A stretch of DNA of 53,657 nucleotides from Verrucomicrobiota bacterium (lineage in GTDB: Bacteria > Verrucomicrobiota > Kiritimatiellia > SS1-B-03-39 > UBA6053). Shown one piece after another: positions 1 through 53,657 of the stretch (positions are counted from its first letter, which is position 1; each line of letters begins with the position of its first letter). The notes below the pieces were generated by a model. It made no database searches. It saw only the letters and a program-made list of their open reading frames with translations, and was not told where the DNA came from. Made by a program: the position numbers and the translations under genes. The stretch is from assembly GCA_020831625.1 (NCBI GenBank), contig JAFIGD010000036.1, positions 1-53,657 of the forward strand, in the 5' to 3' direction.

Positions 1-66
1 TTTCAACAGCCGGACGCGGGCCATCCTGGCCCGGACCTCCGCCGCAGGATGCGGCACCTCCGGCAT
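1..66 (-). CDS. 5' end of a gene coupled to the AddA-like nuclease (cut by window edge)
   Basis: The first 22 codons of a minus-strand gene are visible (it begins MPEVPHPAAE). Its ATG overlaps the TAA stop of the helicase-nuclease gene by one base (TAATG), and a strong Shine-Dalgarno sequence, GGAGGTGA, lies just upstream inside the previous gene, so translation is probably coupled. Too little is visible to assign a function. By context it could be another part of a DNA-repair operon, but that is a guess. Confidence 0.6.
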   Translation of the reverse strand, partial: MPEVPHPAAEVRARMARVRLLK

Positions 67-3000
67 TAAATCACCTCCACCACATCGCCCGTATGGGTAA
101 ACAGAAGCTGACAACGGATCTTCTCCGGCGCGAAGCCCAGCATGTCCGCCAACACGCCGCGGTACAGCGCCATTTGCGGGGCGTAATGCGCCACCGTATC
201 CGAACCGCTCCTGAGATTCGTCTTGTAATCCTGAATCCAGGCTCCGTCTTCAAAGATTACCACCCGGTCAAAAATCCCGGTGATCCACCCCTCCGGCATC
301 ACACTCTCAAAATGCTGCTCCCGCCAAAGATTCTTCACCCCCTTCGGCATCCGCAGGGCTTCAAAGTCATACGCTCTGCGCACATGACCCGCCGCCGGAC
401 TGTCCCCGGGCTCGCCGGACGCCGCCAGCAAAGCCTCCAGGGATATTTCATCCGTCCAGGTCAGTTTTTCGAGGATCGCGTGAACCCGGCTCCCCAACGC
501 GCGCCCGTCCACCGCGATCCGGTGAAAAGTCCGCCCCAAATCCCGGCTTTCCGCATCCGCCCGCGAGGGCTCAAGCCGGGGAAGAACCGCACGCCCCGCC
601 GCGAGCCTCATCGGCAGCGGTTCCCTCACCGCCGGACGGGAGCGCTCCGGCGCGGGAAGCGATACATCGCCGTATGCAGCCAGCGTTGTTCCGAACTCAA
701 GCGGATCGCCCGCCGCGCCACCGGAGGCGCCTCCCTCCAGCCGGTGCCGAATCCAGTTGTGCATCACATTCAGCGAACCGCCTTTCGCCGGCGCAGGCGG
801 CAGCAACACAAACAGCCCCTGCTTGGCCCGCGTCAGGGCCACATACAGATTGCACAGATTTTCATACGCGCTCTCGGCCTGCAGGCGTTCAAATTCGGCA
901 TCCAACCCGCCGGTCTGCTCACAGACCTCTTTCTGCGGCAGTTGCAAAACCCAGCCCGGCTCCCGCCCCTCCGCCGAGGTCACCAGACTGTGCGTTTCAA
1001 CACTGACAAACGACATCGAGGCGGTCAGCGGCAGAAAAACCACATCAAACCCGAGCCCCTTGCTCTGATGAATGGTCATGATCCGAATCACCCCCCGCGC
1101 TTCATGCTCCTTCAGGTAGGTGCGGTCCACAAACGCCAGAAACCGGTCGATCGACGGAAGATCCATCCGGTCAAACTCCTGACCCGCCTCCACCAGCTTC
1201 CGCAGCCGGTCCCGCGAAAACGCCGCGTCCTCCTCCAACGGAAGCGACCGCACCAGCGACTGGAGCGTCCGGGCAACGCCCTGTTCATGAACACTCCTGA
1301 GAAGTTCCCGCGGATCGGGCTCCCAACCGGCCATTTCCAACACCCGTCCCGCGAAGCGGTCGCCGGGATGCGCCGCCAGCGTCAGCGCCGCCAGCACGGC
1401 CTCCACCGCCGTGTCGTTCCGCAAGGCACTCTGACCTTCCTGCACCACCGAAAACCCCTCACGCCGCAATCCGTCCGCCAGGTCCGCGCCCCGCCGGTTG
1501 CTCCGCACCAGCACCGCCACCTCCAGTCCGGGATCCAGCGTCCGCAGCAGCTCCGTCAGCAGCGCCAGTTCCGCTTCATCCTCTTTATCATGACGCTCCA
1601 CCACCCGGGCCGTTCCCGGCAAGTTCAGGTGACGCTCCGCCGCCGTATGCGGACGGAACTGCGCGTTCCATTTCGCGCGCGCCCCCGCCGGAAACCCCTC
1701 CATCTCCGGCACCGCATCCATCAGCCGGTTTACCAACTCCAGCACCGCCGGCGCGGAACGCTGCGACACATCCATCGGCTCCATCCGGATTTTCTCCGCA
1801 TACCGCTCCCGCACCCGGTCAAACAAATCCGCGTTTCCACCGCGCCAGGCATAAATCGCCTGTTTTACATCGCCCACATAAAAGAAACTCCGCTCTCCCC
1901 CGGCATCCTGAAGCACCTCATCCACGAACGGCTCCACCGCCCGCCACTGCAGCGTGCTGGTGTCCTGAAACTCATCCAGCAGCCAATGCGCCACCTCGCC
2001 GTCCATGCGGAAGGCCAGCGCCCCCGGAGGCAGATGATGAAATCCGGTGATCAGGGCGCAGGCGTCTTCAAACGAAACCGCCCCGCGGGCCATGGCTGTC
2101 CGCATATACCGCTCCTCGAACGCCGCCAGCAACCCGAACACCCCCCGGGTCTGCATCCAGGCCCGCTCCAACTCCACCCCGGACGGATGCCGCAGCAACA
2201 GTTTCAGCCCCCGGTGCTGCTCTTCCGTCAAGGGCACGGGTTTGCGCCGATACAGGATTTCCTCTCCGATCTCCGCCTGCAAAAGCCGTTCCGCCAGCGC
2301 GCCCGTTGGCCGGTCTTTGCTCCAGCTTTTTCCGGGCGTATACGCTTCACAGCTGTCAATCAGCTTCAACAACTCCGGCAGCGCCGTTTCTCCCAGCGAT
2401 TCCCGCAAATGCGCCGCCAGAAGACTGCGGTCCTCCTCCGGCAGCGCCCGGGGAGGCTCCCGCACCTCCAGGCCTCCCCCGGGATGCCGCCAGGCCTCCG
2501 CCTCGGGAAACAGCAAAAAGACCGAACGGTGATCCGAAATCATTTCCAGCAGTTTCCGGTCCAGCGCGTTTTCCGCCAGTCCCTGGGTGGTCAGTTCAAA
2601 CGACCCCAGAAACGCCTCCTTGCTCTCCTCTGAAAGCACCCCCGGAGCCAGCAGACCGTCCAGCGTCTGCTCGTGCAGGAAGCGCGCCTCGGGTCCCTGA
2701 CCGTCCAGCAGCGCGAACTCGGGCGGCAACTGCAGTTCCACCGCCGCAGCCGAAAGCATCTGCGCAATCCGCGAGTCCAGGGTCCCGATCCGCAAGCGGT
2801 GCAACTGCGAAAGCAAGGCCCGCAAATCCCCCATGAACGCCTCCGGACTTCGGGACAGGCCCATCGCGGCGGAGGTCCGCTCCGCCGCCCGGGGATCCGC
2901 CGCGGCCTTGCGCAAATATTCGACAATCGCATCAAAAATCTCCCCCGCCGCCTTGCGCGAAAACGTGTAAGCCCCGATCGAATCCGGCCGGGCCCCCATC

Positions 3001-3107
3001 GCCAGCAGCCTCAGCACCCGGTGCGCCAGGGTGTAGGTTTTTCCACACCCCGCGCTCGCCGAAATCGACAAGTAGGGGTCAAAAGCGGTCGCGGGGGGTT
3101 CCGACAT
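66..3107 (-). CDS. UvrD/AddA-RecB-like ATP-dependent helicase-nuclease
   Basis: A 1013-residue superfamily 1 helicase with a C-terminal nuclease, expected to process DNA double-strand ends for recombination in the cytoplasm. Visible motifs in order: Walker A SASAGCGKT near residue 16; Walker B/motif II LLDEFQDTS near 375; motif III GDVKQAIYAWRGG; TIHQSKGLGFDVV near 685; motif VI YVALTRAK; then a RecB/AddA-type PD-(D/E)XK nuclease with GSRVHAILE, GIFDRVV near 945 and QDYKT near 960. The acidic and lysine catalytic residues look intact. It is somewhat shorter than AddA or RecB (about 1200 residues). The gene starts 3 bases after the stop of the membrane-protein gene and overlaps the next gene by one base, so the three look like one operon. 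No addB or recC partner is visible inside the window, so the exact subfamily is open. Confidence 0.85.
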   Translation of the reverse strand: MSEPPATAFDPYLSISASAGCGKTYTLAHRVLRLLAMGARPDSIGAYTFSRKAAGEIFDAIVEYLRKAAADPRAAERTSAAMGLSRSPEAFMGDLRALLSQLHRLRIGTLDSRIAQMLSAAAVELQLPPEFALLDGQGPEARFLHEQTLDGLLAPGVLSEESKEAFLGSFELTTQGLAENALDRKLLEMISDHRSVFLLFPEAEAWRHPGGGLEVREPPRALPEEDRSLLAAHLRESLGETALPELLKLIDSCEAYTPGKSWSKDRPTGALAERLLQAEIGEEILYRRKPVPLTEEQHRGLKLLLRHPSGVELERAWMQTRGVFGLLAAFEERYMRTAMARGAVSFEDACALITGFHHLPPGALAFRMDGEVAHWLLDEFQDTSTLQWRAVEPFVDEVLQDAGGERSFFYVGDVKQAIYAWRGGNADLFDRVRERYAEKIRMEPMDVSQRSAPAVLELVNRLMDAVPEMEGFPAGARAKWNAQFRPHTAAERHLNLPGTARVVERHDKEDEAELALLTELLRTLDPGLEVAVLVRSNRRGADLADGLRREGFSVVQEGQSALRNDTAVEAVLAALTLAAHPGDRFAGRVLEMAGWEPDPRELLRSVHEQGVARTLQSLVRSLPLEEDAAFSRDRLRKLVEAGQEFDRMDLPSIDRFLAFVDRTYLKEHEARGVIRIMTIHQSKGLGFDVVFLPLTASMSFVSVETHSLVTSAEGREPGWVLQLPQKEVCEQTGGLDAEFERLQAESAYENLCNLYVALTRAKQGLFVLLPPAPAKGGSLNVMHNWIRHRLEGGASGGAAGDPLEFGTTLAAYGDVSLPAPERSRPAVREPLPMRLAAGRAVLPRLEPSRADAESRDLGRTFHRIAVDGRALGSRVHAILEKLTWTDEISLEALLAASGEPGDSPAAGHVRRAYDFEALRMPKGVKNLWREQHFESVMPEGWITGIFDRVVIFEDGAWIQDYKTNLRSGSDTVAHYAPQMALYRGVLADMLGFAPEKIRCQLLFTHTGDVVEVI

Positions 3108-3110
3108 GCC

Positions 3111-4961
3111 TCACATCCCCTGACGGATAAAAATCACCATCTCCTGAAGGCCCAGCAGCGCCGGGAGCCAGAGCAGCAACTGACAGGTCAGCACCGACTG
3201 ATACGACGAGGGATGCCGCACATCCATCATCATCGGCAGCCGCACAAACGCCATGCAGCTCAACACTGTCAGCGGAATAAACCCCGCCGCCGGGTCCGTA
3301 CCGAAGCTGTTCGCAAAGGCAAACGGAATCAAAGACAGGCAAACGCACCACCACCCCGTTCCCCTTCGGGTCGCGCCCAATGCCAGAATCAGCACCCATG
3401 CGCCCATTAAAAATAAATACCGGCTCCATAACAGCGCGCCGACACCTTCCAAACGGGACTCCGCGGGCATTCCCGCCGGGATCAGGCTTCCCAGCCATGC
3501 GGGTTGCACAGCAATCATAACCGCCAGACCCGCGCACAGCGCAATCCCAAACCCCGACAGCATCTGCCAGATCCGAATCCGGTGCACCTCCCAAACCCCC
3601 GCGATCAGTCCCAAACACGGAAACAGCCAGACTGGATGCATCCAAAAGGCCACCCCCGCATACATTCCGCCCCGAAGCCAGGACCGTTGCGCGTTCTCTT
3701 TGCTCAGCGAGGAAAACGCCTTCAGGAAAAAACACAGACCGATCGCGCCGCCGCCGGCGGTGGACAACCGAATCGCCAGGCCCGGCACACTCAGAAACAA
3801 AATACCCGCGCACAGCGCCAGCGGCGTTCCCACCGTGCGGTTGAGAATGCGCAACAACATCCCGGCGGCCGCCACCAGAAAAAATCCGGACACCAGACGG
3901 TTCCAGAACAGCGGGGCCGATTCCGTCAGCTCCGAAAGCGCCATCAGCGCCAGTGTCAGCGGGTGCCCCCCCCCGCCGCTCAAGAGCCGCGCCTCGACCG
4001 GGGTCACCGGCTCGCCCGACAGAAACAACACCCGCCCTGTCGTCCATCCCCCCCAGAGGAACACCCCCGCCAGCAGCGTTGTCAGCGAAGTGAGCCACAC
4101 ATTGTCCGGCAGCGGATTCGAGGTGGGTTTCAGCCGGCTCGAACACAGGGAGCGCAGCGGCGGCAGCACCAGCAGCCAACGGCTCAGCAACACCCCTGAA
4201 ATCGGCAGCCCCAGGGTGAACAGCGCGCCCCGCAAGGTCTCCGGCGGCAGAAACAGCAGACAGAACAGCCCGCCCATCACCGGCAAATTCCGGCGGATTC
4301 TGCGGCCGTCCTGCGGATACCCCTGCGCGAAATCCAAGAGACCCACCAGCGGAATAACCGTCCAAAGCGACTCCACTGCAAACAGTTCCCGGAACAGCGC
4401 CACAATCGCCTCATAGGTCTCCGGCTCCACCGGACGTGTCAGCGACGCCGGCACCTGATCTTTCACCAGCACAAACACCAGACCGGCCGACAAGGCGCCC
4501 CAACCGGTAAACACCAGCGCCCGGCCATGCTCCTCCTGCATGGAGGCCAGCGCCAACAGCCCCAGAATAGCCAACGGCGCCAGCCCCGGCAGGCAAAACG
4601 CTATTCCGGCCCACAGCAGACCCGCCAGTACCGCTTCCCAGGGCCCCGGCCGCGTCATCCGCAGGATCAGACCCGCCTGGCCCAGCACCATCGCCCCGAA
4701 CAAGGCCGTCTGACCCGGAAACGCCCCCACGCGGCCCATGGCAATCAATAAAAGCGCCAGCACCGGCGCGAGCATGCCCGCGCGCTGACCCAACACACCC
4801 CATCCCGCCAACGAAAGCACCGCAAGTCCTTTGGCCGCAGGCGGCAATTCACTGAACAAAAGGCCCAACGCGGCAAACACCATTGCCACCGGCCATATCC
4901 AGCGGCACACCGCCTTATGCACCGACGGAGACATCTTCAAAATCGTTTTCTCATCACTCAT
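3111..4961 (-). CDS. polytopic membrane protein of unknown function
   Basis: A 616-residue protein dominated by hydrophobic segments, at least a dozen predicted membrane spans from about residue 22 to the C-terminus, with a short charged N-terminus. I do not recognise the family with certainty. The pattern of many helices, an EARLLSGGGGHP stretch after the middle and a conserved-looking FWMHPVWLFP segment would fit a GT-C-type glycosyltransferase or a similar multi-pass enzyme, but no DE-type catalytic loop is obvious. It lies 3 bases upstream of the AddA-like gene and probably shares its transcript; that link may reflect packing only. Upstream lies a repeat-rich gap. Confidence 0.7.
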   Translation of the reverse strand: MSDEKTILKMSPSVHKAVCRWIWPVAMVFAALGLLFSELPPAAKGLAVLSLAGWGVLGQRAGMLAPVLALLLIAMGRVGAFPGQTALFGAMVLGQAGLILRMTRPGPWEAVLAGLLWAGIAFCLPGLAPLAILGLLALASMQEEHGRALVFTGWGALSAGLVFVLVKDQVPASLTRPVEPETYEAIVALFRELFAVESLWTVIPLVGLLDFAQGYPQDGRRIRRNLPVMGGLFCLLFLPPETLRGALFTLGLPISGVLLSRWLLVLPPLRSLCSSRLKPTSNPLPDNVWLTSLTTLLAGVFLWGGWTTGRVLFLSGEPVTPVEARLLSGGGGHPLTLALMALSELTESAPLFWNRLVSGFFLVAAAGMLLRILNRTVGTPLALCAGILFLSVPGLAIRLSTAGGGAIGLCFFLKAFSSLSKENAQRSWLRGGMYAGVAFWMHPVWLFPCLGLIAGVWEVHRIRIWQMLSGFGIALCAGLAVMIAVQPAWLGSLIPAGMPAESRLEGVGALLWSRYLFLMGAWVLILALGATRRGTGWWCVCLSLIPFAFANSFGTDPAAGFIPLTVLSCMAFVRLPMMMDVRHPSSYQSVLTCQLLLWLPALLGLQEMVIFIRQGM

Positions 4962-5333
4962 GCCCCGGACCCTACCCGCACCTGGTGAAAAAATCCAGCA
5001 TCGTCTGACCCTCGACCCCGATTTTAATCGACGGAAGAGCGATCCCGGAAAAAAACACTTTACAGAAGGTAAGGAAGGAAACGAAGGCTTTGGGGCAGCT
5101 TGCCACGCGGAACGCGTGGGGGCATGCGGGGAAGATACTGTTTTTTCTTGGCGTTTTTCTGTTCAAAACACCCTTGCCCCACAGCCCGTCTCAACATCCG
5201 TGGTCTTCCATCCGTGGTCTCACCCTAAGCCTGCCCCACAGCCCACTGCCTCTCCTTAAATTTCAACGGCATCACAGTCTTCAGTATGAGGCCGTGTCCC
5301 TTGACCCGCCCTTTCAAAACCTGTTGTGTGAGG

Positions 5334-5645
5334 CATCCCTTCAGGATGCGTAATTCCTTTTATGTTCCCACCGTGGGTGTCTCGCTGCGCTCGAAACCCA
5401 CGGCTACGGTGAGTTGCCCGTTCCGGGCAAAATACATACGCATCTTGAATTCTTGAGATGTGTATACTCGTCAGGGCAACGCCCCTGGAAAACGAAGATA
5501 TAGTATTCTATAACCCTGAAGGGGTTACACTGTTTGTAGGATTAGGGTCCAAAGGAGTTTCATCCCTTCAGGATGAGGAATTTTTGATGTAAATCAGCCC
5601 AGGGGGGTTGCCCCTGGCTTACGGGTTTTATCCCGTTGGGATATA
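5334..5645. repeat. cluster of palindromic intergenic repeats
   Basis: This part of the 0.9 kb gap between 4961 and 5875 holds several perfect or near-perfect inverted repeats: CCGTGGGT/ACCCACGG (5371-5378 with 5396-5403), TGCCCG/CGGGCA (5415-5420 with 5424-5429), an AGGGC/GCCCCT hairpin near 5472-5488, CATCC/GGATG pairs near 5334-5349 and 5560-5577, and CCAGGGG/CCCCTGG (5599-5605 with 5611-5617). The stems resemble dispersed non-coding repeats rather than terminators, since there is no gene end nearby. No convincing coding region is seen from 4962 to 5874. Confidence 0.6.
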
Positions 5646-5698
5646 TAAAAAACCCGAAAGAGAATACAGTGGCACCAATCAGCCATCCAGTTTATGAT

Positions 5699-5811
5699 GA
5701 ACAGGATAAGATCACGTCGATCCTGCCGCGCCATGCCGTAGCCTCTGGCGAAGGCTGGTTATCCAGACAAAAAAATAAATGCGCCCTTGGCAAGCCTGGG
5801 CCTGTCAAAAA
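5699..5811. repeat. dispersed AACAGGAT-type repeat, copy 1
   Basis: The segment starts with GAACAGGATAAGATCACGTC and ends with an A-rich run followed by AAATGCGCC, TTGGCA and GGCCT. The same blocks recur at 40087-40285 (GGATCACGTC, then AAAAAAATAAATGCGCC and TTGGCATGCTTTGGCC), and the first block recurs at 49445-49475. It lies just upstream of the VC0807-like gene. Confidence 0.6.
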
Positions 5812-5874
5812 ACGAAAAAAGTCCTGACATATCCCGCCTTGCGAACCGAGAGGTTTTGCCGTAAGAGTCCTGAC

Positions 5875-6594
5875 ATGAATCCACCCAAACGCGAAAACCT
5901 CTGGCTCAATCTGGCCCTGAACGTCATCCTCCCCTCCGTGCTCCTCTCCAAAGGAGCCGACTGGTTTCCGCTTCCGCCCTCCGCCGTGCTGGTGCTCTCC
6001 CTCGCCTTCCCCATCGGCTACGGCATCTACGACTACATTCGCCGCGACAAAGTGAACCTCTTTTCCGTCATCGGGTTTGTGAGCATTCTGATCACCGGCG
6101 TGATCGGCCTCATCCGCATTCCCTCGCAATGGATCGCCGTCAAAGAGGCGGCGGTGCCCCTCCTGTTCGGCCTGATCATTCTCGCCACCGCCAAATCCAA
6201 AAAGCCCTTCGTCCACCGGATTCTGTTCTCCCCGGAGCTTTTCGATGTCGAACAAATCGAAACATCCCTGGCCGAAAAAGGCACGCAAAAAGCCTTCGCC
6301 GGGGTCATGCTCACCTGCACCTACTGGATCGCCGCCTCTTTTGTCATCAGCGCGTTTCTCAATTACGGACTCGCCTCCTGGATTGTCACCGCCGAATCCG
6401 GCACCGAGGAATTCAACCGCCAAATCGGGCGCATGACCGCCCTGAGCTGGCCGGTGATTGTTCTGCCGAGCATGGGCATGATGATGGTCGCCCTGCTCAA
6501 ACTCATTAAAGGCATCGAGGCCAACACCGGCCACATGCTGGAAGACGTCCTGCATCCGGACCTGCGCGAAAAAGCCAAAGCGAAAAGTCAGTGA
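5875..6594 (+). CDS. VC0807-family-like integral membrane protein
   Basis: A 239-residue membrane protein of unknown function that resembles the VC0807 family: a conserved NLALNVILPSVLLSK opening, then LAFPIGYGIYDYIRRDKVN, the ITGVIGLIRI helix, and WIAVKEAAVPLLFGL. About six hydrophobic helices are visible. The ATG at 5875 (MNPPKRENLW) is preferred over the upstream in-frame ATG at 5779 because the extra 32 residues fall within the dispersed repeat and do not look like protein. A purine-rich AAGAG precedes the start. It stands alone, with repeats upstream and a convergent gene downstream. Confidence 0.75.
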   Translation: MNPPKRENLWLNLALNVILPSVLLSKGADWFPLPPSAVLVLSLAFPIGYGIYDYIRRDKVNLFSVIGFVSILITGVIGLIRIPSQWIAVKEAAVPLLFGLIILATAKSKKPFVHRILFSPELFDVEQIETSLAEKGTQKAFAGVMLTCTYWIAASFVISAFLNYGLASWIVTAESGTEEFNRQIGRMTALSWPVIVLPSMGMMMVALLKLIKGIEANTGHMLEDVLHPDLREKAKAKSQ

Positions 6595-6619
6595 ACCCGC
6601 TGTGATGGGGTGATGATGT

Positions 6620-6676
6620 GATGGGGTGATGGGGTAGTGTCAATTTCCCATTCTCCCATAACCCCATTACCCCATC
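6620..6676. terminator. inverted repeat between convergent genes, likely bidirectional terminator
   Basis: GATGGGGTGATGGGGTA (6620-6636) pairs almost perfectly with the right arm at 6659-6676, leaving a loop of about 22 bases. It sits in the 94-base gap between the convergent genes ending at 6594 and 6689. No long T-run follows, so a terminator role is inferred from position. Confidence 0.45.
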
Positions 6677-6688
6677 CCCTCCGCCCCC

Positions 6689-7471
6689 CTACTCCGGCCG
6701 TTCGATCCGGTATAAGGCTTTCCAGTTTTTTCCGGTGACCCAGATATCGCCGGTGGCCGGATCCACCGCGATGCCGTTGAGCACATCCTGACCGGCGTGT
6801 TCATCCTCCGGCAGAGGCAGATGATGCAGGTCCACAAAGCCGGTCACCCGCCCGTCTTCCGGGGAAAAGCGCACGATCCAGCGGGTCTGAAAAATGTTGG
6901 CCCACAGTTCGCCGTCGATCCATTCCAATTCATTGAGTTGGGAAACCGCGCCCCGCGCGCCCCGAACTTCAAACCGCCGCAGCTCCCGAAAGGTCACCGG
7001 ATCGATCACCCGGATCTCCGCACTTCCATCGCTCATGAACAGCACCTCATCGTTGTTCGTCAACCCCCATCCCTCCCCGGGATACCGGAAGCGTTCAATT
7101 TCCTCAAAGGTATCGCGGTCATACACAATCGCGGTGCGCTCCCGCCAGGTAAGCTGATAAAGCCGCCCGCGCCACAACGCCAGGCCCTCCCCGAAGAGAC
7201 GGGGCGACAGCGCCACCCGCCGCACCACCTCCCCGTCGGACATACGGACCTGCCGCAGTTCAGAACGTCCGTACTGTCCGGTGCTCTCCAGCCAGAATTC
7301 CCCGTCGATCAGAAGCCCCTGCGTGAACGCCCCTGAATCGTGCGGCAAACGCTCCAGAATCTCCGGCCGGAAAACCGGATCGTTCCCCCGCGAAACCGGC
7401 CCCGCTTCCCGGCACGCGGAAAGCAACAAAATCAGACCCGGAATCAGTCCGGCGGCAACTCGCCTTCGCAT
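6689..7471 (-). CDS. glutaminyl-peptide cyclotransferase (glutamine cyclotransferase family)
   Basis: A 260-residue lipoprotein-like enzyme expected to convert N-terminal glutamine to pyroglutamate. The N-terminus has a signal peptide ending in a lipobox-like LLSAC (Cys near residue 20). The mature part is a five-bladed propeller of the plant/bacterial-type glutamine cyclotransferase family, with the typical HDSGAFTQGL, ESTGQYGRS, WGLTNNDE, MSDGS, LNELEWIDGELWANIF and VLNGIAVDPATGDIWVTGKNW segments. Its ATG overlaps the TGA of the upstream gene by one base (TGATG), so the two are translationally coupled. It probably acts outside the cytoplasm. Confidence 0.88.
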   Translation of the reverse strand: MRRRVAAGLIPGLILLLSACREAGPVSRGNDPVFRPEILERLPHDSGAFTQGLLIDGEFWLESTGQYGRSELRQVRMSDGEVVRRVALSPRLFGEGLALWRGRLYQLTWRERTAIVYDRDTFEEIERFRYPGEGWGLTNNDEVLFMSDGSAEIRVIDPVTFRELRRFEVRGARGAVSQLNELEWIDGELWANIFQTRWIVRFSPEDGRVTGFVDLHHLPLPEDEHAGQDVLNGIAVDPATGDIWVTGKNWKALYRIERPE

Positions 7472-8310
7472 CAGCGTCTCCGCTGGGCCTGACGCCGGGC
7501 CTCGGTCGCGGCGCGGGTGGCCTGCTGGACTCGTTCACGGTTCAGACGGCGGTGCGCCTCGGTTTTGACCCGCTCCTCTTCAAGGCTGCGCTGAAAATCC
7601 GCCGCCTGCGTTTCCCGGGCATTCAACAAATCAATCTGTTGCCGCAGTTCTTTTTCGCGTTCCTCCAGCCCGGCCACCGAGGATCGGCTGCCGAGTTCCC
7701 GCCGTTGACGCTCCCGCTGGATTTCCGTCTGCAATTCATCCCATTCGCGGCGAAGCCGCCGCTGTTCGGCCCGGAGCAGTTCCTCGCGGCCGCCGGCCAG
7801 CATGTCCAAATGATCCATTTTACCGTCCAAAGCCGCGCCCAGCAGACGAAGCGCATGCGCCCGCAGTTCCAGCGAATCCGCCCGCTGGTCGAGGGAAAGG
7901 TGCTCCAGCCCCTCGCCCGCGCTGTCCGCCGCCCGCTGGAACCGGTCCAGGGCCATATCGAAGTCCTTTTGCAGGACCATCGTCTCCGCCTCACGCAGCA
8001 GCCGCTCCACATAGGCGGTTCCGGACTGCGCCGTGAACGTCTCCGCCGTCTCCTCCTCCCCGGCGGAATCCTCTCCTCTCGAGCGCGGAGTCGAGGATGA
8101 CCAGGTGCTGATTTCGGAGGCGGAAATGATCAGCACCTGACGGATGGTGCCGGACTCGTTCCGCTGCGTCTCAATATGAATCGCGTCCGGCCGCTCCTCC
8201 ACAATGCGCCCTTCAATGCGGCGGCCGTCACGCAACTGAACATAATCCGCCCCCGGCAGCATCAGGGGAATGAGTCCGCAGGCCAAAAACCAAAATCTGA
8301 AAACACGCAT
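7471..8310 (-). CDS. secreted coiled-coil protein of unknown function
   Basis: A 279-residue protein with a signal peptide (hydrophobic residues about 5-20, cleavage near PGADY), then a short beta-rich YVQLRDGRRIEGRIVEE unit of a kind common in planctomycetal and verrucomicrobial envelope proteins. A linker rich in Ser and Glu follows, and then a long Glu/Arg/Gln-rich region from about residue 95 to the end that should form a coiled coil. No catalytic motif is visible. It is coupled to the glutamine cyclotransferase gene downstream by a one-base overlap. A structural or assembly role at the cell envelope is plausible but inferred only from composition. Confidence 0.7.
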   Translation of the reverse strand: MRVFRFWFLACGLIPLMLPGADYVQLRDGRRIEGRIVEERPDAIHIETQRNESGTIRQVLIISASEISTWSSSTPRSRGEDSAGEEETAETFTAQSGTAYVERLLREAETMVLQKDFDMALDRFQRAADSAGEGLEHLSLDQRADSLELRAHALRLLGAALDGKMDHLDMLAGGREELLRAEQRRLRREWDELQTEIQRERQRRELGSRSSVAGLEEREKELRQQIDLLNARETQAADFQRSLEEERVKTEAHRRLNRERVQQATRAATEARRQAQRRR

Positions 8311-8401
8311 GGGAATCCTTTCAAATAAAAAGTTCCCGCACAGTCTACCGGATCAGGGCGTTCTGTACGAGAACCAAGTTCAACGGAGTTGGGCGCGGGG
8401 A

Positions 8402-8854
8402 TCAGTCATCTTCATCGTCGTCATAATCGTCGTCGTAATCATAATCCTCGTCATCCTCCTCGTCGTATTCCTCATCATACTCATCGTCATCCTCATCCTC
8501 TTCCTCGTCGTCGTCACGGAAGGCGTCGAGGTCTTCAGGGGGAATCTCGTCGTCGTCTTCAAGAATACGCTCGGCCTCCTCGTCGAAGTCCAGCAATTCG
8601 TCGATATCCTCGATATCCTCGAAATCGGCCTCTTCGCGGTCGTCCTCATCGTCGGGATCAAATTCGTCGGGGTCGTCGAGCAGGTCCAGAGCGCTTACGG
8701 TGCCCTCCTCCTCATACTCTTCGTCAAGGAAGGGGCCAAAACCCTCGTCGTCCTCGTCGTCGTCAAGGTCCTCCTCTTCCTCATCATCAAACCCCCAATC
8801 GTCATAATAGTCCTCTTCGTCGTCGTCATCAATGTAATCATAAAACGGTGTCAT
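8402..8854 (-). CDS. hyperacidic Asp/Glu-rich protein
   Basis: A 150-residue protein in which 95 residues are Asp or Glu (58 D, 37 E), with three Arg and no Lys, His or Cys. Hydrophobic residues are limited to a few spots (DYYDDWGF, TVSALDLLDD, IDELLDF). It has no signal peptide. A good Shine-Dalgarno sequence (AGGAGA) stands about 8 bases before the ATG at 8854, which supports real translation despite the simple-sequence DNA. Its function is unknown; very acidic small proteins can bind cations or mimic nucleic acid, but nothing here proves either. It is transcribed divergently from hemB. Confidence 0.7.
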   Translation of the reverse strand: MTPFYDYIDDDDEEDYYDDWGFDDEEEEDLDDDEDDEGFGPFLDEEYEEEGTVSALDLLDDPDEFDPDDEDDREEADFEDIEDIDELLDFDEEAERILEDDDEIPPEDLDAFRDDDEEEDEDDDEYDEEYDEEDDEDYDYDDDYDDDEDD

Positions 8855-9015
8855 TTTTCATTCTCCTGGGATTGGCTCTGTGTGTTGGATAAACGCACAC
8901 ACTCCGAATGTCAATTCGCCCGGATTTGTCCATCGTAAAAATCAACCTTTTTTCACTTTGTCGGTCTTTTTATTTTCCCGCTTGTCTCTTTGCGCCGTTG
9001 CGATAGGGGAAACCC

Positions 9016-10017
9016 ATGGAAAATCAGCACGTTTTACCCCATCGCCCCCGCAGGCTCCGTCAGTCCCCCGCCCACCGGGGACTGGTCCGCGAAACCCGGC
9101 TTTCCGCCGAAAACCTGATCTATCCCGTGTTTCTCTGCGGAGGCGCCGGCCAAAAACAGCCCATCGCAACCCTCCCGGGCCAGTTCCGCTGGTCGGCAGA
9201 CCGTCTGGTCGAAACCTGCGCCGACCTGATGACCCTGGGCATCCACACCGTGAATCTTTTCGGACAGAGCACTGAAAAAGATTCCCGCGGCTCCTCCGCC
9301 CTCGATCCCGACGGCCTCGTTCCCCGGGCCGTCCGCGCGCTCAAGGCCGCCCTGCCGGATCTCTGCGTGCAAACCGATGTCGCCCTGGACCCCTATACCG
9401 CCCACGGCCACGACGGGGTCCTGATCGACGGCCAAATCGACAACGATGCCAGTCTCGATGTCCTGGCCCGCATGGCGGTGCTCCATGCTGAAGCCGGGGC
9501 CGACTGGGTCGCCCCCTCCGACATGATGGACGGCCGCGTCGGCGTCATCCGCCGCGCCCTCGACACCGCCGGACACACCCGCACCTGCATCCTCGCCTAC
9601 TCCGCCAAATACGCCTCCTGCTTTTACGGACCCTTCCGCGGCGCTCTCGACGCCGCGCCCCTTCAGGGTCCGCCCGACAAAAAAACCTATCAAATGGACC
9701 CCGCCAACCGCGAAGAGGCCCTTCGCGAAATCGAACTGGACATACAGGAAGGCGCCGACGCGGTCATGGTCAAACCCGCGGGCATGTACCTCGACGTCGT
9801 TCACGCCGTCAAACAGCGAGTTCATGTCCCCGTGGCCGCCTATCAGGTCTCCGGCGAATACGCCATGATCCACGCCGCCGCCGAAAAAGGCTGGATCGAT
9901 CTTCCCGCCGCCATGCTCGAAAGCGTCCTCTGCATCCGCCGCGCCGGCGCCGACATGATTCTCACCTATTTCGCCCCCGAACTGGCCCGAACCCTTAACG
10001 AAAGTGTTTCCCGATGA
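9016..10017 (+). CDS. hemB: porphobilinogen synthase (delta-aminolevulinate dehydratase)
   Basis: A 333-residue cytoplasmic enzyme that condenses two 5-aminolevulinate molecules to porphobilinogen in tetrapyrrole synthesis. Both Schiff-base lysines are present: K198 in ILAYSAKYAS and K253 in AVMVKPAGMYLD. The metal-site segment reads DVALDPYTAHGHDG with Asp/Ala in place of the three zinc cysteines, so it should be a magnesium-type enzyme. A GGGGAA ribosome site precedes the ATG. It is the first gene of a four-gene operon; its TGA overlaps the dcd start by four bases (ATGA). The length is normal for the family. Confidence 0.96.
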   Translation: MENQHVLPHRPRRLRQSPAHRGLVRETRLSAENLIYPVFLCGGAGQKQPIATLPGQFRWSADRLVETCADLMTLGIHTVNLFGQSTEKDSRGSSALDPDGLVPRAVRALKAALPDLCVQTDVALDPYTAHGHDGVLIDGQIDNDASLDVLARMAVLHAEAGADWVAPSDMMDGRVGVIRRALDTAGHTRTCILAYSAKYASCFYGPFRGALDAAPLQGPPDKKTYQMDPANREEALREIELDIQEGADAVMVKPAGMYLDVVHAVKQRVHVPVAAYQVSGEYAMIHAAAEKGWIDLPAAMLESVLCIRRAGADMILTYFAPELARTLNESVSR

Positions 10018-10595
10018 TCAAAAACGACAACTGGATCACCGCCTCCGCCCAGGCCGGCATGATCAAACCCTTCTCGCCGTCCCTGGTCTCTCAGGTCGAC
10101 GACCGCCGCGTGCTCTCCTTCGGGCTCAGCAGCTTCGGATACGACATCCGCCTCTCGCCCGAGGATTTCCGCATCTTCCGCCACATTCCCGGCACCGTCA
10201 TCGACCCCAAAAAGTTCAATCCCGCCAACCTCGAGCAGGTCGAACTCCAGAAAGACGCCCACGGCGAGTTCTTCATCCTGCCCGCCCACTCCTATGGACT
10301 CGGCGTCGCACTCGAATACCTTAAAGTCCCCCCCAACATCAGCGTCCTCTGCATCGGCAAAAGCACCTACGCCCGCATCGGCTGTATTGCCAACCTCACC
10401 CCCGCCGAAGCCGGATGGGAGGGCCACCTCACCCTCGAAATCAGCAACGCCTCCCACGCCGACTGCCGCATTTACGCCAACGAGGGCATCGTCCAGCTCA
10501 TTTTCTTCGAAGGCGAGGCCTGCGACACCTGCTACGCCACCCGCCAGGGCAAATATCAACACCAAAAACAGGAAGTCACCCTCCCCCGGGTCTGA
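10014..10595 (+). CDS. dcd: dCTP deaminase
   Basis: A 193-residue cytoplasmic enzyme that deaminates dCTP to dUTP for thymidylate synthesis. The family signatures are clear: SSFGYDIRLS, the nucleotide-binding GKSTYARIG, and WEGHLTLEISN with the catalytic Glu, followed by IYANEGIVQLIFFEG and a C-terminal GKYQHQKQEVTLPRV. It matches the proteobacterial-type monofunctional form rather than the bifunctional deaminase/dUTPase. It overlaps hemB by four bases and is followed 14 bases later by the thioesterase gene. Confidence 0.95.
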   Translation: MIKNDNWITASAQAGMIKPFSPSLVSQVDDRRVLSFGLSSFGYDIRLSPEDFRIFRHIPGTVIDPKKFNPANLEQVELQKDAHGEFFILPAHSYGLGVALEYLKVPPNISVLCIGKSTYARIGCIANLTPAEAGWEGHLTLEISNASHADCRIYANEGIVQLIFFEGEACDTCYATRQGKYQHQKQEVTLPRV

Positions 10596-10609
10596 CGCAA
10601 GCACTCAAT

Positions 10610-11014
10610 ATGTCCACACCCTACTCTATCGAACTGAAGGTCCGCGATTACGAATGTGATCTGCAGGGCATCGTCAACAATTCCGTCTACCAGAACTACC
10701 TCGAACACGCCCGGCACGAGTTCCTCAAGGCGCAGAACATCGATTTCGCCGCCCTCACCGCCAAAGGCGTTTTCCTGGTGGTGCTGCGCGCCGAACTCGA
10801 CTACAAACAGTCCCTCCGCCCCGGCGACACCTTCACCGTCAGCGTCCGCATGGAGCGCGAGGGCCGCATCCGCTGGGCCTTTGTGCAGGAAATCCGCCGT
10901 CAGCCCGACGACACCCTCATGCTCGCCGGACGCATCACCGGCGTCAGCCTCAACGAGCGCGGCCGCCCCGCGAAAATTGATGAGCTGGAACCTTTGTTTG
11001 ATCAAGCACTATGA
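10610..11014 (+). CDS. acyl-CoA thioesterase, YbgC/FadM-like hotdog fold
   Basis: A 134-residue single hotdog-domain protein. The N-terminal signature YECDLQGIVNNSVYQNYLEHARHEFL contains the Asp and the NNxxYxxYLEHAR pattern of 4HBT (FadM/YbgC) thioesterases, and a beta-rich half follows (LDYKQSLRPGDTFTV). It probably hydrolyses an acyl-CoA or acyl-ACP in the cytoplasm; the substrate cannot be read from sequence. The ATG at 10610 fits the domain boundary; longer in-frame starts run back into dcd. Its TGA overlaps the SDR start (ATGA). Confidence 0.88.
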   Translation: MSTPYSIELKVRDYECDLQGIVNNSVYQNYLEHARHEFLKAQNIDFAALTAKGVFLVVLRAELDYKQSLRPGDTFTVSVRMEREGRIRWAFVQEIRRQPDDTLMLAGRITGVSLNERGRPAKIDELEPLFDQAL

Positions 11015-11862
11015 GCACTGACACCGCCGATCCACCCGTCGTCCTCATCACCGGCTGCTCCTCCGGCATCGGCCTCGCCGCCGCCGAACACATGCGCGGC
11101 CTCGGCTGGACCGTCCGCCCCACCGCCCGCAAAGAGGCGGATCTGGCCATGTTGCGCGACAAGGGCTTCGAGCCCGTCGCCCTCGATGTCATGTCCTCCG
11201 ACTCGATCCGCGACGCCGTCTCGGCGGTCGGCGACCGCATCGACGGTCTCGTGAACAACGCCGGCTACGGACAACCCGGCGCCCTCGAGGACCTGACCCG
11301 CGACGCCATGCGCCGTCAGTTCGAAACCAATGTCTTCGGACTCCAGGAACTGACCAACGCGGTGTTGCCGAAGATGCTGGAGCGGAAACACGGGCGTATC
11401 GTGCACATCTCCAGCGTCGTCGGCCGCGTCGCCCTGCCCTTCCTCGGCATCTACTCCGCCTCCAAATTCGCGGTCGAGGCCCTCGCCGACGCCCAGCGGG
11501 TCGAACTCCGCAACACCGGCGTCCGCGTCAGCCTCGTCGAACCCGGCCCCATCGTCACCCGCTTCAGCCAAAACGCGGTCGGCATGACCGCATCCGACGT
11601 AAACCTCGACGGCTCGCGCTTTGCCGATCTCTATCAAAAAGAGCTGCAGCTCCGCGACGAACCCGGACGCACCAAACCCTTCGCGCTCCCGCCCGAGGCC
11701 GTGGCCCGCAAAATCGCCCACGCCCTCACCGCCCCCCGGCCCAAACCCCGCTATCACGTCACCCTCCCCGCCACCCTCGGCGCCCTCCTCAGCCGCCTCG
11801 CCCCCGATATCCTCATCGACGGCATCCTTGGGCGGGAGTTAGACAAAAGGCAAAGATGCTGA
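11011..11862 (+). CDS. short-chain dehydrogenase/reductase
   Basis: A 283-residue classical SDR with the cofactor motif TGCSSGIG, the NNAGYG motif, catalytic Ser in ISSVVG and the YSASK active site, followed by VEPGPIVT. It should be an NAD(P)-dependent oxidoreductase of unknown substrate. It is the last gene of the hemB operon and overlaps the thioesterase gene by four bases. The C-terminal segment GALLSRLAPDILIDGILGRE is of special interest because a frameshifted relic of exactly this end occurs at 32485-32569. It converges on the sulfatase relic with a two-base gap. Confidence 0.92.
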   Translation: MSTDTADPPVVLITGCSSGIGLAAAEHMRGLGWTVRPTARKEADLAMLRDKGFEPVALDVMSSDSIRDAVSAVGDRIDGLVNNAGYGQPGALEDLTRDAMRRQFETNVFGLQELTNAVLPKMLERKHGRIVHISSVVGRVALPFLGIYSASKFAVEALADAQRVELRNTGVRVSLVEPGPIVTRFSQNAVGMTASDVNLDGSRFADLYQKELQLRDEPGRTKPFALPPEAVARKIAHALTAPRPKPRYHVTLPATLGALLSRLAPDILIDGILGRELDKRQRC

Positions 11863-11864
11863 AA

Positions 11865-13225
11865 TTAAGTGTTAGGGTAATCGACGGTGCGTAAGCCACC
11901 GTCGTCAATAGTTTCAGCTTGAATAATCTCACACGGGGGCTCCCCAATGATCCGCATTCGTGCTTTAAGTCGAATGCGAAATTCATGACGAACGACTTCA
12001 TGAATAGGGGAATTGATGAGATTACTCAACTCATAAGGGTCGGTTTGTAAATCGTAGAGGCAAAGTTCCTGATACACCTGGGCGTGAGCCTTTCCCTGGT
12101 AAAGGTTATCCGCTCCAACAGCATATTTCCATCGATGCGTGCGTAAAGCCCTCCCGGGAGGAAGAAAACCGTCACCAAACTGTATAAAACTATCCTCCGG
12201 CAGCCGACTGCGGTCCCCGGTTATGACCGGTAAGAGGCTGACACCCTGCATGGAATCCGGAATATTTATTCCTGCACAGTCCAGAAGACTGGGGACAAGA
12301 TCAACCAAGGAGACAGGACATGTGTGTTCTCCGCCTCCGTTCCATTGTGGTCCCCAGAGCGCAAAAGGAACCCGGACAGAAGATTCATGAGGAGTGCGTT
12401 TGTATTCCGCATTTCTGGTTTTGAAATGACACCCGTGATCGGAAATAAAGGCTACAACAGTGTTCTTGGCCTGACCGGTGGACTCGAGGGCATCCATCAG
12501 TCGTCCAAGAGCGTCATCCAGACGTTTAATCATGGCGCAATAACCTGCCCAATCTCTGGCAGATGAGCCTCCGAGAGCCTGCAGATCCGGCGGAAGCCAT
12601 TTCCCCATATAATCACTTTCCATTCCATGTGGCGCAGGAAATGAGTCATCTGTATTCTGATGATGAGGCTCTAAGTAAAAAATAAACAGGAGGAAAGGTT
12701 GTTACGGGATTAATGAACGCTTATGAATATATTGAATAGCCGCATCGGTCTGGGCATCAGAACGATATCCGGCAAGTTGGATTTCCTGATCTTCTGCATT
12801 CCACAAACGGGCTGAGTAAGGGCCTGAAATCAATTCAACGAGATTTGCCCCCAACCAATCCTGATAACCTGCACGATTTTCTTTTGGAACAGCGGCATGT
12901 CCTGTGCCTTCTGAAAGATGCCACTTGCCGATGTAGCCGGTGCGGTAACTGTTCGCACTAAAAAGCTCTGCGAGTTTGGGTGCATCGCATTTCAGCCCTT
13001 TTCCGTTTTTATATACTCCGGTGGTTGTGGCATACTGACCGGTTTGAAGGCAGGATCGAGCAGGGCCGCAAAGCGGCTGTGGAGTAACCGCATCCTTAAA
13101 AAAGTGCCCTGTCTTGCAAAACGGTCGAAATGCGGGGTTAGTCCAAGTGTGTTTCCATTTAAACCTAAGGTGTCCCAGCGTTGTTGATCAGTAAAAAATA
13201 CAATAATATTGGGCTTCATTTTCAT
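11865..13225 (-). pseudogene. arylsulfatase-family gene broken by a frameshift and a nonsense codon
   Basis: When read through two lesions, this is a full-length sulfatase of about 450 residues. It opens MKMKPNIIVFFTDQQRWDTLG (metal-binding Asp), and the formylglycine signature LCGPARSCLQTG, YIGKWHL and FISDHGCHF with the HESSVRVPFALWG segment follow. Lesion 1 is a one-base loss in a run of six T (minus strand, about 13098-13103), just before the CGPAR motif. Lesion 2 is an in-frame TAA at 12702-12704, between RSLIP and QPFLLF. Between and after the lesions the frame is otherwise open. Two independent lesions argue for true decay rather than one sequencing error. It would have removed sulfate esters from a polysaccharide. 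No clear signal peptide is visible. Confidence 0.85.
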
Positions 13226-13365
13226 AAAGGCGTCATGATGAACCTAACGTGAATTCTTTCGTAGTCATTACTTCAAAAAGACCCGACAGATGAAAATCGG
13301 AAACGTGCAAGAAGAATGCACGCTCCGCTAATCCTTGATCAGGGTCTGACCTTTGAACGCCTCCG

Positions 13366-14208
13366 TTAGGAACGCCGACGTAACATTACCATTCCGCAGA
13401 CCAGTCCTGTAAGCACGAGCACCACGGATGAAGGCTCAGGGATCACGGTTAATTGGTCAAATGCCACTTCCATTCCTGTTGTATTCTCAACCCGGTTGCG
13501 AAGCCCAAAATGACTGCCGGTCATTAGACTGCCGCTGTTGTCACTGGCCGTGACCTGCCTGGGAGTGACAAGATCTCCACCTTCGATGGTGAATGTCAGA
13601 TCGAGCGAGTCAGCCCCAGCCGGCCCATTGTTGCCGTACACGCCCTGAACGGTGGCGGTATAGGTCTCGCCGAACGTGAATGATCCAAAAGTTTGCTGAG
13701 TATGGGTTATATCTCCAGAACCGCCTATTTTTTGAATACGCATCAGGCCGGTTTCAAAGCGGGTCTCAACCCGATACCCGTAAAATGAGTGATCATTCTG
13801 GTCACCCAGCACCATAAAACCCGCAAAAATAAAACCGCCGCTGTTCACGGAACCGGACACGGTGAAGTCGGTTTGCAGGGTGAAGCCATTGTTCGAGGAT
13901 CCGCCCAGTTCGGAAAAGGATGTGCTGGCTGAAGATGCGCTGGCACCGGCACCATCGGTAGCGGTAAGGCGAAGTGCTCCGGACGATTGAGACCAACTTG
14001 AATTTTGTTGATTCGTCAGCGTGAGGTCAGTGGTTGTGCCGCTGAAGTCCTCGACAAAAGGCAACATGGCCGATTGAAGTGTCAATACCGGAGCAAAGGC
14101 CCCGAGGAGGATGAGTGGAACAATAAGCGTTCGTATGTTGTGTAGAATCGGAGACTTGGTGTTTTCCGCGATACCGTGTCTTGACGGGTTATTATAGTAT
14201 TTTTTCAT
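13366..14208 (-). CDS. PEP-CTERM exported protein
   Basis: A 280-residue exported protein with a long charged N-terminus, a hydrophobic signal region (about residues 27-47), a Ser/Thr/Gly-rich beta-sandwich-like middle resembling a lectin/LamG-type fold (GFTLQTDFTVSGSV, FYGYRVETRF) and a C-terminal PEP-CTERM tail: IPEPSS, a hydrophobic helix and RRRS. Such tails are sorted by exosortase, which is not in this window. A strong AAGGAG stands 7 bases before the ATG. A copy of the shared 16-nt motif lies 128 bases upstream. It may bind polysaccharide at the cell surface; that is inference. Confidence 0.85.
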   Translation of the reverse strand: MKKYYNNPSRHGIAENTKSPILHNIRTLIVPLILLGAFAPVLTLQSAMLPFVEDFSGTTTDLTLTNQQNSSWSQSSGALRLTATDGAGASASSASTSFSELGGSSNNGFTLQTDFTVSGSVNSGGFIFAGFMVLGDQNDHSFYGYRVETRFETGLMRIQKIGGSGDITHTQQTFGSFTFGETYTATVQGVYGNNGPAGADSLDLTFTIEGGDLVTPRQVTASDNSGSLMTGSHFGLRNRVENTTGMEVAFDQLTVIPEPSSVVLVLTGLVCGMVMLRRRS

Positions 14209-14335
14209 TTTTCGACTCCTTTATGTTGATGGGATTCCGGCGTTTCTTCGTAGATCATTTTGGAAACCAATGATCTTCTAAAATAATCTATCACGCGCAC
14301 TGAGCGTGAATCCATTAGAATCCTTACGAAGTATG

Positions 14336-14351
14336 GTTTACACGTTATCCT
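14336..14351 (-). promoter_or_regulatory. shared 16-nt motif, copy A
   Basis: On the minus strand it reads AGGATAACGTGTAAAC, identical to copies at 15951-15966 and 20362-20377. It lies 128 bases upstream of the PEP-CTERM start codon and points toward it. Extended by one base it is an imperfect dyad (GG.T.AC..GT.A.CC). A regulator-binding or promoter role is inferred. Confidence 0.6.
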
Positions 14352-14436
14352 GCCGGAAGTATCTTTATCTGATTTCGCATTTGAAGGACTTCGCTGGATA
14401 AATCGTCCGTTCGTCGGGGTATTCCGTGCTTTTGAT

Positions 14437-15798
14437 TTATTCTCCCGGCAGGTAGGCCCCGTAGTTTCGCAGGAGGGTACGTAAATGAGCGGTGTCGACC
14501 TCGTGAACGTCCGGCCGGTTTGCGGAAGAGGCTAACGCGGCTGCAAGTCCGGCGGCTTCCCCCATGGCCAGACAGGTGGGCATAACCCGAACGCTCCCCT
14601 GTACCAGTCGTTCGGTCGATATACAGCGCCCGGCCACTAAAACATTATTTAATCCGTTCGGAGTCAAACAGCGATAGGGGATGCCGTGTGATTCGCCGGG
14701 ACCATAGTGGCGGCTTGTTTTATTCAACTTGTCCCGGGTTTCCTCGTAGGATTGATCATTATTCTCAGGTTTAGACAGTTGATGAATGTCAATAAAGTAG
14801 CAGTTGCGACATATTTCATCGTCAAAGCTTCGGCGATGCAAATAGTCGTCAAGAGTAAGGACATATTTTCCTATGACCCTGCGGGTTTCCCGAACGCCCA
14901 TTAGAGATCCGGTGAGTACAAGAAAGGCGTTTCCAAAGGCTGCGGGCACGAATTCCGCCAGTGCGTCGCGGTAGGCGCGTGCGAGTTTGCGACCAGCGGG
15001 TAGACCTTTAGAGATACTCCAAGGATCTGTGTTATCGAAGTTATATACATGCCCCGCGTTGAATCCCACGGTACCGGGGCCAATCAGATTTGAACAAAGA
15101 TGGGAATCCGGAATTAACGGATAATGCCCGGATTTTAGAATGTCGTAAATCGGGCTTTTAGGGTTGGCGGGATGCAGAGTTTCACCATGTCGGTAGGCAT
15201 ACTCGTCCACATTGGCCAAAACGAAACAATGGGTGGCGGCCATCAAGGGTCGATTGTCTCCGTCGCCCTTTACGGTTTCCGCTCCGGCCATGAAACACAG
15301 GTCCGCGTCGCCCGTGCAGTCGATGTAGACCCGGGCCCGCAGGGCGGAAAGTCCGTTCTTGTTCACCACGATGAGCGTATCCACATCTCCATCCTCACGT
15401 GTTTCCACAGCGGCCAGCGAGGTATGGAATAAAATACTGGCTCCCTCGCCCAAAACCATGTCTTCGTAAATGGTTTTTAAATCTTCGGGACTGATCGGCA
15501 CCCAGTCCATCTGTTTTTCAGGGACATGCGGGGTGGATCGTTTGGAGGCATGAAAAATACGTTCGGCAAGGCTCCTGTAGATGATCTTCTCTTTGTCTGA
15601 AAATGGACACCAGGCAGGGACGAGTGCGTTGGTGCCCATACCGCCAAGTGCTCCGGTTCCCTCCAGAAGCAAGGTGCGAGCACCTTCGCGGGCGGCCGCA
15701 GCCGCGGCGGTACTCCCGGACGGGCCGCCTCCCACCACGATCACATCCCAAGAATCGTCTAAAGGTATGCTGCGGGAAGTAAAGTTATAAGAATTCAT
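14437..15798 (-). CDS. FAD-dependent oxidoreductase (FAD_oxidored family)
   Basis: A 453-residue flavoprotein with the dinucleotide-binding motif DVIVVGGGPSGSTAAAAAAREG near residue 17 and the LGGMGTNALVPAW segment typical of the FAD_oxidored family found in polysaccharide and sugar-acid loci of Verrucomicrobiota and Planctomycetes. RVYIDCTGDADL and a C-terminal GLNNVLVAGRCIS are also present. The ATG at 15798 is chosen because the Rossmann motif follows closely; an upstream in-frame ATG would add 58 residues with no family look. No signal peptide is visible, so it is probably cytoplasmic. It is transcribed divergently from the pseudopilin gene. Substrate unknown. Confidence 0.85.
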   Translation of the reverse strand: MNSYNFTSRSIPLDDSWDVIVVGGGPSGSTAAAAAAREGARTLLLEGTGALGGMGTNALVPAWCPFSDKEKIIYRSLAERIFHASKRSTPHVPEKQMDWVPISPEDLKTIYEDMVLGEGASILFHTSLAAVETREDGDVDTLIVVNKNGLSALRARVYIDCTGDADLCFMAGAETVKGDGDNRPLMAATHCFVLANVDEYAYRHGETLHPANPKSPIYDILKSGHYPLIPDSHLCSNLIGPGTVGFNAGHVYNFDNTDPWSISKGLPAGRKLARAYRDALAEFVPAAFGNAFLVLTGSLMGVRETRRVIGKYVLTLDDYLHRRSFDDEICRNCYFIDIHQLSKPENNDQSYEETRDKLNKTSRHYGPGESHGIPYRCLTPNGLNNVLVAGRCISTERLVQGSVRVMPTCLAMGEAAGLAAALASSANRPDVHEVDTAHLRTLLRNYGAYLPGE

Positions 15799-15950
15799 GG
15801 GGGATTTTTCAAATGTTGTTTCGAAACGAAATACAAGCATGTCGGCAAAGTATGCCCTTAACACATGACGAAGAACTATCAACCGTTTAGGCAGAGAATG
15901 AACATTCTTCTTAATGAGCCACGGTTCCGGGCCCATTGCCTTGTTGAACA

Positions 15951-15966
15951 AGGATAACGTGTAAAC
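15951..15966 (+). promoter_or_regulatory. shared 16-nt motif, copy B
   Basis: AGGATAACGTGTAAAC lies 57 bases upstream of the pseudopilin ATG at 16024 and points toward it. It is also in the divergent control region of the FAD oxidoreductase, 150 bases from that start. Identical to copies A and C. Confidence 0.6.
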
Positions 15967-16023
15967 CCACACTATGTGCTTTCATATCCATACATTTTGA
16001 GTTTAAGCGTGTAGGATACTGGC

Positions 16024-19000
16024 ATGAAACGGCAAGATTCCCGAATTTGTAAAAACAGCAGCATTGAAGCCGCGGAACCGATTTGTTCGCAAATGGAAAA
16101 ACGAGAAAAACAGGGAAGCGTGTTATTGTTGACACTGTTAGTGGTTAGTTTGTTATTGATGATCACATTGGCGTTTGTGGTGTTTGTCCGAATGGAACTG
16201 CGCACCGTATCCTTACATCAGCAGCGAACACAGGCCCGGGCAAATGCGAAACTGGGAATCGAGCTGGCGATCGCGCAGCTTCAGGAACAGGCGGGACCGG
16301 ACACGCGGGTGACGGGTACGGCCTCCCTGTTTGACAGTAATCCGTCTACACCTCTCATTGATGGGGTGGCGCACCCTTATTGGACCGGGGTTTGGCGGAA
16401 ATCGGATCCAGACTCCCGCGCACATGATCCCGATTTTCTGGGCTGGCTGGTGTCGTTGAGGAATGAGAACCTATTGGATTCCGCGCTGACGAATGCTCTG
16501 GATCCTGACTATGTGATTGATGTGGTGGGACCGGGGAGCGTTCCAAATCCTCAATACCGGGTTTACGCAGAGAAACAGGATATCACCGCTCCCGGAGAAG
16601 CTTCGGCATCCGGGCGGTTCGCCTATGCGGTGTTGGATGAGGGGGTGAAGGCCAGTGTGTCCCTTGCCGATCCTTATGAGGATTCCACAGAATCCCGGGA
16701 ACGGCAATGGGCTCAGGCGCTGGCGCAGCGGCAGGGACTTGAAAGTGTGCCCGCCTTCGCGGTGGAATCGAATGGACGTTCAGTGCTGATCGATTCCGCG
16801 GACCGGGTGGAATCCCTGCCGAGTCTGGAGAGTCTGAAACTCCTGGATCCCGGGTTTTCAACAGGTATGGGACAGCATTTTCATGATGTGACGCTGCGGT
16901 CGCACGGAGTGTTTTCCGACACCCGAAAAGGTGGGCTGCAGATGGATCTAACCCGTGCTTTTGAAGCAAGCGATGCTGAATTCGCAGGCATGAGTGCTTT
17001 GCTGGATTCCGGGGAGAACAATCGGGCCCGCCAAGGCGAATGGACTGAGAACGCCCCCCTGGGATATGTGTTCGCACTGGAGGGACGTTCCTCTGCGGAT
17101 GCGCAGCCCCAATCCTTTTCCAATCCGGCAGACGCTGATTGGAATTCAAACAACTTGAAAGTCCGGGGGCCCACCTGGAATCTGCTTCGGGACTACTATC
17201 GACTTTATAAACAACTGGAGGGTTCATCTTCTGTTACAGGGCGGCCGTTTTCACCAAATGTATTCGAAGGTATGCCTGTCAGTGAAACGCCTCTGTTGGG
17301 TTACAGTCGAAATACCGGTATGTCGTTTGACAGCCGTAATCGAAATCAGCTCAACGACCTGCGAGCGTGGGGCGACCCAAATCAATCTGTCAACGTTCAG
17401 CGAATCACCCGTCAATCCCTTGCACCATTAATGGTGCGGCGTATGCATGTGTTCAGTCTGGGGCGGCAGGAATCCTCACCGGGCTCCGGAAACGGTCCGG
17501 TAAATTTGATCATCAACTCGGTGTACGTGCTTTACAATCCGTATGATGTGGCGATCGAATTCACTGGTTACAAAGTAGCCCACAACAATTTTCCTTTTGA
17601 AACCCTCAGTTTACGGCGGGAGGATCCGGAAAACGGGGATGAAACCGTGGTTATTAATAATATGTATCATTGGTTGCGAATGATGACAAACCAGGGTGCC
17701 CGCCCCGCTTTTTCCATGAATATCATTGCTACCGCCGACGGCCAAACCAATCCATCCGCCCGGATGCGCATGCAACCTGGGGAGGTAGTGGTGTTTTCCA
17801 ATCAGGGGGAGCCGATCAGTTACGAATCCTTTGACTTGGAATTCGTGGGTATTCCCTCAGGCCCTTTTTACGAAGAGGACTCAGGGATTTATTTTCCGCG
17901 ATTTGGTGAGAGTGGAAGTGTGAGACCTTTCCCGCTTAGCGATGAAGGCCGAATATGGATTGAAATCTCTTTGCAGGATAATTGGCTGGTGGATACATTT
18001 TTAACTCCCTCCAACTTGACGGCATCCTCGCCATCGTGGAATCGTTTCCACAATACTGACGGTCCGTTGCAGCGTATTGAAATGGGCATTGGTTCGCATG
18101 CCGGATCACGGGTGATGGGCGGCCTGAGCGGGGATTATTTGACCGGGGCTGAACTGGGGAACACCCTGGATGAACGGGTGCCCTTTTTTGTCATGGATAT
18201 GCGTTTAAAACCCCTCAACCGGAATACGGCGCTCTTCACCTCTGTGAATCCCGGGGCGATGCTGCAGATGCCCCGCTACCTGGAGGGGACTTCTCTTCAG
18301 TGGGAAAATTTCCTCTATCCCATCAACAGTTTTAATGAGATCGACTTGGATATTGAAATTACACAGGGACGAAATAACGGATATTGGGGAACGGGTATCA
18401 CTGCGGGCGGCGGGGTGACGCATCTCCCCATCTTCCAGATCCCGAGAACTCCGATCCTGTCACTCGCGGATTTCACCCATGCGGACACCGCGCATTTCAA
18501 TCACGATCCCGCCTTTGCCATCGGGAATTCCTACGCGCATCCCCTGATCAACCAAAGGGATGTCTATAACCGCTTGCTGACAAATGAGAATCGTTTCAGC
18601 GCAGTGGATTCCTCCTACCTGTTAAATGAGGGCCTGTGGGACCGTTGTTTTCTGTCGAGCCTGACGATTCGGGATGACCTCGGGTGGACGTTGGACCAAA
18701 CCGTGGATGCGTTTCTTAATCATCAGCTTCCCCCGGCCAATTCCCGGATCGTGCCTTTTCAAAACGATTCGACCCCGGACTCGACCGCACTGGAGAATAT
18801 GAAAGATCCCTTTCTCGCGGCCGCTCACATGCTGCGGAAAGGGAGTTTGAATGTGAATTCCACCTCGGTTTCCGCCTGGAGAGCTGTTTTAAGCGGAGTG
18901 CGGGACCGGGAAATTCTGCGAATGCAGAATAACAACGCAATGGTGGAGGAGGTGGCCGGCAGCTTTTACAGCCGCATGCAGACCCCTCTGTCCGACCGGG

Positions 19001-19539
19001 AGGATCTCTATCAGGGATTCGTGGAATTGACGGACGCTCAGGTGCTTGCCCTGGCTGAAGCGATCGTGGAGGAGGTCAAAAAACGAGGGCCGTTTTTAAG
19101 TTTGGCGGACTTTGTGAACCGTCGCTTGTCCCCGAATGCGGACGGAAGAATGGGACCCTTACAGGCTGCCATTGAATCCGCCGGCATCAACAACCGTTTC
19201 CCTGAAATTACGCCGGACGCCGGATCCTTTTCGTTCCCCGAACACCAGCCCGGCCGCCGGGCCCCCGCCGCCATGGGCCAATTGTTGCAAAGTGACGTGC
19301 TGAAAATGATCGGTCCGCAGTTATCCGCCCGTTCGGACACTTTCAGAATACGGGGGTATGGCGAAACGGTGCGGAGCGGCAACATTGCCGCCTCGGCGAG
19401 AGTGGAGGCCGTGGTGCAGCGGGTTCCGACTCCGGTGCGGCCTTCTACAACCAACCCATTGGAACCGGACGATCCTGAACGTTTCGGCAGGAGATACATC
19501 ATTGTTTCCTTTCGCTACCTGAATGAGGACGAATATTGA
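16024..19539 (+). CDS. very large PilX/GspK-like pseudopilin (Verru_Chthon cassette A-like)
   Basis: A 1171-residue protein with one N-terminal membrane helix (about residues 33-55) preceded by KREKQG, a prepilin-peptidase-like boundary. The helix lacks the usual Glu at +5, as in GspK-type minor pseudopilins. The long exterior part ends with a PFLSLADFVNRRL segment and a RIRGYGETVRSGNIAASARVEAVVQR domain, as in PilX/GspK and the large Verru_Chthon cassette A proteins. The ATG at 16024 has a TAGGA site 8 bases upstream; a start at 16093 is also possible. Its TGA overlaps the TTG start of the next gene. No other pilin or secretion gene is nearby. A role in an envelope filament or secretion machine is inferred. 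Confidence 0.75.
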   Translation: MKRQDSRICKNSSIEAAEPICSQMEKREKQGSVLLLTLLVVSLLLMITLAFVVFVRMELRTVSLHQQRTQARANAKLGIELAIAQLQEQAGPDTRVTGTASLFDSNPSTPLIDGVAHPYWTGVWRKSDPDSRAHDPDFLGWLVSLRNENLLDSALTNALDPDYVIDVVGPGSVPNPQYRVYAEKQDITAPGEASASGRFAYAVLDEGVKASVSLADPYEDSTESRERQWAQALAQRQGLESVPAFAVESNGRSVLIDSADRVESLPSLESLKLLDPGFSTGMGQHFHDVTLRSHGVFSDTRKGGLQMDLTRAFEASDAEFAGMSALLDSGENNRARQGEWTENAPLGYVFALEGRSSADAQPQSFSNPADADWNSNNLKVRGPTWNLLRDYYRLYKQLEGSSSVTGRPFSPNVFEGMPVSETPLLGYSRNTGMSFDSRNRNQLNDLRAWGDPNQSVNVQRITRQSLAPLMVRRMHVFSLGRQESSPGSGNGPVNLIINSVYVLYNPYDVAIEFTGYKVAHNNFPFETLSLRREDPENGDETVVINNMYHWLRMMTNQGARPAFSMNIIATADGQTNPSARMRMQPGEVVVFSNQGEPISYESFDLEFVGIPSGPFYEEDSGIYFPRFGESGSVRPFPLSDEGRIWIEISLQDNWLVDTFLTPSNLTASSPSWNRFHNTDGPLQRIEMGIGSHAGSRVMGGLSGDYLTGAELGNTLDERVPFFVMDMRLKPLNRNTALFTSVNPGAMLQMPRYLEGTSLQWENFLYPINSFNEIDLDIEITQGRNNGYWGTGITAGGGVTHLPIFQIPRTPILSLADFTHADTAHFNHDPAFAIGNSYAHPLINQRDVYNRLLTNENRFSAVDSSYLLNEGLWDRCFLSSLTIRDDLGWTLDQTVDAFLNHQLPPANSRIVPFQNDSTPDSTALENMKDPFLAAAHMLRKGSLNVNSTSVSAWRAVLSGVRDREILRMQNNNAMVEEVAGSFYSRMQTPLSDREDLYQGFVELTDAQVLALAEAIVEEVKKRGPFLSLADFVNRRLSPNADGRMGPLQAAIESAGINNRFPEITPDAGSFSFPEHQPGRRAPAAMGQLLQSDVLKMIGPQLSARSDTFRIRGYGETVRSGNIAASARVEAVVQRVPTPVRPSTTNPLEPDDPERFGRRYIIVSFRYLNEDEY

Positions 19540-20267
19540 AATCACCACATCATCAACGCCTGTTTGGAACCTTGATTTTCATTCCGGCTGTTTTTCTGAC
19601 CGCCACAGTCGCCGCCTCGGAATTCACCGTTCGGTTGCTTTCCTGGACCACTTCTGTGCACGAGCACAATCTTTTCCTGAAACACGGGGACGAATTTATC
19701 GAATTGGATATTCGCAGTAACCGGCGCTCAGAACCCTACCCCCTGGGTGAGGACCGAATCGCTTCTTTTTTTATGAGAGGAGTGAATGTGGAGGGGGAGC
19801 AGGTGATGGTTCCGATAGCCCGAACGGAAATCCGGAAAGGAATGAAAGAGCCATTACTGATCCTTTTCGCCTCTGGAAATCAGGCTCAAAATCATGAATA
19901 CACTGCGGTTGCGGTGGAGGACACGCCGGAATTTTTCCCTTTTGGCTCCTATCGGGTGTTCAATTTCACTCCGGTTCGAATTGTTATGGAAATGGAAGGC
20001 GAAATCTATCCGATGGAACCCCGAAACATCCAGGTGCTCAAACCCAAAGAGAATAACCGGGTGAATCTGCCGATTCGAGTACATGCGGTGGTGAACGGAG
20101 AGCCGCAGGTGATTCGTGAAACCTTCTGGCGGCATCAACCCACACAACGCATGATGGTCTTTATTATGGCGTCTCCAGTACCGGGCAGACAGGAATTAAT
20201 TCTTCGCACTGTTTCAGAACGCGAAGGTGCATACAGGCTGCTCATGGAAAACGGAGACGGTCCCTGA
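19536..20267 (+). CDS. secreted partner protein of the giant pseudopilin, function unknown
   Basis: A 243-residue exported protein starting at a TTG codon that overlaps the preceding TGA (TTGA), with GAGGA just upstream. A hydrophobic segment (about 10-26) and an ATVAAS cleavage site form a signal peptide. The mature part is beta-rich, with no Cys in the mature chain and no recognisable catalytic motif (for example VRLLSWTTSVHEHN, FNFTPVRIVMEMEG). I do not recognise the family. Its tight coupling to the pseudopilin suggests that the two work together in the envelope. After its stop, 20268-20361 shows only a weak GTCCC/GGGAC inverted repeat. Confidence 0.65.
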   Translation: MKSPHHQRLFGTLIFIPAVFLTATVAASEFTVRLLSWTTSVHEHNLFLKHGDEFIELDIRSNRRSEPYPLGEDRIASFFMRGVNVEGEQVMVPIARTEIRKGMKEPLLILFASGNQAQNHEYTAVAVEDTPEFFPFGSYRVFNFTPVRIVMEMEGEIYPMEPRNIQVLKPKENNRVNLPIRVHAVVNGEPQVIRETFWRHQPTQRMMVFIMASPVPGRQELILRTVSEREGAYRLLMENGDGP

Positions 20268-20361
20268 GGGATGCTGTGTTCCTTCCGGGACATTAAGTAT
20301 CGATCATCCCGATTTTTCAATATGAAAGACAATAAATGCTCCACACTCAAATTTAACGCAA

Positions 20362-20377
20362 AGGATAACGTGTAAAC
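20362..20377 (+). promoter_or_regulatory. shared 16-nt motif, copy C
   Basis: AGGATAACGTGTAAAC lies 115 bases upstream of the first gene of the polysaccharide-lyase/transporter operon and points toward it. It is preceded by AA as in copy B. Identical to copies A and B over 16 bases. Confidence 0.6.
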
Positions 20378-20492
20378 TCTTCCAAACATTGCCGGAATCA
20401 TGCAGTCTGTGGTATGACTGAATCCCGGAATATTCATTCATTTCTGAATCCGAAACCCTCTTACTTGAACAAACTCATAAAGGACAAAACAT

Positions 20493-21281
20493 ATGAAAAC
20501 CCGGAATCGTATTATATGCATAACAACCTTAATCCCATATCTTCATCTTGCCGCCGAATTGACACAGGTGATTACGTTTGACGACGGAACCCTGGCCGGA
20601 ACCTTCTCGGAAGTGCAGGGGCCAGGCGCATCGGTCATCGCAACCGACGAGGAGGCACGCGCCGGAACCCATTCCATGCGCGCCACGATGACCACGCCGG
20701 ACCGGCGCAGCGAGATCGTCAATCAATACAAACGCCCTCCCTTGGGTGAAGTAACCTGGTACGGATGGAGTGTCTTGTTCCCCGAGGGACATCCCAGGGA
20801 TGGACGCTATGATATGTTCACCCAATTTCATGATTACCACAGAACCCAACCCGAATGGAGCAAAGTCAACCGCTCTCCCACAGCCTTGTTGTTACGGGAA
20901 ACCGGGTTGTACATGACGCTCAAATTCCAAAGCGAGCCGGAAACGATTGACTTTAAAGGATTTGAACTTGGAGAGCCCCTCATTGGCGAGTGGAATGATT
21001 TCGTGATGCAGGTCAACTGGACCCACGAGCCGGACAAGGGGTTCCTGAAACTTTGGATCAATGGCGAACTGAAAATCCATTACAAGGGGCCCACCTACAT
21101 GAATTATGATGCGCCGGACTCGGGGCCGTATTTTAAAGCCGGAAACTACAAAGGCGCGGGCAACTGGCCCGGAACCTCTCCGCGAATCATCTACATTGAT
21201 GAGATCCGCATCGGCAATAAAAACGCAACCTATGAAATGGTGAACCCAGCCACATATGCGAACGAAGTGGATCAAAACTGA
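20493..21281 (+). CDS. secreted polysaccharide lyase (PF14099-like, PL13/PL20 type)
   Basis: A 262-residue exported protein with a signal peptide (about residues 1-21) and a single jelly-roll lyase fold. Family-like segments are EVTWYGWSVLFPEG, MFTQFHDYH, WNDFVMQVNWTHEPDKGFLKLWINGE and YFKAGNYKGAG. The C-terminal FLKLWINGE...YFKAG pattern is typical of the heparin-lyase I/glucuronan-lyase clan. It should cleave a uronic-acid-containing polysaccharide by beta-elimination, probably in the periplasm. Which polysaccharide cannot be read from sequence; the alginate-lyase-like neighbour makes a uronan likely. It is the first gene of a probable seven-gene operon ending at 31221. Confidence 0.75.
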   Translation: MKTRNRIICITTLIPYLHLAAELTQVITFDDGTLAGTFSEVQGPGASVIATDEEARAGTHSMRATMTTPDRRSEIVNQYKRPPLGEVTWYGWSVLFPEGHPRDGRYDMFTQFHDYHRTQPEWSKVNRSPTALLLRETGLYMTLKFQSEPETIDFKGFELGEPLIGEWNDFVMQVNWTHEPDKGFLKLWINGELKIHYKGPTYMNYDAPDSGPYFKAGNYKGAGNWPGTSPRIIYIDEIRIGNKNATYEMVNPATYANEVDQN

Positions 21282-21301
21282 TACCACGACTGGAGATCTT
21301 T

Positions 21302-23170
21302 ATGCGACTAACCCTCTTTACAAGCTCAACTCCCCGTGTCGGCGTTTTCAGCTTAATGCTGTCCGCGTGCGTGTCCCTGTTAACGGGGGCGGAACCCGCG
21401 TTTCAGCGTCCCGGCACCCTGCACACCGCGACGGATCTGGATGCCGCCCATGCCCGCGCCCGGTCCGGACGGATTCCCTGGACCGCCGCCTGGGACGCGC
21501 TTTTGGCTGAGGCGGAGGAGTTTCTTTCACAGAAACCCTCCGCGCCTGTTCAATACTCCGTTCCCGCCCGATATCAGGATGCGGAGGGACACCAGCGGGA
21601 GCGGAACAGGCTCTCCAGCCAGTCGCGGGCTGCTTATTCGCTTGCCCTCGCCTCTCAATTACTTTCCCGGTCCGAGCGTCCGGGGGATCAGGAGCGATCC
21701 GAGCGTTACGCGCGGCACGCTCTGTCTATCCTAAATGAATGGGCCGACAAAAACCGCGACATGGGGGCGGACGCCGATCCGTTTGTACGTCGTGAAACAG
21801 CCTTGGTCACGGCCACGTCCGGTGGGGGGCTGTTGATTGCCGCAGATCTGCTTTATCACCATCCCGCCTGGTCGGAAAAGGCGCGGCAGACATTTTTAAG
21901 TTGGATACGGGAATACGTTCTGCCAGCCACCGCCATTAAAACCATCAGTTATAATAACAATTGGAACGCATGGGGCAATTATCTTTCCCTGTTGTGCGCC
22001 CACCTCCTGGAGGATCCTGAAATCTTCCAGTCCGACGTGGCGCTTTGGAAGAACGATCTATTCCATCATATTGTCGAGGACGGACGGATGCCCAAGGAGC
22101 TCGCCCGTGGAGGAGGACGAAACTGGTACACCTATTATGCCCTGCTCCCCATCACCACCGCCGCCGTGGTCATTCACAACAGCACGGGTGAAAATCTCCT
22201 CGAACCCGGCACCCGCACCGGGGACCGGGTCAAAGCCGGTCTCGATTATTTTTTTGATAACCTCAAGGGGCATATTTACCGTTCTCTGATTGAAGCCTCG
22301 GGAGATCTGTACCGGGATGAGGCGTACATGGAATGGAACAAGGGGTCACGTCCTGTGCTCGGCAACCGCGCCCATACCGGCTGGGTGCACCCAACCCTGT
22401 TTACCACTTGGGAGGACATGCCGGTCAATCACCCTCCGGTGGCCAGTGTCAGCGGCCCGGAAGGTCCTGTCGCTCCGGGAACACCCGTGCGCCTGGACGC
22501 GTCCGCTTCGGAGGACCCCGATGGAGGGGAGTTGACCTTCAATTGGTTTTTGGCGGGCGAGCGGCGGGTGGATGAGTTTTATGAACCCCTCTTAAGCAGT
22601 GGAGACCTCATATACTTCCGGGAACCGCTCAACGGCCCATTTGATATATATTTCACCATCACAATGCTGGAAAACACGGACATGCTGGTGGGGTTGCAGT
22701 CCTCAAACCGCTCCGGCTTCGAATGGGGCTCTTCCTCATTTCAGGTAAACACCAACAACGGAAGGTTTCAAGTCCGGGATGGCAACCGCTACCGGGCCCT
22801 TGAGGATATTTCCTATGCGCCTGGAATTCCCTATCAGTTGCGGTGGTCGGTGGACCCCGCCGCGAAAACCTACAGCGTTCGGGTCCGGGAGATGGAGGAT
22901 GGCGACTGGGTGCATCTCGCATCGGACTTTCGTCCCCGGGACGGTAATGACGACTTTGTCGACATGGCCAAAATCATCTATTCGGGGCGGGAAGGGGCTC
23001 TCATACAAGACATCGAAGTCCACACCTTGGGAAAAAATTTTCCCGGGCCAGTCCTCAATTTCACGCCGGCGACTCCCGGTGAACATGTCGTCCAGCTCAC
23101 GGTCACCGATGAGCTGGGCGCAATAGACACCCGCAAAATTACGGTGAAGGTAGAAGATCATCTTCCCTAA
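21302..23170 (+). CDS. alginate-lyase-like protein with a PKD domain split by an inserted beta domain
   Basis: A 622-residue exported protein. The signal region covers about residues 12-30. Residues about 40-370 resemble the alpha/alpha-toroid of the alginate_lyase (PF05426) family, with SYNNNWNAWGNYLSLL and RGGGRNWYTYYALLPI; the residue expected to be catalytic His in the NNH motif reads Asn here, so activity is uncertain. A PKD-like domain begins at NHPPVASVSGPEGP and ends with PGEHVVQLTVTDELGAIDT, but about 140 residues of a separate jelly-roll-like domain (VDEFYEPLL to EVHTLG) interrupt it. GGAG stands before the ATG. It starts 20 bases after the previous lyase gene. Confidence 0.75.
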   Translation: MRLTLFTSSTPRVGVFSLMLSACVSLLTGAEPAFQRPGTLHTATDLDAAHARARSGRIPWTAAWDALLAEAEEFLSQKPSAPVQYSVPARYQDAEGHQRERNRLSSQSRAAYSLALASQLLSRSERPGDQERSERYARHALSILNEWADKNRDMGADADPFVRRETALVTATSGGGLLIAADLLYHHPAWSEKARQTFLSWIREYVLPATAIKTISYNNNWNAWGNYLSLLCAHLLEDPEIFQSDVALWKNDLFHHIVEDGRMPKELARGGGRNWYTYYALLPITTAAVVIHNSTGENLLEPGTRTGDRVKAGLDYFFDNLKGHIYRSLIEASGDLYRDEAYMEWNKGSRPVLGNRAHTGWVHPTLFTTWEDMPVNHPPVASVSGPEGPVAPGTPVRLDASASEDPDGGELTFNWFLAGERRVDEFYEPLLSSGDLIYFREPLNGPFDIYFTITMLENTDMLVGLQSSNRSGFEWGSSSFQVNTNNGRFQVRDGNRYRALEDISYAPGIPYQLRWSVDPAAKTYSVRVREMEDGDWVHLASDFRPRDGNDDFVDMAKIIYSGREGALIQDIEVHTLGKNFPGPVLNFTPATPGEHVVQLTVTDELGAIDTRKITVKVEDHLP

Positions 23171-23214
23171 TCCTTCCATGTCATTAAAAAAAATATTAAT
23201 CCATACATTGTAAA

Positions 23215-24534
23215 ATGAAATACTTTCTCACACTTTTAATTTTCCTCATTCCGCCCGCCGTTTCCAGCAGGGCCAATGACAGCGGACGCATGGAAATCAC
23301 CACGGCTCATGGACGTGGCGCGGATGCGCATGTTTCCGGCGCGGAGCCCGGACTGGAAGACCGTAACGCCGAACTGAATTATGGAAAAGAACCCGAAATG
23401 ATTTTCAAAGGTTCGCCCAATATCAATTATCATACTGCGGTGTATCTTCGCTTTGATTTGTCCACTCTGGAGGGACGCCGTATCCGCAACGCCACCCTGC
23501 GCGTTCACACCACCGACGGCGAAAGTCCGGCGGTTGACCGTGTCCACCTGCACCACAGCAGTACCGATCACCACTCGTCCCGCTTCGCGGATATCCGGAT
23601 CGCGGCCGACTTCGATGATTTGGTCAACGCTAGAAAGTTGCTGGTTTCTGCGGAATTTCCATGGGGGGACCGAAAACCCGATTTGGACGGGCTGGAAGCC
23701 GGTATCGGGTTTGAGCAAGCCTGGCGGACGGACAACGCTTTCAATCAAATTTTGGAGCGCCGGGCAATCTGGGACGGCTGGAAACCCATGGGTCAGCTGG
23801 TTCAAATTCGAGGCGATGTGAACCGGCCGCTCGCAAGAGAACTGCATGCCGAACGGGGAACTCTCTGGCTGGCGGGATTTATGGAATCCACCAATGCTGC
23901 CCGCATAACCCGGGTCTCTTTCGGGGCGCTGGAGGTGAGCCTTCGCCGGGGAAGCCCCATGATGCTAAATTGGCGGGAGGCCGATATTCCCTCACGGGAC
24001 GGGATGAATTTGTTTGTGGTGCGGCTCGATTTCGATCCGACCGGCAACCGGATGTGGCTGTGGTCTAACCCGGATCTCACGGCAGGGAAGCCACCCGTGG
24101 ATACCGCGAACGCCCACTCGGTCCAAAAATCGCAGCGTCAAAGCATCAACGCCTCCCTTTTCGGTCTGAAATGCGGGGTGGAGGCGGGACCCCGTCCCGG
24201 CGTGGAAGGCGGGGAAGGGTTGACTCAGCTTGGCGGGGACTGGAGTGAGAGGGATATCACCTGGCGCAACGCGCCGGGCGGTTTCGCGAACAGCCTGGAA
24301 GACCGTGTTGCTTCCGGCCAGGTTTACCATCTATACACGCAGAATTTACAAACCGGTCGCCAAGGGCTGGCTCTGAACATTAGTGCGCCCAAACTCACCT
24401 GGTACCTCAACCACAACCGCTCCGGCATGGCCACACTTATCCTTCAGGGCTGGGACGACCGCAATCTGAACCTGGCATCCAAAGAGCATCCGCTCCTACC
24501 GCCCCCCATGCTCATCTTGGAAACCGAAGAGTAG
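23215..24534 (+). CDS. secreted DNRLRE/CBM96-like protein
   Basis: A 439-residue exported protein with a signal peptide (about residues 1-20, ending VSSRA). The N-terminal part, ITTAHGRGADAHVSG...TAVYLRFDLSTLEGRRIRNATLRVHT, has the look of the DNRLRE/CBM96 fold, whose members include alginate- and chondroitin-binding modules. A second region near residues 290-430 (SVQKSQRQSINASLFGL, GDWSERDITWRNAP) looks like the matching half or a second related domain. It probably binds the polysaccharide or presents it to the lyases. It lies 44 bases downstream of the alginate-lyase-like gene and 37 bases upstream of the ABC genes. Confidence 0.7.
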   Translation: MKYFLTLLIFLIPPAVSSRANDSGRMEITTAHGRGADAHVSGAEPGLEDRNAELNYGKEPEMIFKGSPNINYHTAVYLRFDLSTLEGRRIRNATLRVHTTDGESPAVDRVHLHHSSTDHHSSRFADIRIAADFDDLVNARKLLVSAEFPWGDRKPDLDGLEAGIGFEQAWRTDNAFNQILERRAIWDGWKPMGQLVQIRGDVNRPLARELHAERGTLWLAGFMESTNAARITRVSFGALEVSLRRGSPMMLNWREADIPSRDGMNLFVVRLDFDPTGNRMWLWSNPDLTAGKPPVDTANAHSVQKSQRQSINASLFGLKCGVEAGPRPGVEGGEGLTQLGGDWSERDITWRNAPGGFANSLEDRVASGQVYHLYTQNLQTGRQGLALNISAPKLTWYLNHNRSGMATLILQGWDDRNLNLASKEHPLLPPPMLILETEE

Positions 24535-24571
24535 TGAATCCTGCCGGAACGGATTCCCGAACAAGACATCC

Positions 24572-25621
24572 ATGCAAAATCAGAAGCACAACATAACGAG
24601 CCCACCGGTCCTTGATATTCGGGATTTGAAAGTGCAGTTCCGCACAGAAGCGGGAAACGTCAACGCCGTGGACGGGGTTTCACTGAAAATCGGCCGGGGG
24701 CGGATTCTGGGCCTGGTGGGGGAGAGCGGCTGCGGCAAAAGCGTCACCTCCATGTCCATTCTCCGCCTCATCCGCCCTCCGGGAAAGATCATCGGCGGCA
24801 CCATTGAACTTCGGGGATCCGATGGCCAGGAGGCGGTGGAGGTGCTGGGGCTTAAAGAAAACTCCAAAGTTCTGTATGACGTGCGCGGCGGGACAGCCAG
24901 TATGATTTTTCAGGAGCCCATGACCGCGCTCAGTCCAGTGCACACGGTGGGCAATCAGGTCTGCGAAGCGATTTTAACCCATCAGGAGGTCTCCAAAGCC
25001 GAAGCCGAGGCGCTGGCGGTGGAGATGCTGACCAAGGTGGGCATTCCCAATCCCGCCGCCCGGCTGAAACAGTATCCTTTCGAATTCTCTGGAGGCATGC
25101 GCCAGCGGGTGATGATCGCCATGGCCCTGGTCTGCAACCCGAGCCTGCTGATCGCGGATGAACCCACCACCGCGCTCGATGTCACCATTCAGGCGCAAAT
25201 TCTTCAGTTGATCCGCAAAGTCCGTGATGATTCCGGGGCCGGGGTGCTGCTGATCACCCATGATTTGGGCGTCGTCGCCCAGACCGCCGACGATGTGGCG
25301 GTGATGTACATGGGTCGTATTGTGGAACAGGGCGGCGTGCGCGACGTGCTGAAAAATCCCCTACACCCTTATACGAAAGGGCTTCTGGCCTCCCTTCCGG
25401 GCCTGAACACCGATCAGCACCGCCTGAGTTCGATCAAAGGCTCGGTGCCCGCGGCGGGTCAGCTCCCATCGGGCTGTCCGTTTCATCCCCGCTGCCCTTT
25501 TCATAAACCTAGAGTTTGCGATGTGGGCGGCCCGCCGGAATTGGATTACCGCACAGAGCAACACGCCGCCGCCTGCTTCCGCTGGCGGGAAATTGCCGAG
25601 GAAGAGGAGTCCCAGGCATGA
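24572..25621 (+). CDS. Opp/Dpp-type ABC transporter ATPase (D subunit)
   Basis: A 349-residue ATP-binding subunit of the peptide/oligosaccharide uptake family. It has Walker A GESGCGKS, the Q-loop region [14 protein letters not shown], the signature FSGGMRQR, Walker [13 protein letters not shown] and the H-loop [12 protein letters not shown]. The C-terminal oligo_HPY-type cysteines are present ([15 protein letters not shown]), which in this family can hold an iron-sulfur cluster. It acts at the cytoplasmic face of the membrane together with the next gene. It overlaps that gene by four bases (ATGA). In this setting the cargo is more likely an oligosaccharide than a peptide, but that is inference. 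Confidence 0.93.
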
Positions 25622-26688
25622 ACACGCCCGAACTTGAAAAAAACGAAACCACCCCGCTGCTTTCCGTGCGGAACCTCTGCAAATTTTTTCCGATTCACAG
25701 TCAGGGTCTGATCCGGCGCAAAATCGGCGAGGTGCGGGCGGTGAATGACGTCAGTTTTGATGTTCAACCCGGTGAAACCCTCGGCATTGTCGGCGAAAGC
25801 GGCTCCGGCAAAACCACCGCCGCCCGCGCCATCCTGCGGGCGGTCACCCCCACCTCGGGTGACGTGTTTTTTCACCACCAGGGCCAAGAATTAAATTTAA
25901 CAGAACTCTCCGCCAAGGCGTTAAAGCCGCTGCGTCAGAACATGCAAATGATCTTTCAGGATCCCTTCTCCTCCCTCAATCCCCGCATGACCGTGGGGGA
26001 TATTGTGGGGGAGCCGCTGGTGATCCATCAACTGGCAAGCGGGAGCGGCCTCCGGGATCGGGTGGTGGAGGCGCTGGTGCGGGTGGGACTGAAACCCGAG
26101 CACCGTACCCGCTATCCGCACGCCTTCAGCGGCGGACAGCGTCAGCGCATCGGCATCGCCCGGGCGCTGATCATGAACCCGTCGCTGATCGTGGCGGACG
26201 AGGCGGTCTCCGCCCTGGATGTGTCGGTGCAGGCCCAGGTTATCAATCTGCTGGAGGATCTGCAGGAGGAGTTGAACCTCACCTGTCTCTTCATCGCCCA
26301 CGACCTCAGTGTGGTGAAACATATCTGCGACCGGGCGGCGGTGATGTATTGCGGACGGGTGGTGGAACTGGGGGATATCGACAACATCTATTCAAAACCG
26401 TATCACCCCTACACCCGCGCCCTGTTGGCGGCGGTGCCCTCTCCCGATCCGGATATCCGTCTGAAACCGGCGGTGGCGGGAGAGACCGCAGATCCGGCCA
26501 ATCCGCCCGCCGGATGCAGCTTTCATCCCCGCTGTCCCTTCGCAAAAAAAGGTCTCTGCGATGTTCCCGGCAAGCCCCCTCTCCTGCGGCAACTCGAACC
26601 CGATCAATGGGCAGCCTGTTTCCGGGCGGAGGAAATCGTCGATGTGGAAAGCCCGCCCGAAATGCATGAAACCGCCGAACCCGCATGA
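25618..26688 (+). CDS. Opp/Dpp-type ABC transporter ATPase (F subunit)
   Basis: A 356-residue second ATPase. It has Walker A GESGSGKTT, MIFQDPFSSLNPRM, the signature FSGGQRQR, Walker B LIVADEAVSALD (with the variant EAVSALD typical of the F subunit), and the C-terminal cysteine cluster CSFHPRCPFAKKGLC. The ATG at 25618 overlaps the previous TGA; an upstream in-frame ATG at 25516 would only extend into the D gene. It pairs with the D subunit to power the two permease subunits encoded downstream. Confidence 0.93.
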   Translation: MNTPELEKNETTPLLSVRNLCKFFPIHSQGLIRRKIGEVRAVNDVSFDVQPGETLGIVGESGSGKTTAARAILRAVTPTSGDVFFHHQGQELNLTELSAKALKPLRQNMQMIFQDPFSSLNPRMTVGDIVGEPLVIHQLASGSGLRDRVVEALVRVGLKPEHRTRYPHAFSGGQRQRIGIARALIMNPSLIVADEAVSALDVSVQAQVINLLEDLQEELNLTCLFIAHDLSVVKHICDRAAVMYCGRVVELGDIDNIYSKPYHPYTRALLAAVPSPDPDIRLKPAVAGETADPANPPAGCSFHPRCPFAKKGLCDVPGKPPLLRQLEPDQWAACFRAEEIVDVESPPEMHETAEPA

Positions 26689-26713
26689 AATGCCCGCCGC
26701 GTACGGAAAGCTT

Positions 26714-29700
26714 ATGAACGTATGTAAACTCATCGTAAAGATCCTCCTCCTGATCCTCCTGGCGGCCGCGGGCATGACCGTGATGCTGGGATTCCTGGCA
26801 TGGCTTGCCCAACCGGATTTGCACGCCCCCCTCCCCGGTTATTCACAGGCGGAGCGCGATCAGGCCAAAGCCGCCCGGGACACCTCCTTCGATCCGGAGA
26901 ATCCCCCCGTGCTCCATCTGGACGTGGATTATACCGAGGGACCGGAAGGCTCCTGGTATCCCAAAGGCGAATCCCCGCTCCTCGCCGAACTGGTGGCACA
27001 GGGCAAACTCCCGCCTCTCCCCGAGCGGATCGGACCCGAACCGGTGGTGATGTACGGAGTGGACGGCATCGGGAACTATGGCGGAAGCTGGTACCGCATT
27101 GCCAACTCCGACGGGGATGTCAGCGTCATGACCTGGCGCATCGGCGGCGCCCGGCTGGCCCGCTGGTCCCCGCTTGGCTATCCCGTCAAACCCCATTTGG
27201 CCAAAAGCTGGGAGGTCTCCGACGACCTGCGTGAATACACCGTCCGCCTCCGGCGGGGCATCCGCTGGTCGGACGGTCACCCCTTCACCGCCCGGGATAT
27301 TCTCTACTGGTGGGAGCATGAAATCCTCTTTTTCGAAGGCAACCCCGGTCAAATGCTCGTGTTGGGCCAGCGGGGCGACATTGAAAGAATCGACGACCAT
27401 ACGGTCATTTTCCGTTTCCCGCTTCCCCACGGCCAGTTTCCGGAGGTGATGGCCAAGGAGTCTTTCTGGGCCCCGGAGCACTACCTCCGCCCCTTCCATC
27501 CCGAGCAGGGTGACCCGGAGCGAATCGAACACATGATGAAGGTCCAGAACGCCCCCTCCGCCCGGACCGCCTACTTCCGCCTGAAAGACTTCCGGAATCC
27601 AGAGTTGCCGGCGATGGACCCCTGGATCATGCGCGCGCATCAGTCCTCCGCGCCCTACGCCTTCGTGCGCAATCCCTACTACCCGGTGGTGGATGCACAG
27701 GGCAATCAGCTTCCCTATATCGACAGGGTGGTCAATGATTTGCGCTCGGAGGACATGCTGGCGGTGACCGCCTCCGCGGGAGACATCACCATGCAAATGC
27801 GGCATCTGCGTTATGAGGACCACACCCTCTACATGGGCAACCGGGAAGCCGGACAGTACGATGTTTATTTCTGGTTCAGGGGGGAACGCTCCAACTTCGT
27901 GATTTTCCCCAACCTCAACCGCCGTGTCGACGGGGACAAACCCGAGACCGCCTGGAAACATAAATTCCTCAACAAAAAAGAGTTCCGGCAGGCCCTCTCC
28001 CTGGCCATAAACCGCAAGGACATCATCCGGGCGGAGTATGACAACATCGTTAAACCCGCCCAACTGGATCCGGGTGTCGAATCCCCCTTTCACCATCCCG
28101 GACTCGCCAACGCCTTCATTGAGCACGACCCGGCTCGCGCTAACGCACTGCTGGATGAAATTGGATTGACCGGACGGGACGGGGAAGGCTATCGCACCTT
28201 CCCCGACGGAACCCGGATGACCTTTTTTCTGAATCTCACCGAATTCACCGGAATCGGTCCCTCCCAATTTCTCATCGACGACTGGCGCGCGATCGGGGTG
28301 CGGGTCATCACCCAACTCCTTTCCCGCAATCTCTGGCAGACCAAGCAGTACGCACTGGAACATGACTTCTCGGTGTGGACGGGCGAAAGCGAATTTCTTC
28401 CCCTGACCGAGCCCCGGAACTTCGTGCCCACCGCCGGCCATTCGTTCTATGCTCCGGGATTCGCCTTCTGGTATCTCTTTGGCGGCCTCGACGGTTCCGA
28501 ACGGGTCAAAGACCGGCCCCAGGCGGTCGAGCCCCCGGAAGATCATCCCCTGCGCATCTCCATGCTGCTTCTCCGGGAGGCCATGGCGGTGGCCACCCTG
28601 GAGGAACAACAGCAGGCCTTCTCAAAAATTCTGGACATCGCCGCGGAAAACCTCTGGTCCATCAATATCGCCACCCCGACCCCCCAGTTGGTGGTGGTGA
28701 AACGCGGACTGAAGAATGTCCCCCGCAACGCCATCACCGGCCATATTTTCAACACCCCCGCCAATGCGGGCGTGGAAACCTATTTCTTCGAAAATCCGGC
28801 GGACTCCGAAAGCGCGAAACGTCTCATTCAGCGGCTGATGGTCGAGGTGGACCCCGATCCGCGCCGAACCCTTCAAGAGGTGTCGGCCACGCTGACGGAC
28901 ACCCGGTCCGCGGGGGATCATCTGGGAGGGATCGTTCGTTTCCTTTTCACCGGTATTCTGATTGCAGGCGCGGTGTTGATCATCGTGCGGCATCCCTTCA
29001 TTACCCGAAGGATCGTGATTCTCATTCCCACCGTGTTTGTCATGTCCGTGTGTGTGTTCACCATCATTGAACTGCCGCCCGGAGATTTTATCACGTCCCG
29101 GATTCAACAACTGGAAATGGAGGGGGACACCACCGCCATTCAACAGGCGGAAGAACTCCGGGAGTTGTTTCATCTGGAGGAATCCGCCGCCCTGCGATAC
29201 GTGCGCTGGATCGGCCTCCCCTGGTTTATCAGCTTCGACTCAGCGGATCGGGGACTCATTCAAGGGGATCTCGGCCGCAGCATGGAGGACGGCCAGCGGG
29301 TGAACGAGGTGGTGGGCGACCGCATCATGCTCACCCTGCTTATTTCCCTGTTCACCCTGATCTTCACCTGGGTGGTCGCCATTCCCATCGGGCTCTATTC
29401 CGCGGTGAAACAATACTCCATCGGAGATTATGTGTTCACCTTCTTCGGATTCATCGGCATGTGCGTGCCCCCCATGCTCCTGGCCCTGGTGATGATGTAT
29501 ATCGGCTCCTCGGTTCTGGGTTTGCCGGTCGGCGGACTGTTCTCCCCGGAATACGCCATGCAGCCGCATTGGGATAAAGCCAAACTCATTGATTTGCTTC
29601 AGCACATCTGGATTCCGGTGGTGGTCATCGGTGTCGCCGGCACCGCCGGCATGATCCGGGTGCTGCGGGCTAACATGCTCGACGAACTGGGCAAGCCCTA

Positions 29701-30028
29701 CGTCACCACCGCCCGGGCCAAAGGGGTGCGTCCCTTCAAACTGATCCTGAAATACCCCCTGCGGCTCGCCCTGAATCCCTTTATCTCCGGGATCGGCATG
29801 ATCTTCCCCCAACTGGTGTCCGGAGGCGCCATCGTCGGGATCGTGCTCAGCCTCCCCACCGTCGGCCCCCTCCTGCTCAGTGCCCTGCAGGCCCAAAACA
29901 TGTACCTGGCCGGGTCGATGCTCATGGTGCTCAGTCTGCTCACCGTCTTCGGCACCCTCGTCAGCGACCTGCTGCTGATGTGGGTGGATCCGAGAATCCG
30001 AATCGGCGGGAAAGGAGGCAAGGCGTGA
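26714..30028 (+). CDS. fused substrate-binding protein and OppB/DppB-type permease
   Basis: About 1104 residues join two usually separate transporter parts. A first membrane helix (about residues 5-28) is followed by a family 5 extracytoplasmic solute-binding domain (about 90-690: LAKSWEVSDDLREYTVRLRRGIRWSDGHPFTARDI is its hallmark). A second helix near 735-755 leads into an OppB/DppB permease with a pore segment, a VTTARAKGVRPFKLILKYPLRLALNPF coupling loop and LLSALQAQNMYLAGSMLM. The receptor is thus tethered to the channel. The start at 26714 is chosen for GGAAAG just upstream; 26690 is possible. It overlaps the next gene by four bases (GTGA). Fused forms are unusual; cargo unknown. Confidence 0.88.
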   Translation: MNVCKLIVKILLLILLAAAGMTVMLGFLAWLAQPDLHAPLPGYSQAERDQAKAARDTSFDPENPPVLHLDVDYTEGPEGSWYPKGESPLLAELVAQGKLPPLPERIGPEPVVMYGVDGIGNYGGSWYRIANSDGDVSVMTWRIGGARLARWSPLGYPVKPHLAKSWEVSDDLREYTVRLRRGIRWSDGHPFTARDILYWWEHEILFFEGNPGQMLVLGQRGDIERIDDHTVIFRFPLPHGQFPEVMAKESFWAPEHYLRPFHPEQGDPERIEHMMKVQNAPSARTAYFRLKDFRNPELPAMDPWIMRAHQSSAPYAFVRNPYYPVVDAQGNQLPYIDRVVNDLRSEDMLAVTASAGDITMQMRHLRYEDHTLYMGNREAGQYDVYFWFRGERSNFVIFPNLNRRVDGDKPETAWKHKFLNKKEFRQALSLAINRKDIIRAEYDNIVKPAQLDPGVESPFHHPGLANAFIEHDPARANALLDEIGLTGRDGEGYRTFPDGTRMTFFLNLTEFTGIGPSQFLIDDWRAIGVRVITQLLSRNLWQTKQYALEHDFSVWTGESEFLPLTEPRNFVPTAGHSFYAPGFAFWYLFGGLDGSERVKDRPQAVEPPEDHPLRISMLLLREAMAVATLEEQQQAFSKILDIAAENLWSINIATPTPQLVVVKRGLKNVPRNAITGHIFNTPANAGVETYFFENPADSESAKRLIQRLMVEVDPDPRRTLQEVSATLTDTRSAGDHLGGIVRFLFTGILIAGAVLIIVRHPFITRRIVILIPTVFVMSVCVFTIIELPPGDFITSRIQQLEMEGDTTAIQQAEELRELFHLEESAALRYVRWIGLPWFISFDSADRGLIQGDLGRSMEDGQRVNEVVGDRIMLTLLISLFTLIFTWVVAIPIGLYSAVKQYSIGDYVFTFFGFIGMCVPPMLLALVMMYIGSSVLGLPVGGLFSPEYAMQPHWDKAKLIDLLQHIWIPVVVIGVAGTAGMIRVLRANMLDELGKPYVTTARAKGVRPFKLILKYPLRLALNPFISGIGMIFPQLVSGGAIVGIVLSLPTVGPLLLSALQAQNMYLAGSMLMVLSLLTVFGTLVSDLLLMWVDPRIRIGGKGGKA

Positions 30029-31221
30029 AAAGGCTCCTCCCCCTCCTGCAACACAAATCAACCGGAGCGGATTCACGAATCCCCGCGCCGGAAACCGAGC
30101 CCGGAGGGCTGTCACAGTGGCAACTCATCCGCAAACGCTTTATCCGCCACAAACTGGCGGTGTTCGCCCTCTTTGTGCTGGTGGTGTTTTACCTGATTGC
30201 CGCCTTCGCGGAATTTATTGCCCCGCACGCCCCCCAGTGGCGTGATTTGGATTATATGTTCGCCCCGCCGCAGATTCCGAAATTCAGCCTCCGTCACGGA
30301 ATACACACCGACGCCCTTGTGCCCGCCCACGATCCCGTCACCCTGCAGAAGGACTACCGGGCCTCGGGTGAAAAAGTGCCGCTGGCCTTCTTTGTCAGGG
30401 GAGAGCCCTACCGGTTCTGGGGCCTGATTCCCATGGAACGGCGCCTCTTCGGGATCGACCATTCGCGTCTGGGCGGAGAGGGCTTTGTTCCGGCCGCGGA
30501 AGTTCATCCGGAGGGAATCGCCCCCGCCTTCTATTTTCTGGGAGCCGACAAACACGGGCGCGACCTCTTCAGCCGCCTCGTCTTCGGCGCCCGCATCTCC
30601 CTGTCCATCGGCATGCTGGCGGTGCTGGTCTCGGTGACCCTGGGGATTATCATAGGGGGCATCTCCGGGTATGTGGGCGGACTCACCGACGACCTGATCC
30701 AGCGCTTTATGGAAATTCTCCAGTCCTTCCCCCAGATCCCCCTCTGGATCGCCCTGGGGGCGCTGCTCCCCGCGGACTGGTCGCAGGTGGGGATCTATCT
30801 CGGCATCACCGTGGTGCTCAGCCTCCTCGGCTGGACCGGACTGGCCCGCGCGGTCCGCGGAAAAATCATGGCCCTGCGCGAGGAGGAATACGCGGTGGCC
30901 GCCCGCCTGCTGGGAGCCGGCCACGGCCGGATTCTGTTCAAGCATCTCGTCCCCGGCTTCACCAGTCACATCATTGTCTCCCTCAGCCTCAGTGTGCCCG
31001 GCATGATCCTCGGAGAAACCTCCCTCAGTTTCCTCGGTCTCGGCCTGCGTCCGCCGGTGGTGAGCTGGGGCGTCATGCTTCAGGACTGCATGCACATGCA
31101 GACTGTCGCCCACTACCCCTGGCTCCTGATGCCCGTCGTGTTCATCGTCACCGCCGTCCTCGCCTTCAACTACGTCGGAGACGGCCTGCGGGACGCCGCC
31201 GACCCCTATGCCTCGAAATAA
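30025..31221 (+). CDS. OppC/DppC-type ABC permease
   Basis: A 398-residue inner-membrane permease starting at GTG (30025) with GGAGGC upstream and a four-base overlap with the fused permease gene. It begins with an OppC-type N-terminal segment (QWQLIRKRFIRHKLAVFALFVLVVFYLIAAFAEFI) and has a long periplasmic loop of about 110 residues and the LGADKHGRDLFSRLVFGARISL entry into the transport domain. The coupling loop is EEYAVAARLLGAGHGRILFKHLVPG, and the family end is SFLGLGLRPPVVSWGVMLQD. It is the second channel half for the two ATPases. It converges on the LacI gene with a 35-base gap. Confidence 0.93.
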   Translation: MKRLLPLLQHKSTGADSRIPAPETEPGGLSQWQLIRKRFIRHKLAVFALFVLVVFYLIAAFAEFIAPHAPQWRDLDYMFAPPQIPKFSLRHGIHTDALVPAHDPVTLQKDYRASGEKVPLAFFVRGEPYRFWGLIPMERRLFGIDHSRLGGEGFVPAAEVHPEGIAPAFYFLGADKHGRDLFSRLVFGARISLSIGMLAVLVSVTLGIIIGGISGYVGGLTDDLIQRFMEILQSFPQIPLWIALGALLPADWSQVGIYLGITVVLSLLGWTGLARAVRGKIMALREEEYAVAARLLGAGHGRILFKHLVPGFTSHIIVSLSLSVPGMILGETSLSFLGLGLRPPVVSWGVMLQDCMHMQTVAHYPWLLMPVVFIVTAVLAFNYVGDGLRDAADPYASK

Positions 31222-31256
31222 GTGACGAACCCGCAGATGTTTCATCCCGACCCGGT

Positions 31257-32282
31257 TTATTTTAGATTCGGCAGGGTATTTCCCTCATCCCATTCTGCCT
31301 CAATCATGATGGTTTTAGGAAGAGTGGGAATACCCCGCTCACTTCGATGGATCTGAGCCACCACCAAATCCACAGCTGCCGCGCCGATATTTCCTGCCTG
31401 TTGGTTTACACCCGTGCCATTTTTTGGAGTGGCGCTCTCGTTATCTAAATGAACAAATGCGATATCTAAGGGTATTTGAAACCCGCTGGTCTGCAAAAGT
31501 TCGCTGCCAACGGTGTATCCAACCACCACTTCCGGCCGCCACCGCTTCAGCCATGACTTCAAGCGCGGAATCAGATTTTCGTCCTCATCCGCCCAGAAAA
31601 CAGGGATCTGGCAAGACTTGGGTTGGCGTTCCCTCCATGCAAGATAAGCGGCACTCCACGTTTCATCCACTTTGTCGTCAACCCACTTATGCAGAATCAC
31701 TCCCACGCGCTTGTATCCCCTTTCATTAACGTGCCGAAGGGCGGTGGTCATGCCATGGTACTGATGAGGGGTAACCCTGGATATTTTAGGGATGGTCACC
31801 GTATTTCCAACCGTGGCCAGAGTAAATTTTTCCCAGTCCAGCTCCGGAAAAGGGCCTGTGGCGGGCAACGGAGCGAGAATAAGCCCACCAATATTTCGGG
31901 CTTGAAGAATTTGGTTCCAGCGAGCCACCGGAATGGATGGATCCGTGATCCAAAAGGGTTCGAGCATATACCCAAGTTCCTTTGCGCGGACAAGGGCTCC
32001 CTTATACACTTTACTGCAAAATGTGACTTTCTCCCAACTGTTCTCCTTAGGCCAGGCTGTTAAAAACCCCAGCGTGGCTTGATAATGGACAGGTCGGGCG
32101 GCCCGCTTTTGGGCCATAAGGATTGAGATATAGGGGTTGAGTCGATAACCCATTTCGTTGGCGACACGTTGGACAGTCTCTTGAGTGCCCGCTGATATTT
32201 TCGGATGCTTGCGCAGAGCTAAAGACACCGTAGTGGCGCTGAAGCCGGTTTCCCGGGCGATATCTCTCAATGTGATTGACAT
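31257..32282 (-). CDS. LacI-family transcriptional regulator
   Basis: A 341-residue repressor-like protein. Its N-terminal helix-turn-helix reads TLRDIARETGFSATTVSLALRKHPKISAGTQETVQRVANEMGYRLNPY, and a periplasmic-binding-protein-like effector domain follows (ALRHVNERGYKRVGVIL, VHLDNES). The ATG at 32282 is chosen because the HTH starts a few residues later; an upstream ATG would add 20 residues of no family look. It points toward the transporter operon (convergent) and probably controls the polysaccharide genes in response to an imported sugar. The shared 16-nt motif is a candidate operator, although none lies before this gene itself. Confidence 0.9.
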   Translation of the reverse strand: MSITLRDIARETGFSATTVSLALRKHPKISAGTQETVQRVANEMGYRLNPYISILMAQKRAARPVHYQATLGFLTAWPKENSWEKVTFCSKVYKGALVRAKELGYMLEPFWITDPSIPVARWNQILQARNIGGLILAPLPATGPFPELDWEKFTLATVGNTVTIPKISRVTPHQYHGMTTALRHVNERGYKRVGVILHKWVDDKVDETWSAAYLAWRERQPKSCQIPVFWADEDENLIPRLKSWLKRWRPEVVVGYTVGSELLQTSGFQIPLDIAFVHLDNESATPKNGTGVNQQAGNIGAAAVDLVVAQIHRSERGIPTLPKTIMIEAEWDEGNTLPNLK

Positions 32283-32484
32283 ACTATAAACTTTTTGGGG
32301 TTGAAAAAAGAAAAGTAACAAACGCCATGCGTAAGTCAACAATTAGGGTTTTCATATTTCCGAACACACTCCATATTAGTAATATACCGACAAAAATCTG
32401 TGCGAAGAGTTATCCAACACAACGATGGCCTCCAAGCCGCCCCCGCAGTCCTTTTCAAATCTTCTGAAAGCGTCCAGACCGGCC

Positions 32485-32569
32485 GGTGCCCTCCTCAGCC
32501 GCCTCGCCCCCCGATGCCCTCATCGACGGTATCCTCGGCAGGGAGCTGGCAAAAAGATCAAACAAGTAA
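32485..32569 (+). pseudogene. frameshifted relic of the SDR gene 3' end
   Basis: The segment reads GALLSRLAP, one extra C, then DALIDGILGRELAKRSNK and a TAA stop. This matches the last 25 residues of the SDR at 11011-11862 (GALLSRLAP DILIDGILGRELDKRQRC) in all but a few positions, also at DNA level. Homology is not visible before 32485. It looks like the tail of a lost paralogue. Confidence 0.8.
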
Positions 32570-32664
32570 CAGCGCCAGTCCCCAGACGCGACCGATTCAA
32601 CGTAACAGCGCCTGTCCCCAGGCGCGACCGATTCAACGTAACAGCGCCTGTCCCCAGGCGCGAC
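32566..32664. repeat. 36-bp tandem repeat, about 2.7 copies
   Basis: Units at 32566-32601, 32602-32637 and 32638-32664 begin GTAACAGCGCC and contain GTCCCCAG.CGCGACC; units 2 and 3 are identical over the shared part and unit 1 differs at two positions. Each carries a GCGCCTG/CAGGCGC hairpin in copies 2 and 3. The first unit contains the TAA stop of the SDR relic. Confidence 0.85.
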
Positions 32665-32693
32665 ATGCCCTCCGCATCTGTGGACCGCAAAGC

Positions 32694-32745
32694 TTTTCCG
32701 ATGTTCGGAAAATGCAGACCAACGTTTTCCGAATCTCGGAAAAGC
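32694..32745. repeat. double-hairpin element, copy 1
   Basis: Two tandem hairpins share the same stem TTTTCCGA/TCGGAAAA with loops TGT and ATC, at 32694-32712 and 32725-32743. The same arrangement recurs at 47538-47590. It ends about 43 bases before the histidine kinase start. Confidence 0.85.
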
Positions 32746-32787
32746 GAGGGGATTGTAAATGAGTAAAAAAACAGTATATTAGCAGTG

Positions 32788-35181
32788 ATGAACCAGAACC
32801 ACAGACGATGCCAAAGCATCGTGTTCGCCCTCTTGTTATCCTGGGGGAGCGTCCTCCCGGCCGATCCCTCCCCTCTCATCGTGTCCCTCGACCACGCCTG
32901 GCCGCCGCTCTCTTTTTCCGATGACCGGGGGGAACCGCGCGGAATTCTGATCGACATCTGGCGGGAAATCGGCACCCGCCTGGACCGCCCGGTGGAATTT
33001 CGCCTGACCGACTGGAACGAAAGCATCGTCCAGGTGCGCGAGGGAAACGCGGATCTCCATGGCGGTCTCTTCCCCAATCCCGATCGCGCGGAGTTTCTGA
33101 TCTTCAGCAATGATCTGCTTCCGCTTTCGACGGTCATGTACGTTCGAACCCAAAACATGGTGCTTGAAATCAATGCGTTGGGCACCCGTCCGGTGGGGGT
33201 GGTCGCGGGGAGCCAGGAACTTCGGTTCATGAGGGAAAATCATCCCGATTTAAATTACCGGACTTTCCCGAATAACGAGACGATGATCCTTGCGGCCGTG
33301 CGGGAGGAAATCGACGCCTTTGCGGTCGACTATCCGGTTGGCCTCAACCTGCTCGACCGCCACGCCGATCCGGGCGACTTCCATGTGCTCAGCTTGTTGT
33401 ACAGCCAACACCTCCAGGCGGGATTCGCCCATGATGCGGAACGTCTCCGTGATCAAGTCAACGAAGTGCTCCGGGGCCTCGATCCGGAAGACCTTCGCCG
33501 AATCACGCAGAAATGGATTTCCACCGAGCAAATCTCCGTGCTTCCGCTCTGGTTCTACCCCGCCCTGGCCATACTCGCACTGGCCGTTCTGCTCAGCTAT
33601 CTCATTTTTCTCCATTTCCAAAAACGCCGCCTCAGGCAAACCGTGGAGGAGCGGACCCGGGAATTGCGGCTCGAAAGCCAACGGCTGGCAAACATAATCG
33701 AGGGGAGTTGGTTCGGAACCTGGGAGTGGAACGTGCAAACAGGGGAAGCCCAGTTCAACCACATCTGGGCGGAGCAAATCGGGTATAAGATTGAGGATAT
33801 CAGCCCCATGAACTTTGATTCCTGGGTCGCGCTCATCCACCCCGATGATCTCGAATCCAGCAAGCGCGAAATCGAACGAAACCTCAGGGGCGAAACCACG
33901 CTTTACAATGTCGAATTCCGGATGCGCCACCGCGAGGGTCACTGGGTTTGGATACAAAGCCGCGGACGTGTGGTGACCCGTGCCCCGGACGGAAAGCCGC
34001 TTCTCATGTACGGCACCCACATGGATATTTCCGAGCGGAAATCGATGGAACTGCAGGTACAGCGCGCCCAGCGGATGGAGGGAATCGGCACGCTGGCGGG
34101 CGGGATGGCCCATGAAATCAACAATGTTCTCGCCCCCATTTTGATATCGATTGAATTGCTCAGGGAGAATGCACCGGACGATTCACGCGCTCAAATCCTT
34201 GAAACCATTGAAAAGAGCGCGGTCCGGGGCGCCGATATTGTTCGCCAGGTTCTCTCTTACGCCCGGGGAGCCGAGGGAGAGTTTTCACCGGTTGATCCAC
34301 AAAAGCTCATTTTGGAAATCAGCCGCATTCTGAAAAAAACCCTCCCCCGGAATATTGAGTTCAACACGGACGTGCCCGCTCATATTCCTCTGATTCAGGG
34401 GGATTTCACCCAGATCCAGCAAATCCTCCTCAACCTGTGCCTCAACGCCCGGGACGCCATGCCCGACGGCGGCAGGCTCCTGATTCGAATGAGCACTGCC
34501 GAGGCATCGAACCACCACACGGGAGAACTCAAAATCGAGGTGATCGATACCGGAGTGGGGATCCCCCCCCAACTCCGGGAAAAAATCTTCGATCCTTTTT
34601 TCACCACCAAGAAACTTGGGCAGGGGACCGGCCTGGGCCTGTCGACGACCCTGTCCCTGGTTGAAAGGCACCGGGGGCGGATTGAGGTCACCAGCCAACC
34701 GGGCAAAGGCACGGTATTCACGCTTCACTTTCCCGTTCTGGCGGTGGGTTCCAGCGAATCAGCGGTCACAATACCGGAGGAGCCAAGCCCCGACGCCCGA
34801 ATTCGCGGGGGGCTGATCCTGTTGATTGACGATGAGGAAAGCATACGGAGAATTTCCCGTCTCACCCTTGAAACGCGCGGGTTCCAGGTGATCACCGCCA
34901 AAAACGGCAGGGAGGGGCTTGCCCGTTTCCAGGAACATGCGGGGGAAATCAAAGCGGTGGTCACGGATATGATGATGCCGGTTATGGACGGCGCCGAGGT
35001 CATTCAACGAATACGCGAAATCGACCGGCATGTCCCCATTATTGCGATGAGTGGACTGGTGGAAGATGAGCGTTACACGCATGAAATCAGGGGGCAGATC
35101 AGCCGGTTTCTCGCAAAGCCCTTTACCGCGAAAAAGCTCATAGAGACGCTGGATCGAATTTTACCCCCCTCCAAAGACTAA
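32788..35181 (+). CDS. hybrid sensor histidine kinase with extracytoplasmic solute-binding domain
   Basis: A 797-residue membrane kinase. After a signal peptide (about 1-25), residues about 30-250 form a SBP_bac_3-type sensor domain (SLDHAWPPLSF, REGNADLHGGLFP), followed by one membrane helix (about 252-275) and a PAS/PAC domain (about 300-425). A HisKA domain with His442 in GGMAHEINNVLAPI comes next, then an HATPase_c domain (NLCLNARDAMPDGG, DTGVGIP, GLGLS) and a receiver domain with Asp727 in VTDMMMPVMDG and a late KPFT lysine. It lacks an output domain and has no response regulator beside it, so its partner lies elsewhere. GTG at 32785 is an alternative start. Confidence 0.92.
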   Translation: MNQNHRRCQSIVFALLLSWGSVLPADPSPLIVSLDHAWPPLSFSDDRGEPRGILIDIWREIGTRLDRPVEFRLTDWNESIVQVREGNADLHGGLFPNPDRAEFLIFSNDLLPLSTVMYVRTQNMVLEINALGTRPVGVVAGSQELRFMRENHPDLNYRTFPNNETMILAAVREEIDAFAVDYPVGLNLLDRHADPGDFHVLSLLYSQHLQAGFAHDAERLRDQVNEVLRGLDPEDLRRITQKWISTEQISVLPLWFYPALAILALAVLLSYLIFLHFQKRRLRQTVEERTRELRLESQRLANIIEGSWFGTWEWNVQTGEAQFNHIWAEQIGYKIEDISPMNFDSWVALIHPDDLESSKREIERNLRGETTLYNVEFRMRHREGHWVWIQSRGRVVTRAPDGKPLLMYGTHMDISERKSMELQVQRAQRMEGIGTLAGGMAHEINNVLAPILISIELLRENAPDDSRAQILETIEKSAVRGADIVRQVLSYARGAEGEFSPVDPQKLILEISRILKKTLPRNIEFNTDVPAHIPLIQGDFTQIQQILLNLCLNARDAMPDGGRLLIRMSTAEASNHHTGELKIEVIDTGVGIPPQLREKIFDPFFTTKKLGQGTGLGLSTTLSLVERHRGRIEVTSQPGKGTVFTLHFPVLAVGSSESAVTIPEEPSPDARIRGGLILLIDDEESIRRISRLTLETRGFQVITAKNGREGLARFQEHAGEIKAVVTDMMMPVMDGAEVIQRIREIDRHVPIIAMSGLVEDERYTHEIRGQISRFLAKPFTAKKLIETLDRILPPSKD

Positions 35182-35281
35182 ATCCGTGAATCCGCAGTTG
35201 AAAATTTTTCTTTTCTAATAAATCGACCGCCCCTTCTGCGGACAGCCCCCGAGCCCCTTCAGGAAACGTTTGGGATTGGGC

Positions 35282-35486
35282 TCACAAAATTTCCAACCGC
35301 GTCACCAGCACAATCTCACACGCCCCCGCCCCGGTGTCGTCCCGGGTCGTGGATGTCCGCCAGGTTGTTCCGTTTTCATGGAGCACATTGACCAGATAGC
35401 CCCCGAGCCGCACCCGCTGTCCTTTTTCCAAACACATAATACGTCACCCCGCAAAACGCCAGCAGCAGGAGGGTTTTCAGGCTCAT
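35282..35486 (-). pseudogene. small exported protein gene with a frameshift
   Basis: The ATG at 35486 starts a hydrophobic segment (MSLKTLLLLAFCGVTYYVF), after which the frame closes. One frame over, an open stretch LEKGQRVRLGGYLVNVLHEN continues to TGA at 35282-35284. The two halves join at an A5 run near 35427, and the total of 205 bases needs a single-base shift. It looks like a signal-anchored small protein that has been broken, or a sequence error at the homopolymer. The rest of the 450-base gap (35182-35635) shows no other gene. Confidence 0.45.
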
Positions 35487-35550
35487 GGGTTGAACATAGA
35501 CAAAATCACATCCGTAGACAAGCCCTGAGCAAAAACACAATTAAATCCGG

Positions 35551-35578
35551 ATGATCCTGTGATCCCGTCAAAAAAACC
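35551..35578. repeat. dispersed ATCCTGT-type repeat, short copy
   Basis: ATCCTGTGATCCCGTCAAAAA here resembles ATCCTGTTATCCTGTCAAAA within the larger copy at 40087-40285. It lies upstream of the first antiporter gene. Confidence 0.45.
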
Positions 35579-35635
35579 AATCGGATACTTTTTGCCTTTC
35601 TTTTGCCCGGCGCGGGCTTAGTTTCATCCTTAACC

Positions 35636-38107
35636 ATGGACCCCATTTCAAATTCCATTTTAATTTTCACCATCATCTCGCTGCTGATTCTGGCGGCGCC
35701 CCTGTTGTCGCCCAAAATCAAAATCCCCGACATCGTGCTGCTGATGGCCGCCGGAGCGGCCCTGGGACCTCACGGCCTGCATCTTTTGCAGCGCAACAGC
35801 GCCATCACCCTCTTCGGTGAAGTCGGACTGGTCTACATCATGTTCCTCTCCGGTCTGGAAATTGATCTCTACGAATTTATGCGCACGCGGAAGCGCAGCA
35901 TTGGCTTCGGCCTCATCACCTTCCTGATCCCTCAGGTCCTCGGAACCCTGGGGGTGTATTATGCCCTCGATCTTTCCTGGCCCGCCTCCATCCTGGTGGC
36001 CAGTATGTTCGCGTCGCACACCCTCCTGAGCTATCCGATCGCCAGCCGTCTGGGCATACACCGCAGTGAAGCGGTGACCGTGGCCGTGGGCGCCACCATC
36101 ATCACCAACGTGCTGGCCCTGTTGGTGTTGGCGGTGGTGGTCGATTCCGCAGGCGGAACGCCCATGGATTTCCTTTTCTGGCTGCGCATTGCCGCGGGCA
36201 TGGCCATTCTGGTGATCGCAAGCTGGTGGGGCATTCCCAAACTGGCCCGCTGGTTCTTTCAAAACGTCACCGAAAGCGGCGGTTCGCAGTTCATGTTTGT
36301 GCTCGCGGTCACCTGCGCCTGCGCATATCTCTCCAACTACGCCCGCATGGAACCCATCATCGGCGCTTTTCTTGCCGGCGCCGCGTTTAACCGGCTCATC
36401 CCCGAACGCAGTCCCTTGATGAGCCGCCTGGTGTTTGCCGGCAACACCCTGTTCATCCCCTTCTTTTTGATCTCCGTGGGTATGCTGGTCGACCCCTCGG
36501 CCCTGACGGGAAGTCTGGATGTCTGGAAAGTCATCGGAGTCATGGTGGGCCTGGTCATTGCCACCAAAGGACTTGCGGCCTGGATTGGCGGCAAACTCTT
36601 TTCCTACTCACGAAACGAAACCGGTGTTGTCTTCGGCCTCAGCGTCGTGCAGGCCGCGGCGACCCTCGCAGCCGTGCTCGTGGGCCTTCGCGTCGAACTT
36701 CTCACCTCCGATATCCTCAACGGCGCCATCGGCATGATTCTGGTCACGGTCCTTGTCGGTGCCGGATTCGTTGAACGCTGTGGCCGCAAAATGGCGCTCA
36801 AACAGCTCACCCAGCCTGAAACTGAATCCAAAGAACAACGAATTCTCATCTCCGTGGCCAATCCCTTTTCCGCCGCGCGCCTCATGGAACTCGGCCTCTT
36901 TCTGCGCAGTCCCACCCACGCGGGAGCCCTCTACCCCACCACCATCGTCCGCCAACAAAACCAAACCAGCGACGCGGTCTCCAAAGGGGAGGAACTGCTG
37001 GCCAAGTGCCTCGCGCAAACCGAAACCACCGAAGAACGCATCCTTCCAAACGTCCGCGTCGACCTCAACCCGGCGGACGGCATCGCCCGCGCCGCGGAGG
37101 ATGTTCGCGCGGATGTTGTGCTCACCGGATGGGGCGGAGAACACACAGCCAATGCCCGCATTTTCGGCTCTGTGAACCGCAAGCTGTCGGAAACCTGTCC
37201 GTCCCGCCTCTTCCTCTGTCGCATTCTCACCCCGCTGAACAACGACAAACGCATCCTGCTCCCCTGCCCGCCCCTTGCGGAATACCGCAGTGACGTGGAC
37301 TTGTTGTTTTCGGATGCGAAGCGGCTGTGCAAACAACTGGGCGCGGAACTGACCGTCTATCTGCACGGCGCGGCGGCGGACAAGCTGGAGGAGGCGGTGA
37401 CCAAAGCACTCCCCAAATGTCCGCTCACGGTGCGGCGCGACGACACCTGGTCCGCCTCCCGGGTAAAGCTTTTTCAGGACATCCGCAAAGACAGCCTCGT
37501 GCTGCTCCCCCAGGAGCGGAAAAACTCCACCCTCTGGACCCCCACCCTGGACCGCATCCCCGAACTCATCGCCGCCAAATATCCGGAAGTCAATTTCCTC
37601 GTCGTCTTCCCGGCCCTCCCCCGCCTGGGGGAATCAACCGTCCTGTCGGTGCCTCCGCAGGAACAAAATGACTTCCCGGAAACGCATGCCCTCCGCTTGA
37701 CCGACAACCTCGACGCTGAGGCCGCGATTCTGCATCTCCTGCGCAGCGGCATGCCGAACGAGGAGGAATTGATCTCCAACTGCTACCAGCAGCTTCTCAC
37801 CTCCGCACGCCACCATCCCGTGGAAGTATGCAAAGGGATCCTTCTCCTGCACGCCCACGCGGGAAACCACAAGAAGCCCATCCTCCTCACCGGGGTCGGT
37901 CAGATCCAGCATCCCTTTTTCGAGCGCGAATCCCCTCCCCGCGTGCTCCTGGCGCTCATCACCCCCCTCGGATACGAGGCCAGCCAACACCTGCATACCC
38001 TCGCCACCGTCGCCGAGTGTTTCCGCAACCGCGAGGCCGCCTCCCGCCTCCAGCACGCCGACACCTCCGAGGACATCCTGCATATCCTCGCCGGCCTCCA
38101 GTCTTGA
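35636..38107 (+). CDS. CPA2-type cation/proton antiporter with C-terminal USP-like domains
   Basis: An 823-residue membrane antiporter. The first 385 residues form a Na_H_exchanger domain with about 12 helices (KIKIPDIVLLMAAGAALGPHG, GEVGLVYIMFLSGLEIDL, FASHTLLSYPIASRLG, PIIGAFLAGAAFNR). The cytoplasmic C-terminal half carries two regions resembling universal-stress-protein folds (RILISVANPFSAARLMELG, later RILLPCPPLAEYRSDVDLL and LWTPTLDRIPELIAAKYPEVNFLV). It should exchange Na+ or K+ for protons. The ATG at 35636 is preferred to an upstream TTG. A close paralogue is at 49516-52002. It converges on the SLC13 gene with a 12-base gap. Confidence 0.88.
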   Translation: MDPISNSILIFTIISLLILAAPLLSPKIKIPDIVLLMAAGAALGPHGLHLLQRNSAITLFGEVGLVYIMFLSGLEIDLYEFMRTRKRSIGFGLITFLIPQVLGTLGVYYALDLSWPASILVASMFASHTLLSYPIASRLGIHRSEAVTVAVGATIITNVLALLVLAVVVDSAGGTPMDFLFWLRIAAGMAILVIASWWGIPKLARWFFQNVTESGGSQFMFVLAVTCACAYLSNYARMEPIIGAFLAGAAFNRLIPERSPLMSRLVFAGNTLFIPFFLISVGMLVDPSALTGSLDVWKVIGVMVGLVIATKGLAAWIGGKLFSYSRNETGVVFGLSVVQAAATLAAVLVGLRVELLTSDILNGAIGMILVTVLVGAGFVERCGRKMALKQLTQPETESKEQRILISVANPFSAARLMELGLFLRSPTHAGALYPTTIVRQQNQTSDAVSKGEELLAKCLAQTETTEERILPNVRVDLNPADGIARAAEDVRADVVLTGWGGEHTANARIFGSVNRKLSETCPSRLFLCRILTPLNNDKRILLPCPPLAEYRSDVDLLFSDAKRLCKQLGAELTVYLHGAAADKLEEAVTKALPKCPLTVRRDDTWSASRVKLFQDIRKDSLVLLPQERKNSTLWTPTLDRIPELIAAKYPEVNFLVVFPALPRLGESTVLSVPPQEQNDFPETHALRLTDNLDAEAAILHLLRSGMPNEEELISNCYQQLLTSARHHPVEVCKGILLLHAHAGNHKKPILLTGVGQIQHPFFERESPPRVLLALITPLGYEASQHLHTLATVAECFRNREAASRLQHADTSEDILHILAGLQS

Positions 38108-38119
38108 AGGACGTGATCA

Positions 38120-39949
38120 TTAAAACGGAAGCAATACCGGGATCAACACGACACTGACGATCAGCACAAGGATGGCAAAAGGGACACCGAGGCGCACAAA
38201 ATCGATGAAGCGATAATTGCCGGGTCCCATGACCAGTGTGTTGACGGGCGAAGACACTGGCGTCATGAATGCGCAGGAAGCCCCCAGGCCGACGGCCATG
38301 GCGAAGGGATAGGGAGACAGGCCCATGATTTGTGCGACGGACAGGGCAATGGGGGCCATAAGAATCGCGGTCGCCGTATTCGAGATTCCCATGCCGATTA
38401 CGGCCGTGATGAGAAACAACAGACCCAACACCAGACGCGGGGAGCCGTCGCCGAAAGAATTTGCCAATAGATCCGCAGCCAGCGCCACCCCGCCGGTCCG
38501 TTGCAGTGCCAGAGAAAACGGCATCATACCGACAATCAGTACCAGTGTTTTCCAGTTGATCGATTGATAGGCACTTTTCATATCCATGCAGCGAAAGGCC
38601 CCGAGCAGCAGGCAGCCAATCAACACGGCATGAACATTGCGAATAACACCGGATAACATCAGGATGATGACCAAAGCCAGAATTCCCAGCGCATGGAAGG
38701 CGCGGTCGTGGGCGGGCAATACATCGGAGAGTTCCCTGGGCAGGGCCAGGGGAAGGAGGTCAGAGCCATCCTGTGACAGGACTTGGATGTCCTCCCAGAA
38801 GCCGGTCAGGAGCAGTGTGTCGCCTATTCGCAGGGGTTCGTCGAGCATGTCGTTCGCAAAAACGGTCTGTCCGCGACGCAGGCCGATCACCGTCAGGCCG
38901 GTCTCCAGTCTGATGTTGGCTTGTATGACCGTATGGCCAATAAAGCGGGATTCAGCGGTGACGATCGCCTCAATCATGCCGAGATCCTGCGTGTGATCCA
39001 TTAAATAGCGGTGCGTTGCGCCCAGCGGAAGAGCCTCCAGCCCCATTTCCTCTAAGAACTGTTCAATATCCGTGTCACCCCGTAAATCGACCAACAGGAC
39101 ATCATCCGCTTGCAGCATCGTGGCCCGGGACGGACGGACCAGCTTGCGGCGGCGGCCATCAACACGTTCAATTGCCAAAATGTGGGCTCCGTACTCTCGC
39201 AACTCAAACGCCTCCAGTCGTTGCTTGAGGAGAATGGAGTCGGACCGCACGCGGACCCGCCGCTCCCGCTCGTCCAACTGGTATCGTTCAATCCATTGAC
39301 GGAACGTGGGACGCTCCCGCTTGGATCCGTCGGCATCGTGCCCCTCTGGCAGCCATCGTTTGGCCCAGAGCATGTAGAGCACGGCCAGCGCCAAACAGAT
39401 CAGACCAAAGGGCGTGACGGAAAAGAGGCTGAAGCCTTTTTCGCCCTGACGGATCAATTCCCCCTGTACAATCAAATTGGGTGCGGTGGCCACCAGGGTC
39501 ATCATGCCGCTAATCAGGCCGGCCATGCTCAGCGGCATCATGAGTTTGGCGGGCGCCATGCCGTTGCTTTGGCAGATGCGCAGGACCACGGGAATAAAAA
39601 TCGCCACCACCGCCGTCGAACTCATAAAAGAACCGGAAAACCCCACGGCCAGCATCAGAAGAATCAACAACTTGGTTTCGCTGCCGCTGGACGTTTTATA
39701 GATCCAATCCCCCATCCGGCGCGCCACACCGGTTCGGACCAGGCCGTCTCCCAGAACGAAGAGCAAAGCAATCAGCACCACATTGGGATCGGAAAAGCCG
39801 GCCAAGGCCTCCTGAATGGTGATGGTGCCGGTGAAAGGCAGAATCGCAATCATCAACAGCCCCACCACATCCATGCGGGGGCGGTTAAGCGTGAACATCA
39901 ACATGGCTGAGGCCAACAGCCCCAGCACCCAAAACAGTTCCCAGCTCAT
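38120..39949 (-). CDS. SLC13/DASS-type transporter with TrkA-C domains
   Basis: A 609-residue inner-membrane protein in two halves of about five to six helices each (MSWELFWVLGLLASAMLMF to about residue 205; from about 415 to the end). They are separated by a cytoplasmic region of about 200 residues that contains two TrkA_C/RCK_C-like modules (VRVRSDSILLKQRLEAFELREYG; LETGLTVIGLRRG...DEPLRIGDTLLLTG). The motifs SSTAVVAIFIPVV, ATAPNLIVQGEL, GISNTATAILMAPIA and MTPVSSPVNTLVMGPGNY are typical of the divalent anion:Na+ symporter group. Substrate (sulfate, dicarboxylate or other) cannot be told. The start at 39949 matches the first helix; upstream codons have no family look. Confidence 0.87.
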   Translation of the reverse strand: MSWELFWVLGLLASAMLMFTLNRPRMDVVGLLMIAILPFTGTITIQEALAGFSDPNVVLIALLFVLGDGLVRTGVARRMGDWIYKTSSGSETKLLILLMLAVGFSGSFMSSTAVVAIFIPVVLRICQSNGMAPAKLMMPLSMAGLISGMMTLVATAPNLIVQGELIRQGEKGFSLFSVTPFGLICLALAVLYMLWAKRWLPEGHDADGSKRERPTFRQWIERYQLDERERRVRVRSDSILLKQRLEAFELREYGAHILAIERVDGRRRKLVRPSRATMLQADDVLLVDLRGDTDIEQFLEEMGLEALPLGATHRYLMDHTQDLGMIEAIVTAESRFIGHTVIQANIRLETGLTVIGLRRGQTVFANDMLDEPLRIGDTLLLTGFWEDIQVLSQDGSDLLPLALPRELSDVLPAHDRAFHALGILALVIILMLSGVIRNVHAVLIGCLLLGAFRCMDMKSAYQSINWKTLVLIVGMMPFSLALQRTGGVALAADLLANSFGDGSPRLVLGLLFLITAVIGMGISNTATAILMAPIALSVAQIMGLSPYPFAMAVGLGASCAFMTPVSSPVNTLVMGPGNYRFIDFVRLGVPFAILVLIVSVVLIPVLLPF

Positions 39950-40086
39950 AACGATGGCGTTGTACAGAAAACCCCGATTCGTACGGGCGCACGAAAGGAC
40001 GGAGTTAGGGTGGATAGCGTGCAGATCATGGTTAAAAGGGTGCCCTGAAGCGGTTCGGGAGTCAAGGCGAAATGGCAACAGGACTC

Positions 40087-40285
40087 CCCCCATTTTTCAG
40101 GGTAAAGTTGAGGATTCGCCTTTAAAGACTGGGATTATTCGAATTTATTAGGTGAAGAGCGGGAATTTTGAACCGAATAACAGGATTGGCAGGATCACGT
40201 CATAAATCCTGTTTATCTGTTTTTTTGGATCCTGTTATCCTGTCAAAAAAATAAATGCGCCATTGGCATGCTTTGGCCTTTTCCG
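40087..40285. repeat. dispersed repeat, long copy
   Basis: It begins CCCCCATTTTTCAGGGTAAAG and continues through TTCGCCTTTAAAGAC, CAGGTGAA-like and AACAGGAT blocks to AAATGCGCC. The first half matches 49353-49475 (about three quarters identical by eye), and the second half matches 5699-5811. It fills the gap between the divergent SLC13 and restriction-modification genes; nothing else is seen in 39950-40383. Confidence 0.7.
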
Positions 40286-40383
40286 CCCCGCCGTCAAAGT
40301 GGCATTCCATGCATTTGCCCGGAAAAGCGATTTTGCCCTGCCTGCGGACTTGGTTTTTCCACCGGATTGCGCATAACGGGGCC

Positions 40384-43300
40384 ATGACCTTCCTCCCGCT
40401 TCTGGACGACGCTTTCCTCGCCTCCCACTGGCACGCCGAATAAGAGGACTTCACCGCCTCCCCGGAAGCCGAAGCCCTGCACCAGCGCCTCCGCGCCTGG
40501 GCCGCCCGCGAAGTCCTCAAGGAAACCGCCTCCGAAGCCGCCTTCACCCAGCGCTTCTTCATCGAAACCTGGGGCTACACCCTCCAGGGCGGGGACACCG
40601 AAGGTCTCTACACCTGCCGTCCCCAGTTCGAGGTCGACCGCGCCGGACAAAGCGGCGGCCAGGGACGCGCCGACCTCGCCCTGGGTCATTTCGGCGCCGG
40701 CACCGACGGCGTGCCGCAGGTGCTCTGCGAATTCAAAGACATCCGCTCCGGCCTCGAAGCCCGCCAAAACCGCAAAGGCAACGCCCGCAGCCCCGTGGAC
40801 CAGGCCTTCGACTACCTCCAGGAGGCCCACGCCTCCCGCGACCGCGACGCCCTCGTCAGCCCCTCCTGGGCACTGGTGACCGACATGCGCGAGTTCCGCC
40901 TCTATTCCCGCCTCAAGGGCAAAGCCCAATACCAGGGCTTCGTCCTCAGCGACAGCCCCGATCCCCGCGTCCCCGCCCTGCTCGGCAACTCCGTGGCCGC
41001 CCGCTTCCGCCGCTTTGTTTTCTGGCGGCTCTTCCAGCCAGACCTCCTCCTCGCCAAACGCGGCGACGCCGCCCTCGACAGCCTGCTCCGCGACCAGGTC
41101 ACCCGCGAAAAGGCCATCGAAAAAGCCTTCTACCACGAATACCGCGCCTACCGCGAACACCTCTACCAGACCATCCGCGCCGCCAACCCCGGCTACACCG
41201 GCTCCCGCGGCAAACTCGTCCGCCTTACCCAGCGCTTTCTCGACCGCTGCATCTTCATCCTCTTCTGCGAGGACATGGGCCACACCCTCCGCTATCCGCC
41301 CGAACTCCTCCGCGACATGCTCATCGAGGAGAGCAACAGCAAATACTACGAAGCCGACGACTCCGCCTGCTGGGACCACATGAAACGCCTCTTCCGCGCC
41401 ATGCGCGACGGCGGCAAATTCGGCCCCCACCCCATCGACCGCTTCAACGGCGGACTCTTCGAGGAGGATCCCGAACTCGAATCCCTCCACATCCCCACCA
41501 AGGTCTACTGCGCCGAACAGCAGGGCGCGGGCGGCGGCGACAGCCTCACCCGCCATCCCCTCACCCTCCTCTACTTCTCCGCCGCCTACAACTTCGGACA
41601 CCGCGACGGCTCCGGCGAACGCGTCATCAACCTCTACACCCTCGGACGCATCTTCGAGCAGTCCATCACCGAACTCGAAATCATGGAGGCCGAGGCCGAC
41701 GAACGCCCCTCCATCAACAAACTCACCAAACGCAAAACCGACGGCGTCTACTACACCCCCGAATGGGTCACCCACTATCTCGTCGAAAACACCGTCGGCA
41801 CCCGCCTCGCCGACATCAAAAGCGAACTCGGCTACCCCGCCCTGCCGCCTCTCGACGAAACCGCCATCGCCGAATACCGCACCTTCCAGAAAGACAAACG
41901 CCGCACCGCCAAAACCGCCGGACTTCACCGCGACTTCCTCGCCAACTACCGCGGCCGCCTCGAACACCTCCGCGTGGTCGACCCCGCCTGCGGCTCCGGG
42001 GCTTTCCTCATCCAGGCCCTCAACCGCCTCATGACCGAATACCAGTGGATCGCCGGGGAACAGGAACGCCTCGAAGGCCAGCGCGGCCTCTTCGATCAGG
42101 ACGCCCTCATCCGCTCCATCCTCTCCCACAACCTCTACGGCGTGGACATCAACCCCGAGTCCGTCGAAATCACCAAACTTGCCCTCTGGCTGCACACCGC
42201 CGCCCCCGGCAAACCCCTCTGCGCCCTCGACCGCAACATCCGCTGCGGCAACAGCCTCGTCGATCCCGACTTCTATGCCACCCGACAGCTCGACCTCTTC
42301 AGCGAAGACGAAAAAGAGCGCGTCAACGCCTTCGACTGGAAAAGTGCCTTCCCCGAAGTCTTCTCCCACGGCGGCTTCGACTGCGTCATCGGCAATCCCC
42401 CCTACATCAAACTCCAGCACTTCCGCCGCGCCCAGGCCGAAGTCGCCGAATACATCTCCAACCATTACAACAGCGCCAGCGCCGGAAACTGGGACATGTA
42501 CCTGCCCTTCATCGAAAAAGGCGTCACCCTCCTCCATCCCAAGGGTCGCATGGGCTACATCGCCCCCAACGTCTGGATGGTCAACGACTACGGCCAGGCC
42601 CTCCGGAAATTCGTCAAAGAAAAAGGGGCCCTCGACCGCTGGCTCGACTTTAAAAGCCACCAGGTTTTCGACGAAGCCACCACCTACACCTCCCTCCAGT
42701 TCTTCCGCGGCCAACCCTCCCCCCACATCGCCTGCGCCTTCGCCCCCGACGGCAACATCGGCCATGTGCATTGGAGCGAGGCGGAAAGCATCCAGTATTC
42801 AAACCTTCAAAACGATGAGGCCTGGATCATCGCTTCAAGTGAGGAAAGATTTGCAAAAGAATCCCTCAGTGGATCTGGCGTAAGACTGGGTGATGTGGCC
42901 GATGGTATTTTTGTGGGGATTCAAACCAGCTCAAATGATGTATACCACTTGGAGAAAATTGCTCCGGGACTCTATAAAACAATCAAAGACTCATCCAAAA
43001 CCGTCGAACTTGAAGATGACCTTTTACATCCACTGGTAAAAGGTCCGGACACGAAGCGATACACTGTGCCTAAACCTCACCTGGCGATTCTTGTACCCTA
43101 TAAAGTTCAATCTGGCAGAGCTTTCCTTATACCCGCACAGGAAATGGCAAGGTTCTACCCCAAAACATGGGCCTATTTAAAAGAGGACGAACAAGAACTG
43201 AGAAAACGTGAAAATCGTAAAATGGATAACGATGATTTTTGGTGGGGGTACAACTACCCCAAAAATATCGACAAGCAGAAGGAACCAAGACTACTTGTAG

Positions 43301-44169
43301 CCGGCACAGCACCTGGCCTCCGATTTTTCTGTGATTCAAACGGTGAGTTTACCCAAGACGACAGAAGGGTATTCGCCGTAACCCCAAATAATCCTGATGA
43401 TCTCTGGTATTTTCTGGGAATCTTAAATTCGCCACTGGCTGAACAGTTTTTCAGAACTGTCGCAAGGCCAAAAGCAAATGGTTTCTTTGACATTGAAAAA
43501 CAGTTTCTTGAAGAAATCCCCATCCCCGACGCCAGCCCCGAACAGCGCCAACAAGTAGGGGATCTCGCCAAAGAGCTACAAGACCTGCACACCCAGCGCC
43601 GCGACCTCGTGGACGCCCTCGACATCCGCCTGAACAGTCCGCAAACCGAACCCCTGCGCCCCAAACCGGCCGCAAACTGGATCTGGGCCCAGGTCGGCAC
43701 CAAAACCAGCTTCCTCGATCATCCCGACCTCCCCAAGGGGCTCAACAAAACCCAAATCAAAGCCTGGTCCAAAGCCCGCCACGAAGACAACCTCGCCGAA
43801 CAGCTCGACACCCTCGACGTGCTCCTGCAACCCGGCGCCACCCTCCGCGTCTACAACACCGAAGACCAAATCACCCTCCACATCAACGACCGCCCCGTCC
43901 TCACCCTCTACGACAAACCCGACACCCCCTTCCTCGCCGCCCAGTGGCGACACACCCTCCGCCCCCGCAACGTCACCCAAGCCTACAACGGCAAAAAACT
44001 TCTCAACGATTTGTTAAACCTCAAACAAACCCAGGACCAAGGCCTAAAATCCAAAATCCTAAACCTCGACAACCAAATCACCGACCTGGATCAGGTGATC
44101 ACCGCGAAAGAGGCGGAAATGAATGAGATCGTTGCCGGGTTGTATGGCTTGGATGCCGGCACCCTTTGA
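40384..44169 (+). CDS. Type IIG restriction-modification enzyme interrupted by an early nonsense codon
   Basis: Read from ATG 40384 this would be a 1261-residue single-chain restriction-modification enzyme, but codon 20 is TAA (40441-40443). Past it the frame stays open to 44169. In order: an N-terminal PD-(D/E)XK nuclease (GRADLALGHF with Asp97; CEFKD with Glu116 and Lys118), a helical linker (about 150-480), an N6-adenine methyltransferase with DPACGSGAF near 533 and NPPY near 671, a target-recognition region (about 796-1045) and a C-terminal helical part. The only plausible restart is GTG 40711, which would lose Asp97, so the nuclease would be dead while the methyltransferase could remain. 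Base composition changes sharply in the recognition region. Length fits Eco57I/MmeI-like enzymes. Confidence 0.85.
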
Positions 44170-44244
44170 CCCGGCGATTTCATTCGCTTGAGAAAACCTA
44201 CTAAATCCATTGGAAATTCTGGGTATGGGGGCTAGGATAAATTC

Positions 44245-44697
44245 ATGAAGTATTTATCTTTGATTCATATCAGCGTATTGGTTTTCATCGGATCATTGCT
44301 CAGTTCCTGCACCGGGCAAACAAAAGGGGTGCAAAAAAGTTTGGAGGACGGTACGTATCGCGGAGGTTTCATGGACGAGGGAACGATTCAAGTAAATTTG
44401 GAATTCACTTTGGAAAGCGGCATCGTCACCGAGGCCTCGTTCCGCCACTTGGTGGGAGCCGATCCGGCCTATTATCTGGATGTGGAGGATGAACCCTATC
44501 GTTCCGTTGTGCGGCAGTATGATGACGCGTTGCAACATCTGGTCGGCAAGCCCCTGTTAGATCATCTGCCCGATCTATACCACCCTGAAACCATCGTGCG
44601 AACAGAAGTGGACGGCTACTCAGCGGCGACAATTCGCAGCAACAAGATCATCTCTTCCATTCGCGACGCCCTGAATCGAGGCGTTTACAGTTATTAG
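44245..44697 (+). CDS. FMN-binding-domain-like lipoprotein
   Basis: A 150-residue lipoprotein with a signal peptide and a lipobox-like LLSSC (Cys near residue 22). The mature part resembles the FMN_bind fold: DGTYRGGFMDEGTIQVNLEFTLESGIVTEASF at the start and VDGYSAATIRSNKIISSIRDAL at the end, where family members carry a (S/T)GAT site for covalent FMN attachment. Here the site reads SAAT, with Ala in place of Gly, so flavinylation is uncertain. It stands alone. A redox role in the envelope is possible but not shown. Confidence 0.65.
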   Translation: MKYLSLIHISVLVFIGSLLSSCTGQTKGVQKSLEDGTYRGGFMDEGTIQVNLEFTLESGIVTEASFRHLVGADPAYYLDVEDEPYRSVVRQYDDALQHLVGKPLLDHLPDLYHPETIVRTEVDGYSAATIRSNKIISSIRDALNRGVYSY

Positions 44698-44779
44698 CTC
44701 GACCCCGTTCAAAATGGTTGGAAAACCATGAATCAGCGCTTAGGGGACGCGAAAATGGAAAACTGAACCATGACACCTG

Positions 44780-44911
44780 CTCGGAGTCTTAAACTCCCCG
44801 CCTGCCGACTTCTTTTTCAAACGAATTTCCAAGCCAAAATCCGGCGGATATTTCGAGGCCAACAGACAATTCATCGCCCCCATCCCCATCCCCGACACCA
44901 GCCCCGACGCC
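44780..44911 (+). pseudogene. relic of the target-recognition end of a second Type IIG enzyme
   Basis: The frame reads LGVLNSPPADFFFKRISKPK then SGGYFEANRQFIAPIPIPDT SPDA. It aligns with the live gene's FLGILNSPLAEQFF...PKANGFFDIEKQFLEEIPIPDASPEQ near residue 1020-1050, but is a different sequence, so it comes from a paralogous gene. No start or continuation is present. A matching C-terminal relic lies at 48821-48856. Confidence 0.8.
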
Positions 44912-44947
44912 AGGTGGAGGGTGGGAACTCTTGACCCGGTGATTTGC

Positions 44948-45055
44948 GCGGACCTTCAGCCCGCGTCTGGTTTTGATTCGAATATCCCAGCCCGCCAACA
45001 GGCCTTCAGCCCGATGGCGGACTGGGCTGATATCGGCGCGGGCCTTCAGCCCGAA
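44948..45055. repeat. three short CCTTCAGCCCG repeats
   Basis: ACCTTCAGCCCGCG at 44951-44964, GGCCTTCAGCCCGATG at 45001-45016 and CGGGCCTTCAGCCCGAAC at 45039-45056 share the same core within 110 bases. The third forms a CGGGC/GCCCG hairpin. The rest of 44912-45338 has no gene that I can support. Confidence 0.5.
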
Positions 45056-45338
45056 CGAGTCGTTTGAATCTGCGATCCGTTTCGTCAATGATGCCCGTCA
45101 AACTGAAGTCTGAATGATAAGACATCTCCCCATACCCCAAATCCACCCCTCCGACCTGTATCCCCACATGGGGCGCTCTCTCTGCGCCACACCAGTCCTC
45201 GACCACATGCTTGCCTATTATGGGCCTGAGTCCCGCCGGAAGAAGCACGGAAGCTGGTGGAGGACAGTCTGACGAAAACCCTGGGAGCCCTGCACAAGGA
45301 GTTGCGGAAGCGCAAGCTGGCGCCCGGGGGATTGGACA

Positions 45339-45608
45339 GGAGCGCCAATCTCCGCATTGGCGGGGCGAAGGGGGTCTTCCCACGGGAGCGCCGGTCTCCG
45401 CACCGGCTGGGGCAAAGGGGGTCTTCCCACGGGAGCGCCGGTCTCCGCACCGGCTGGGGCAAAGGGGGGCTTCCCGCCGCGCGCGCATTTCCGCCGCAAG
45501 CCGATGCGGAGATCGGCGCTCCCGTGCCTTTCCGCCGCAAGCCGGTGCGGAGACCGGCGCTCCCGTGCCTTTCCGCCGCAAGCCGGTGCGGAGATCGGCG
45601 CTCCCGTG
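45339..45608. repeat. REP/BIME cluster left of the RAYT transposase (3 direct + 3 inverted units)
   Basis: Three direct units begin GGAGCGCC.GTCTCCGC at 45339, about 45386 and 45432, spaced about 47 bases; the first has an AAT/ATT base-pair variant of the stem. They are followed by three inverted units ending in GGCGCTCCCGTG, spaced about 41 bases. Each unit contains the hairpin GCCGGT/ACCGGC or a compensated variant. The same layout occurs at 46331-46510. Confidence 0.85.
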
Positions 45609-45671
45609 AAAAAACGTCCCGCTTGCATCATCCTGCTTGACTCACCGCGTTAAAACAATACATCCGTTTTC

Positions 45672-46316
45672 ATGCGAATGCAACACTCCCTCTGTACGGT
45701 CGGCACCCCGCTGCTCAGAAATTGGGACGTCACTCCCGAGACGTCATCGCGCGGGTATCTTCCCCACGAATTGGGCGGGGGACTGGTGCAGCATGTAATT
45801 CTTCATCTCGCCGACTCCATGGCCGTGAAGGCGCTGGAGCGCATGCGCCGGGAGGTGGAGCATCTGCCTGACGAGGAGTCGAAACGGGAGCTGGCGGAGA
45901 AAATCGAGGCTTGGTCCGATGCGGGACACGGCTGCTGCGCCCTGCGTCAAGCCGCCCATGCCGTCAAGATGCGGGACACCCTGCTGCATTTTCACGAAAT
46001 CCGTTACCGCCTCTTCGCCTGGGTTATCATGCCCAATCATGTGCATGTGCTTTTTGAAACCTTTCCCGATTGGCCAATGGACGGGGTGGTGAACGGATGG
46101 AAGAAATGCAGTGCCACAGAAATTCTCAGGGACCACCAATCGCTGCCCCGCCCCTTGTGGCAAAGGGAGTTTTGGGACCGCTACACCCGCAACCTGCGTC
46201 ATTTCCGCAAAACCGTGGACTATATACACCAGAATCCGGTCAAAGCCGGTCTGGCCTCCCGCGCCGAAGATTGGCCCTGGAGCACCGCCGCCGCCTGGGC
46301 TTCGTTTTTGGGGTGA
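45672..46316 (+). mobile_element. REP-associated tyrosine transposase (RAYT, Y1/HUH family)
   Basis: A 214-residue single-strand DNA transposase of the IS200-like HUH superfamily. The HUH motif is NHVHVLFE within WVIMPNHVHVL, preceded by RYRLFAW; the C-terminal RAYT signature WQREFWDRYTRNLRHFRKTVDYIHQNPVKAGL contains candidate catalytic Tyr residues, and the family ending EDWPWSTAA is present. The frame is intact. REP clusters of the same type flank it at both sides (45339-45608 and 46331-46510), as expected of an enzyme that acts on such palindromes. RAYTs are usually single-copy domesticated transposases. The start at 45672 has an alternative ATG at 45678. Confidence 0.9.
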
Positions 46317-46330
46317 AGGGGGGCCTCAAA

Positions 46331-46510
46331 GGAGCGCCAATCTCCGCATTGGCGGGGCGAAGGGGGTCTTCCCACGGGAGCGCCGGTCTCCGCACCGGCT
46401 GGGGCAAAGGGGGTCTTCCCGTCGCACGTGCATTTCCACCGCAAGCCGATGCGGAGATCGGGGCTCCCGTGCATTTCCGCCGCAAGCCGGTGCGGAGACC
46501 GGCGCTCCTG
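46331..46510. repeat. REP/BIME cluster right of the RAYT transposase (2 direct + 2 inverted units)
   Basis: Direct units start at 46331 (AAT/ATT variant) and about 46377, followed by two inverted units ending GGGGCTCCCGTG and GGCGCTCCTG. Order and orientation are the same as in the left cluster, including the AAT/ATT variant coming first, so the clusters look like duplicates. Confidence 0.85.
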
Positions 46511-46540
46511 TAAAGGCGCACTCCTGTGGCAAAGCCCCCT

Positions 46541-47120
46541 TCACCCATCCAGCTCGTTGAAGATTCGCTGCATGCGTTGGATGCTTCGGCTGGACACTCC
46601 GGCCTCTTTTGCCAGGGTGCCGAAATCCGCCACGGCTCCGCGCACCTGCTCAAGAATCTCCACGGCATCCCGCTCACGCAGATCGGCCTGTTTGGCCAGT
46701 TCCAGCAGGTGGGTCCGACGGGGGTGCCGGCCTTCCCCGGCGATGGACAGGGTGTGCCATCCGTTCGGTCCCGGATTGTAGGTGAAGTCGTAGAGGGGCG
46801 ACAGACGCCACGTCCCGTCCCCATCCATAAGAAAGGCGAAATTCTTCATGTGATCATCCCGGTTGGATGCCAGCACATTCAGGCAGATCCGCCGAAAGAG
46901 TTCCCGCGTTTGCGCGTAATCGCGGGTGAGGGCCCGGGTGAGACGGAACAGCAGCTCCGCCTCCTCGCCCGATGTGCGGAAGTCCGCGTGCAGGAGCCCG
47001 GCGGCGGAGTGCAGATGCAGCCGCCGCCCCGGAGCGGGCCGGTCAAAACGGCGCACCGCGAAAAAAGAGCCAATGCGTGTGGAAGGCTGAAAACCGCAGG
47101 CGGACGTCCAGGCGCTTCAT
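46541..47120 (-). pseudogene. hipA: hipA toxin kinase with a large internal deletion
   Basis: The start is preserved: ATG 47120 overlaps the hipB TGA (ATGA) and encodes MKRLDVRLRF, a normal HipA opening. After a few codons the frame closes. In another frame from about 47080 the sequence resumes as FFAVRRFDRPAPGRRLHLHS and continues through AAGLLHADFR, NVLASNRDDHMKNFAFL (catalytic Asp and Asn region) and LSPLYDFTY to the end at 46541. Family members have about 400-440 residues; about 230 internal codons, covering the N-terminal domain and part of the kinase N-lobe, are missing. The kinase cannot be active. The antitoxin gene upstream is intact. Confidence 0.85.
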
Positions 47121-47473
47121 GCGGTTGCCGCTTTCTGTTTGCGCGGGCGCACCCGCTGACGGGTCGGAGGTTCCTTCTCCAGGGCTTCGAGATCCCCGGG
47201 AATCGTGGAAAGCCGCAGACGTTCCCGCAGGGTCCGATCCACCTCATCCAGGATCCCCAAGGCTTGAAAGACCCGCAAGACTGCGTCCACACTCCCATGC
47301 CCTTCGCGCTCCAGCCGCGACAAGGTGCTCACCGGCACGCCGGAACGGGATGCCAACATGGGCAGCGTCCACTCCTGCCGCTGCCGCAGATTTCGCAGCC
47401 ATTGCCCCAAATTCTCCCGGACTTCGCCGGGACTGGACAGTTGGAACAAAGAAAAATGATCGGGTGAACTCAT
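47117..47473 (-). CDS. hipB: HipB-like antitoxin, XRE-family DNA-binding protein
   Basis: A 118-residue protein with an XRE helix-turn-helix (LGQWLRNLRQRQEWTLPMLASRSGVPVSTLSRLEREG, about residues 22-60) followed by a short helical region and a basic C-terminal tail (RQRVRPRKQKAATA). Its stop overlaps the hipA start, the normal hipBA arrangement. It should repress its own promoter and would neutralise HipA, but that toxin is deleted here. A copy of the double-hairpin element lies 65 bases upstream of its start. Confidence 0.85.
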   Translation of the reverse strand: MSSPDHFSLFQLSSPGEVRENLGQWLRNLRQRQEWTLPMLASRSGVPVSTLSRLEREGHGSVDAVLRVFQALGILDEVDRTLRERLRLSTIPGDLEALEKEPPTRQRVRPRKQKAATA

Positions 47474-47537
47474 GCATCATAATTACAATATTATAGCGTT
47501 AAAGTCAATATACGGCTGTTATTTTATGATATGGGAA

Positions 47538-47590
47538 TTTTTCCGATGTTCGGAAAATGCGGTCCGGCGTTTTCCGAATCTCGGAAAAGC
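47538..47590. repeat. double-hairpin element, copy 2
   Basis: Two tandem hairpins with stem TTTTCCGA/TCGGAAAA and loops TGT and ATC, as at 32694-32745; about 45 of 52 positions agree by eye. It sits upstream of hipB. The rest of 47474-47716 holds no gene that I can support. Confidence 0.85.
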
Positions 47591-47716
47591 CGCGGACCAT
47601 GTAATCGCCGCCAAAGAGGCGGTAAACCTTCGGGGAAAAGGGTGAAATACCGGGCCGCTCAGCTGAAGAGGGTGTTTCCAGAATACGCATTGCAGCTTCC
47701 ACTTTGATGAACACCC

Positions 47717-48103
47717 TTAGCGCGGCTTGTCGGCCGGAGAGCGCGTCTCGCCCTCCGTTTCTGTGCCCGAATTGGAGATGGCCGCAAGGCGTGGCGCCAT
47801 GTCCGGAAAACGCTCCCGGTAGTCTTCGCAACTTCGGCGGATCAGATCCAGGGCTTCGTCCCGTCCGTAGACGTGGGTAATTTCACACGGCTGGGGCGGC
47901 GTGACGCCGGGCACCTGTTTGTAGGTGAGAAAATAGTGTCGCAGTCGCTCGATCAACGCCGGCGGGCAGTCCTGGATCTCCCGGTAATTTCCATACAGGG
48001 GATCTCCCTCCAGGACGGCAATAATTTTATCGTCCGCCTCCCCGTTGTCGATCATCCGGAATCCGCCCACCGGGATGGCTTGAGGATGGGCTTGATAGAG
48101 CAT
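47717..48103 (-). pseudogene. ppa: inorganic pyrophosphatase gene with an in-frame internal deletion
   Basis: An open frame of 128 residues. It begins MLYQAHP, the opening expected of a full-length family I pyrophosphatase of this subgroup, then joins directly to QAIPVGGFRMIDNGEADDKIIAVLEGD, which normally lies after residue 100, and continues through HYFLTYKQ (Tyr-Lys pair) and CEITHVYGRDEAL to a normal end. The segment with the substrate lysines and Tyr/Glu and the GDGDPLD metal site is missing. The frame is kept, so a short protein may be made, but it cannot hydrolyse pyrophosphate in the usual way. Recognition of the subgroup is from memory of the family. Confidence 0.75.
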
Positions 48104-48196
48104 GGGGGAACGTTGGGGGAATGCGGAACGGAAGTCAAGCCGGGATTCCGGCCAGGACCTTCCCCAGGTTTCCCCTCAGGAAACCGCAGCGTCGTC

Positions 48197-48664
48197 TTAA
48201 AGTGTCCCATGCCGTTCAAAATACCCGAGCAGCTTGCCGGGATCGGTTTTCGCGAGGTTGGACGCAATCACGCTGGTGATTTTCGCGCGGGCGGCCGGCT
48301 CCAATGCGGCCAACACCTGCTTGTGGATGGGCGCACTGACGGCCAGCAAACAGTGGGTCACCGCCGGATCCGCCAGAAGGGTATTGATTCTTCCAGCCAG
48401 CTCGACAATGGATCGCCGTTCCTGTTCCGTCTCCGTGTTAAGGCTTTCCCCCGCCGAGAGGTTTCCGCTGATGTTCACCGCGCCGGCGCCCTGTGGAAAC
48501 CGTCCCGCCTGATCACTCACCTGCTCGGACCGTTTCTGACGGGCTCGTTCCGGTTTCCATTCTTCGATTCGTTCCAGCGACGGCGGACGTCCGTTGTCAG
48601 GATCTGTTTTAAGATAGGCCCGGAGTAAACCGAGGTCGGTGACGATGATGATGGTTTTTTTCAT
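48197..48664 (-). CDS. host-attachment/baeRF-like protein
   Basis: A 155-residue cytoplasmic protein. The opening MKKTIIIVTDLGLLRAYLKT and the C-terminal part (ELAGRINTLLADPAVTHCLLAVSAPIHKQVLAALEPAARAKITSVIASNLAKTDPGKLLGYFE) resemble the host-attachment family, which belongs to the eRF1/baeRF-like fold. The ATG at 48664 has GGAGA about 9 bases upstream and gives a normal start; an in-frame ATG at 48697 is less likely. A middle segment (about 35-85) is poorly conserved and charged. Function in bacteria is not settled for this family. Confidence 0.65.
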   Translation of the reverse strand: MKKTIIIVTDLGLLRAYLKTDPDNGRPPSLERIEEWKPERARQKRSEQVSDQAGRFPQGAGAVNISGNLSAGESLNTETEQERRSIVELAGRINTLLADPAVTHCLLAVSAPIHKQVLAALEPAARAKITSVIASNLAKTDPGKLLGYFERHGTL

Positions 48665-48820
48665 GGGGTTTATCTCCGTTTCGGACCCGGGAATCAACCT
48701 GGACCGGCTGTCAGTCTGTCAGGCGGGGGGCCGTCTTGATTTTCGTTTGAAAAACAGTTCAATTCTTCATGCCAGAGTACAACGGCCCCCACACGCCCGC
48801 CATGGGGTAAAACCCCACTG

Positions 48821-48856
48821 AGCACCGAACTGGATCAAGTGATCGACGCGAAAGAG
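48821..48856 (+). pseudogene. short C-terminal relic of a second Type IIG enzyme
   Basis: The frame reads STELDQVIDAKE, matching TDLDQVITAKE close to the C-terminus of the live enzyme (about 44086-44120) with nearly the same codons. It follows the recognition-domain relic at 44780-44911 on the same strand and in the right order, so both may derive from one gene. Otherwise 48665-48907 holds nothing that I can support. Confidence 0.6.
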
Positions 48857-48907
48857 GGGGGGGCTGAGGCGCAAGGTTGGAAAACAATTTAGAAGGGATG
48901 GAGAGAT

Positions 48908-49051
48908 CTATCTCCCTCCCCAGTAGTCGGGACGTCGATGCAGATGCATTGTCGCCTGGATGACGATCTCCTCAGGATCAACCCGATACAGGAGAGCATA
49001 AGGGAATCTGTGGACAAGACGTCGACGTATATTGGATCGAACCGGCTTCAT
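48908..49051 (-). pseudogene. ParE/RelE-type toxin gene with most of its N-terminus deleted
   Basis: A 47-residue frame starting at ATG 49051, which overlaps the antitoxin TGA (ATGA). It opens MKPV and then jumps to RSNIRRRLVHRFPYALLYRV and an end IQATMHLHRRPDYW, the C-terminal half of a ParE-like toxin (normally about 95-100 residues). Around the probable joint, CGATCCAAT occurs twice, 18 bases apart. The core helices are missing, so the toxin is very likely inactive. Confidence 0.75.
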
Positions 49052-49278
49052 TGGATCGCAGCCCGGGCATCGCGAAGAACATCCGCCGCGGAACGGGCGG
49101 AAACCTTTCCGCTTTTGTAGGCCCGGTGGCGGCGATCCGCCTCGTCCAGCCAAAGCTGCTCATTTTGCTCAAGGCTGAGTTCATCCAGGCTGGCGATCAG
49201 ATGTTCCGCAAGCGCGGCCCGGTCACTCGGCGACAGTTTCAACGCCTGTGCTTTACAATCAAGAAGTGCTGGGGACAT
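49048..49278 (-). CDS. addiction-module antitoxin (PF09720-like)
   Basis: A 76-residue antitoxin-like protein: ALKLSPSDRAALAEHLIASL, then a helical WLDEADRRHRAYKSGKVSARSAADVLRDARAAIQ, the pattern of the putative addiction-module component family. The ATG at 49278 has GGAGAA about 7 bases upstream; a longer in-frame start at 49317 is less likely. Its stop overlaps the start of the truncated ParE-like toxin, the normal order for this pair. It looks intact although its toxin is not. Confidence 0.85.
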   Translation of the reverse strand: MSPALLDCKAQALKLSPSDRAALAEHLIASLDELSLEQNEQLWLDEADRRHRAYKSGKVSARSAADVLRDARAAIQ

Positions 49279-49352
49279 GGGGTATTCTCCTTTGTTGGCC
49301 CAAGACAAACGCATCAATGTATCTGAATCAACACACTTTCTCCCAGGATCTT

Positions 49353-49475
49353 CCCCATTTTTCAGGCTAACATTAAGGTTTCGCCTTTAAAGACAGGGAA
49401 TATCCGAATTTTCCAGGTGAAATGCGGGGGTGAAATGCGGGAATGAACAGGATAAGATCGAGTCGATCCTGTTTA
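49353..49475. repeat. dispersed repeat, second copy of the CCCCATTTTTCAGG type
   Basis: It starts CCCCATTTTTCAGGCTAAC, contains TTCGCCTTTAAAGACAGGGA and ends with GAACAGGATAAGATCGAGTC and GATCCTGTTTA. It aligns along most of its length with 40087-40215. It lies directly upstream of the second antiporter gene. Confidence 0.7.
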
Positions 49476-49515
49476 TAGCTTGTCCCGCCGGGAATTGCGG
49501 TTTAGGGATGAAACC

Positions 49516-52002
49516 ATGTTCCCCGTGACCGACTACGTCCTGATTTTCACCATCATTATCTCCGTGATTCTGGTGTCCTTTCTGCTGGCCGCGAAACTCA
49601 AAATTCCCGATCTGGTGCTGTTGCTGCTTGCGGGAGTCGTGCTCGGCGAACATGGCCTGAATATCCTCACCCGCACCAGTGCCATCACCCTCTTCGGCGA
49701 AATCGGCCTGATTTACATCATGTTCCTCGCCGGTCTCGAAATCGACCTCTACCAGTTCTCCCGCACCAAACGCAAAAGTGTCAGCTTCGGCTTTTTGACC
49801 TTTATTATTCCCCAGGTCCTCGGGGCGGCGGCGGTCTATTATATTCTGGGAGGCATCTCCTGGACCTCCGCCATCCTCATGGCCAGTATGTTCGCCTCCC
49901 ACACCCTGCTCGCCTATCCCGCCGCCAGCCGGCTGGGCATTCACCGCAGCGAACCGGTGACCATCAGTGTGGGGGCCACCATCATCACCGACACCCTCGC
50001 CCTGCTGGTGCTCGCCGTGGTGGTCGACGCCGCCCAGGGTGAAAAAATGGGCTGGGTGTTCTGGGGCGGACTTTTCCTCGCCCTGTTTCTGCTGGTGGTG
50101 CTCATCAGTCAGCTCATTCCGCGCATCGCCCGCTGGTTCTTTCAGAACGTCACCGAATCCGGCGGTGCCCAGTTTCTCTTTGTGCTCGCCCTGGTCTGTG
50201 CCTGCGCCTATTTCTCTCAATACGCCCGCATGAAGCCCATCATCGGGGCCTTCCTGGCCGGCGCCGCCTTCAACCGGCAAATTCCCGAACACAGCCCGCT
50301 GATGAACCGGCTGGTGTTCGCGGGGAACACCCTGTTTATTCCCTTTTTCCTGATTTCCGTGGGCATGCTCGTGGATCCGAAGGTCCTCATTGGCGATCCC
50401 CGCACCTGGCACGTGATCGGCATCATGGTGGGCATGGTCATTCTCACGAAATTCATCGCCGCCTGGATCGGCGGCTGGATCTTCGGCTACTCCCGCCCTG
50501 AACGCGCGGTCATGTTCGGCCTCACCGTGGTTCAGGCCGCCGCCACCCTCGCCGCCGCCCTGGTGGGCTTCGAAGCCGGCCTGCTCGACGAGGCCGCCCT
50601 GAACGGCTCCATCGCCATGATCATGGTCACCGTCCCGCTCGGCTCCTGGGTCACCGATGCCTTCGGTCGCAAAATGGCCATGGAAGCCATCGCGCCGGCG
50701 CACTCATCCCGGCAAACCGAACAGCGGCTCCTCATCCCCATCCACAACCCGGTCTCCGCCGCCCGCATGATGGAACTGGCCTTTCTCATCCGGGACACCG
50801 CGGTGCCCGGCGGCCTGTATCCGCTCACCATTGTTCGCGATCAAACCGACACCGAAGACGCCGTGTCCCGCGGCGAAAAGCTGCTGGCCCAGTGCATGAC
50901 CCACGCCTCCTCGGTGGACATCGAGGTCGAACCGCAGGTCCGGGTGGACCTCAATCCCGTCGACGGCATCGCCCGCGCCGTCCGCGAACTCCGCGCCAGC
51001 ACCGTCATTGCCGGCTGGGGCGGCGATCACAACCGCACCAGCCGCATTTTTGGCTCCACCAACGAAAAACTGACCCTGACCTGCCCCTCCCGGCTCATGA
51101 TTTGCCGGATGCTGCAGCCGCCCAACATCACCCGGGCCCTCCGGCTGTGCTTCCCGCCGCTTGCGGACCAGCGGGACGACCTGAACCAACTCATGCGCGA
51201 AACCCGCCTGCTCGCCAAACAGGCCGGCGCCGATCTGCATGTCTACCTGTCCGAGGATGTCGCGGAGGCATTGGAGGCCCGCATGGAGAAAATCGGTCCC
51301 GGATGCAGCACCACCTACCACGTCAGCACCACCTGGGCCGAAACCCGGAAAGACATGTTCGACCACATCCACGAGGACGATCTGATTCTCCTCCCGCAAA
51401 TCCGCCGGAACACCCTCCTTTGGACCCCCACCCTGGACCGGCTGCCCGAACTCATCGCCGAGCGCTTCCCCCGTTCCAACCTGATTGTCGCCTACCCCGC
51501 CCTTCGCACGGAGACCAACGACACCACCGCGCCCGTGTTCATACCCGCCACCGAAGCCTTTCCCGCCATGCACGGCGTCAATCTTCCGGAAGCGCTCTCC
51601 GCGCCGGACCGCATTCGGGTCCTCACAGAGGAGGGACTGCGGACGGTCCCCGGCATGGCGGCTGCCGCGATCCCCCTGCTGCAGGAATCCGCGCGGCTCA
51701 ATCCGGTGGAACTCGCCCCGGACACCATCCTCCTGCACGCCCATTGCGGCCAACAGCCGCACCCCCTGCTGCTGATCGGATACAGCAACAGCAACAAACC
51801 CTTCTTTAATATGGAGAAAACCCCGCACCTCCTGGTCTGTCTGCTGAGTCCGAGAGGCGACTCCCCCGCCCTCCATCTTCAGGCCCTCGCCAAGGTCGCC
51901 CGGAAGTTCAGAACCCCTGAAATTGTCGAAGCCTTGTCACAGGCGTCAAACGCCGACAAAGTGTGTTCCATCCTTTTTGCACAGCCGCCAGACAAGCAAT
52001 AA
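49516..52002 (+). CDS. CPA2-type cation/proton antiporter, paralogue of 35636-38107
   Basis: An 828-residue membrane antiporter with the same build as the first one: a Na_H_exchanger domain (LKIPDLVLLLLAGVVLGEHG, GEIGLIYIMFLAGLEIDLYQF, FASHTLLAYPAASRLG, PIIGAFLAGAAFNR) and a cytoplasmic C-terminal half with USP-like regions (RLLIPIHNPVSAARMMELA, LWTPTLDRLPELIAERFP). The two are strongly similar through the membrane part, so they are paralogues. The ATG at 49516 has AGGGATG just upstream and opens directly into the first helix; an in-frame ATG at 49480 is less likely. It stands alone, between a dispersed repeat and an AT-rich gap. Confidence 0.88.
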   Translation: MFPVTDYVLIFTIIISVILVSFLLAAKLKIPDLVLLLLAGVVLGEHGLNILTRTSAITLFGEIGLIYIMFLAGLEIDLYQFSRTKRKSVSFGFLTFIIPQVLGAAAVYYILGGISWTSAILMASMFASHTLLAYPAASRLGIHRSEPVTISVGATIITDTLALLVLAVVVDAAQGEKMGWVFWGGLFLALFLLVVLISQLIPRIARWFFQNVTESGGAQFLFVLALVCACAYFSQYARMKPIIGAFLAGAAFNRQIPEHSPLMNRLVFAGNTLFIPFFLISVGMLVDPKVLIGDPRTWHVIGIMVGMVILTKFIAAWIGGWIFGYSRPERAVMFGLTVVQAAATLAAALVGFEAGLLDEAALNGSIAMIMVTVPLGSWVTDAFGRKMAMEAIAPAHSSRQTEQRLLIPIHNPVSAARMMELAFLIRDTAVPGGLYPLTIVRDQTDTEDAVSRGEKLLAQCMTHASSVDIEVEPQVRVDLNPVDGIARAVRELRASTVIAGWGGDHNRTSRIFGSTNEKLTLTCPSRLMICRMLQPPNITRALRLCFPPLADQRDDLNQLMRETRLLAKQAGADLHVYLSEDVAEALEARMEKIGPGCSTTYHVSTTWAETRKDMFDHIHEDDLILLPQIRRNTLLWTPTLDRLPELIAERFPRSNLIVAYPALRTETNDTTAPVFIPATEAFPAMHGVNLPEALSAPDRIRVLTEEGLRTVPGMAAAAIPLLQESARLNPVELAPDTILLHAHCGQQPHPLLLIGYSNSNKPFFNMEKTPHLLVCLLSPRGDSPALHLQALAKVARKFRTPEIVEALSQASNADKVCSILFAQPPDKQ

Positions 52003-52140
52003 AGGCGTTCTGAGGTTAAATCCAGACAGATTGGCATGTTGACTGCTTAATCAGATATATGATTTACCAGCGCCGTTTTTCACCAACCCCCTTATTTTCA
52101 AACTCAGCTTTTAGGGTATGATTATACAAGAAGCTTAAAG

Positions 52141-52162
52141 AATTTCTCAAATTTTAGAAATT
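52141..52162. promoter_or_regulatory. inverted repeat before the zinc-ribbon gene
   Basis: AATTTCT and AGAAATT are separated by 8 A/T bases, 24 bases before the start at 52186, in an AT-rich gap (52003-52185). It could be an operator or a weak hairpin; there is no direct evidence for either. Confidence 0.3.
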
Positions 52163-52185
52163 ATAAAATTCCGGAATTAAACATT

Positions 52186-53657
52186 ATGATAACCGAGATT
52201 AAATTTCGTTGCCCGTCCTGCAACCGCAAACTCAGCGTGAAACCGGAGGCTGCCGGCAAAAAAATCCGTTGCCCCGCCTGTGACGCGAAGATACAGATTC
52301 CGGAGGAGTCCCAGATTCCCAGCAATGATCACGAGGCCAAAGTCCCCGGCTACGCCACCGAGGAATGGGTCAGTTTACAGAAAGAGAAGGAAATTCTCGA
52401 AAAAGAACTGGAAACGCTTCGGACCAAAATGGAGGCCACGGAATCCCTTGAACGGAACCATGCCGAAATCAAAGAGCGCTACGAGCATCAGAAAATCAAG
52501 CTCGACGAGGCGCATGAGCGGATTGATGAACTCAGCGCCCTGCAGCGCAAACTGGAGAAAGATTTTCAGGAGCGTGAGCACGCCCTGGAACGTCTCCGGG
52601 ATGAGAAAAAAGAGCTGGAACGGGCCGGGAAAGAAAGCCTGGCCGTCAAAGAGGCCTACGACAGCCTTAAAGAGGAATCCCGCACGGTCTCGAAAGAACT
52701 GCAGGCCGCGAAAAACAAACTGGCTCAGTTCGAAGCCCTCGAACACGGCGGCGGGGAAGAGGCGAAAATCCTCCAGCACCAGTGCCAGGTCCTCCAGGAG
52801 AAAATGGATCAGTTGTCCTCCGATCTGAACCGCCACGTGGTCGATTTGGAAGTCAGCCGTAAACACGAAAAGGAACTCGCGTCCCAACTCACAAAATATA
52901 AGGCGGATAAACTCCGGGACGCAGATGCCAAAATCGAGCTGGAAGAGCGGCTTCAAAGCGAAGCCGACGCCCGTCTCGCGCTTGAAAAAGAAATTTCTGC
53001 CCTTCAGGAGGAGCAAAAGGTTCTCACCTCCTCCCGGGAAAGTGTCGAAACGTCCTTGAACAATGTTAAATCCGAACGCGACGAACTGAAAACCAAAGTC
53101 ACGGAATTGGAAGTACGGGCCGAAACCCTCGCGACTGAACTTGGCCAGGCACGCGAACAGCTCGAAGCGGATCTCGAAAGCGTGACATCCGAGCGGGATG
53201 AGCTTCAGACCAAACTAAACGATCTGGAAGCCAGCGCGGAAGCCAAATCTGCGGAACTCTCCGAAGCCCGCGCAAAATTCGAAAGCACGCTCAACAGCAT
53301 CAAAACCGAGCGGGAAGACCTCAAGACCAAACTGACCGAACTCGAAGCCAGCGCAGAAGCCAAATCCGCAGAACTCTCCGAAGCCCGCGCCAAACTTGAA
53401 TCCGACCTCAACACGGTCAAAACCGAACGGGACGGAATTCAAGCCAAACTCGCCGAACTGGAGTCCCACGCCGAATCACAGTCCGCCGAACTCACCGAAG
53501 CACGCGCTAAACTCGAGTCCGATCTGAAGGACGTCCAATCCGAGCGCGACGCGCTGAAAGCCAAACTCTCTGAGCTCGAATCCCACGCGGAATCACAGTC
53601 CACCGAACTCACCGAGGCACGCGCCAAACTCGAGTCCGAACTTAACAGCGTCAAAGC
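52186..53657 (+). CDS. zinc-ribbon protein with long repetitive coiled coil (cut by window edge)
   Basis: At least 490 residues, running off the window. The N-terminus carries a zinc ribbon with Cys9, Cys12, Cys29 and Cys32 (FRCPSCNRKL, IRCPACDAKI). From about residue 60 onward the chain is rich in Glu, Lys, Leu and Ala and should be a continuous coiled coil. From residue 291 it becomes a tandem array of 39-residue units (pattern L.SVKTERD.L..KL.ELE). There is no signal peptide or membrane segment so far. It could be a cytoplasmic structural or scaffold protein; the missing C-terminus may hold a functional domain. The ATG at 52186 is the only good start. Confidence 0.8.
   Translation, partial: MITEIKFRCPSCNRKLSVKPEAAGKKIRCPACDAKIQIPEESQIPSNDHEAKVPGYATEEWVSLQKEKEILEKELETLRTKMEATESLERNHAEIKERYEHQKIKLDEAHERIDELSALQRKLEKDFQEREHALERLRDEKKELERAGKESLAVKEAYDSLKEESRTVSKELQAAKNKLAQFEALEHGGGEEAKILQHQCQVLQEKMDQLSSDLNRHVVDLEVSRKHEKELASQLTKYKADKLRDADAKIELEERLQSEADARLALEKEISALQEEQKVLTSSRESVETSLNNVKSERDELKTKVTELEVRAETLATELGQAREQLEADLESVTSERDELQTKLNDLEASAEAKSAELSEARAKFESTLNSIKTEREDLKTKLTELEASAEAKSAELSEARAKLESDLNTVKTERDGIQAKLAELESHAESQSAELTEARAKLESDLKDVQSERDALKAKLSELESHAESQSTELTEARAKLESELNSVK
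53056..53657 (+). repeat. 117-bp tandem repeat inside the coiled-coil gene
   Basis: Units start at 53056, 53173, 53290, 53407, 53524 and 53641 (cut by the edge). Each encodes 39 residues in register. Units 53173-53640 are the most alike; the first is diverged. 39 residues equal four heptads plus one hendecad, so the array can keep a coiled-coil register. Confidence 0.85.

Follow-up and report, generated by a model that had tools for sequence, protein, structure and literature searches.

The 3' end of an SDR gene recurs as a relic beyond a polysaccharide-use block: a scar left by an old insertion or duplication

In this study, the 3' end of an intact SDR-family oxidoreductase gene was found to recur as a broken fragment on the far side of a block of polysaccharide-use genes, and this fragment is a genuine scar, left behind by an old insertion or duplication event. 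The window analysed is one entire contig of 53,657 bp from the genome of an uncultured bacterium of Kiritimatiellota type (G000; 4.9 Mb in 111 contigs); its features are collected in Table 1. Comparison within this genome and with the closest relative, G002, establishes the duplication itself, its origin in a single lineage, and the absence of any such block immediately behind the SDR gene of G002. The order of events, the identity of the original copy and the mechanism are our reconstruction: the fragment was perhaps displaced or duplicated on arrival of the island by partly homologous recombination, an explanation preferred tentatively and given somewhat less than an even chance.

Table 1. 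Features of the window around the SDR gene and its relic.
Feature	Coordinates	Strand	Evidence or remark
SDR-family oxidoreductase gene, intact, 283 aa, source gene	11011..11862	+	open frame
Duplicated portion of the SDR 3' end	11777..11849	+	DNA search, local alignment
Sulfatase pseudogene, one frameshift and one premature stop	11868..13243	-	3' end 2 bp from SDR stop
FAD-dependent oxidoreductase of the island	14437..15972	-	PF12831, E 3e-100
Polysaccharide lyase	20493..21281	+	PF14099, E 3e-31
Alginate lyase family protein with PKD domains	21302..23170	+	PF05426, E 7e-22
ABC transporter module	24614..31221	+	87% paralogue of G000:C76 29413-35994
LacI-family regulator, final gene ahead of the relic	31257..32342	-	PF00356 and PF13377
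Relic of the SDR 3' end, 84% identical, C5 -> C6 frameshift	32483..32556	+	DNA search, local alignment
Remainder of the relic frame to its TAA, scant similarity to the SDR end	32557..32568	+	
Three 36-bp tandem units, starting within the relic stop codon	32566..32673	+	
Dispersed 52-nt palindrome, >15 genome copies, present also in G002	32692..32745	.	
Hybrid histidine kinase with SBP and PAS domains	32785..35181	+	
Remnant of 215-aa gene, internally deleted; opens the next G002-shared block	35288..35487	-	
Na/H exchanger (NhaP1), common to G002	35603..38107	+	

The initial annotation had reported that the end of the SDR gene recurs with one inserted C and then a TAA, and both its coordinates and its description of the relic proved correct by search and alignment. 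The match extends over 73 nt (E = 6.2e-14); local alignment of 11777-11848 with 32483-32554 gave a score of 85, against a maximum of 31 in 200 shuffles. The homology spans codons ~257-279 (~24 codons), and both copies lie on the + strand with the polysaccharide genes between them. At the frameshift site, the SDR gene reads CTCG-C5-GAT and the relic CTCG-C6-GAT, after which the relic frame continues as DALIDGILGRELAKRSNK and ends in TAA at 32566-32568. Beyond the homology, gene and relic reach their stops over an equal length at low identity. No front part of the gene precedes the relic, as had also been claimed: SDR codons 1-255 scored 20 against 32001-32482, equal to the shuffled mean. A DNA search of the whole genome matched the SDR 3' end at two places, in the gene and at 32488-32556, and with only these two copies an origin of the relic as a dispersed repeat was ruled out. 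The best NCBIfam match of the SDR gene is NF004649 (SDR oxidoreductase, E = 1e-87), yet it falls below the NF004649 cut-off. Its orthologue in G002 stands at 86% on the amino acid level, and the named SDR homologues within the same family are from Kiritimatiellota.

The duplication is old, though probably younger than the split from G002, because over the duplicated codons the relic is nearer to its own SDR gene (84% identity) than to that of G002 (77.5%). The two SDR genes are 74% identical over the same codons, and 31% of fourfold sites differ between them. Derivation of the relic from its own SDR lineage after the split is supported by these sequence comparisons. SDR codons 273-282 carry the rare codons CTT, GGG, TTA, AGG and AGA, and the relic and G002 agree on CTC GGC and CTG, unlike the SDR gene. 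This hints, from ~10 sites, that the relic may be the original tail and the current SDR tail the newcomer; a 13-codon low of GC3 in the SDR tail has its equal elsewhere in the gene.

Upstream of the SDR gene lie a porphobilinogen synthase gene, a dCTP-deaminase-like gene and a thioesterase. Between the SDR gene and the relic are the broken sulfatase, a PEP-CTERM protein, the FAD oxidoreductase, the two polysaccharide lyases, a CBM96/DNRLRE protein, the ABC transporter module and the LacI regulator. The GC content falls from 0.61-0.67 within the SDR gene to 0.47-0.50 directly behind it. When the open reading frames of the block were scanned against Pfam, PHROGs and NCBIfam, no integrase, transposase, excisionase, relaxase or phage gene was detected. 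Judged by its sequence, the island is composite and was not acquired as a single uniform segment, because 24614-31221 is an 87% copy of a C76 locus in the same genome; this module also shows 82-83% similarity to G003:C327. The module (6.6 kb) is of the peptide/sugar type, and its binding-protein gene is fused to a permease (1155 aa). The breaks in the sulfatase may alternatively be assembly errors.

All genomes compared are draft assemblies, mostly probably metagenome-derived, with one genome per species, and a search of genome contigs revealed no relative closer than these family members. In G002, the window genes at 5692-11862 are kept in order on contig C249. Neither an island gene nor a sulfatase occurs in the 370 bp between the G002 SDR gene and the contig end, a stretch that carries a dispersed repeat near the end. 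The island alginate lyase had no match in G002 or G003, and neither it nor the transporter was matched in G002 at the thresholds used; G002 is ~90% complete, so the absence of island genes there is uncertain. These findings in G002 agree with a lineage-specific insertion. Two other G002 contigs, C463 and C292, are collinear with the window at 35288-38107 and at 49.5-53.6 kb, break at neighbouring NhaP1 codons, and together hold the 215-aa gene, an FAD oxidoreductase, NhaP1, NhaP2 and the gene at 52-53.6 kb. Because of this collinearity, the G002 order is probably SDR, 215-aa gene, NhaP1, NhaP2. The start of C463 and the end of C249 carry the same repeat type (~95% over 117 bp), and we infer from these sequences that the two contigs probably adjoin and that the SDR site of G002 probably lacks a polysaccharide block.

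The DNA from ~11863 to ~35287 was not found at the corresponding place in G002. Because the next shared block starts at the remnant at 35288-35487, the missing stretch extends to ~35287, and the relic sits inside it, 2.7 kb short of that block. The SDR gene and the relic flank the polysaccharide genes in the same orientation, as the initial annotation had stated, but the right-hand limit of the lineage-specific DNA does not coincide exactly with the relic. The kinase may have resulted from an event of its own. The DNA directly behind the relic was not found in G002, and nothing 3' of the relic was found to adjoin the SDR gene in any relative. The G001 contig breaks inside the SDR gene, in a low-quality C-rich stretch, and is therefore silent on the joint; in G003, different sequence stands behind the SDR gene, and it does not match any window gene. 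A set of 54 homologous SDR genes showed no second SDR 3' end within ~10 kb (one 17-nt chance match).

The relic is followed by the three tandem units, the dispersed palindrome and the hybrid histidine kinase, which has no close orthologue within the genus. The palindromic element (TTTTCCGA..TCGGAAAA) occurs at 32692-32745 and again at 47539-47590, and strong folding was seen for 32556-32760 (z -6.9). The remnant next to the kinase retains the start and end of its gene, with ~150 middle codons gone; the intact form is in G002:C463. NhaP1 and NhaP2, which adjoin in G002 and G001, are separated in the window by ~11 kb (38108-49480) holding a transporter, a type IIG restriction-methylase gene (40711-44169) and tandem repeats. 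At 118.46-118.77 kb of C76, only the 5' flank and the 3' end remain of a copy of the type IIG gene, with the same palindrome alongside. A dispersed repeat of ~150 bp lies at 40079-40227, with copies on seven other contigs. Direct repeats at 40088-40163 and 49353-49428 (83%) were considered as a second border duplication and rejected as members of this kind of dispersed family, found on seven other contigs.

Partly homologous recombination would have placed a lineage-specific block of ~20.6 kb (lyases, sulfatase, ABC transporter, LacI regulator) directly behind the SDR gene. The incoming DNA would have borne an SDR-like 3' end beside polysaccharide genes; this end would have recombined with the final 25 codons of the chromosomal SDR gene, while the opposite end of the incoming DNA would have joined just ahead of the old 3' end. 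The SDR gene would have stayed whole with a new tail, and the old tail, shifted to the far side, would have decayed. The occurrence of two copies only, the retention of 5692-11862 in G002 with no block behind its SDR gene, the drop in GC and the rare codons in the SDR tail all favour this account. Against it, the codon and polarity signal comes from few sites and the GC3 low has a counterpart in another part of the gene; the distance from the relic to the shared block calls for an extra insertion or loss to explain the kinase; the DNA behind the relic is beside no relative's SDR gene; and the transporter module is paralogous within the genome. It is nevertheless preferred because there is no integrase, no clear core and no reuse of the target, and because the block is composite.

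A tyrosine-integrase island seems unlikely. Such an island would have used the SDR 3' end as attB and restored the gene with its own tail copy, and its integrase would later have been lost. The layout is indeed that of a restored target and a displaced fragment in the same orientation, and the most identical stretch (22/23 nt) is at the relic start, the place expected for a crossover core. However, identity over the later part is 39/48, a difference with a Fisher p of 0.15, and a long identical att-like core is absent from the alignment. As att-type ends the repeats give a mixed picture: a 73-nt direct repeat and an intact SDR gene are present, but the repeat is 84% identical, frameshifted and without a clear core. 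The scans for mobility genes, the composite content of the block, and the lack of a nearby second 3' end at all 54 homologous loci also speak against an integrase, although reuse of a target is usual rather than obligatory. The suggestion of the initial annotation that an insertion duplicated the 3' end of its target is therefore upheld as far as the relic stems from the SDR lineage and G002 has no island beside its SDR gene, whereas an integrase as the maker of the border repeat finds no backing.

We regard as similarly unlikely that a full second SDR gene, produced by tandem duplication, was once present and was trimmed, the polysaccharide block replacing its front. The genome does keep truncated remnants, for example the 215-aa gene that has lost its middle, and C76 retains only both ends of the type IIG gene copy; but SDR codons 1-255 leave no trace before the relic, and no second SDR gene of this subfamily was found in G000 or G002, the next best in G000 being 39% identical. 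Slightly less probable still is a fragment copied independently of the island, for example in break repair, and adjacent to it by coincidence: short dispersed repeats and gene fragments are numerous in this genome, but most such repeats are multi-copy, whereas the SDR tail occurs exactly twice, flanking the block in the same orientation.

If recombination on arrival of the block is the true explanation, the relic dates and marks the acquisition of polysaccharide-use genes in a little-studied lineage, and the SDR locus becomes a site for comparing empty and filled states. The relic alters no general idea and belongs to a fairly ordinary genome history. It is very improbable that it exemplifies a class of integrase-free polysaccharide cassettes in this Kiritimatiellota family that carry the tail of their landing gene and leave the old tail as a scar.

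Islands integrated at tRNA and tmRNA genes offer a close parallel: according to the Islander report (PMC4383910), the island restores the split target and a displaced fragment marks the other endpoint. The SDR locus has a similar layout, with an intact gene and a fragment in the same orientation on the other side of the block; unlike in the islands described there, the target is a protein gene, no integrase is present, the repeat is only 84% identical, and the lineage-specific DNA extends outward past the fragment. In SGI1 (PMC8409611), an island occupies the 3' end of the protein gene trmE. As at the SDR locus, the event concerns the 3' end of a protein-coding gene, which remains whole, but the present block differs from that account in having no mobility genes, no reuse of the SDR gene and a cargo of polysaccharide genes only. 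Literature searches returned the known island type and no similar case in Kiritimatiellota. During DNA uptake, homology-facilitated illegitimate recombination can insert DNA through one homologous and one non-homologous join and leave the anchor gene partly duplicated. By analogy, the SDR gene and its relic may represent the same outcome, an insertion accompanied by a partial duplication of the anchor.

Follow-up and report, generated by a model that had tools for sequence, protein, structure and literature searches.

REPtrons pair a gene for a RAYT (TnpA-REP) protein with short palindromic REP sequences, and have been described from Escherichia coli, Stenotrophomonas and Pseudomonas. Elements of the IS200/IS605 group insert on the 3' side of a short sequence involved in recognition. 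In the accessible text of the defining papers, a REP carries the 5' tetranucleotide GT[A/G]G (PMC3686654, PMC6006769), and the accessible part of PMC3733652 adds the variants GYAG, GYRG and GTMG. That same text describes Opitutus terrae as highly enriched in GTAG repeats. In Pseudomonas fluorescens SBW25, inverted doublets (REPINs) are held to be the replicative unit and singlets their remnants (PMC3116915). For the group 3 enzymes tested, the accessible text of PMC8266576 gives CT as the RAYT cleavage site and reports that cleavage depends most on the last two bases of the tag; it also calls the mechanisms of REP dissemination poorly understood. Here we describe a RAYT locus whose hairpins carry the tag GGAG and a conserved 3' tail.

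Results

A RAYT gene between two clusters of tagged hairpins

The stretch analyzed (the window, 53,657 nucleotides) is contig C53 of a Verrucomicrobiota assembly (G000; 4.89 Mb, 111 contigs, 96% complete), which we compared with three congeners (G001, G002 and G003). An intact RAYT reading frame (45672–46316, forward strand, 214 aa; supported by ORF, profile, alignment and fold) lies between a left cluster, A, of 3+3 hairpin units and a right cluster, B, of 2+2. The first-pass annotation had proposed this identical layout, and all ten units were indeed located and the frame is open. By pattern search, the ten units flanking the gene follow GGAGC-GCCNNT-CTCCGC-ANNGGC, nine of them matching this 23-letter pattern exactly and the one at 46445 differing at the outermost stem pair. 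The direct units of cluster A, on the forward strand, are A1 (45339–45361, stem AAT/ATT), A2 (45385–45407) and A3 (45432–45454), the latter two with stem GGT/ACC; unit alignment places a 13-nt tail GGGGCGAAGGGGG after A1 (45362–45374, also recovered by 13-mer search) and a tail GGGGCAAAGGGGG after A2 (45409–45421) and A3 (45456–45468). The inverted units follow on the reverse strand: A4 (45500–45522, GAT/ATC, tail type TTGCGGCGGAAA), A5 (45541–45563, GGT/ACC) and A6 (45582–45604, GAT/ACC with one mismatched pair). Cluster B consists of B1 (46331–46353, AAT/ATT; 13-nt tail GGGGCGAAGGGGG at 46354–46366, found in the same two ways) and B2 (46377–46399, GGT/ACC; aligned tail GGGGCAAAGGGGG at 46401–46413) on the forward strand, then B3 (46445–46467, GGAGCCCC, the unit with one mismatch) and B4 (46486–46508, GGT/ACC) on the reverse strand. 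In both clusters the AAT/ATT unit leads, direct units come first and inverted units last. Direct units have a period of 46–47 nt and a tail of GGGGCGAAGGGGG type, and inverted units a period of 41 nt and the tail TTGCGGCGGAAA or a variant. Aligned to each other, the clusters are identical at 186 of 192 columns, with 99 gap columns, B being short of one direct and one inverted unit relative to A. Each contains an inverted pair that forms a REPIN-like core (45429–45526 on the left, 46374–46471 on the right), and the two cores are identical at 92 of 98 aligned positions.

Around the locus we also observed a Type IIG restriction-methyltransferase of 1152 aa (40711–44169), with matching parts on G001 contig C87 that lack the middle; a dispersed intergenic repeat (44931–45113) that matches five contigs of G001 (C87, C209, C290, C74 and C7); and, on the reverse strand at 46541–47473, the C-terminal part of HipA (171 aa, HipA_C) with a HipB-like HTH protein, a pair that looks truncated since the ORF list holds no full-length HipA frame.

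The RAYT protein scores 89 bits against the NCBIfam model REP_Tyr_transpos (NF047646, cut-off 80) and 36.8 against Pfam Y1_Tnp (cut-off 23). Its best solved relative is PDB 4er8, a complex of E. coli TnpA-REP with a hairpin, both by sequence (6.4e-13) and by fold (rank 1, 2.6e-8, TM 0.46/0.58, for a predicted model with pLDDT 79 in which residues 1–31 are unreliable). N122, H123, V124, H125 and Y184 are invariant in all 16 aligned relatives, so that neither the HUH motif nor the tyrosine shows the disruption that the first-pass annotation had named as counting against its reading. The 21 residues separating W163 from Y184 equal the E. coli spacing of W94 to Y115 (numbering from the accessible text of PMC6006769 and PMC8266576). 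At the tag-contact positions listed in the accessible part of PMC6006769, the alignment to 4er8 sets W163, Q164, D169, R170 and R173 against E. coli W94, Q95, E100, H101 and R104; W, Q and R are shared with the known REPtrons, and D and R have been reported there for subclasses 2.5 and 2.7 in the same text. The family score, the agreement with 4er8 in sequence and fold and the invariant HUH and tyrosine residues bear out the initial description of a RAYT with cognate palindromic units. We conclude, with a probability of roughly three in four, that the locus is a REPtron, in which a single-copy HUH/tyrosine enzyme is accompanied on both sides by its cognate REP-like hairpins.

The hairpins form a multicopy family with a conserved stem

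A genome-wide search for the units had been proposed as a check, with their absence elsewhere as a refutation. Allowing one mismatch, the 23-letter pattern occurs at 24 places in G000 (18 exact, six with one mismatch), ten in the window and 14 outside it. The exact pattern GGAGCGCCNGTCTCCGC was found seven times in the 4.89-Mb assembly, five of these in the window, and its reversed control not at all; with up to three mismatches allowed there are 52 matches to the 23-letter pattern and 12 to its reverse, so the weakest of these are partly due to chance. Searched with one fewer fixed letter and at most one mismatch, G001 has 232 units, G003 81 and G002 14, with reversed controls of 0. The covariance model R1 matches 33 times in G000, at least 154 times in G001, 19 times in G002 and 92 times in G003, about 150 candidates having been scored per genome, which makes the G001 figure a lower bound. 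Among eight other members of the family or order, R1 found none in seven and two in G009. The hairpin family is multicopy and nearly restricted to the genus, and as a multicopy palindrome beside a tag it corresponds in these respects to a REP as defined in the accessible text of PMC3686654 and PMC6006769.

The compensated AAT/ATT variant had been taken as a sign of selection on the hairpin, and the wider family supports this view: in 157 of the 163 exact units taken from four genomes, the bases are complementary at both stem pairs left free by the pattern, far above shuffled expectation. Both are Watson-Crick in 16 of 18 units of G000, 96 of the first 100 exact units listed for G001, 8 of 8 in G002 and 37 of 37 in G003, against shuffled means of 6.3, 43.8, 4.2 and 16.7, respectively; none of 10,000 shuffles reached the observed value in G000, G001 or G003, and 168 did so in G002. 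The six non-complementary units differ at one pair (five units) or at both (one unit); two of them are in G000, one with a wobble and one with an A-C pair. Across 19 aligned units (16 distinct), 100% of cells are paired versus 94.3% in shuffles, and 8 cells are changed on both sides versus 2.5. The number of pairs with a double-sided change among these 19 units is two, which is not above shuffles (159 of 500 reach it).

Other hairpins were seen alongside this family. A second one, GGAGCGCAAATCTCCGCATTTGC, has a different tail and also occurs in tandem, about 52 nt apart (G000 C27, C59, C79 and C107; L045–L047). A sub-family with loop CGCCG in place of CTCCG is found on G000 contigs C9, C42, C69, C78, C100, C2, C66, C92, C107 and C110 and at many G003 sites; its aligned copies end in the 13-nt tail GGGGCGAAGGGGG of the main family or a variant.

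The tag departs from the published REP tags

All ten units in the window are tagged GGAG, unlike the GT[A/G]G of known REPtrons. Within the accessible text of PMC3733652, PMC6006769, PMC8266576 and PMC3686654 no word starts with GGAG, and a wider literature search found no such tag, both searches being of a kind that longer strings and figures would escape. GGAG is also present at other RAYT loci. In a survey made without assuming any tag, a hairpin present in three or more copies surrounds 50 of 97 RAYT-like loci (G000 contributes three of these) and 11 of 30 further loci, some of which are the same places as in the first set; the tags include GTAG, GTGG, GGAG and others, and some of the hairpin sets may be unrelated repeats. 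Hairpins with GGAG and with loops containing TCC accompany RAYTs distant from that of the window (L083, L137, L089 and L060), L083 being in a bin labeled Proteobacteria.

The idea that GGAG marks a single clade was discarded, as the protein tree needs 10 changes, at least seven of them forced by well-supported branches (15 rows with tags assigned by hand, the label of L061 coming from a separate GGAG/GTAG/GTGG scan; several tag-labeled rows, that of the window included, have one base between tag and stem). GGAG-tagged families often have the loop TCC, the reverse complement of GGA. A pairing of loop and tag is at best a weak lead: GGAG occurs with other loops (L107, L113, L140 and L151), GTGG occurs with loop TCC (L073, L074 and L171), and among the GTAG REPs of Stenotrophomonas the loops include CAT and GTT (our reading of the table in PMC3686654). 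We also rejected, as a general rule, a tag read as ACAG by alignment to Pseudomonas GTAGGAGC. AC[A/G] precedes most units in G000, but across relatives the bases before GGAG vary while GGAG is constant, in a scan that looked for GGAG, GTAG or GTGG and to which other tags are invisible.

The hairpin disperses and the gene does not

The first-pass annotation had further supposed that gene and cluster may copy together, and had called for a search for other RAYT copies. This part is not supported. G000 has a single close copy, its next relatives being 37% (C80) and 26% (C91) identical, with no unit of the GGAG family seen beside either; Pfam Y1_Tnp matches a total of ten loci, of which three are nearly full length (84–92 bits). 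G001 likewise has one close RAYT (77% identical, the other seven matches at 23–41%), flanked on both sides by a GGAG hairpin unit as in the window, and the surroundings differ between the two genomes. With one close copy per genome in G000 and G001, the combination of gene and cluster does not multiply here: the hairpin unit disperses, the gene does not. G003, an assembly of 500 contigs at 88% completeness, yields just two RAYT matches, at 33% and 29% identity, and hence the enzyme may be unneeded there now, or lost, or not assembled. In a collection of named species we found five loci with RAYT relatives, three in Opitutae bins (43–47% identity) and one each in a Proteobacteria and a Lentisphaerae bin (31% each).

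Movement of the whole REPtron, gene and clusters together, either rarely or by horizontal transfer, seems quite unlikely to us. It would fit the accessory nature of the neighboring genes (Type IIG restriction-modification, HipA/HipB-like) and the differing surroundings, as the right flank of the G001 gene (L085 1096–6959) has no match anywhere in the window and the genes flanking RAYT in the window are scattered over several other G001 contigs. Yet each genome has a single close copy, rearrangement at repeats would account equally for the lost synteny, and the left flank in G001 is unseen, its contig beginning at the left cluster. Left and right inverted pairs agree at 95 of 99 columns in G001, as they do at 92 of 98 in G000, versus 74 of 87 to 76 of 89 between the genomes; the higher agreement within a genome points to homogenization of both flanking clusters. 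Comparison with the G001 copy gives dN 0.142, dS 1.74 and dN/dS of about 0.08 (NG86, 213 codons, with dS near saturation): the RAYT gene is under purifying selection.

A 40-nt unit occurs singly and head to tail

When units with a GGGGCGAAGGGGG-type tail are aligned (19 units, 17 from G000 and two from G001), conservation extends over 40 nt: AC[A/G] or AAA, GGAGCGCC, RRT, the loop, AYYGGC, 0–3 free bases and GGGGCGAAGGGGG or a near variant. This conserved unit, AC[A/G]-GGAG-C-hairpin-n-GGGGCGAAGGGGG, occurs singly and in head-to-tail arrays with a 40-nt period. The nine single copies in G000 have the first tail type (GGGGCGAAGGGGG) or a variant, and C76 and C110 additionally carry pairs with the second, TTGCGGCGGAAA. 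The 81 units of G003 comprise 43 single units, 27 with a direct neighbor only and 11 with an inverted neighbor, 70 thus being single or head to tail; direct neighbors are spaced by exactly 40 nt in 14 of 18 cases. Similar arrays are present among the loci fetched from G001.

Here the system parts from the SBW25 REPINs. As far as the accessible description of these goes, both have a RAYT flanked by inverted pairs, and tandem arrays exist in both, but only 11 of the 81 G003 units have an inverted neighbor within 150 nt. The figures are 4 of 14 in G002 and 14 of 24 in G000, all 14 lying at three sites (C53, C76 and C110), and by the counts in these three genomes the inverted pair is not the dispersed form.

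The hairpins might instead be kept for a host function, at mRNA 3' ends or as binding sites for gyrase or another protein, with the RAYT as a domesticated maintenance enzyme. The low dN/dS, the single RAYT copy and the compensated stems are all compatible with such a role, which we nevertheless consider unlikely, because the tandem arrays, and unit counts that range from 14 to 232 between congeners, suggest spread and not fixed sites.

A 13-mer borders the units and occurs alone

The 13-mer GGGGCGAAGGGGG is present 20 times in G000, 154 in G001, 5 in G002 and 82 in G003 (reversed controls 3, 1, 0 and 1), and 0–2 times in each of six other genomes (reversed controls 1–3). With units called at up to one mismatch, the G003 copies divide into 29 that follow a unit without preceding another, 19 that precede a unit without following another, 12 with a unit on either side and 22 with no adjacent unit; conversely, the exact 13-mer stands upstream of 31 of the 81 units, downstream of 41 and on neither side of 30. 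We inspected 20 of the 22 unit-less copies by eye: seven adjoin a hairpin that is degenerate, cut or of another kind (L307, L308, L310, L313, L315, L322 and L323 (at 15)) and 13 adjoin none, L306 having a remnant about 40 nt upstream. Among the fetched loci, units without a preceding unit have the 13-mer upstream (up to three mismatches) in 24 of 43 cases in G001 and 17 of 24 in G003, compared with 11–15% for shuffled upstream letters. In G000, to which the window belongs, only 1 of 20 first units has it, and this genome thus contradicts what appears to be a rule of the congeners. The presence of the 13-mer before the first hairpin and alone in two congeners suggests insertion 3' of it.

One host repeat in G003 allows filled and unfilled sites to be compared: the unfilled site on C375 (L319) has the same repeat on both sides as the one-unit site on C126 (L178), and C190 (L200) has this repeat with three units. 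Left out of the comparison were L183 and L215 (a unit precedes), L310 (degenerate unit) and L251 (unit count underestimated). The dispersed repeat, with right part GTGGTGGAAAAGCCTGAACATGGG or similar and 0 to 3 units at one place, was observed on C228, C375, C126, C190, C362 and C244, and the copies on C375, C126 and C190 have both flanks in common. A host repeat with GGGGCGAAGGGGG-AAAGGAG on C279 is found once without a unit and twice with one. Unfilled sites were found solely on such paralogous repeats within G003; searches with C110 and the right part of the window in the congeners yielded mainly repeats and rearranged pieces, and no clean unfilled orthologous site. At L178/L307 (both G003:C126:3459), another hairpin, GGAGCCCACCGAC-CTCG-CGTCGGTGG, directly follows GGGGCGAAGGGGGACA, as if several hairpin families shared the use of the 13-mer.

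A possible reading, which we think less likely than not, is that the 40-nt monomer itself moves: RAYT, acting in trans, would insert it precisely 3' of GGGGCGAAGGGGG and, the unit ending in the same 13-mer, left and right cleavage sites would be identical, the target recreated and arrays of exactly 40 nt formed. Both the occurrence of k hairpins with k+1 13-mers and the 40-nt period would follow if each unit were inserted 3' of a 13-mer copy. GGAG keeps AG as its last two tag bases. Against a mechanism of this kind, the consensus 40-mer has CT only in the hairpin loop and none at its ends (the TCTTCCC spacer of the clusters in the window does contain CT), sites with 0 to 3 units on one host repeat fit slippage equally, and G003 has 81 units yet RAYT matches of only 33% and 29%. 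The arrays could instead be satellites, the unit having spread once and expanded and contracted by slippage or recombination between 13-mers, with no part for the transposase. We find this rather doubtful. Arrays of exactly 40 nt, the host repeat with no unit (G003:C375), one (C126) or three (C190), and the lack of a close RAYT in G003 all agree with it, and slippage between 13-mers would account for array length too, but not for units and lone 13-mers in many unrelated contexts, and it leaves the stem covariation unexplained by itself.

Discussion

REPtrons, and REPs in Verrucomicrobia, are already known; what sets this locus apart is the GGAG tag together with the 13-nt tail. With the REPtrons of E. 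coli (TnpA-REP, PDB 4er8), Stenotrophomonas and Pseudomonas the locus shares the HUH and tyrosine enzyme, REPs on both sides, one close RAYT per REP type and many dispersed REPs. It differs from them in the tag, in the stem of only 6 bp with a 6-nt loop and the 13-nt G-rich 3' tail of the window unit, and in the copies of G003, mostly single or head to tail and not inverted pairs. Opitutus terrae, going by the accessible text, shares the phylum (by nearest named relatives), the richness in REPs and the several REP families per genome, but its repeats are described, in text without figures, as tagged GTAG or GTGG. With IS200/IS605 (IS608, ISDra2) the system has single-strand HUH transposition in common, and the 13-mer may be likened to their target sequence; unlike them it has one close copy and not several near-identical ones, and the protein scores 34.7 against the IS200 model, below the cut-off of 55. 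We class it among the RAYT systems, its REP being a variant.

Judging from sequence comparison, the most likely mechanism is one in which the RAYT works in trans on the tagged hairpin in single-stranded form. The enzyme would bind the hairpin together with the GGAG tag 5' of it where DNA is exposed, for instance on the lagging-strand template, cleave beside the hairpin and join it elsewhere. In the congeners, the unit would enter 3' of a GGGGCGAAGGGGG sequence, and the copy of GGGGCGAAGGGGG at its own 3' end would allow a further unit to enter in tandem. The clusters on either side of the gene would be the substrate reservoir of the enzyme, mutually homogenized and growing by tandem duplication of their arms, and the RAYT gene itself would not multiply.

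The copy is short, conservation and the exact 40-nt tandem period define where it ends, and filled and unfilled sites can be compared on one host repeat, so that target choice and the joint left by excision or insertion are directly testable with oligonucleotides. If the proposal is true, the 40-nt monomer would rank with the smallest transposable units for which a target can be defined, and it uses GGAG, unlike the published GT[A/G]G.

Follow-up and report, generated by a model that had tools for sequence, protein, structure and literature searches.

Why should three neighbouring genes on the same strand, hipA, ppa, and the gene for a ParE-like toxin (parE), each keep a beginning and an end but lack what lies between them? 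The genes are situated in the window, i.e., the whole stretch of 53,657 nucleotides analysed here, which is the entire contig C53 of the draft genome G000 (4.89 Mb in 111 contigs; completeness, 96%). An initial annotation had put the losses at about 230, 100, and 45-50 codons for hipA, ppa, and parE, respectively, and had considered a common deletion process acting just behind start codons, selection against toxic products, and a systematic assembly fault.

Sequence Comparisons

The main comparator was G001, a genome of the same genus, supplemented by further genomes at the level of the family, class, and phylum. The survey of the window was done in three pieces of the 53.7-kb sequence. Deletions were judged against intact homologues, which for ppa and parE exist in G001 and for hipA in more distant genomes only. 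By this comparison all three neighbouring genes have indeed lost an internal segment, and the measured losses of ~217 (hipA), 102 (ppa), and 49 (parE) codons are close to the earlier estimates. Naturally short homologues can be rejected as an explanation, as intact proteins in relatives comprise at least 204 (pyrophosphatase), ~96 (ParE), and ~385-430 (HipA) amino acids.

The Soluble Pyrophosphatase Gene

The ppa locus consists of the following features:
48084-48103, minus strand: ppa 5' remnant MLYQAHP (from comparison with L026, L030, L033, and L034)
47717-48082, minus strand: ppa 3' remnant, positions 68-152 of the PF00719 profile, in frame with the 5' piece, DxDPxD lost
48100-48108 (approximate), minus strand: 9-bp sequence CCCCCATGC, a single copy here and two in G001; the scar left by a second indel
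48197-48697, minus strand: apparently intact PF10116 (Host_attach/baeRF-like) gene upstream of ppa

Full-length family I pyrophosphatases are encoded in G001 (L026), G002 (L030), G005 (L033), and G004 (L034), and intact relatives read MLYQ[AS]HPWHG...GD[DNQ]DPLDICVLTE...QA[IT]P[VI]GGF. At the joint in the window, MLYQAHP is followed directly by QAIPVGGF, a loss of exactly 306 bp (102 codons) in comparison with G001 that maintains the frame. The 3' remnant is 92% identical at the DNA level to L026:575-942 of G001, and differences in this core are mostly synonymous. A motif check found the catalytic motif DxDPxD in none of the frames of 46300-49400, and the missing segment does not occur at any other place in the G000 assembly, where the PF00719 profile gives one match. 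In the relatives, MLYQ is preceded by further codons of the open frame (MKDP..LMG-MLYQ, MAESPAPAPAP-MLYQ). The initial annotation had assumed a preserved start for all three genes and an ATGA overlap with the antitoxin for the two toxins; this is correct for both toxins but doubtful for ppa, whose ATG corresponds to an internal methionine in relatives. Judged from these alignments, the ATG of the window ppa is not clearly an authentic start.

Clear homology at the internal ppa joint does not exceed 1 bp, and imperfect repeats lie next to the joint. Upstream of ppa, the window matches G001 as far as the 9-bp CCCCCATGC and resumes 170 bp away, at the other G001 copy of this 9-mer, a difference that might reflect sequence either lost from the window or gained by G001. 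The ppa tail occurs twice in G001 (C301; L026:865-942 and 3175-3252), flanking an SLC13-type transporter gene, an arrangement that suggests an insertion or duplication there. An H+-translocating pyrophosphatase (PF03030, 920 bits) is intact in G000 and a soluble pyrophosphatase was found in only 7 of 56 relatives, and the loss of ppa is therefore unremarkable.

The hipB-hipA Pair

47117-47473, minus strand: intact hipB-like HTH antitoxin gene (Pfam HTH_31, NCBIfam couple_hipB), its stop overlapping the hipA start (ATGA)
47082-47120, minus strand: hipA 5' remnant of ~13 codons (MKRLDVRLRFSAF; from alignment with L064 and L065)
46541-47071, minus strand: hipA C-terminal remnant, positions 54-209 of the HipA_C (PF07804) profile (from alignment with L064 and L065)

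HipB of the window shows 81% amino acid identity to its G001 counterpart over residues 1-114. The 5' remnant of hipA aligns with MKLNVSFRFSP and MSLDRLHVSFAFAP of the intact L064 and L065, and the gene retains its first ~13 codons and the whole part beginning at about codon 230, with ~217 codons in between gone. Previously, hipA had been read as a single ORF (46541-47120); this does not hold, as the two remnants lie in different reading frames and a stop follows 25 codons after the ATG at 47120. The motif NRDDHMKN is kept in the remnant, and the P-loop GGSSGGARPK is missing and absent from all frames of 46300-49400. Intact hipA genes are present in G206, G168, G215, and G143 (homologues L064-L067, 55-62% identity), a contig search with the hipA remnant returned distant relatives only, and G001 yielded no close copy of full length. 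A search for the N-terminal part of HipA in G000-G003 gave no match in G000 or G001. As the G000 assembly contains one HipA_C match and zero matches to the HipA N-terminus, the missing segment is nowhere else in it. The counterpart of this hipB in G001 precedes a far smaller hipA remnant (~25 codons) from which the start codon is gone, and hipA was thus lost differently in the sister lineage. Relocation of the missing segments within the G000 assembly was considered as well and, according to these searches, is rejected for ppa and hipA.

The parD-parE Pair

49048-49317, minus strand: intact parD-like antitoxin gene (Unstab_antitox/TIGR02574 match)
49040-49051, minus strand: parE 5' remnant MKPV, still overlapping the antitoxin gene in ATGA (from comparison with G001 L029/L085)
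48908-49039, minus strand: in-frame remnant of the parE C-terminal part, from RSNIRRRL onwards (DNA and amino acid match to G001)

Behind the same antitoxin, G001 encodes a ParE of 96 codons and the window one of 47 codons, in which MKPV is joined to RSNIRRRL by an in-frame loss of 147 bp (49 codons); loss of toxin activity was judged by length only. The remnant is 82% identical at the DNA level to L029:3602-3730 of G001 and 84% identical at the amino acid level over toxin residues 52-96. ParE homologues start with MK[TI]VR or MNTVR, and on the 3' side several of them have V-R or V-K just ahead of the RRR motif; it is therefore plausible that a short repeat encoding V-R was present at the parE joint. 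When the intact ParE of G001 was used as protein query in G000, only the window remnant and two distant paralogues were obtained. Damage to parE genes is not limited to the window. Among the partial homologues in 97 relatives, a second parE of G001 (C234; L108) has lost its start behind an intact antitoxin, a parE of G052 (L110) keeps its start and has lost its body, and others show antitoxin-toxin fusion, frameshift, interruption, or C-terminal loss.

Decay in the Accessory Island and in the Sister Genome

38107-49400: accessory island between two paralogous antiporter genes (from identity to G001)
47641-47707, plus strand: short gene remnant KYRAAQLKRVF, start lost, C-terminus of a 227-aa protein

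Most island segments with a match in G001 show 78-97% DNA identity and the rest of the window 64-77%; such high identity in the island would be expected for exchanged accessory genes. The flanking antiporter genes (35603-38107 and 49480-52002) are neighbours in G001, and the island genes are located there on contigs other than that of the antiporter pair. Two further genes are hollowed out in G001. Antiporter B, the counterpart of window 49480-52002, lacks 313 in-frame codons after about codon 66, and the Eco57I-like gene (window 40711-44169) lacks ~2.73 kb, its joint showing a shared sequence of ~4-5 bp. The remnant at 47641-47707 displays 80% DNA identity to a G001 gene (L026:3282-3965) that is intact there and encodes a protein of 227 aa. 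As a control, 13 window genes in 66-38,107 align over their full length with G001 with zero internal gaps, and decay is therefore concentrated in 38.1-49.4 kb and the flanking antiporter. In the comparison of other genes, as proposed initially, internal deletions recur in the G001 antiporter and Eco57I-like genes but in none of the 13 genes outside this region.

Some further features were observed along the window. A gene for a REP-associated tyrosine transposase (45672-46316) is flanked by many copies of a G+C-rich cgggagcgccgatctccgcatcggcttgcggcgg-like repeat at 45200-45620 and 46320-46530, which recurs across G000 and G001, and a palindrome-like element of ~52 bp (ttccgaacatcggaaaa type, 47539-47590) occurs at more than 20 places in G000 and in relatives, too. 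A sulfatase-like gene (11865-13300, minus strand) is seemingly broken, with an in-frame stop (SLIP*QPF) before a C-terminal ORF of 252 aa (11865-12623), and its N-terminal part runs on in another frame.

Position of the Joints Relative to Start Codons

All three joints in the window are close to start codons. If deletions of the observed sizes are placed randomly within genes of the respective lengths, the probability that the 5' joint falls so near to the start is 0.10 for parE, 0.06 for ppa, and 0.08 for hipA, and in G001 it is 0.13 for the antiporter and 0.31 for the Eco57I-like gene. The combined p of ~0.02 is nominal, as the cases were picked for looking start-proximal, and the start-lost cases (hipA and the second parE, C234, of G001 and the remnant at 47641) stand outside this test. 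The common deletion process proposed initially is upheld only insofar as one region is decaying by internal deletion; a specifically start-proximal action is not supported, counter-examples being the G001 hipA, the C234 parE, and the 47641-47707 remnant, all of which are without a start. The closeness of the joints to start codons seems to be mostly a matter of chance and case selection, and for both toxins the intact overlapping antitoxin gene sets the 5' limit of a tolerated deletion. A deletion process in this genus that prefers the sequence just behind start codons, for example by being coupled to transcription or translation initiation, is extremely improbable, and we give hardly any credence to the notion that it would repeatedly hollow out genes while sparing the start and the upstream gene. 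If true, a directed process of this kind would be new, but the evidence presented here gives no indication of one.

Origin of the Deletions

In our opinion, hipA, ppa, and parE are very probably pseudogenes in a decaying accessory island, their internal segments having been lost by illegitimate recombination. The segments would have been removed by RecA-independent recombination of the short-homology or slippage type, and direct repeats at the joints amount to 9 bp upstream of ppa and to at most ~5 bp at the others. Such losses could be tolerated since the antitoxins remain and the membrane-bound H+-pyrophosphatase would make the soluble enzyme dispensable. The remnant reading frames carry no further stops, which means either that the losses are of recent date or that there is a reason for the fragments to persist. 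If the latter is taken to mean that the shortened genes encode functional new short proteins, C-terminal fragments maintained by selection, it would agree with C-terminal frames that are open in all three genes, with ppa and parE being in frame from an ATG, and with the predominance of synonymous differences in the ppa core. However, the catalytic motif of the pyrophosphatase and the P-loop of HipA are gone, the start of hipA lies in a different frame from the remainder, and an excess of synonymous changes can predate the deletion, making this reading very improbable.

Three joints inside 2.5 kb, on a contig of a draft genome in 111 pieces, might raise the suspicion that the segments exist in the organism and were lost by wrong joining of reads or contigs. 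However, direct repeats at the joints do not exceed 9 bp and usual assembly k-mers are far longer than that, the assembly does not contain the missing parts of ppa and hipA at any other place, the frame is exactly preserved at two joints, and the separate genome G001 carries equivalent but different deletions in orthologous genes. A systematic assembly fault, as suggested initially, is therefore improbable. Selection against toxic products, by which HipA and ParE would be deleted and their antitoxins left, may act alongside illegitimate deletion. Both antitoxin genes are intact with the overlap kept, the parE of G052 retains its start without its body, and the second parE of G001 was lost behind an intact antitoxin. 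Such selection could apply to hipA and parE but covers neither ppa nor the antiporter and Eco57I-like genes of G001; neutral decay gives an identical picture, and elsewhere remnants of ParE carry a frameshift or an insertion or have lost the end next to the antitoxin. We therefore regard a contribution of toxin selection as possible, although rather unlikely.

Ordinary gene decay by illegitimate deletion, which is documented in other bacteria (PMC3637634; PMC2884548), remains the preferred explanation for the loss of hipA, ppa, and parE. In Streptococcus agalactiae, 136 of 193 indels larger than 4 nt lie between repeats with a median length of 8 nt (PMC3637634). In practice, hipA, ppa, and parE of this locus should be annotated as broken and the genome should not be credited with their functions on its account. 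The locus may serve as an example of the decay of toxin-antitoxin and accessory genes for which a sister genome keeps some intact alleles.

Comparison with Known Systems

A search of the literature for truncated toxins beside orphan or solitary antitoxins yielded no useful match. A parallel is provided by the short-repeat pseudogenes of S. agalactiae ST260-261 (PMC3637634), where accessory genes also suffer internal deletions, several genes are affected per lineage, and short repeats occur at some joints, although here a clear repeat is present at only some of the joints. As in HipBA type II toxin-antitoxin systems, a hipB-like HTH antitoxin gene precedes, with an ATGA overlap, a hipA with a HipA_C domain; in contrast to them, the toxin is broken, with ~217 codons including the P-loop missing and the frame lost. 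Similarly, the second pair resembles ParDE/RelBE-like modules with an Unstab_antitox (TIGR02574) antitoxin in the family match of its antitoxin, the ParE_toxin-type C-terminus, and the ATGA overlap, but 49 of 96 toxin codons are missing. With family I soluble inorganic pyrophosphatases (PF00719), the window ppa shares a C-terminal half that is 92% DNA-identical to the intact sister gene, whereas the N-terminal half with DxDPxD is missing.
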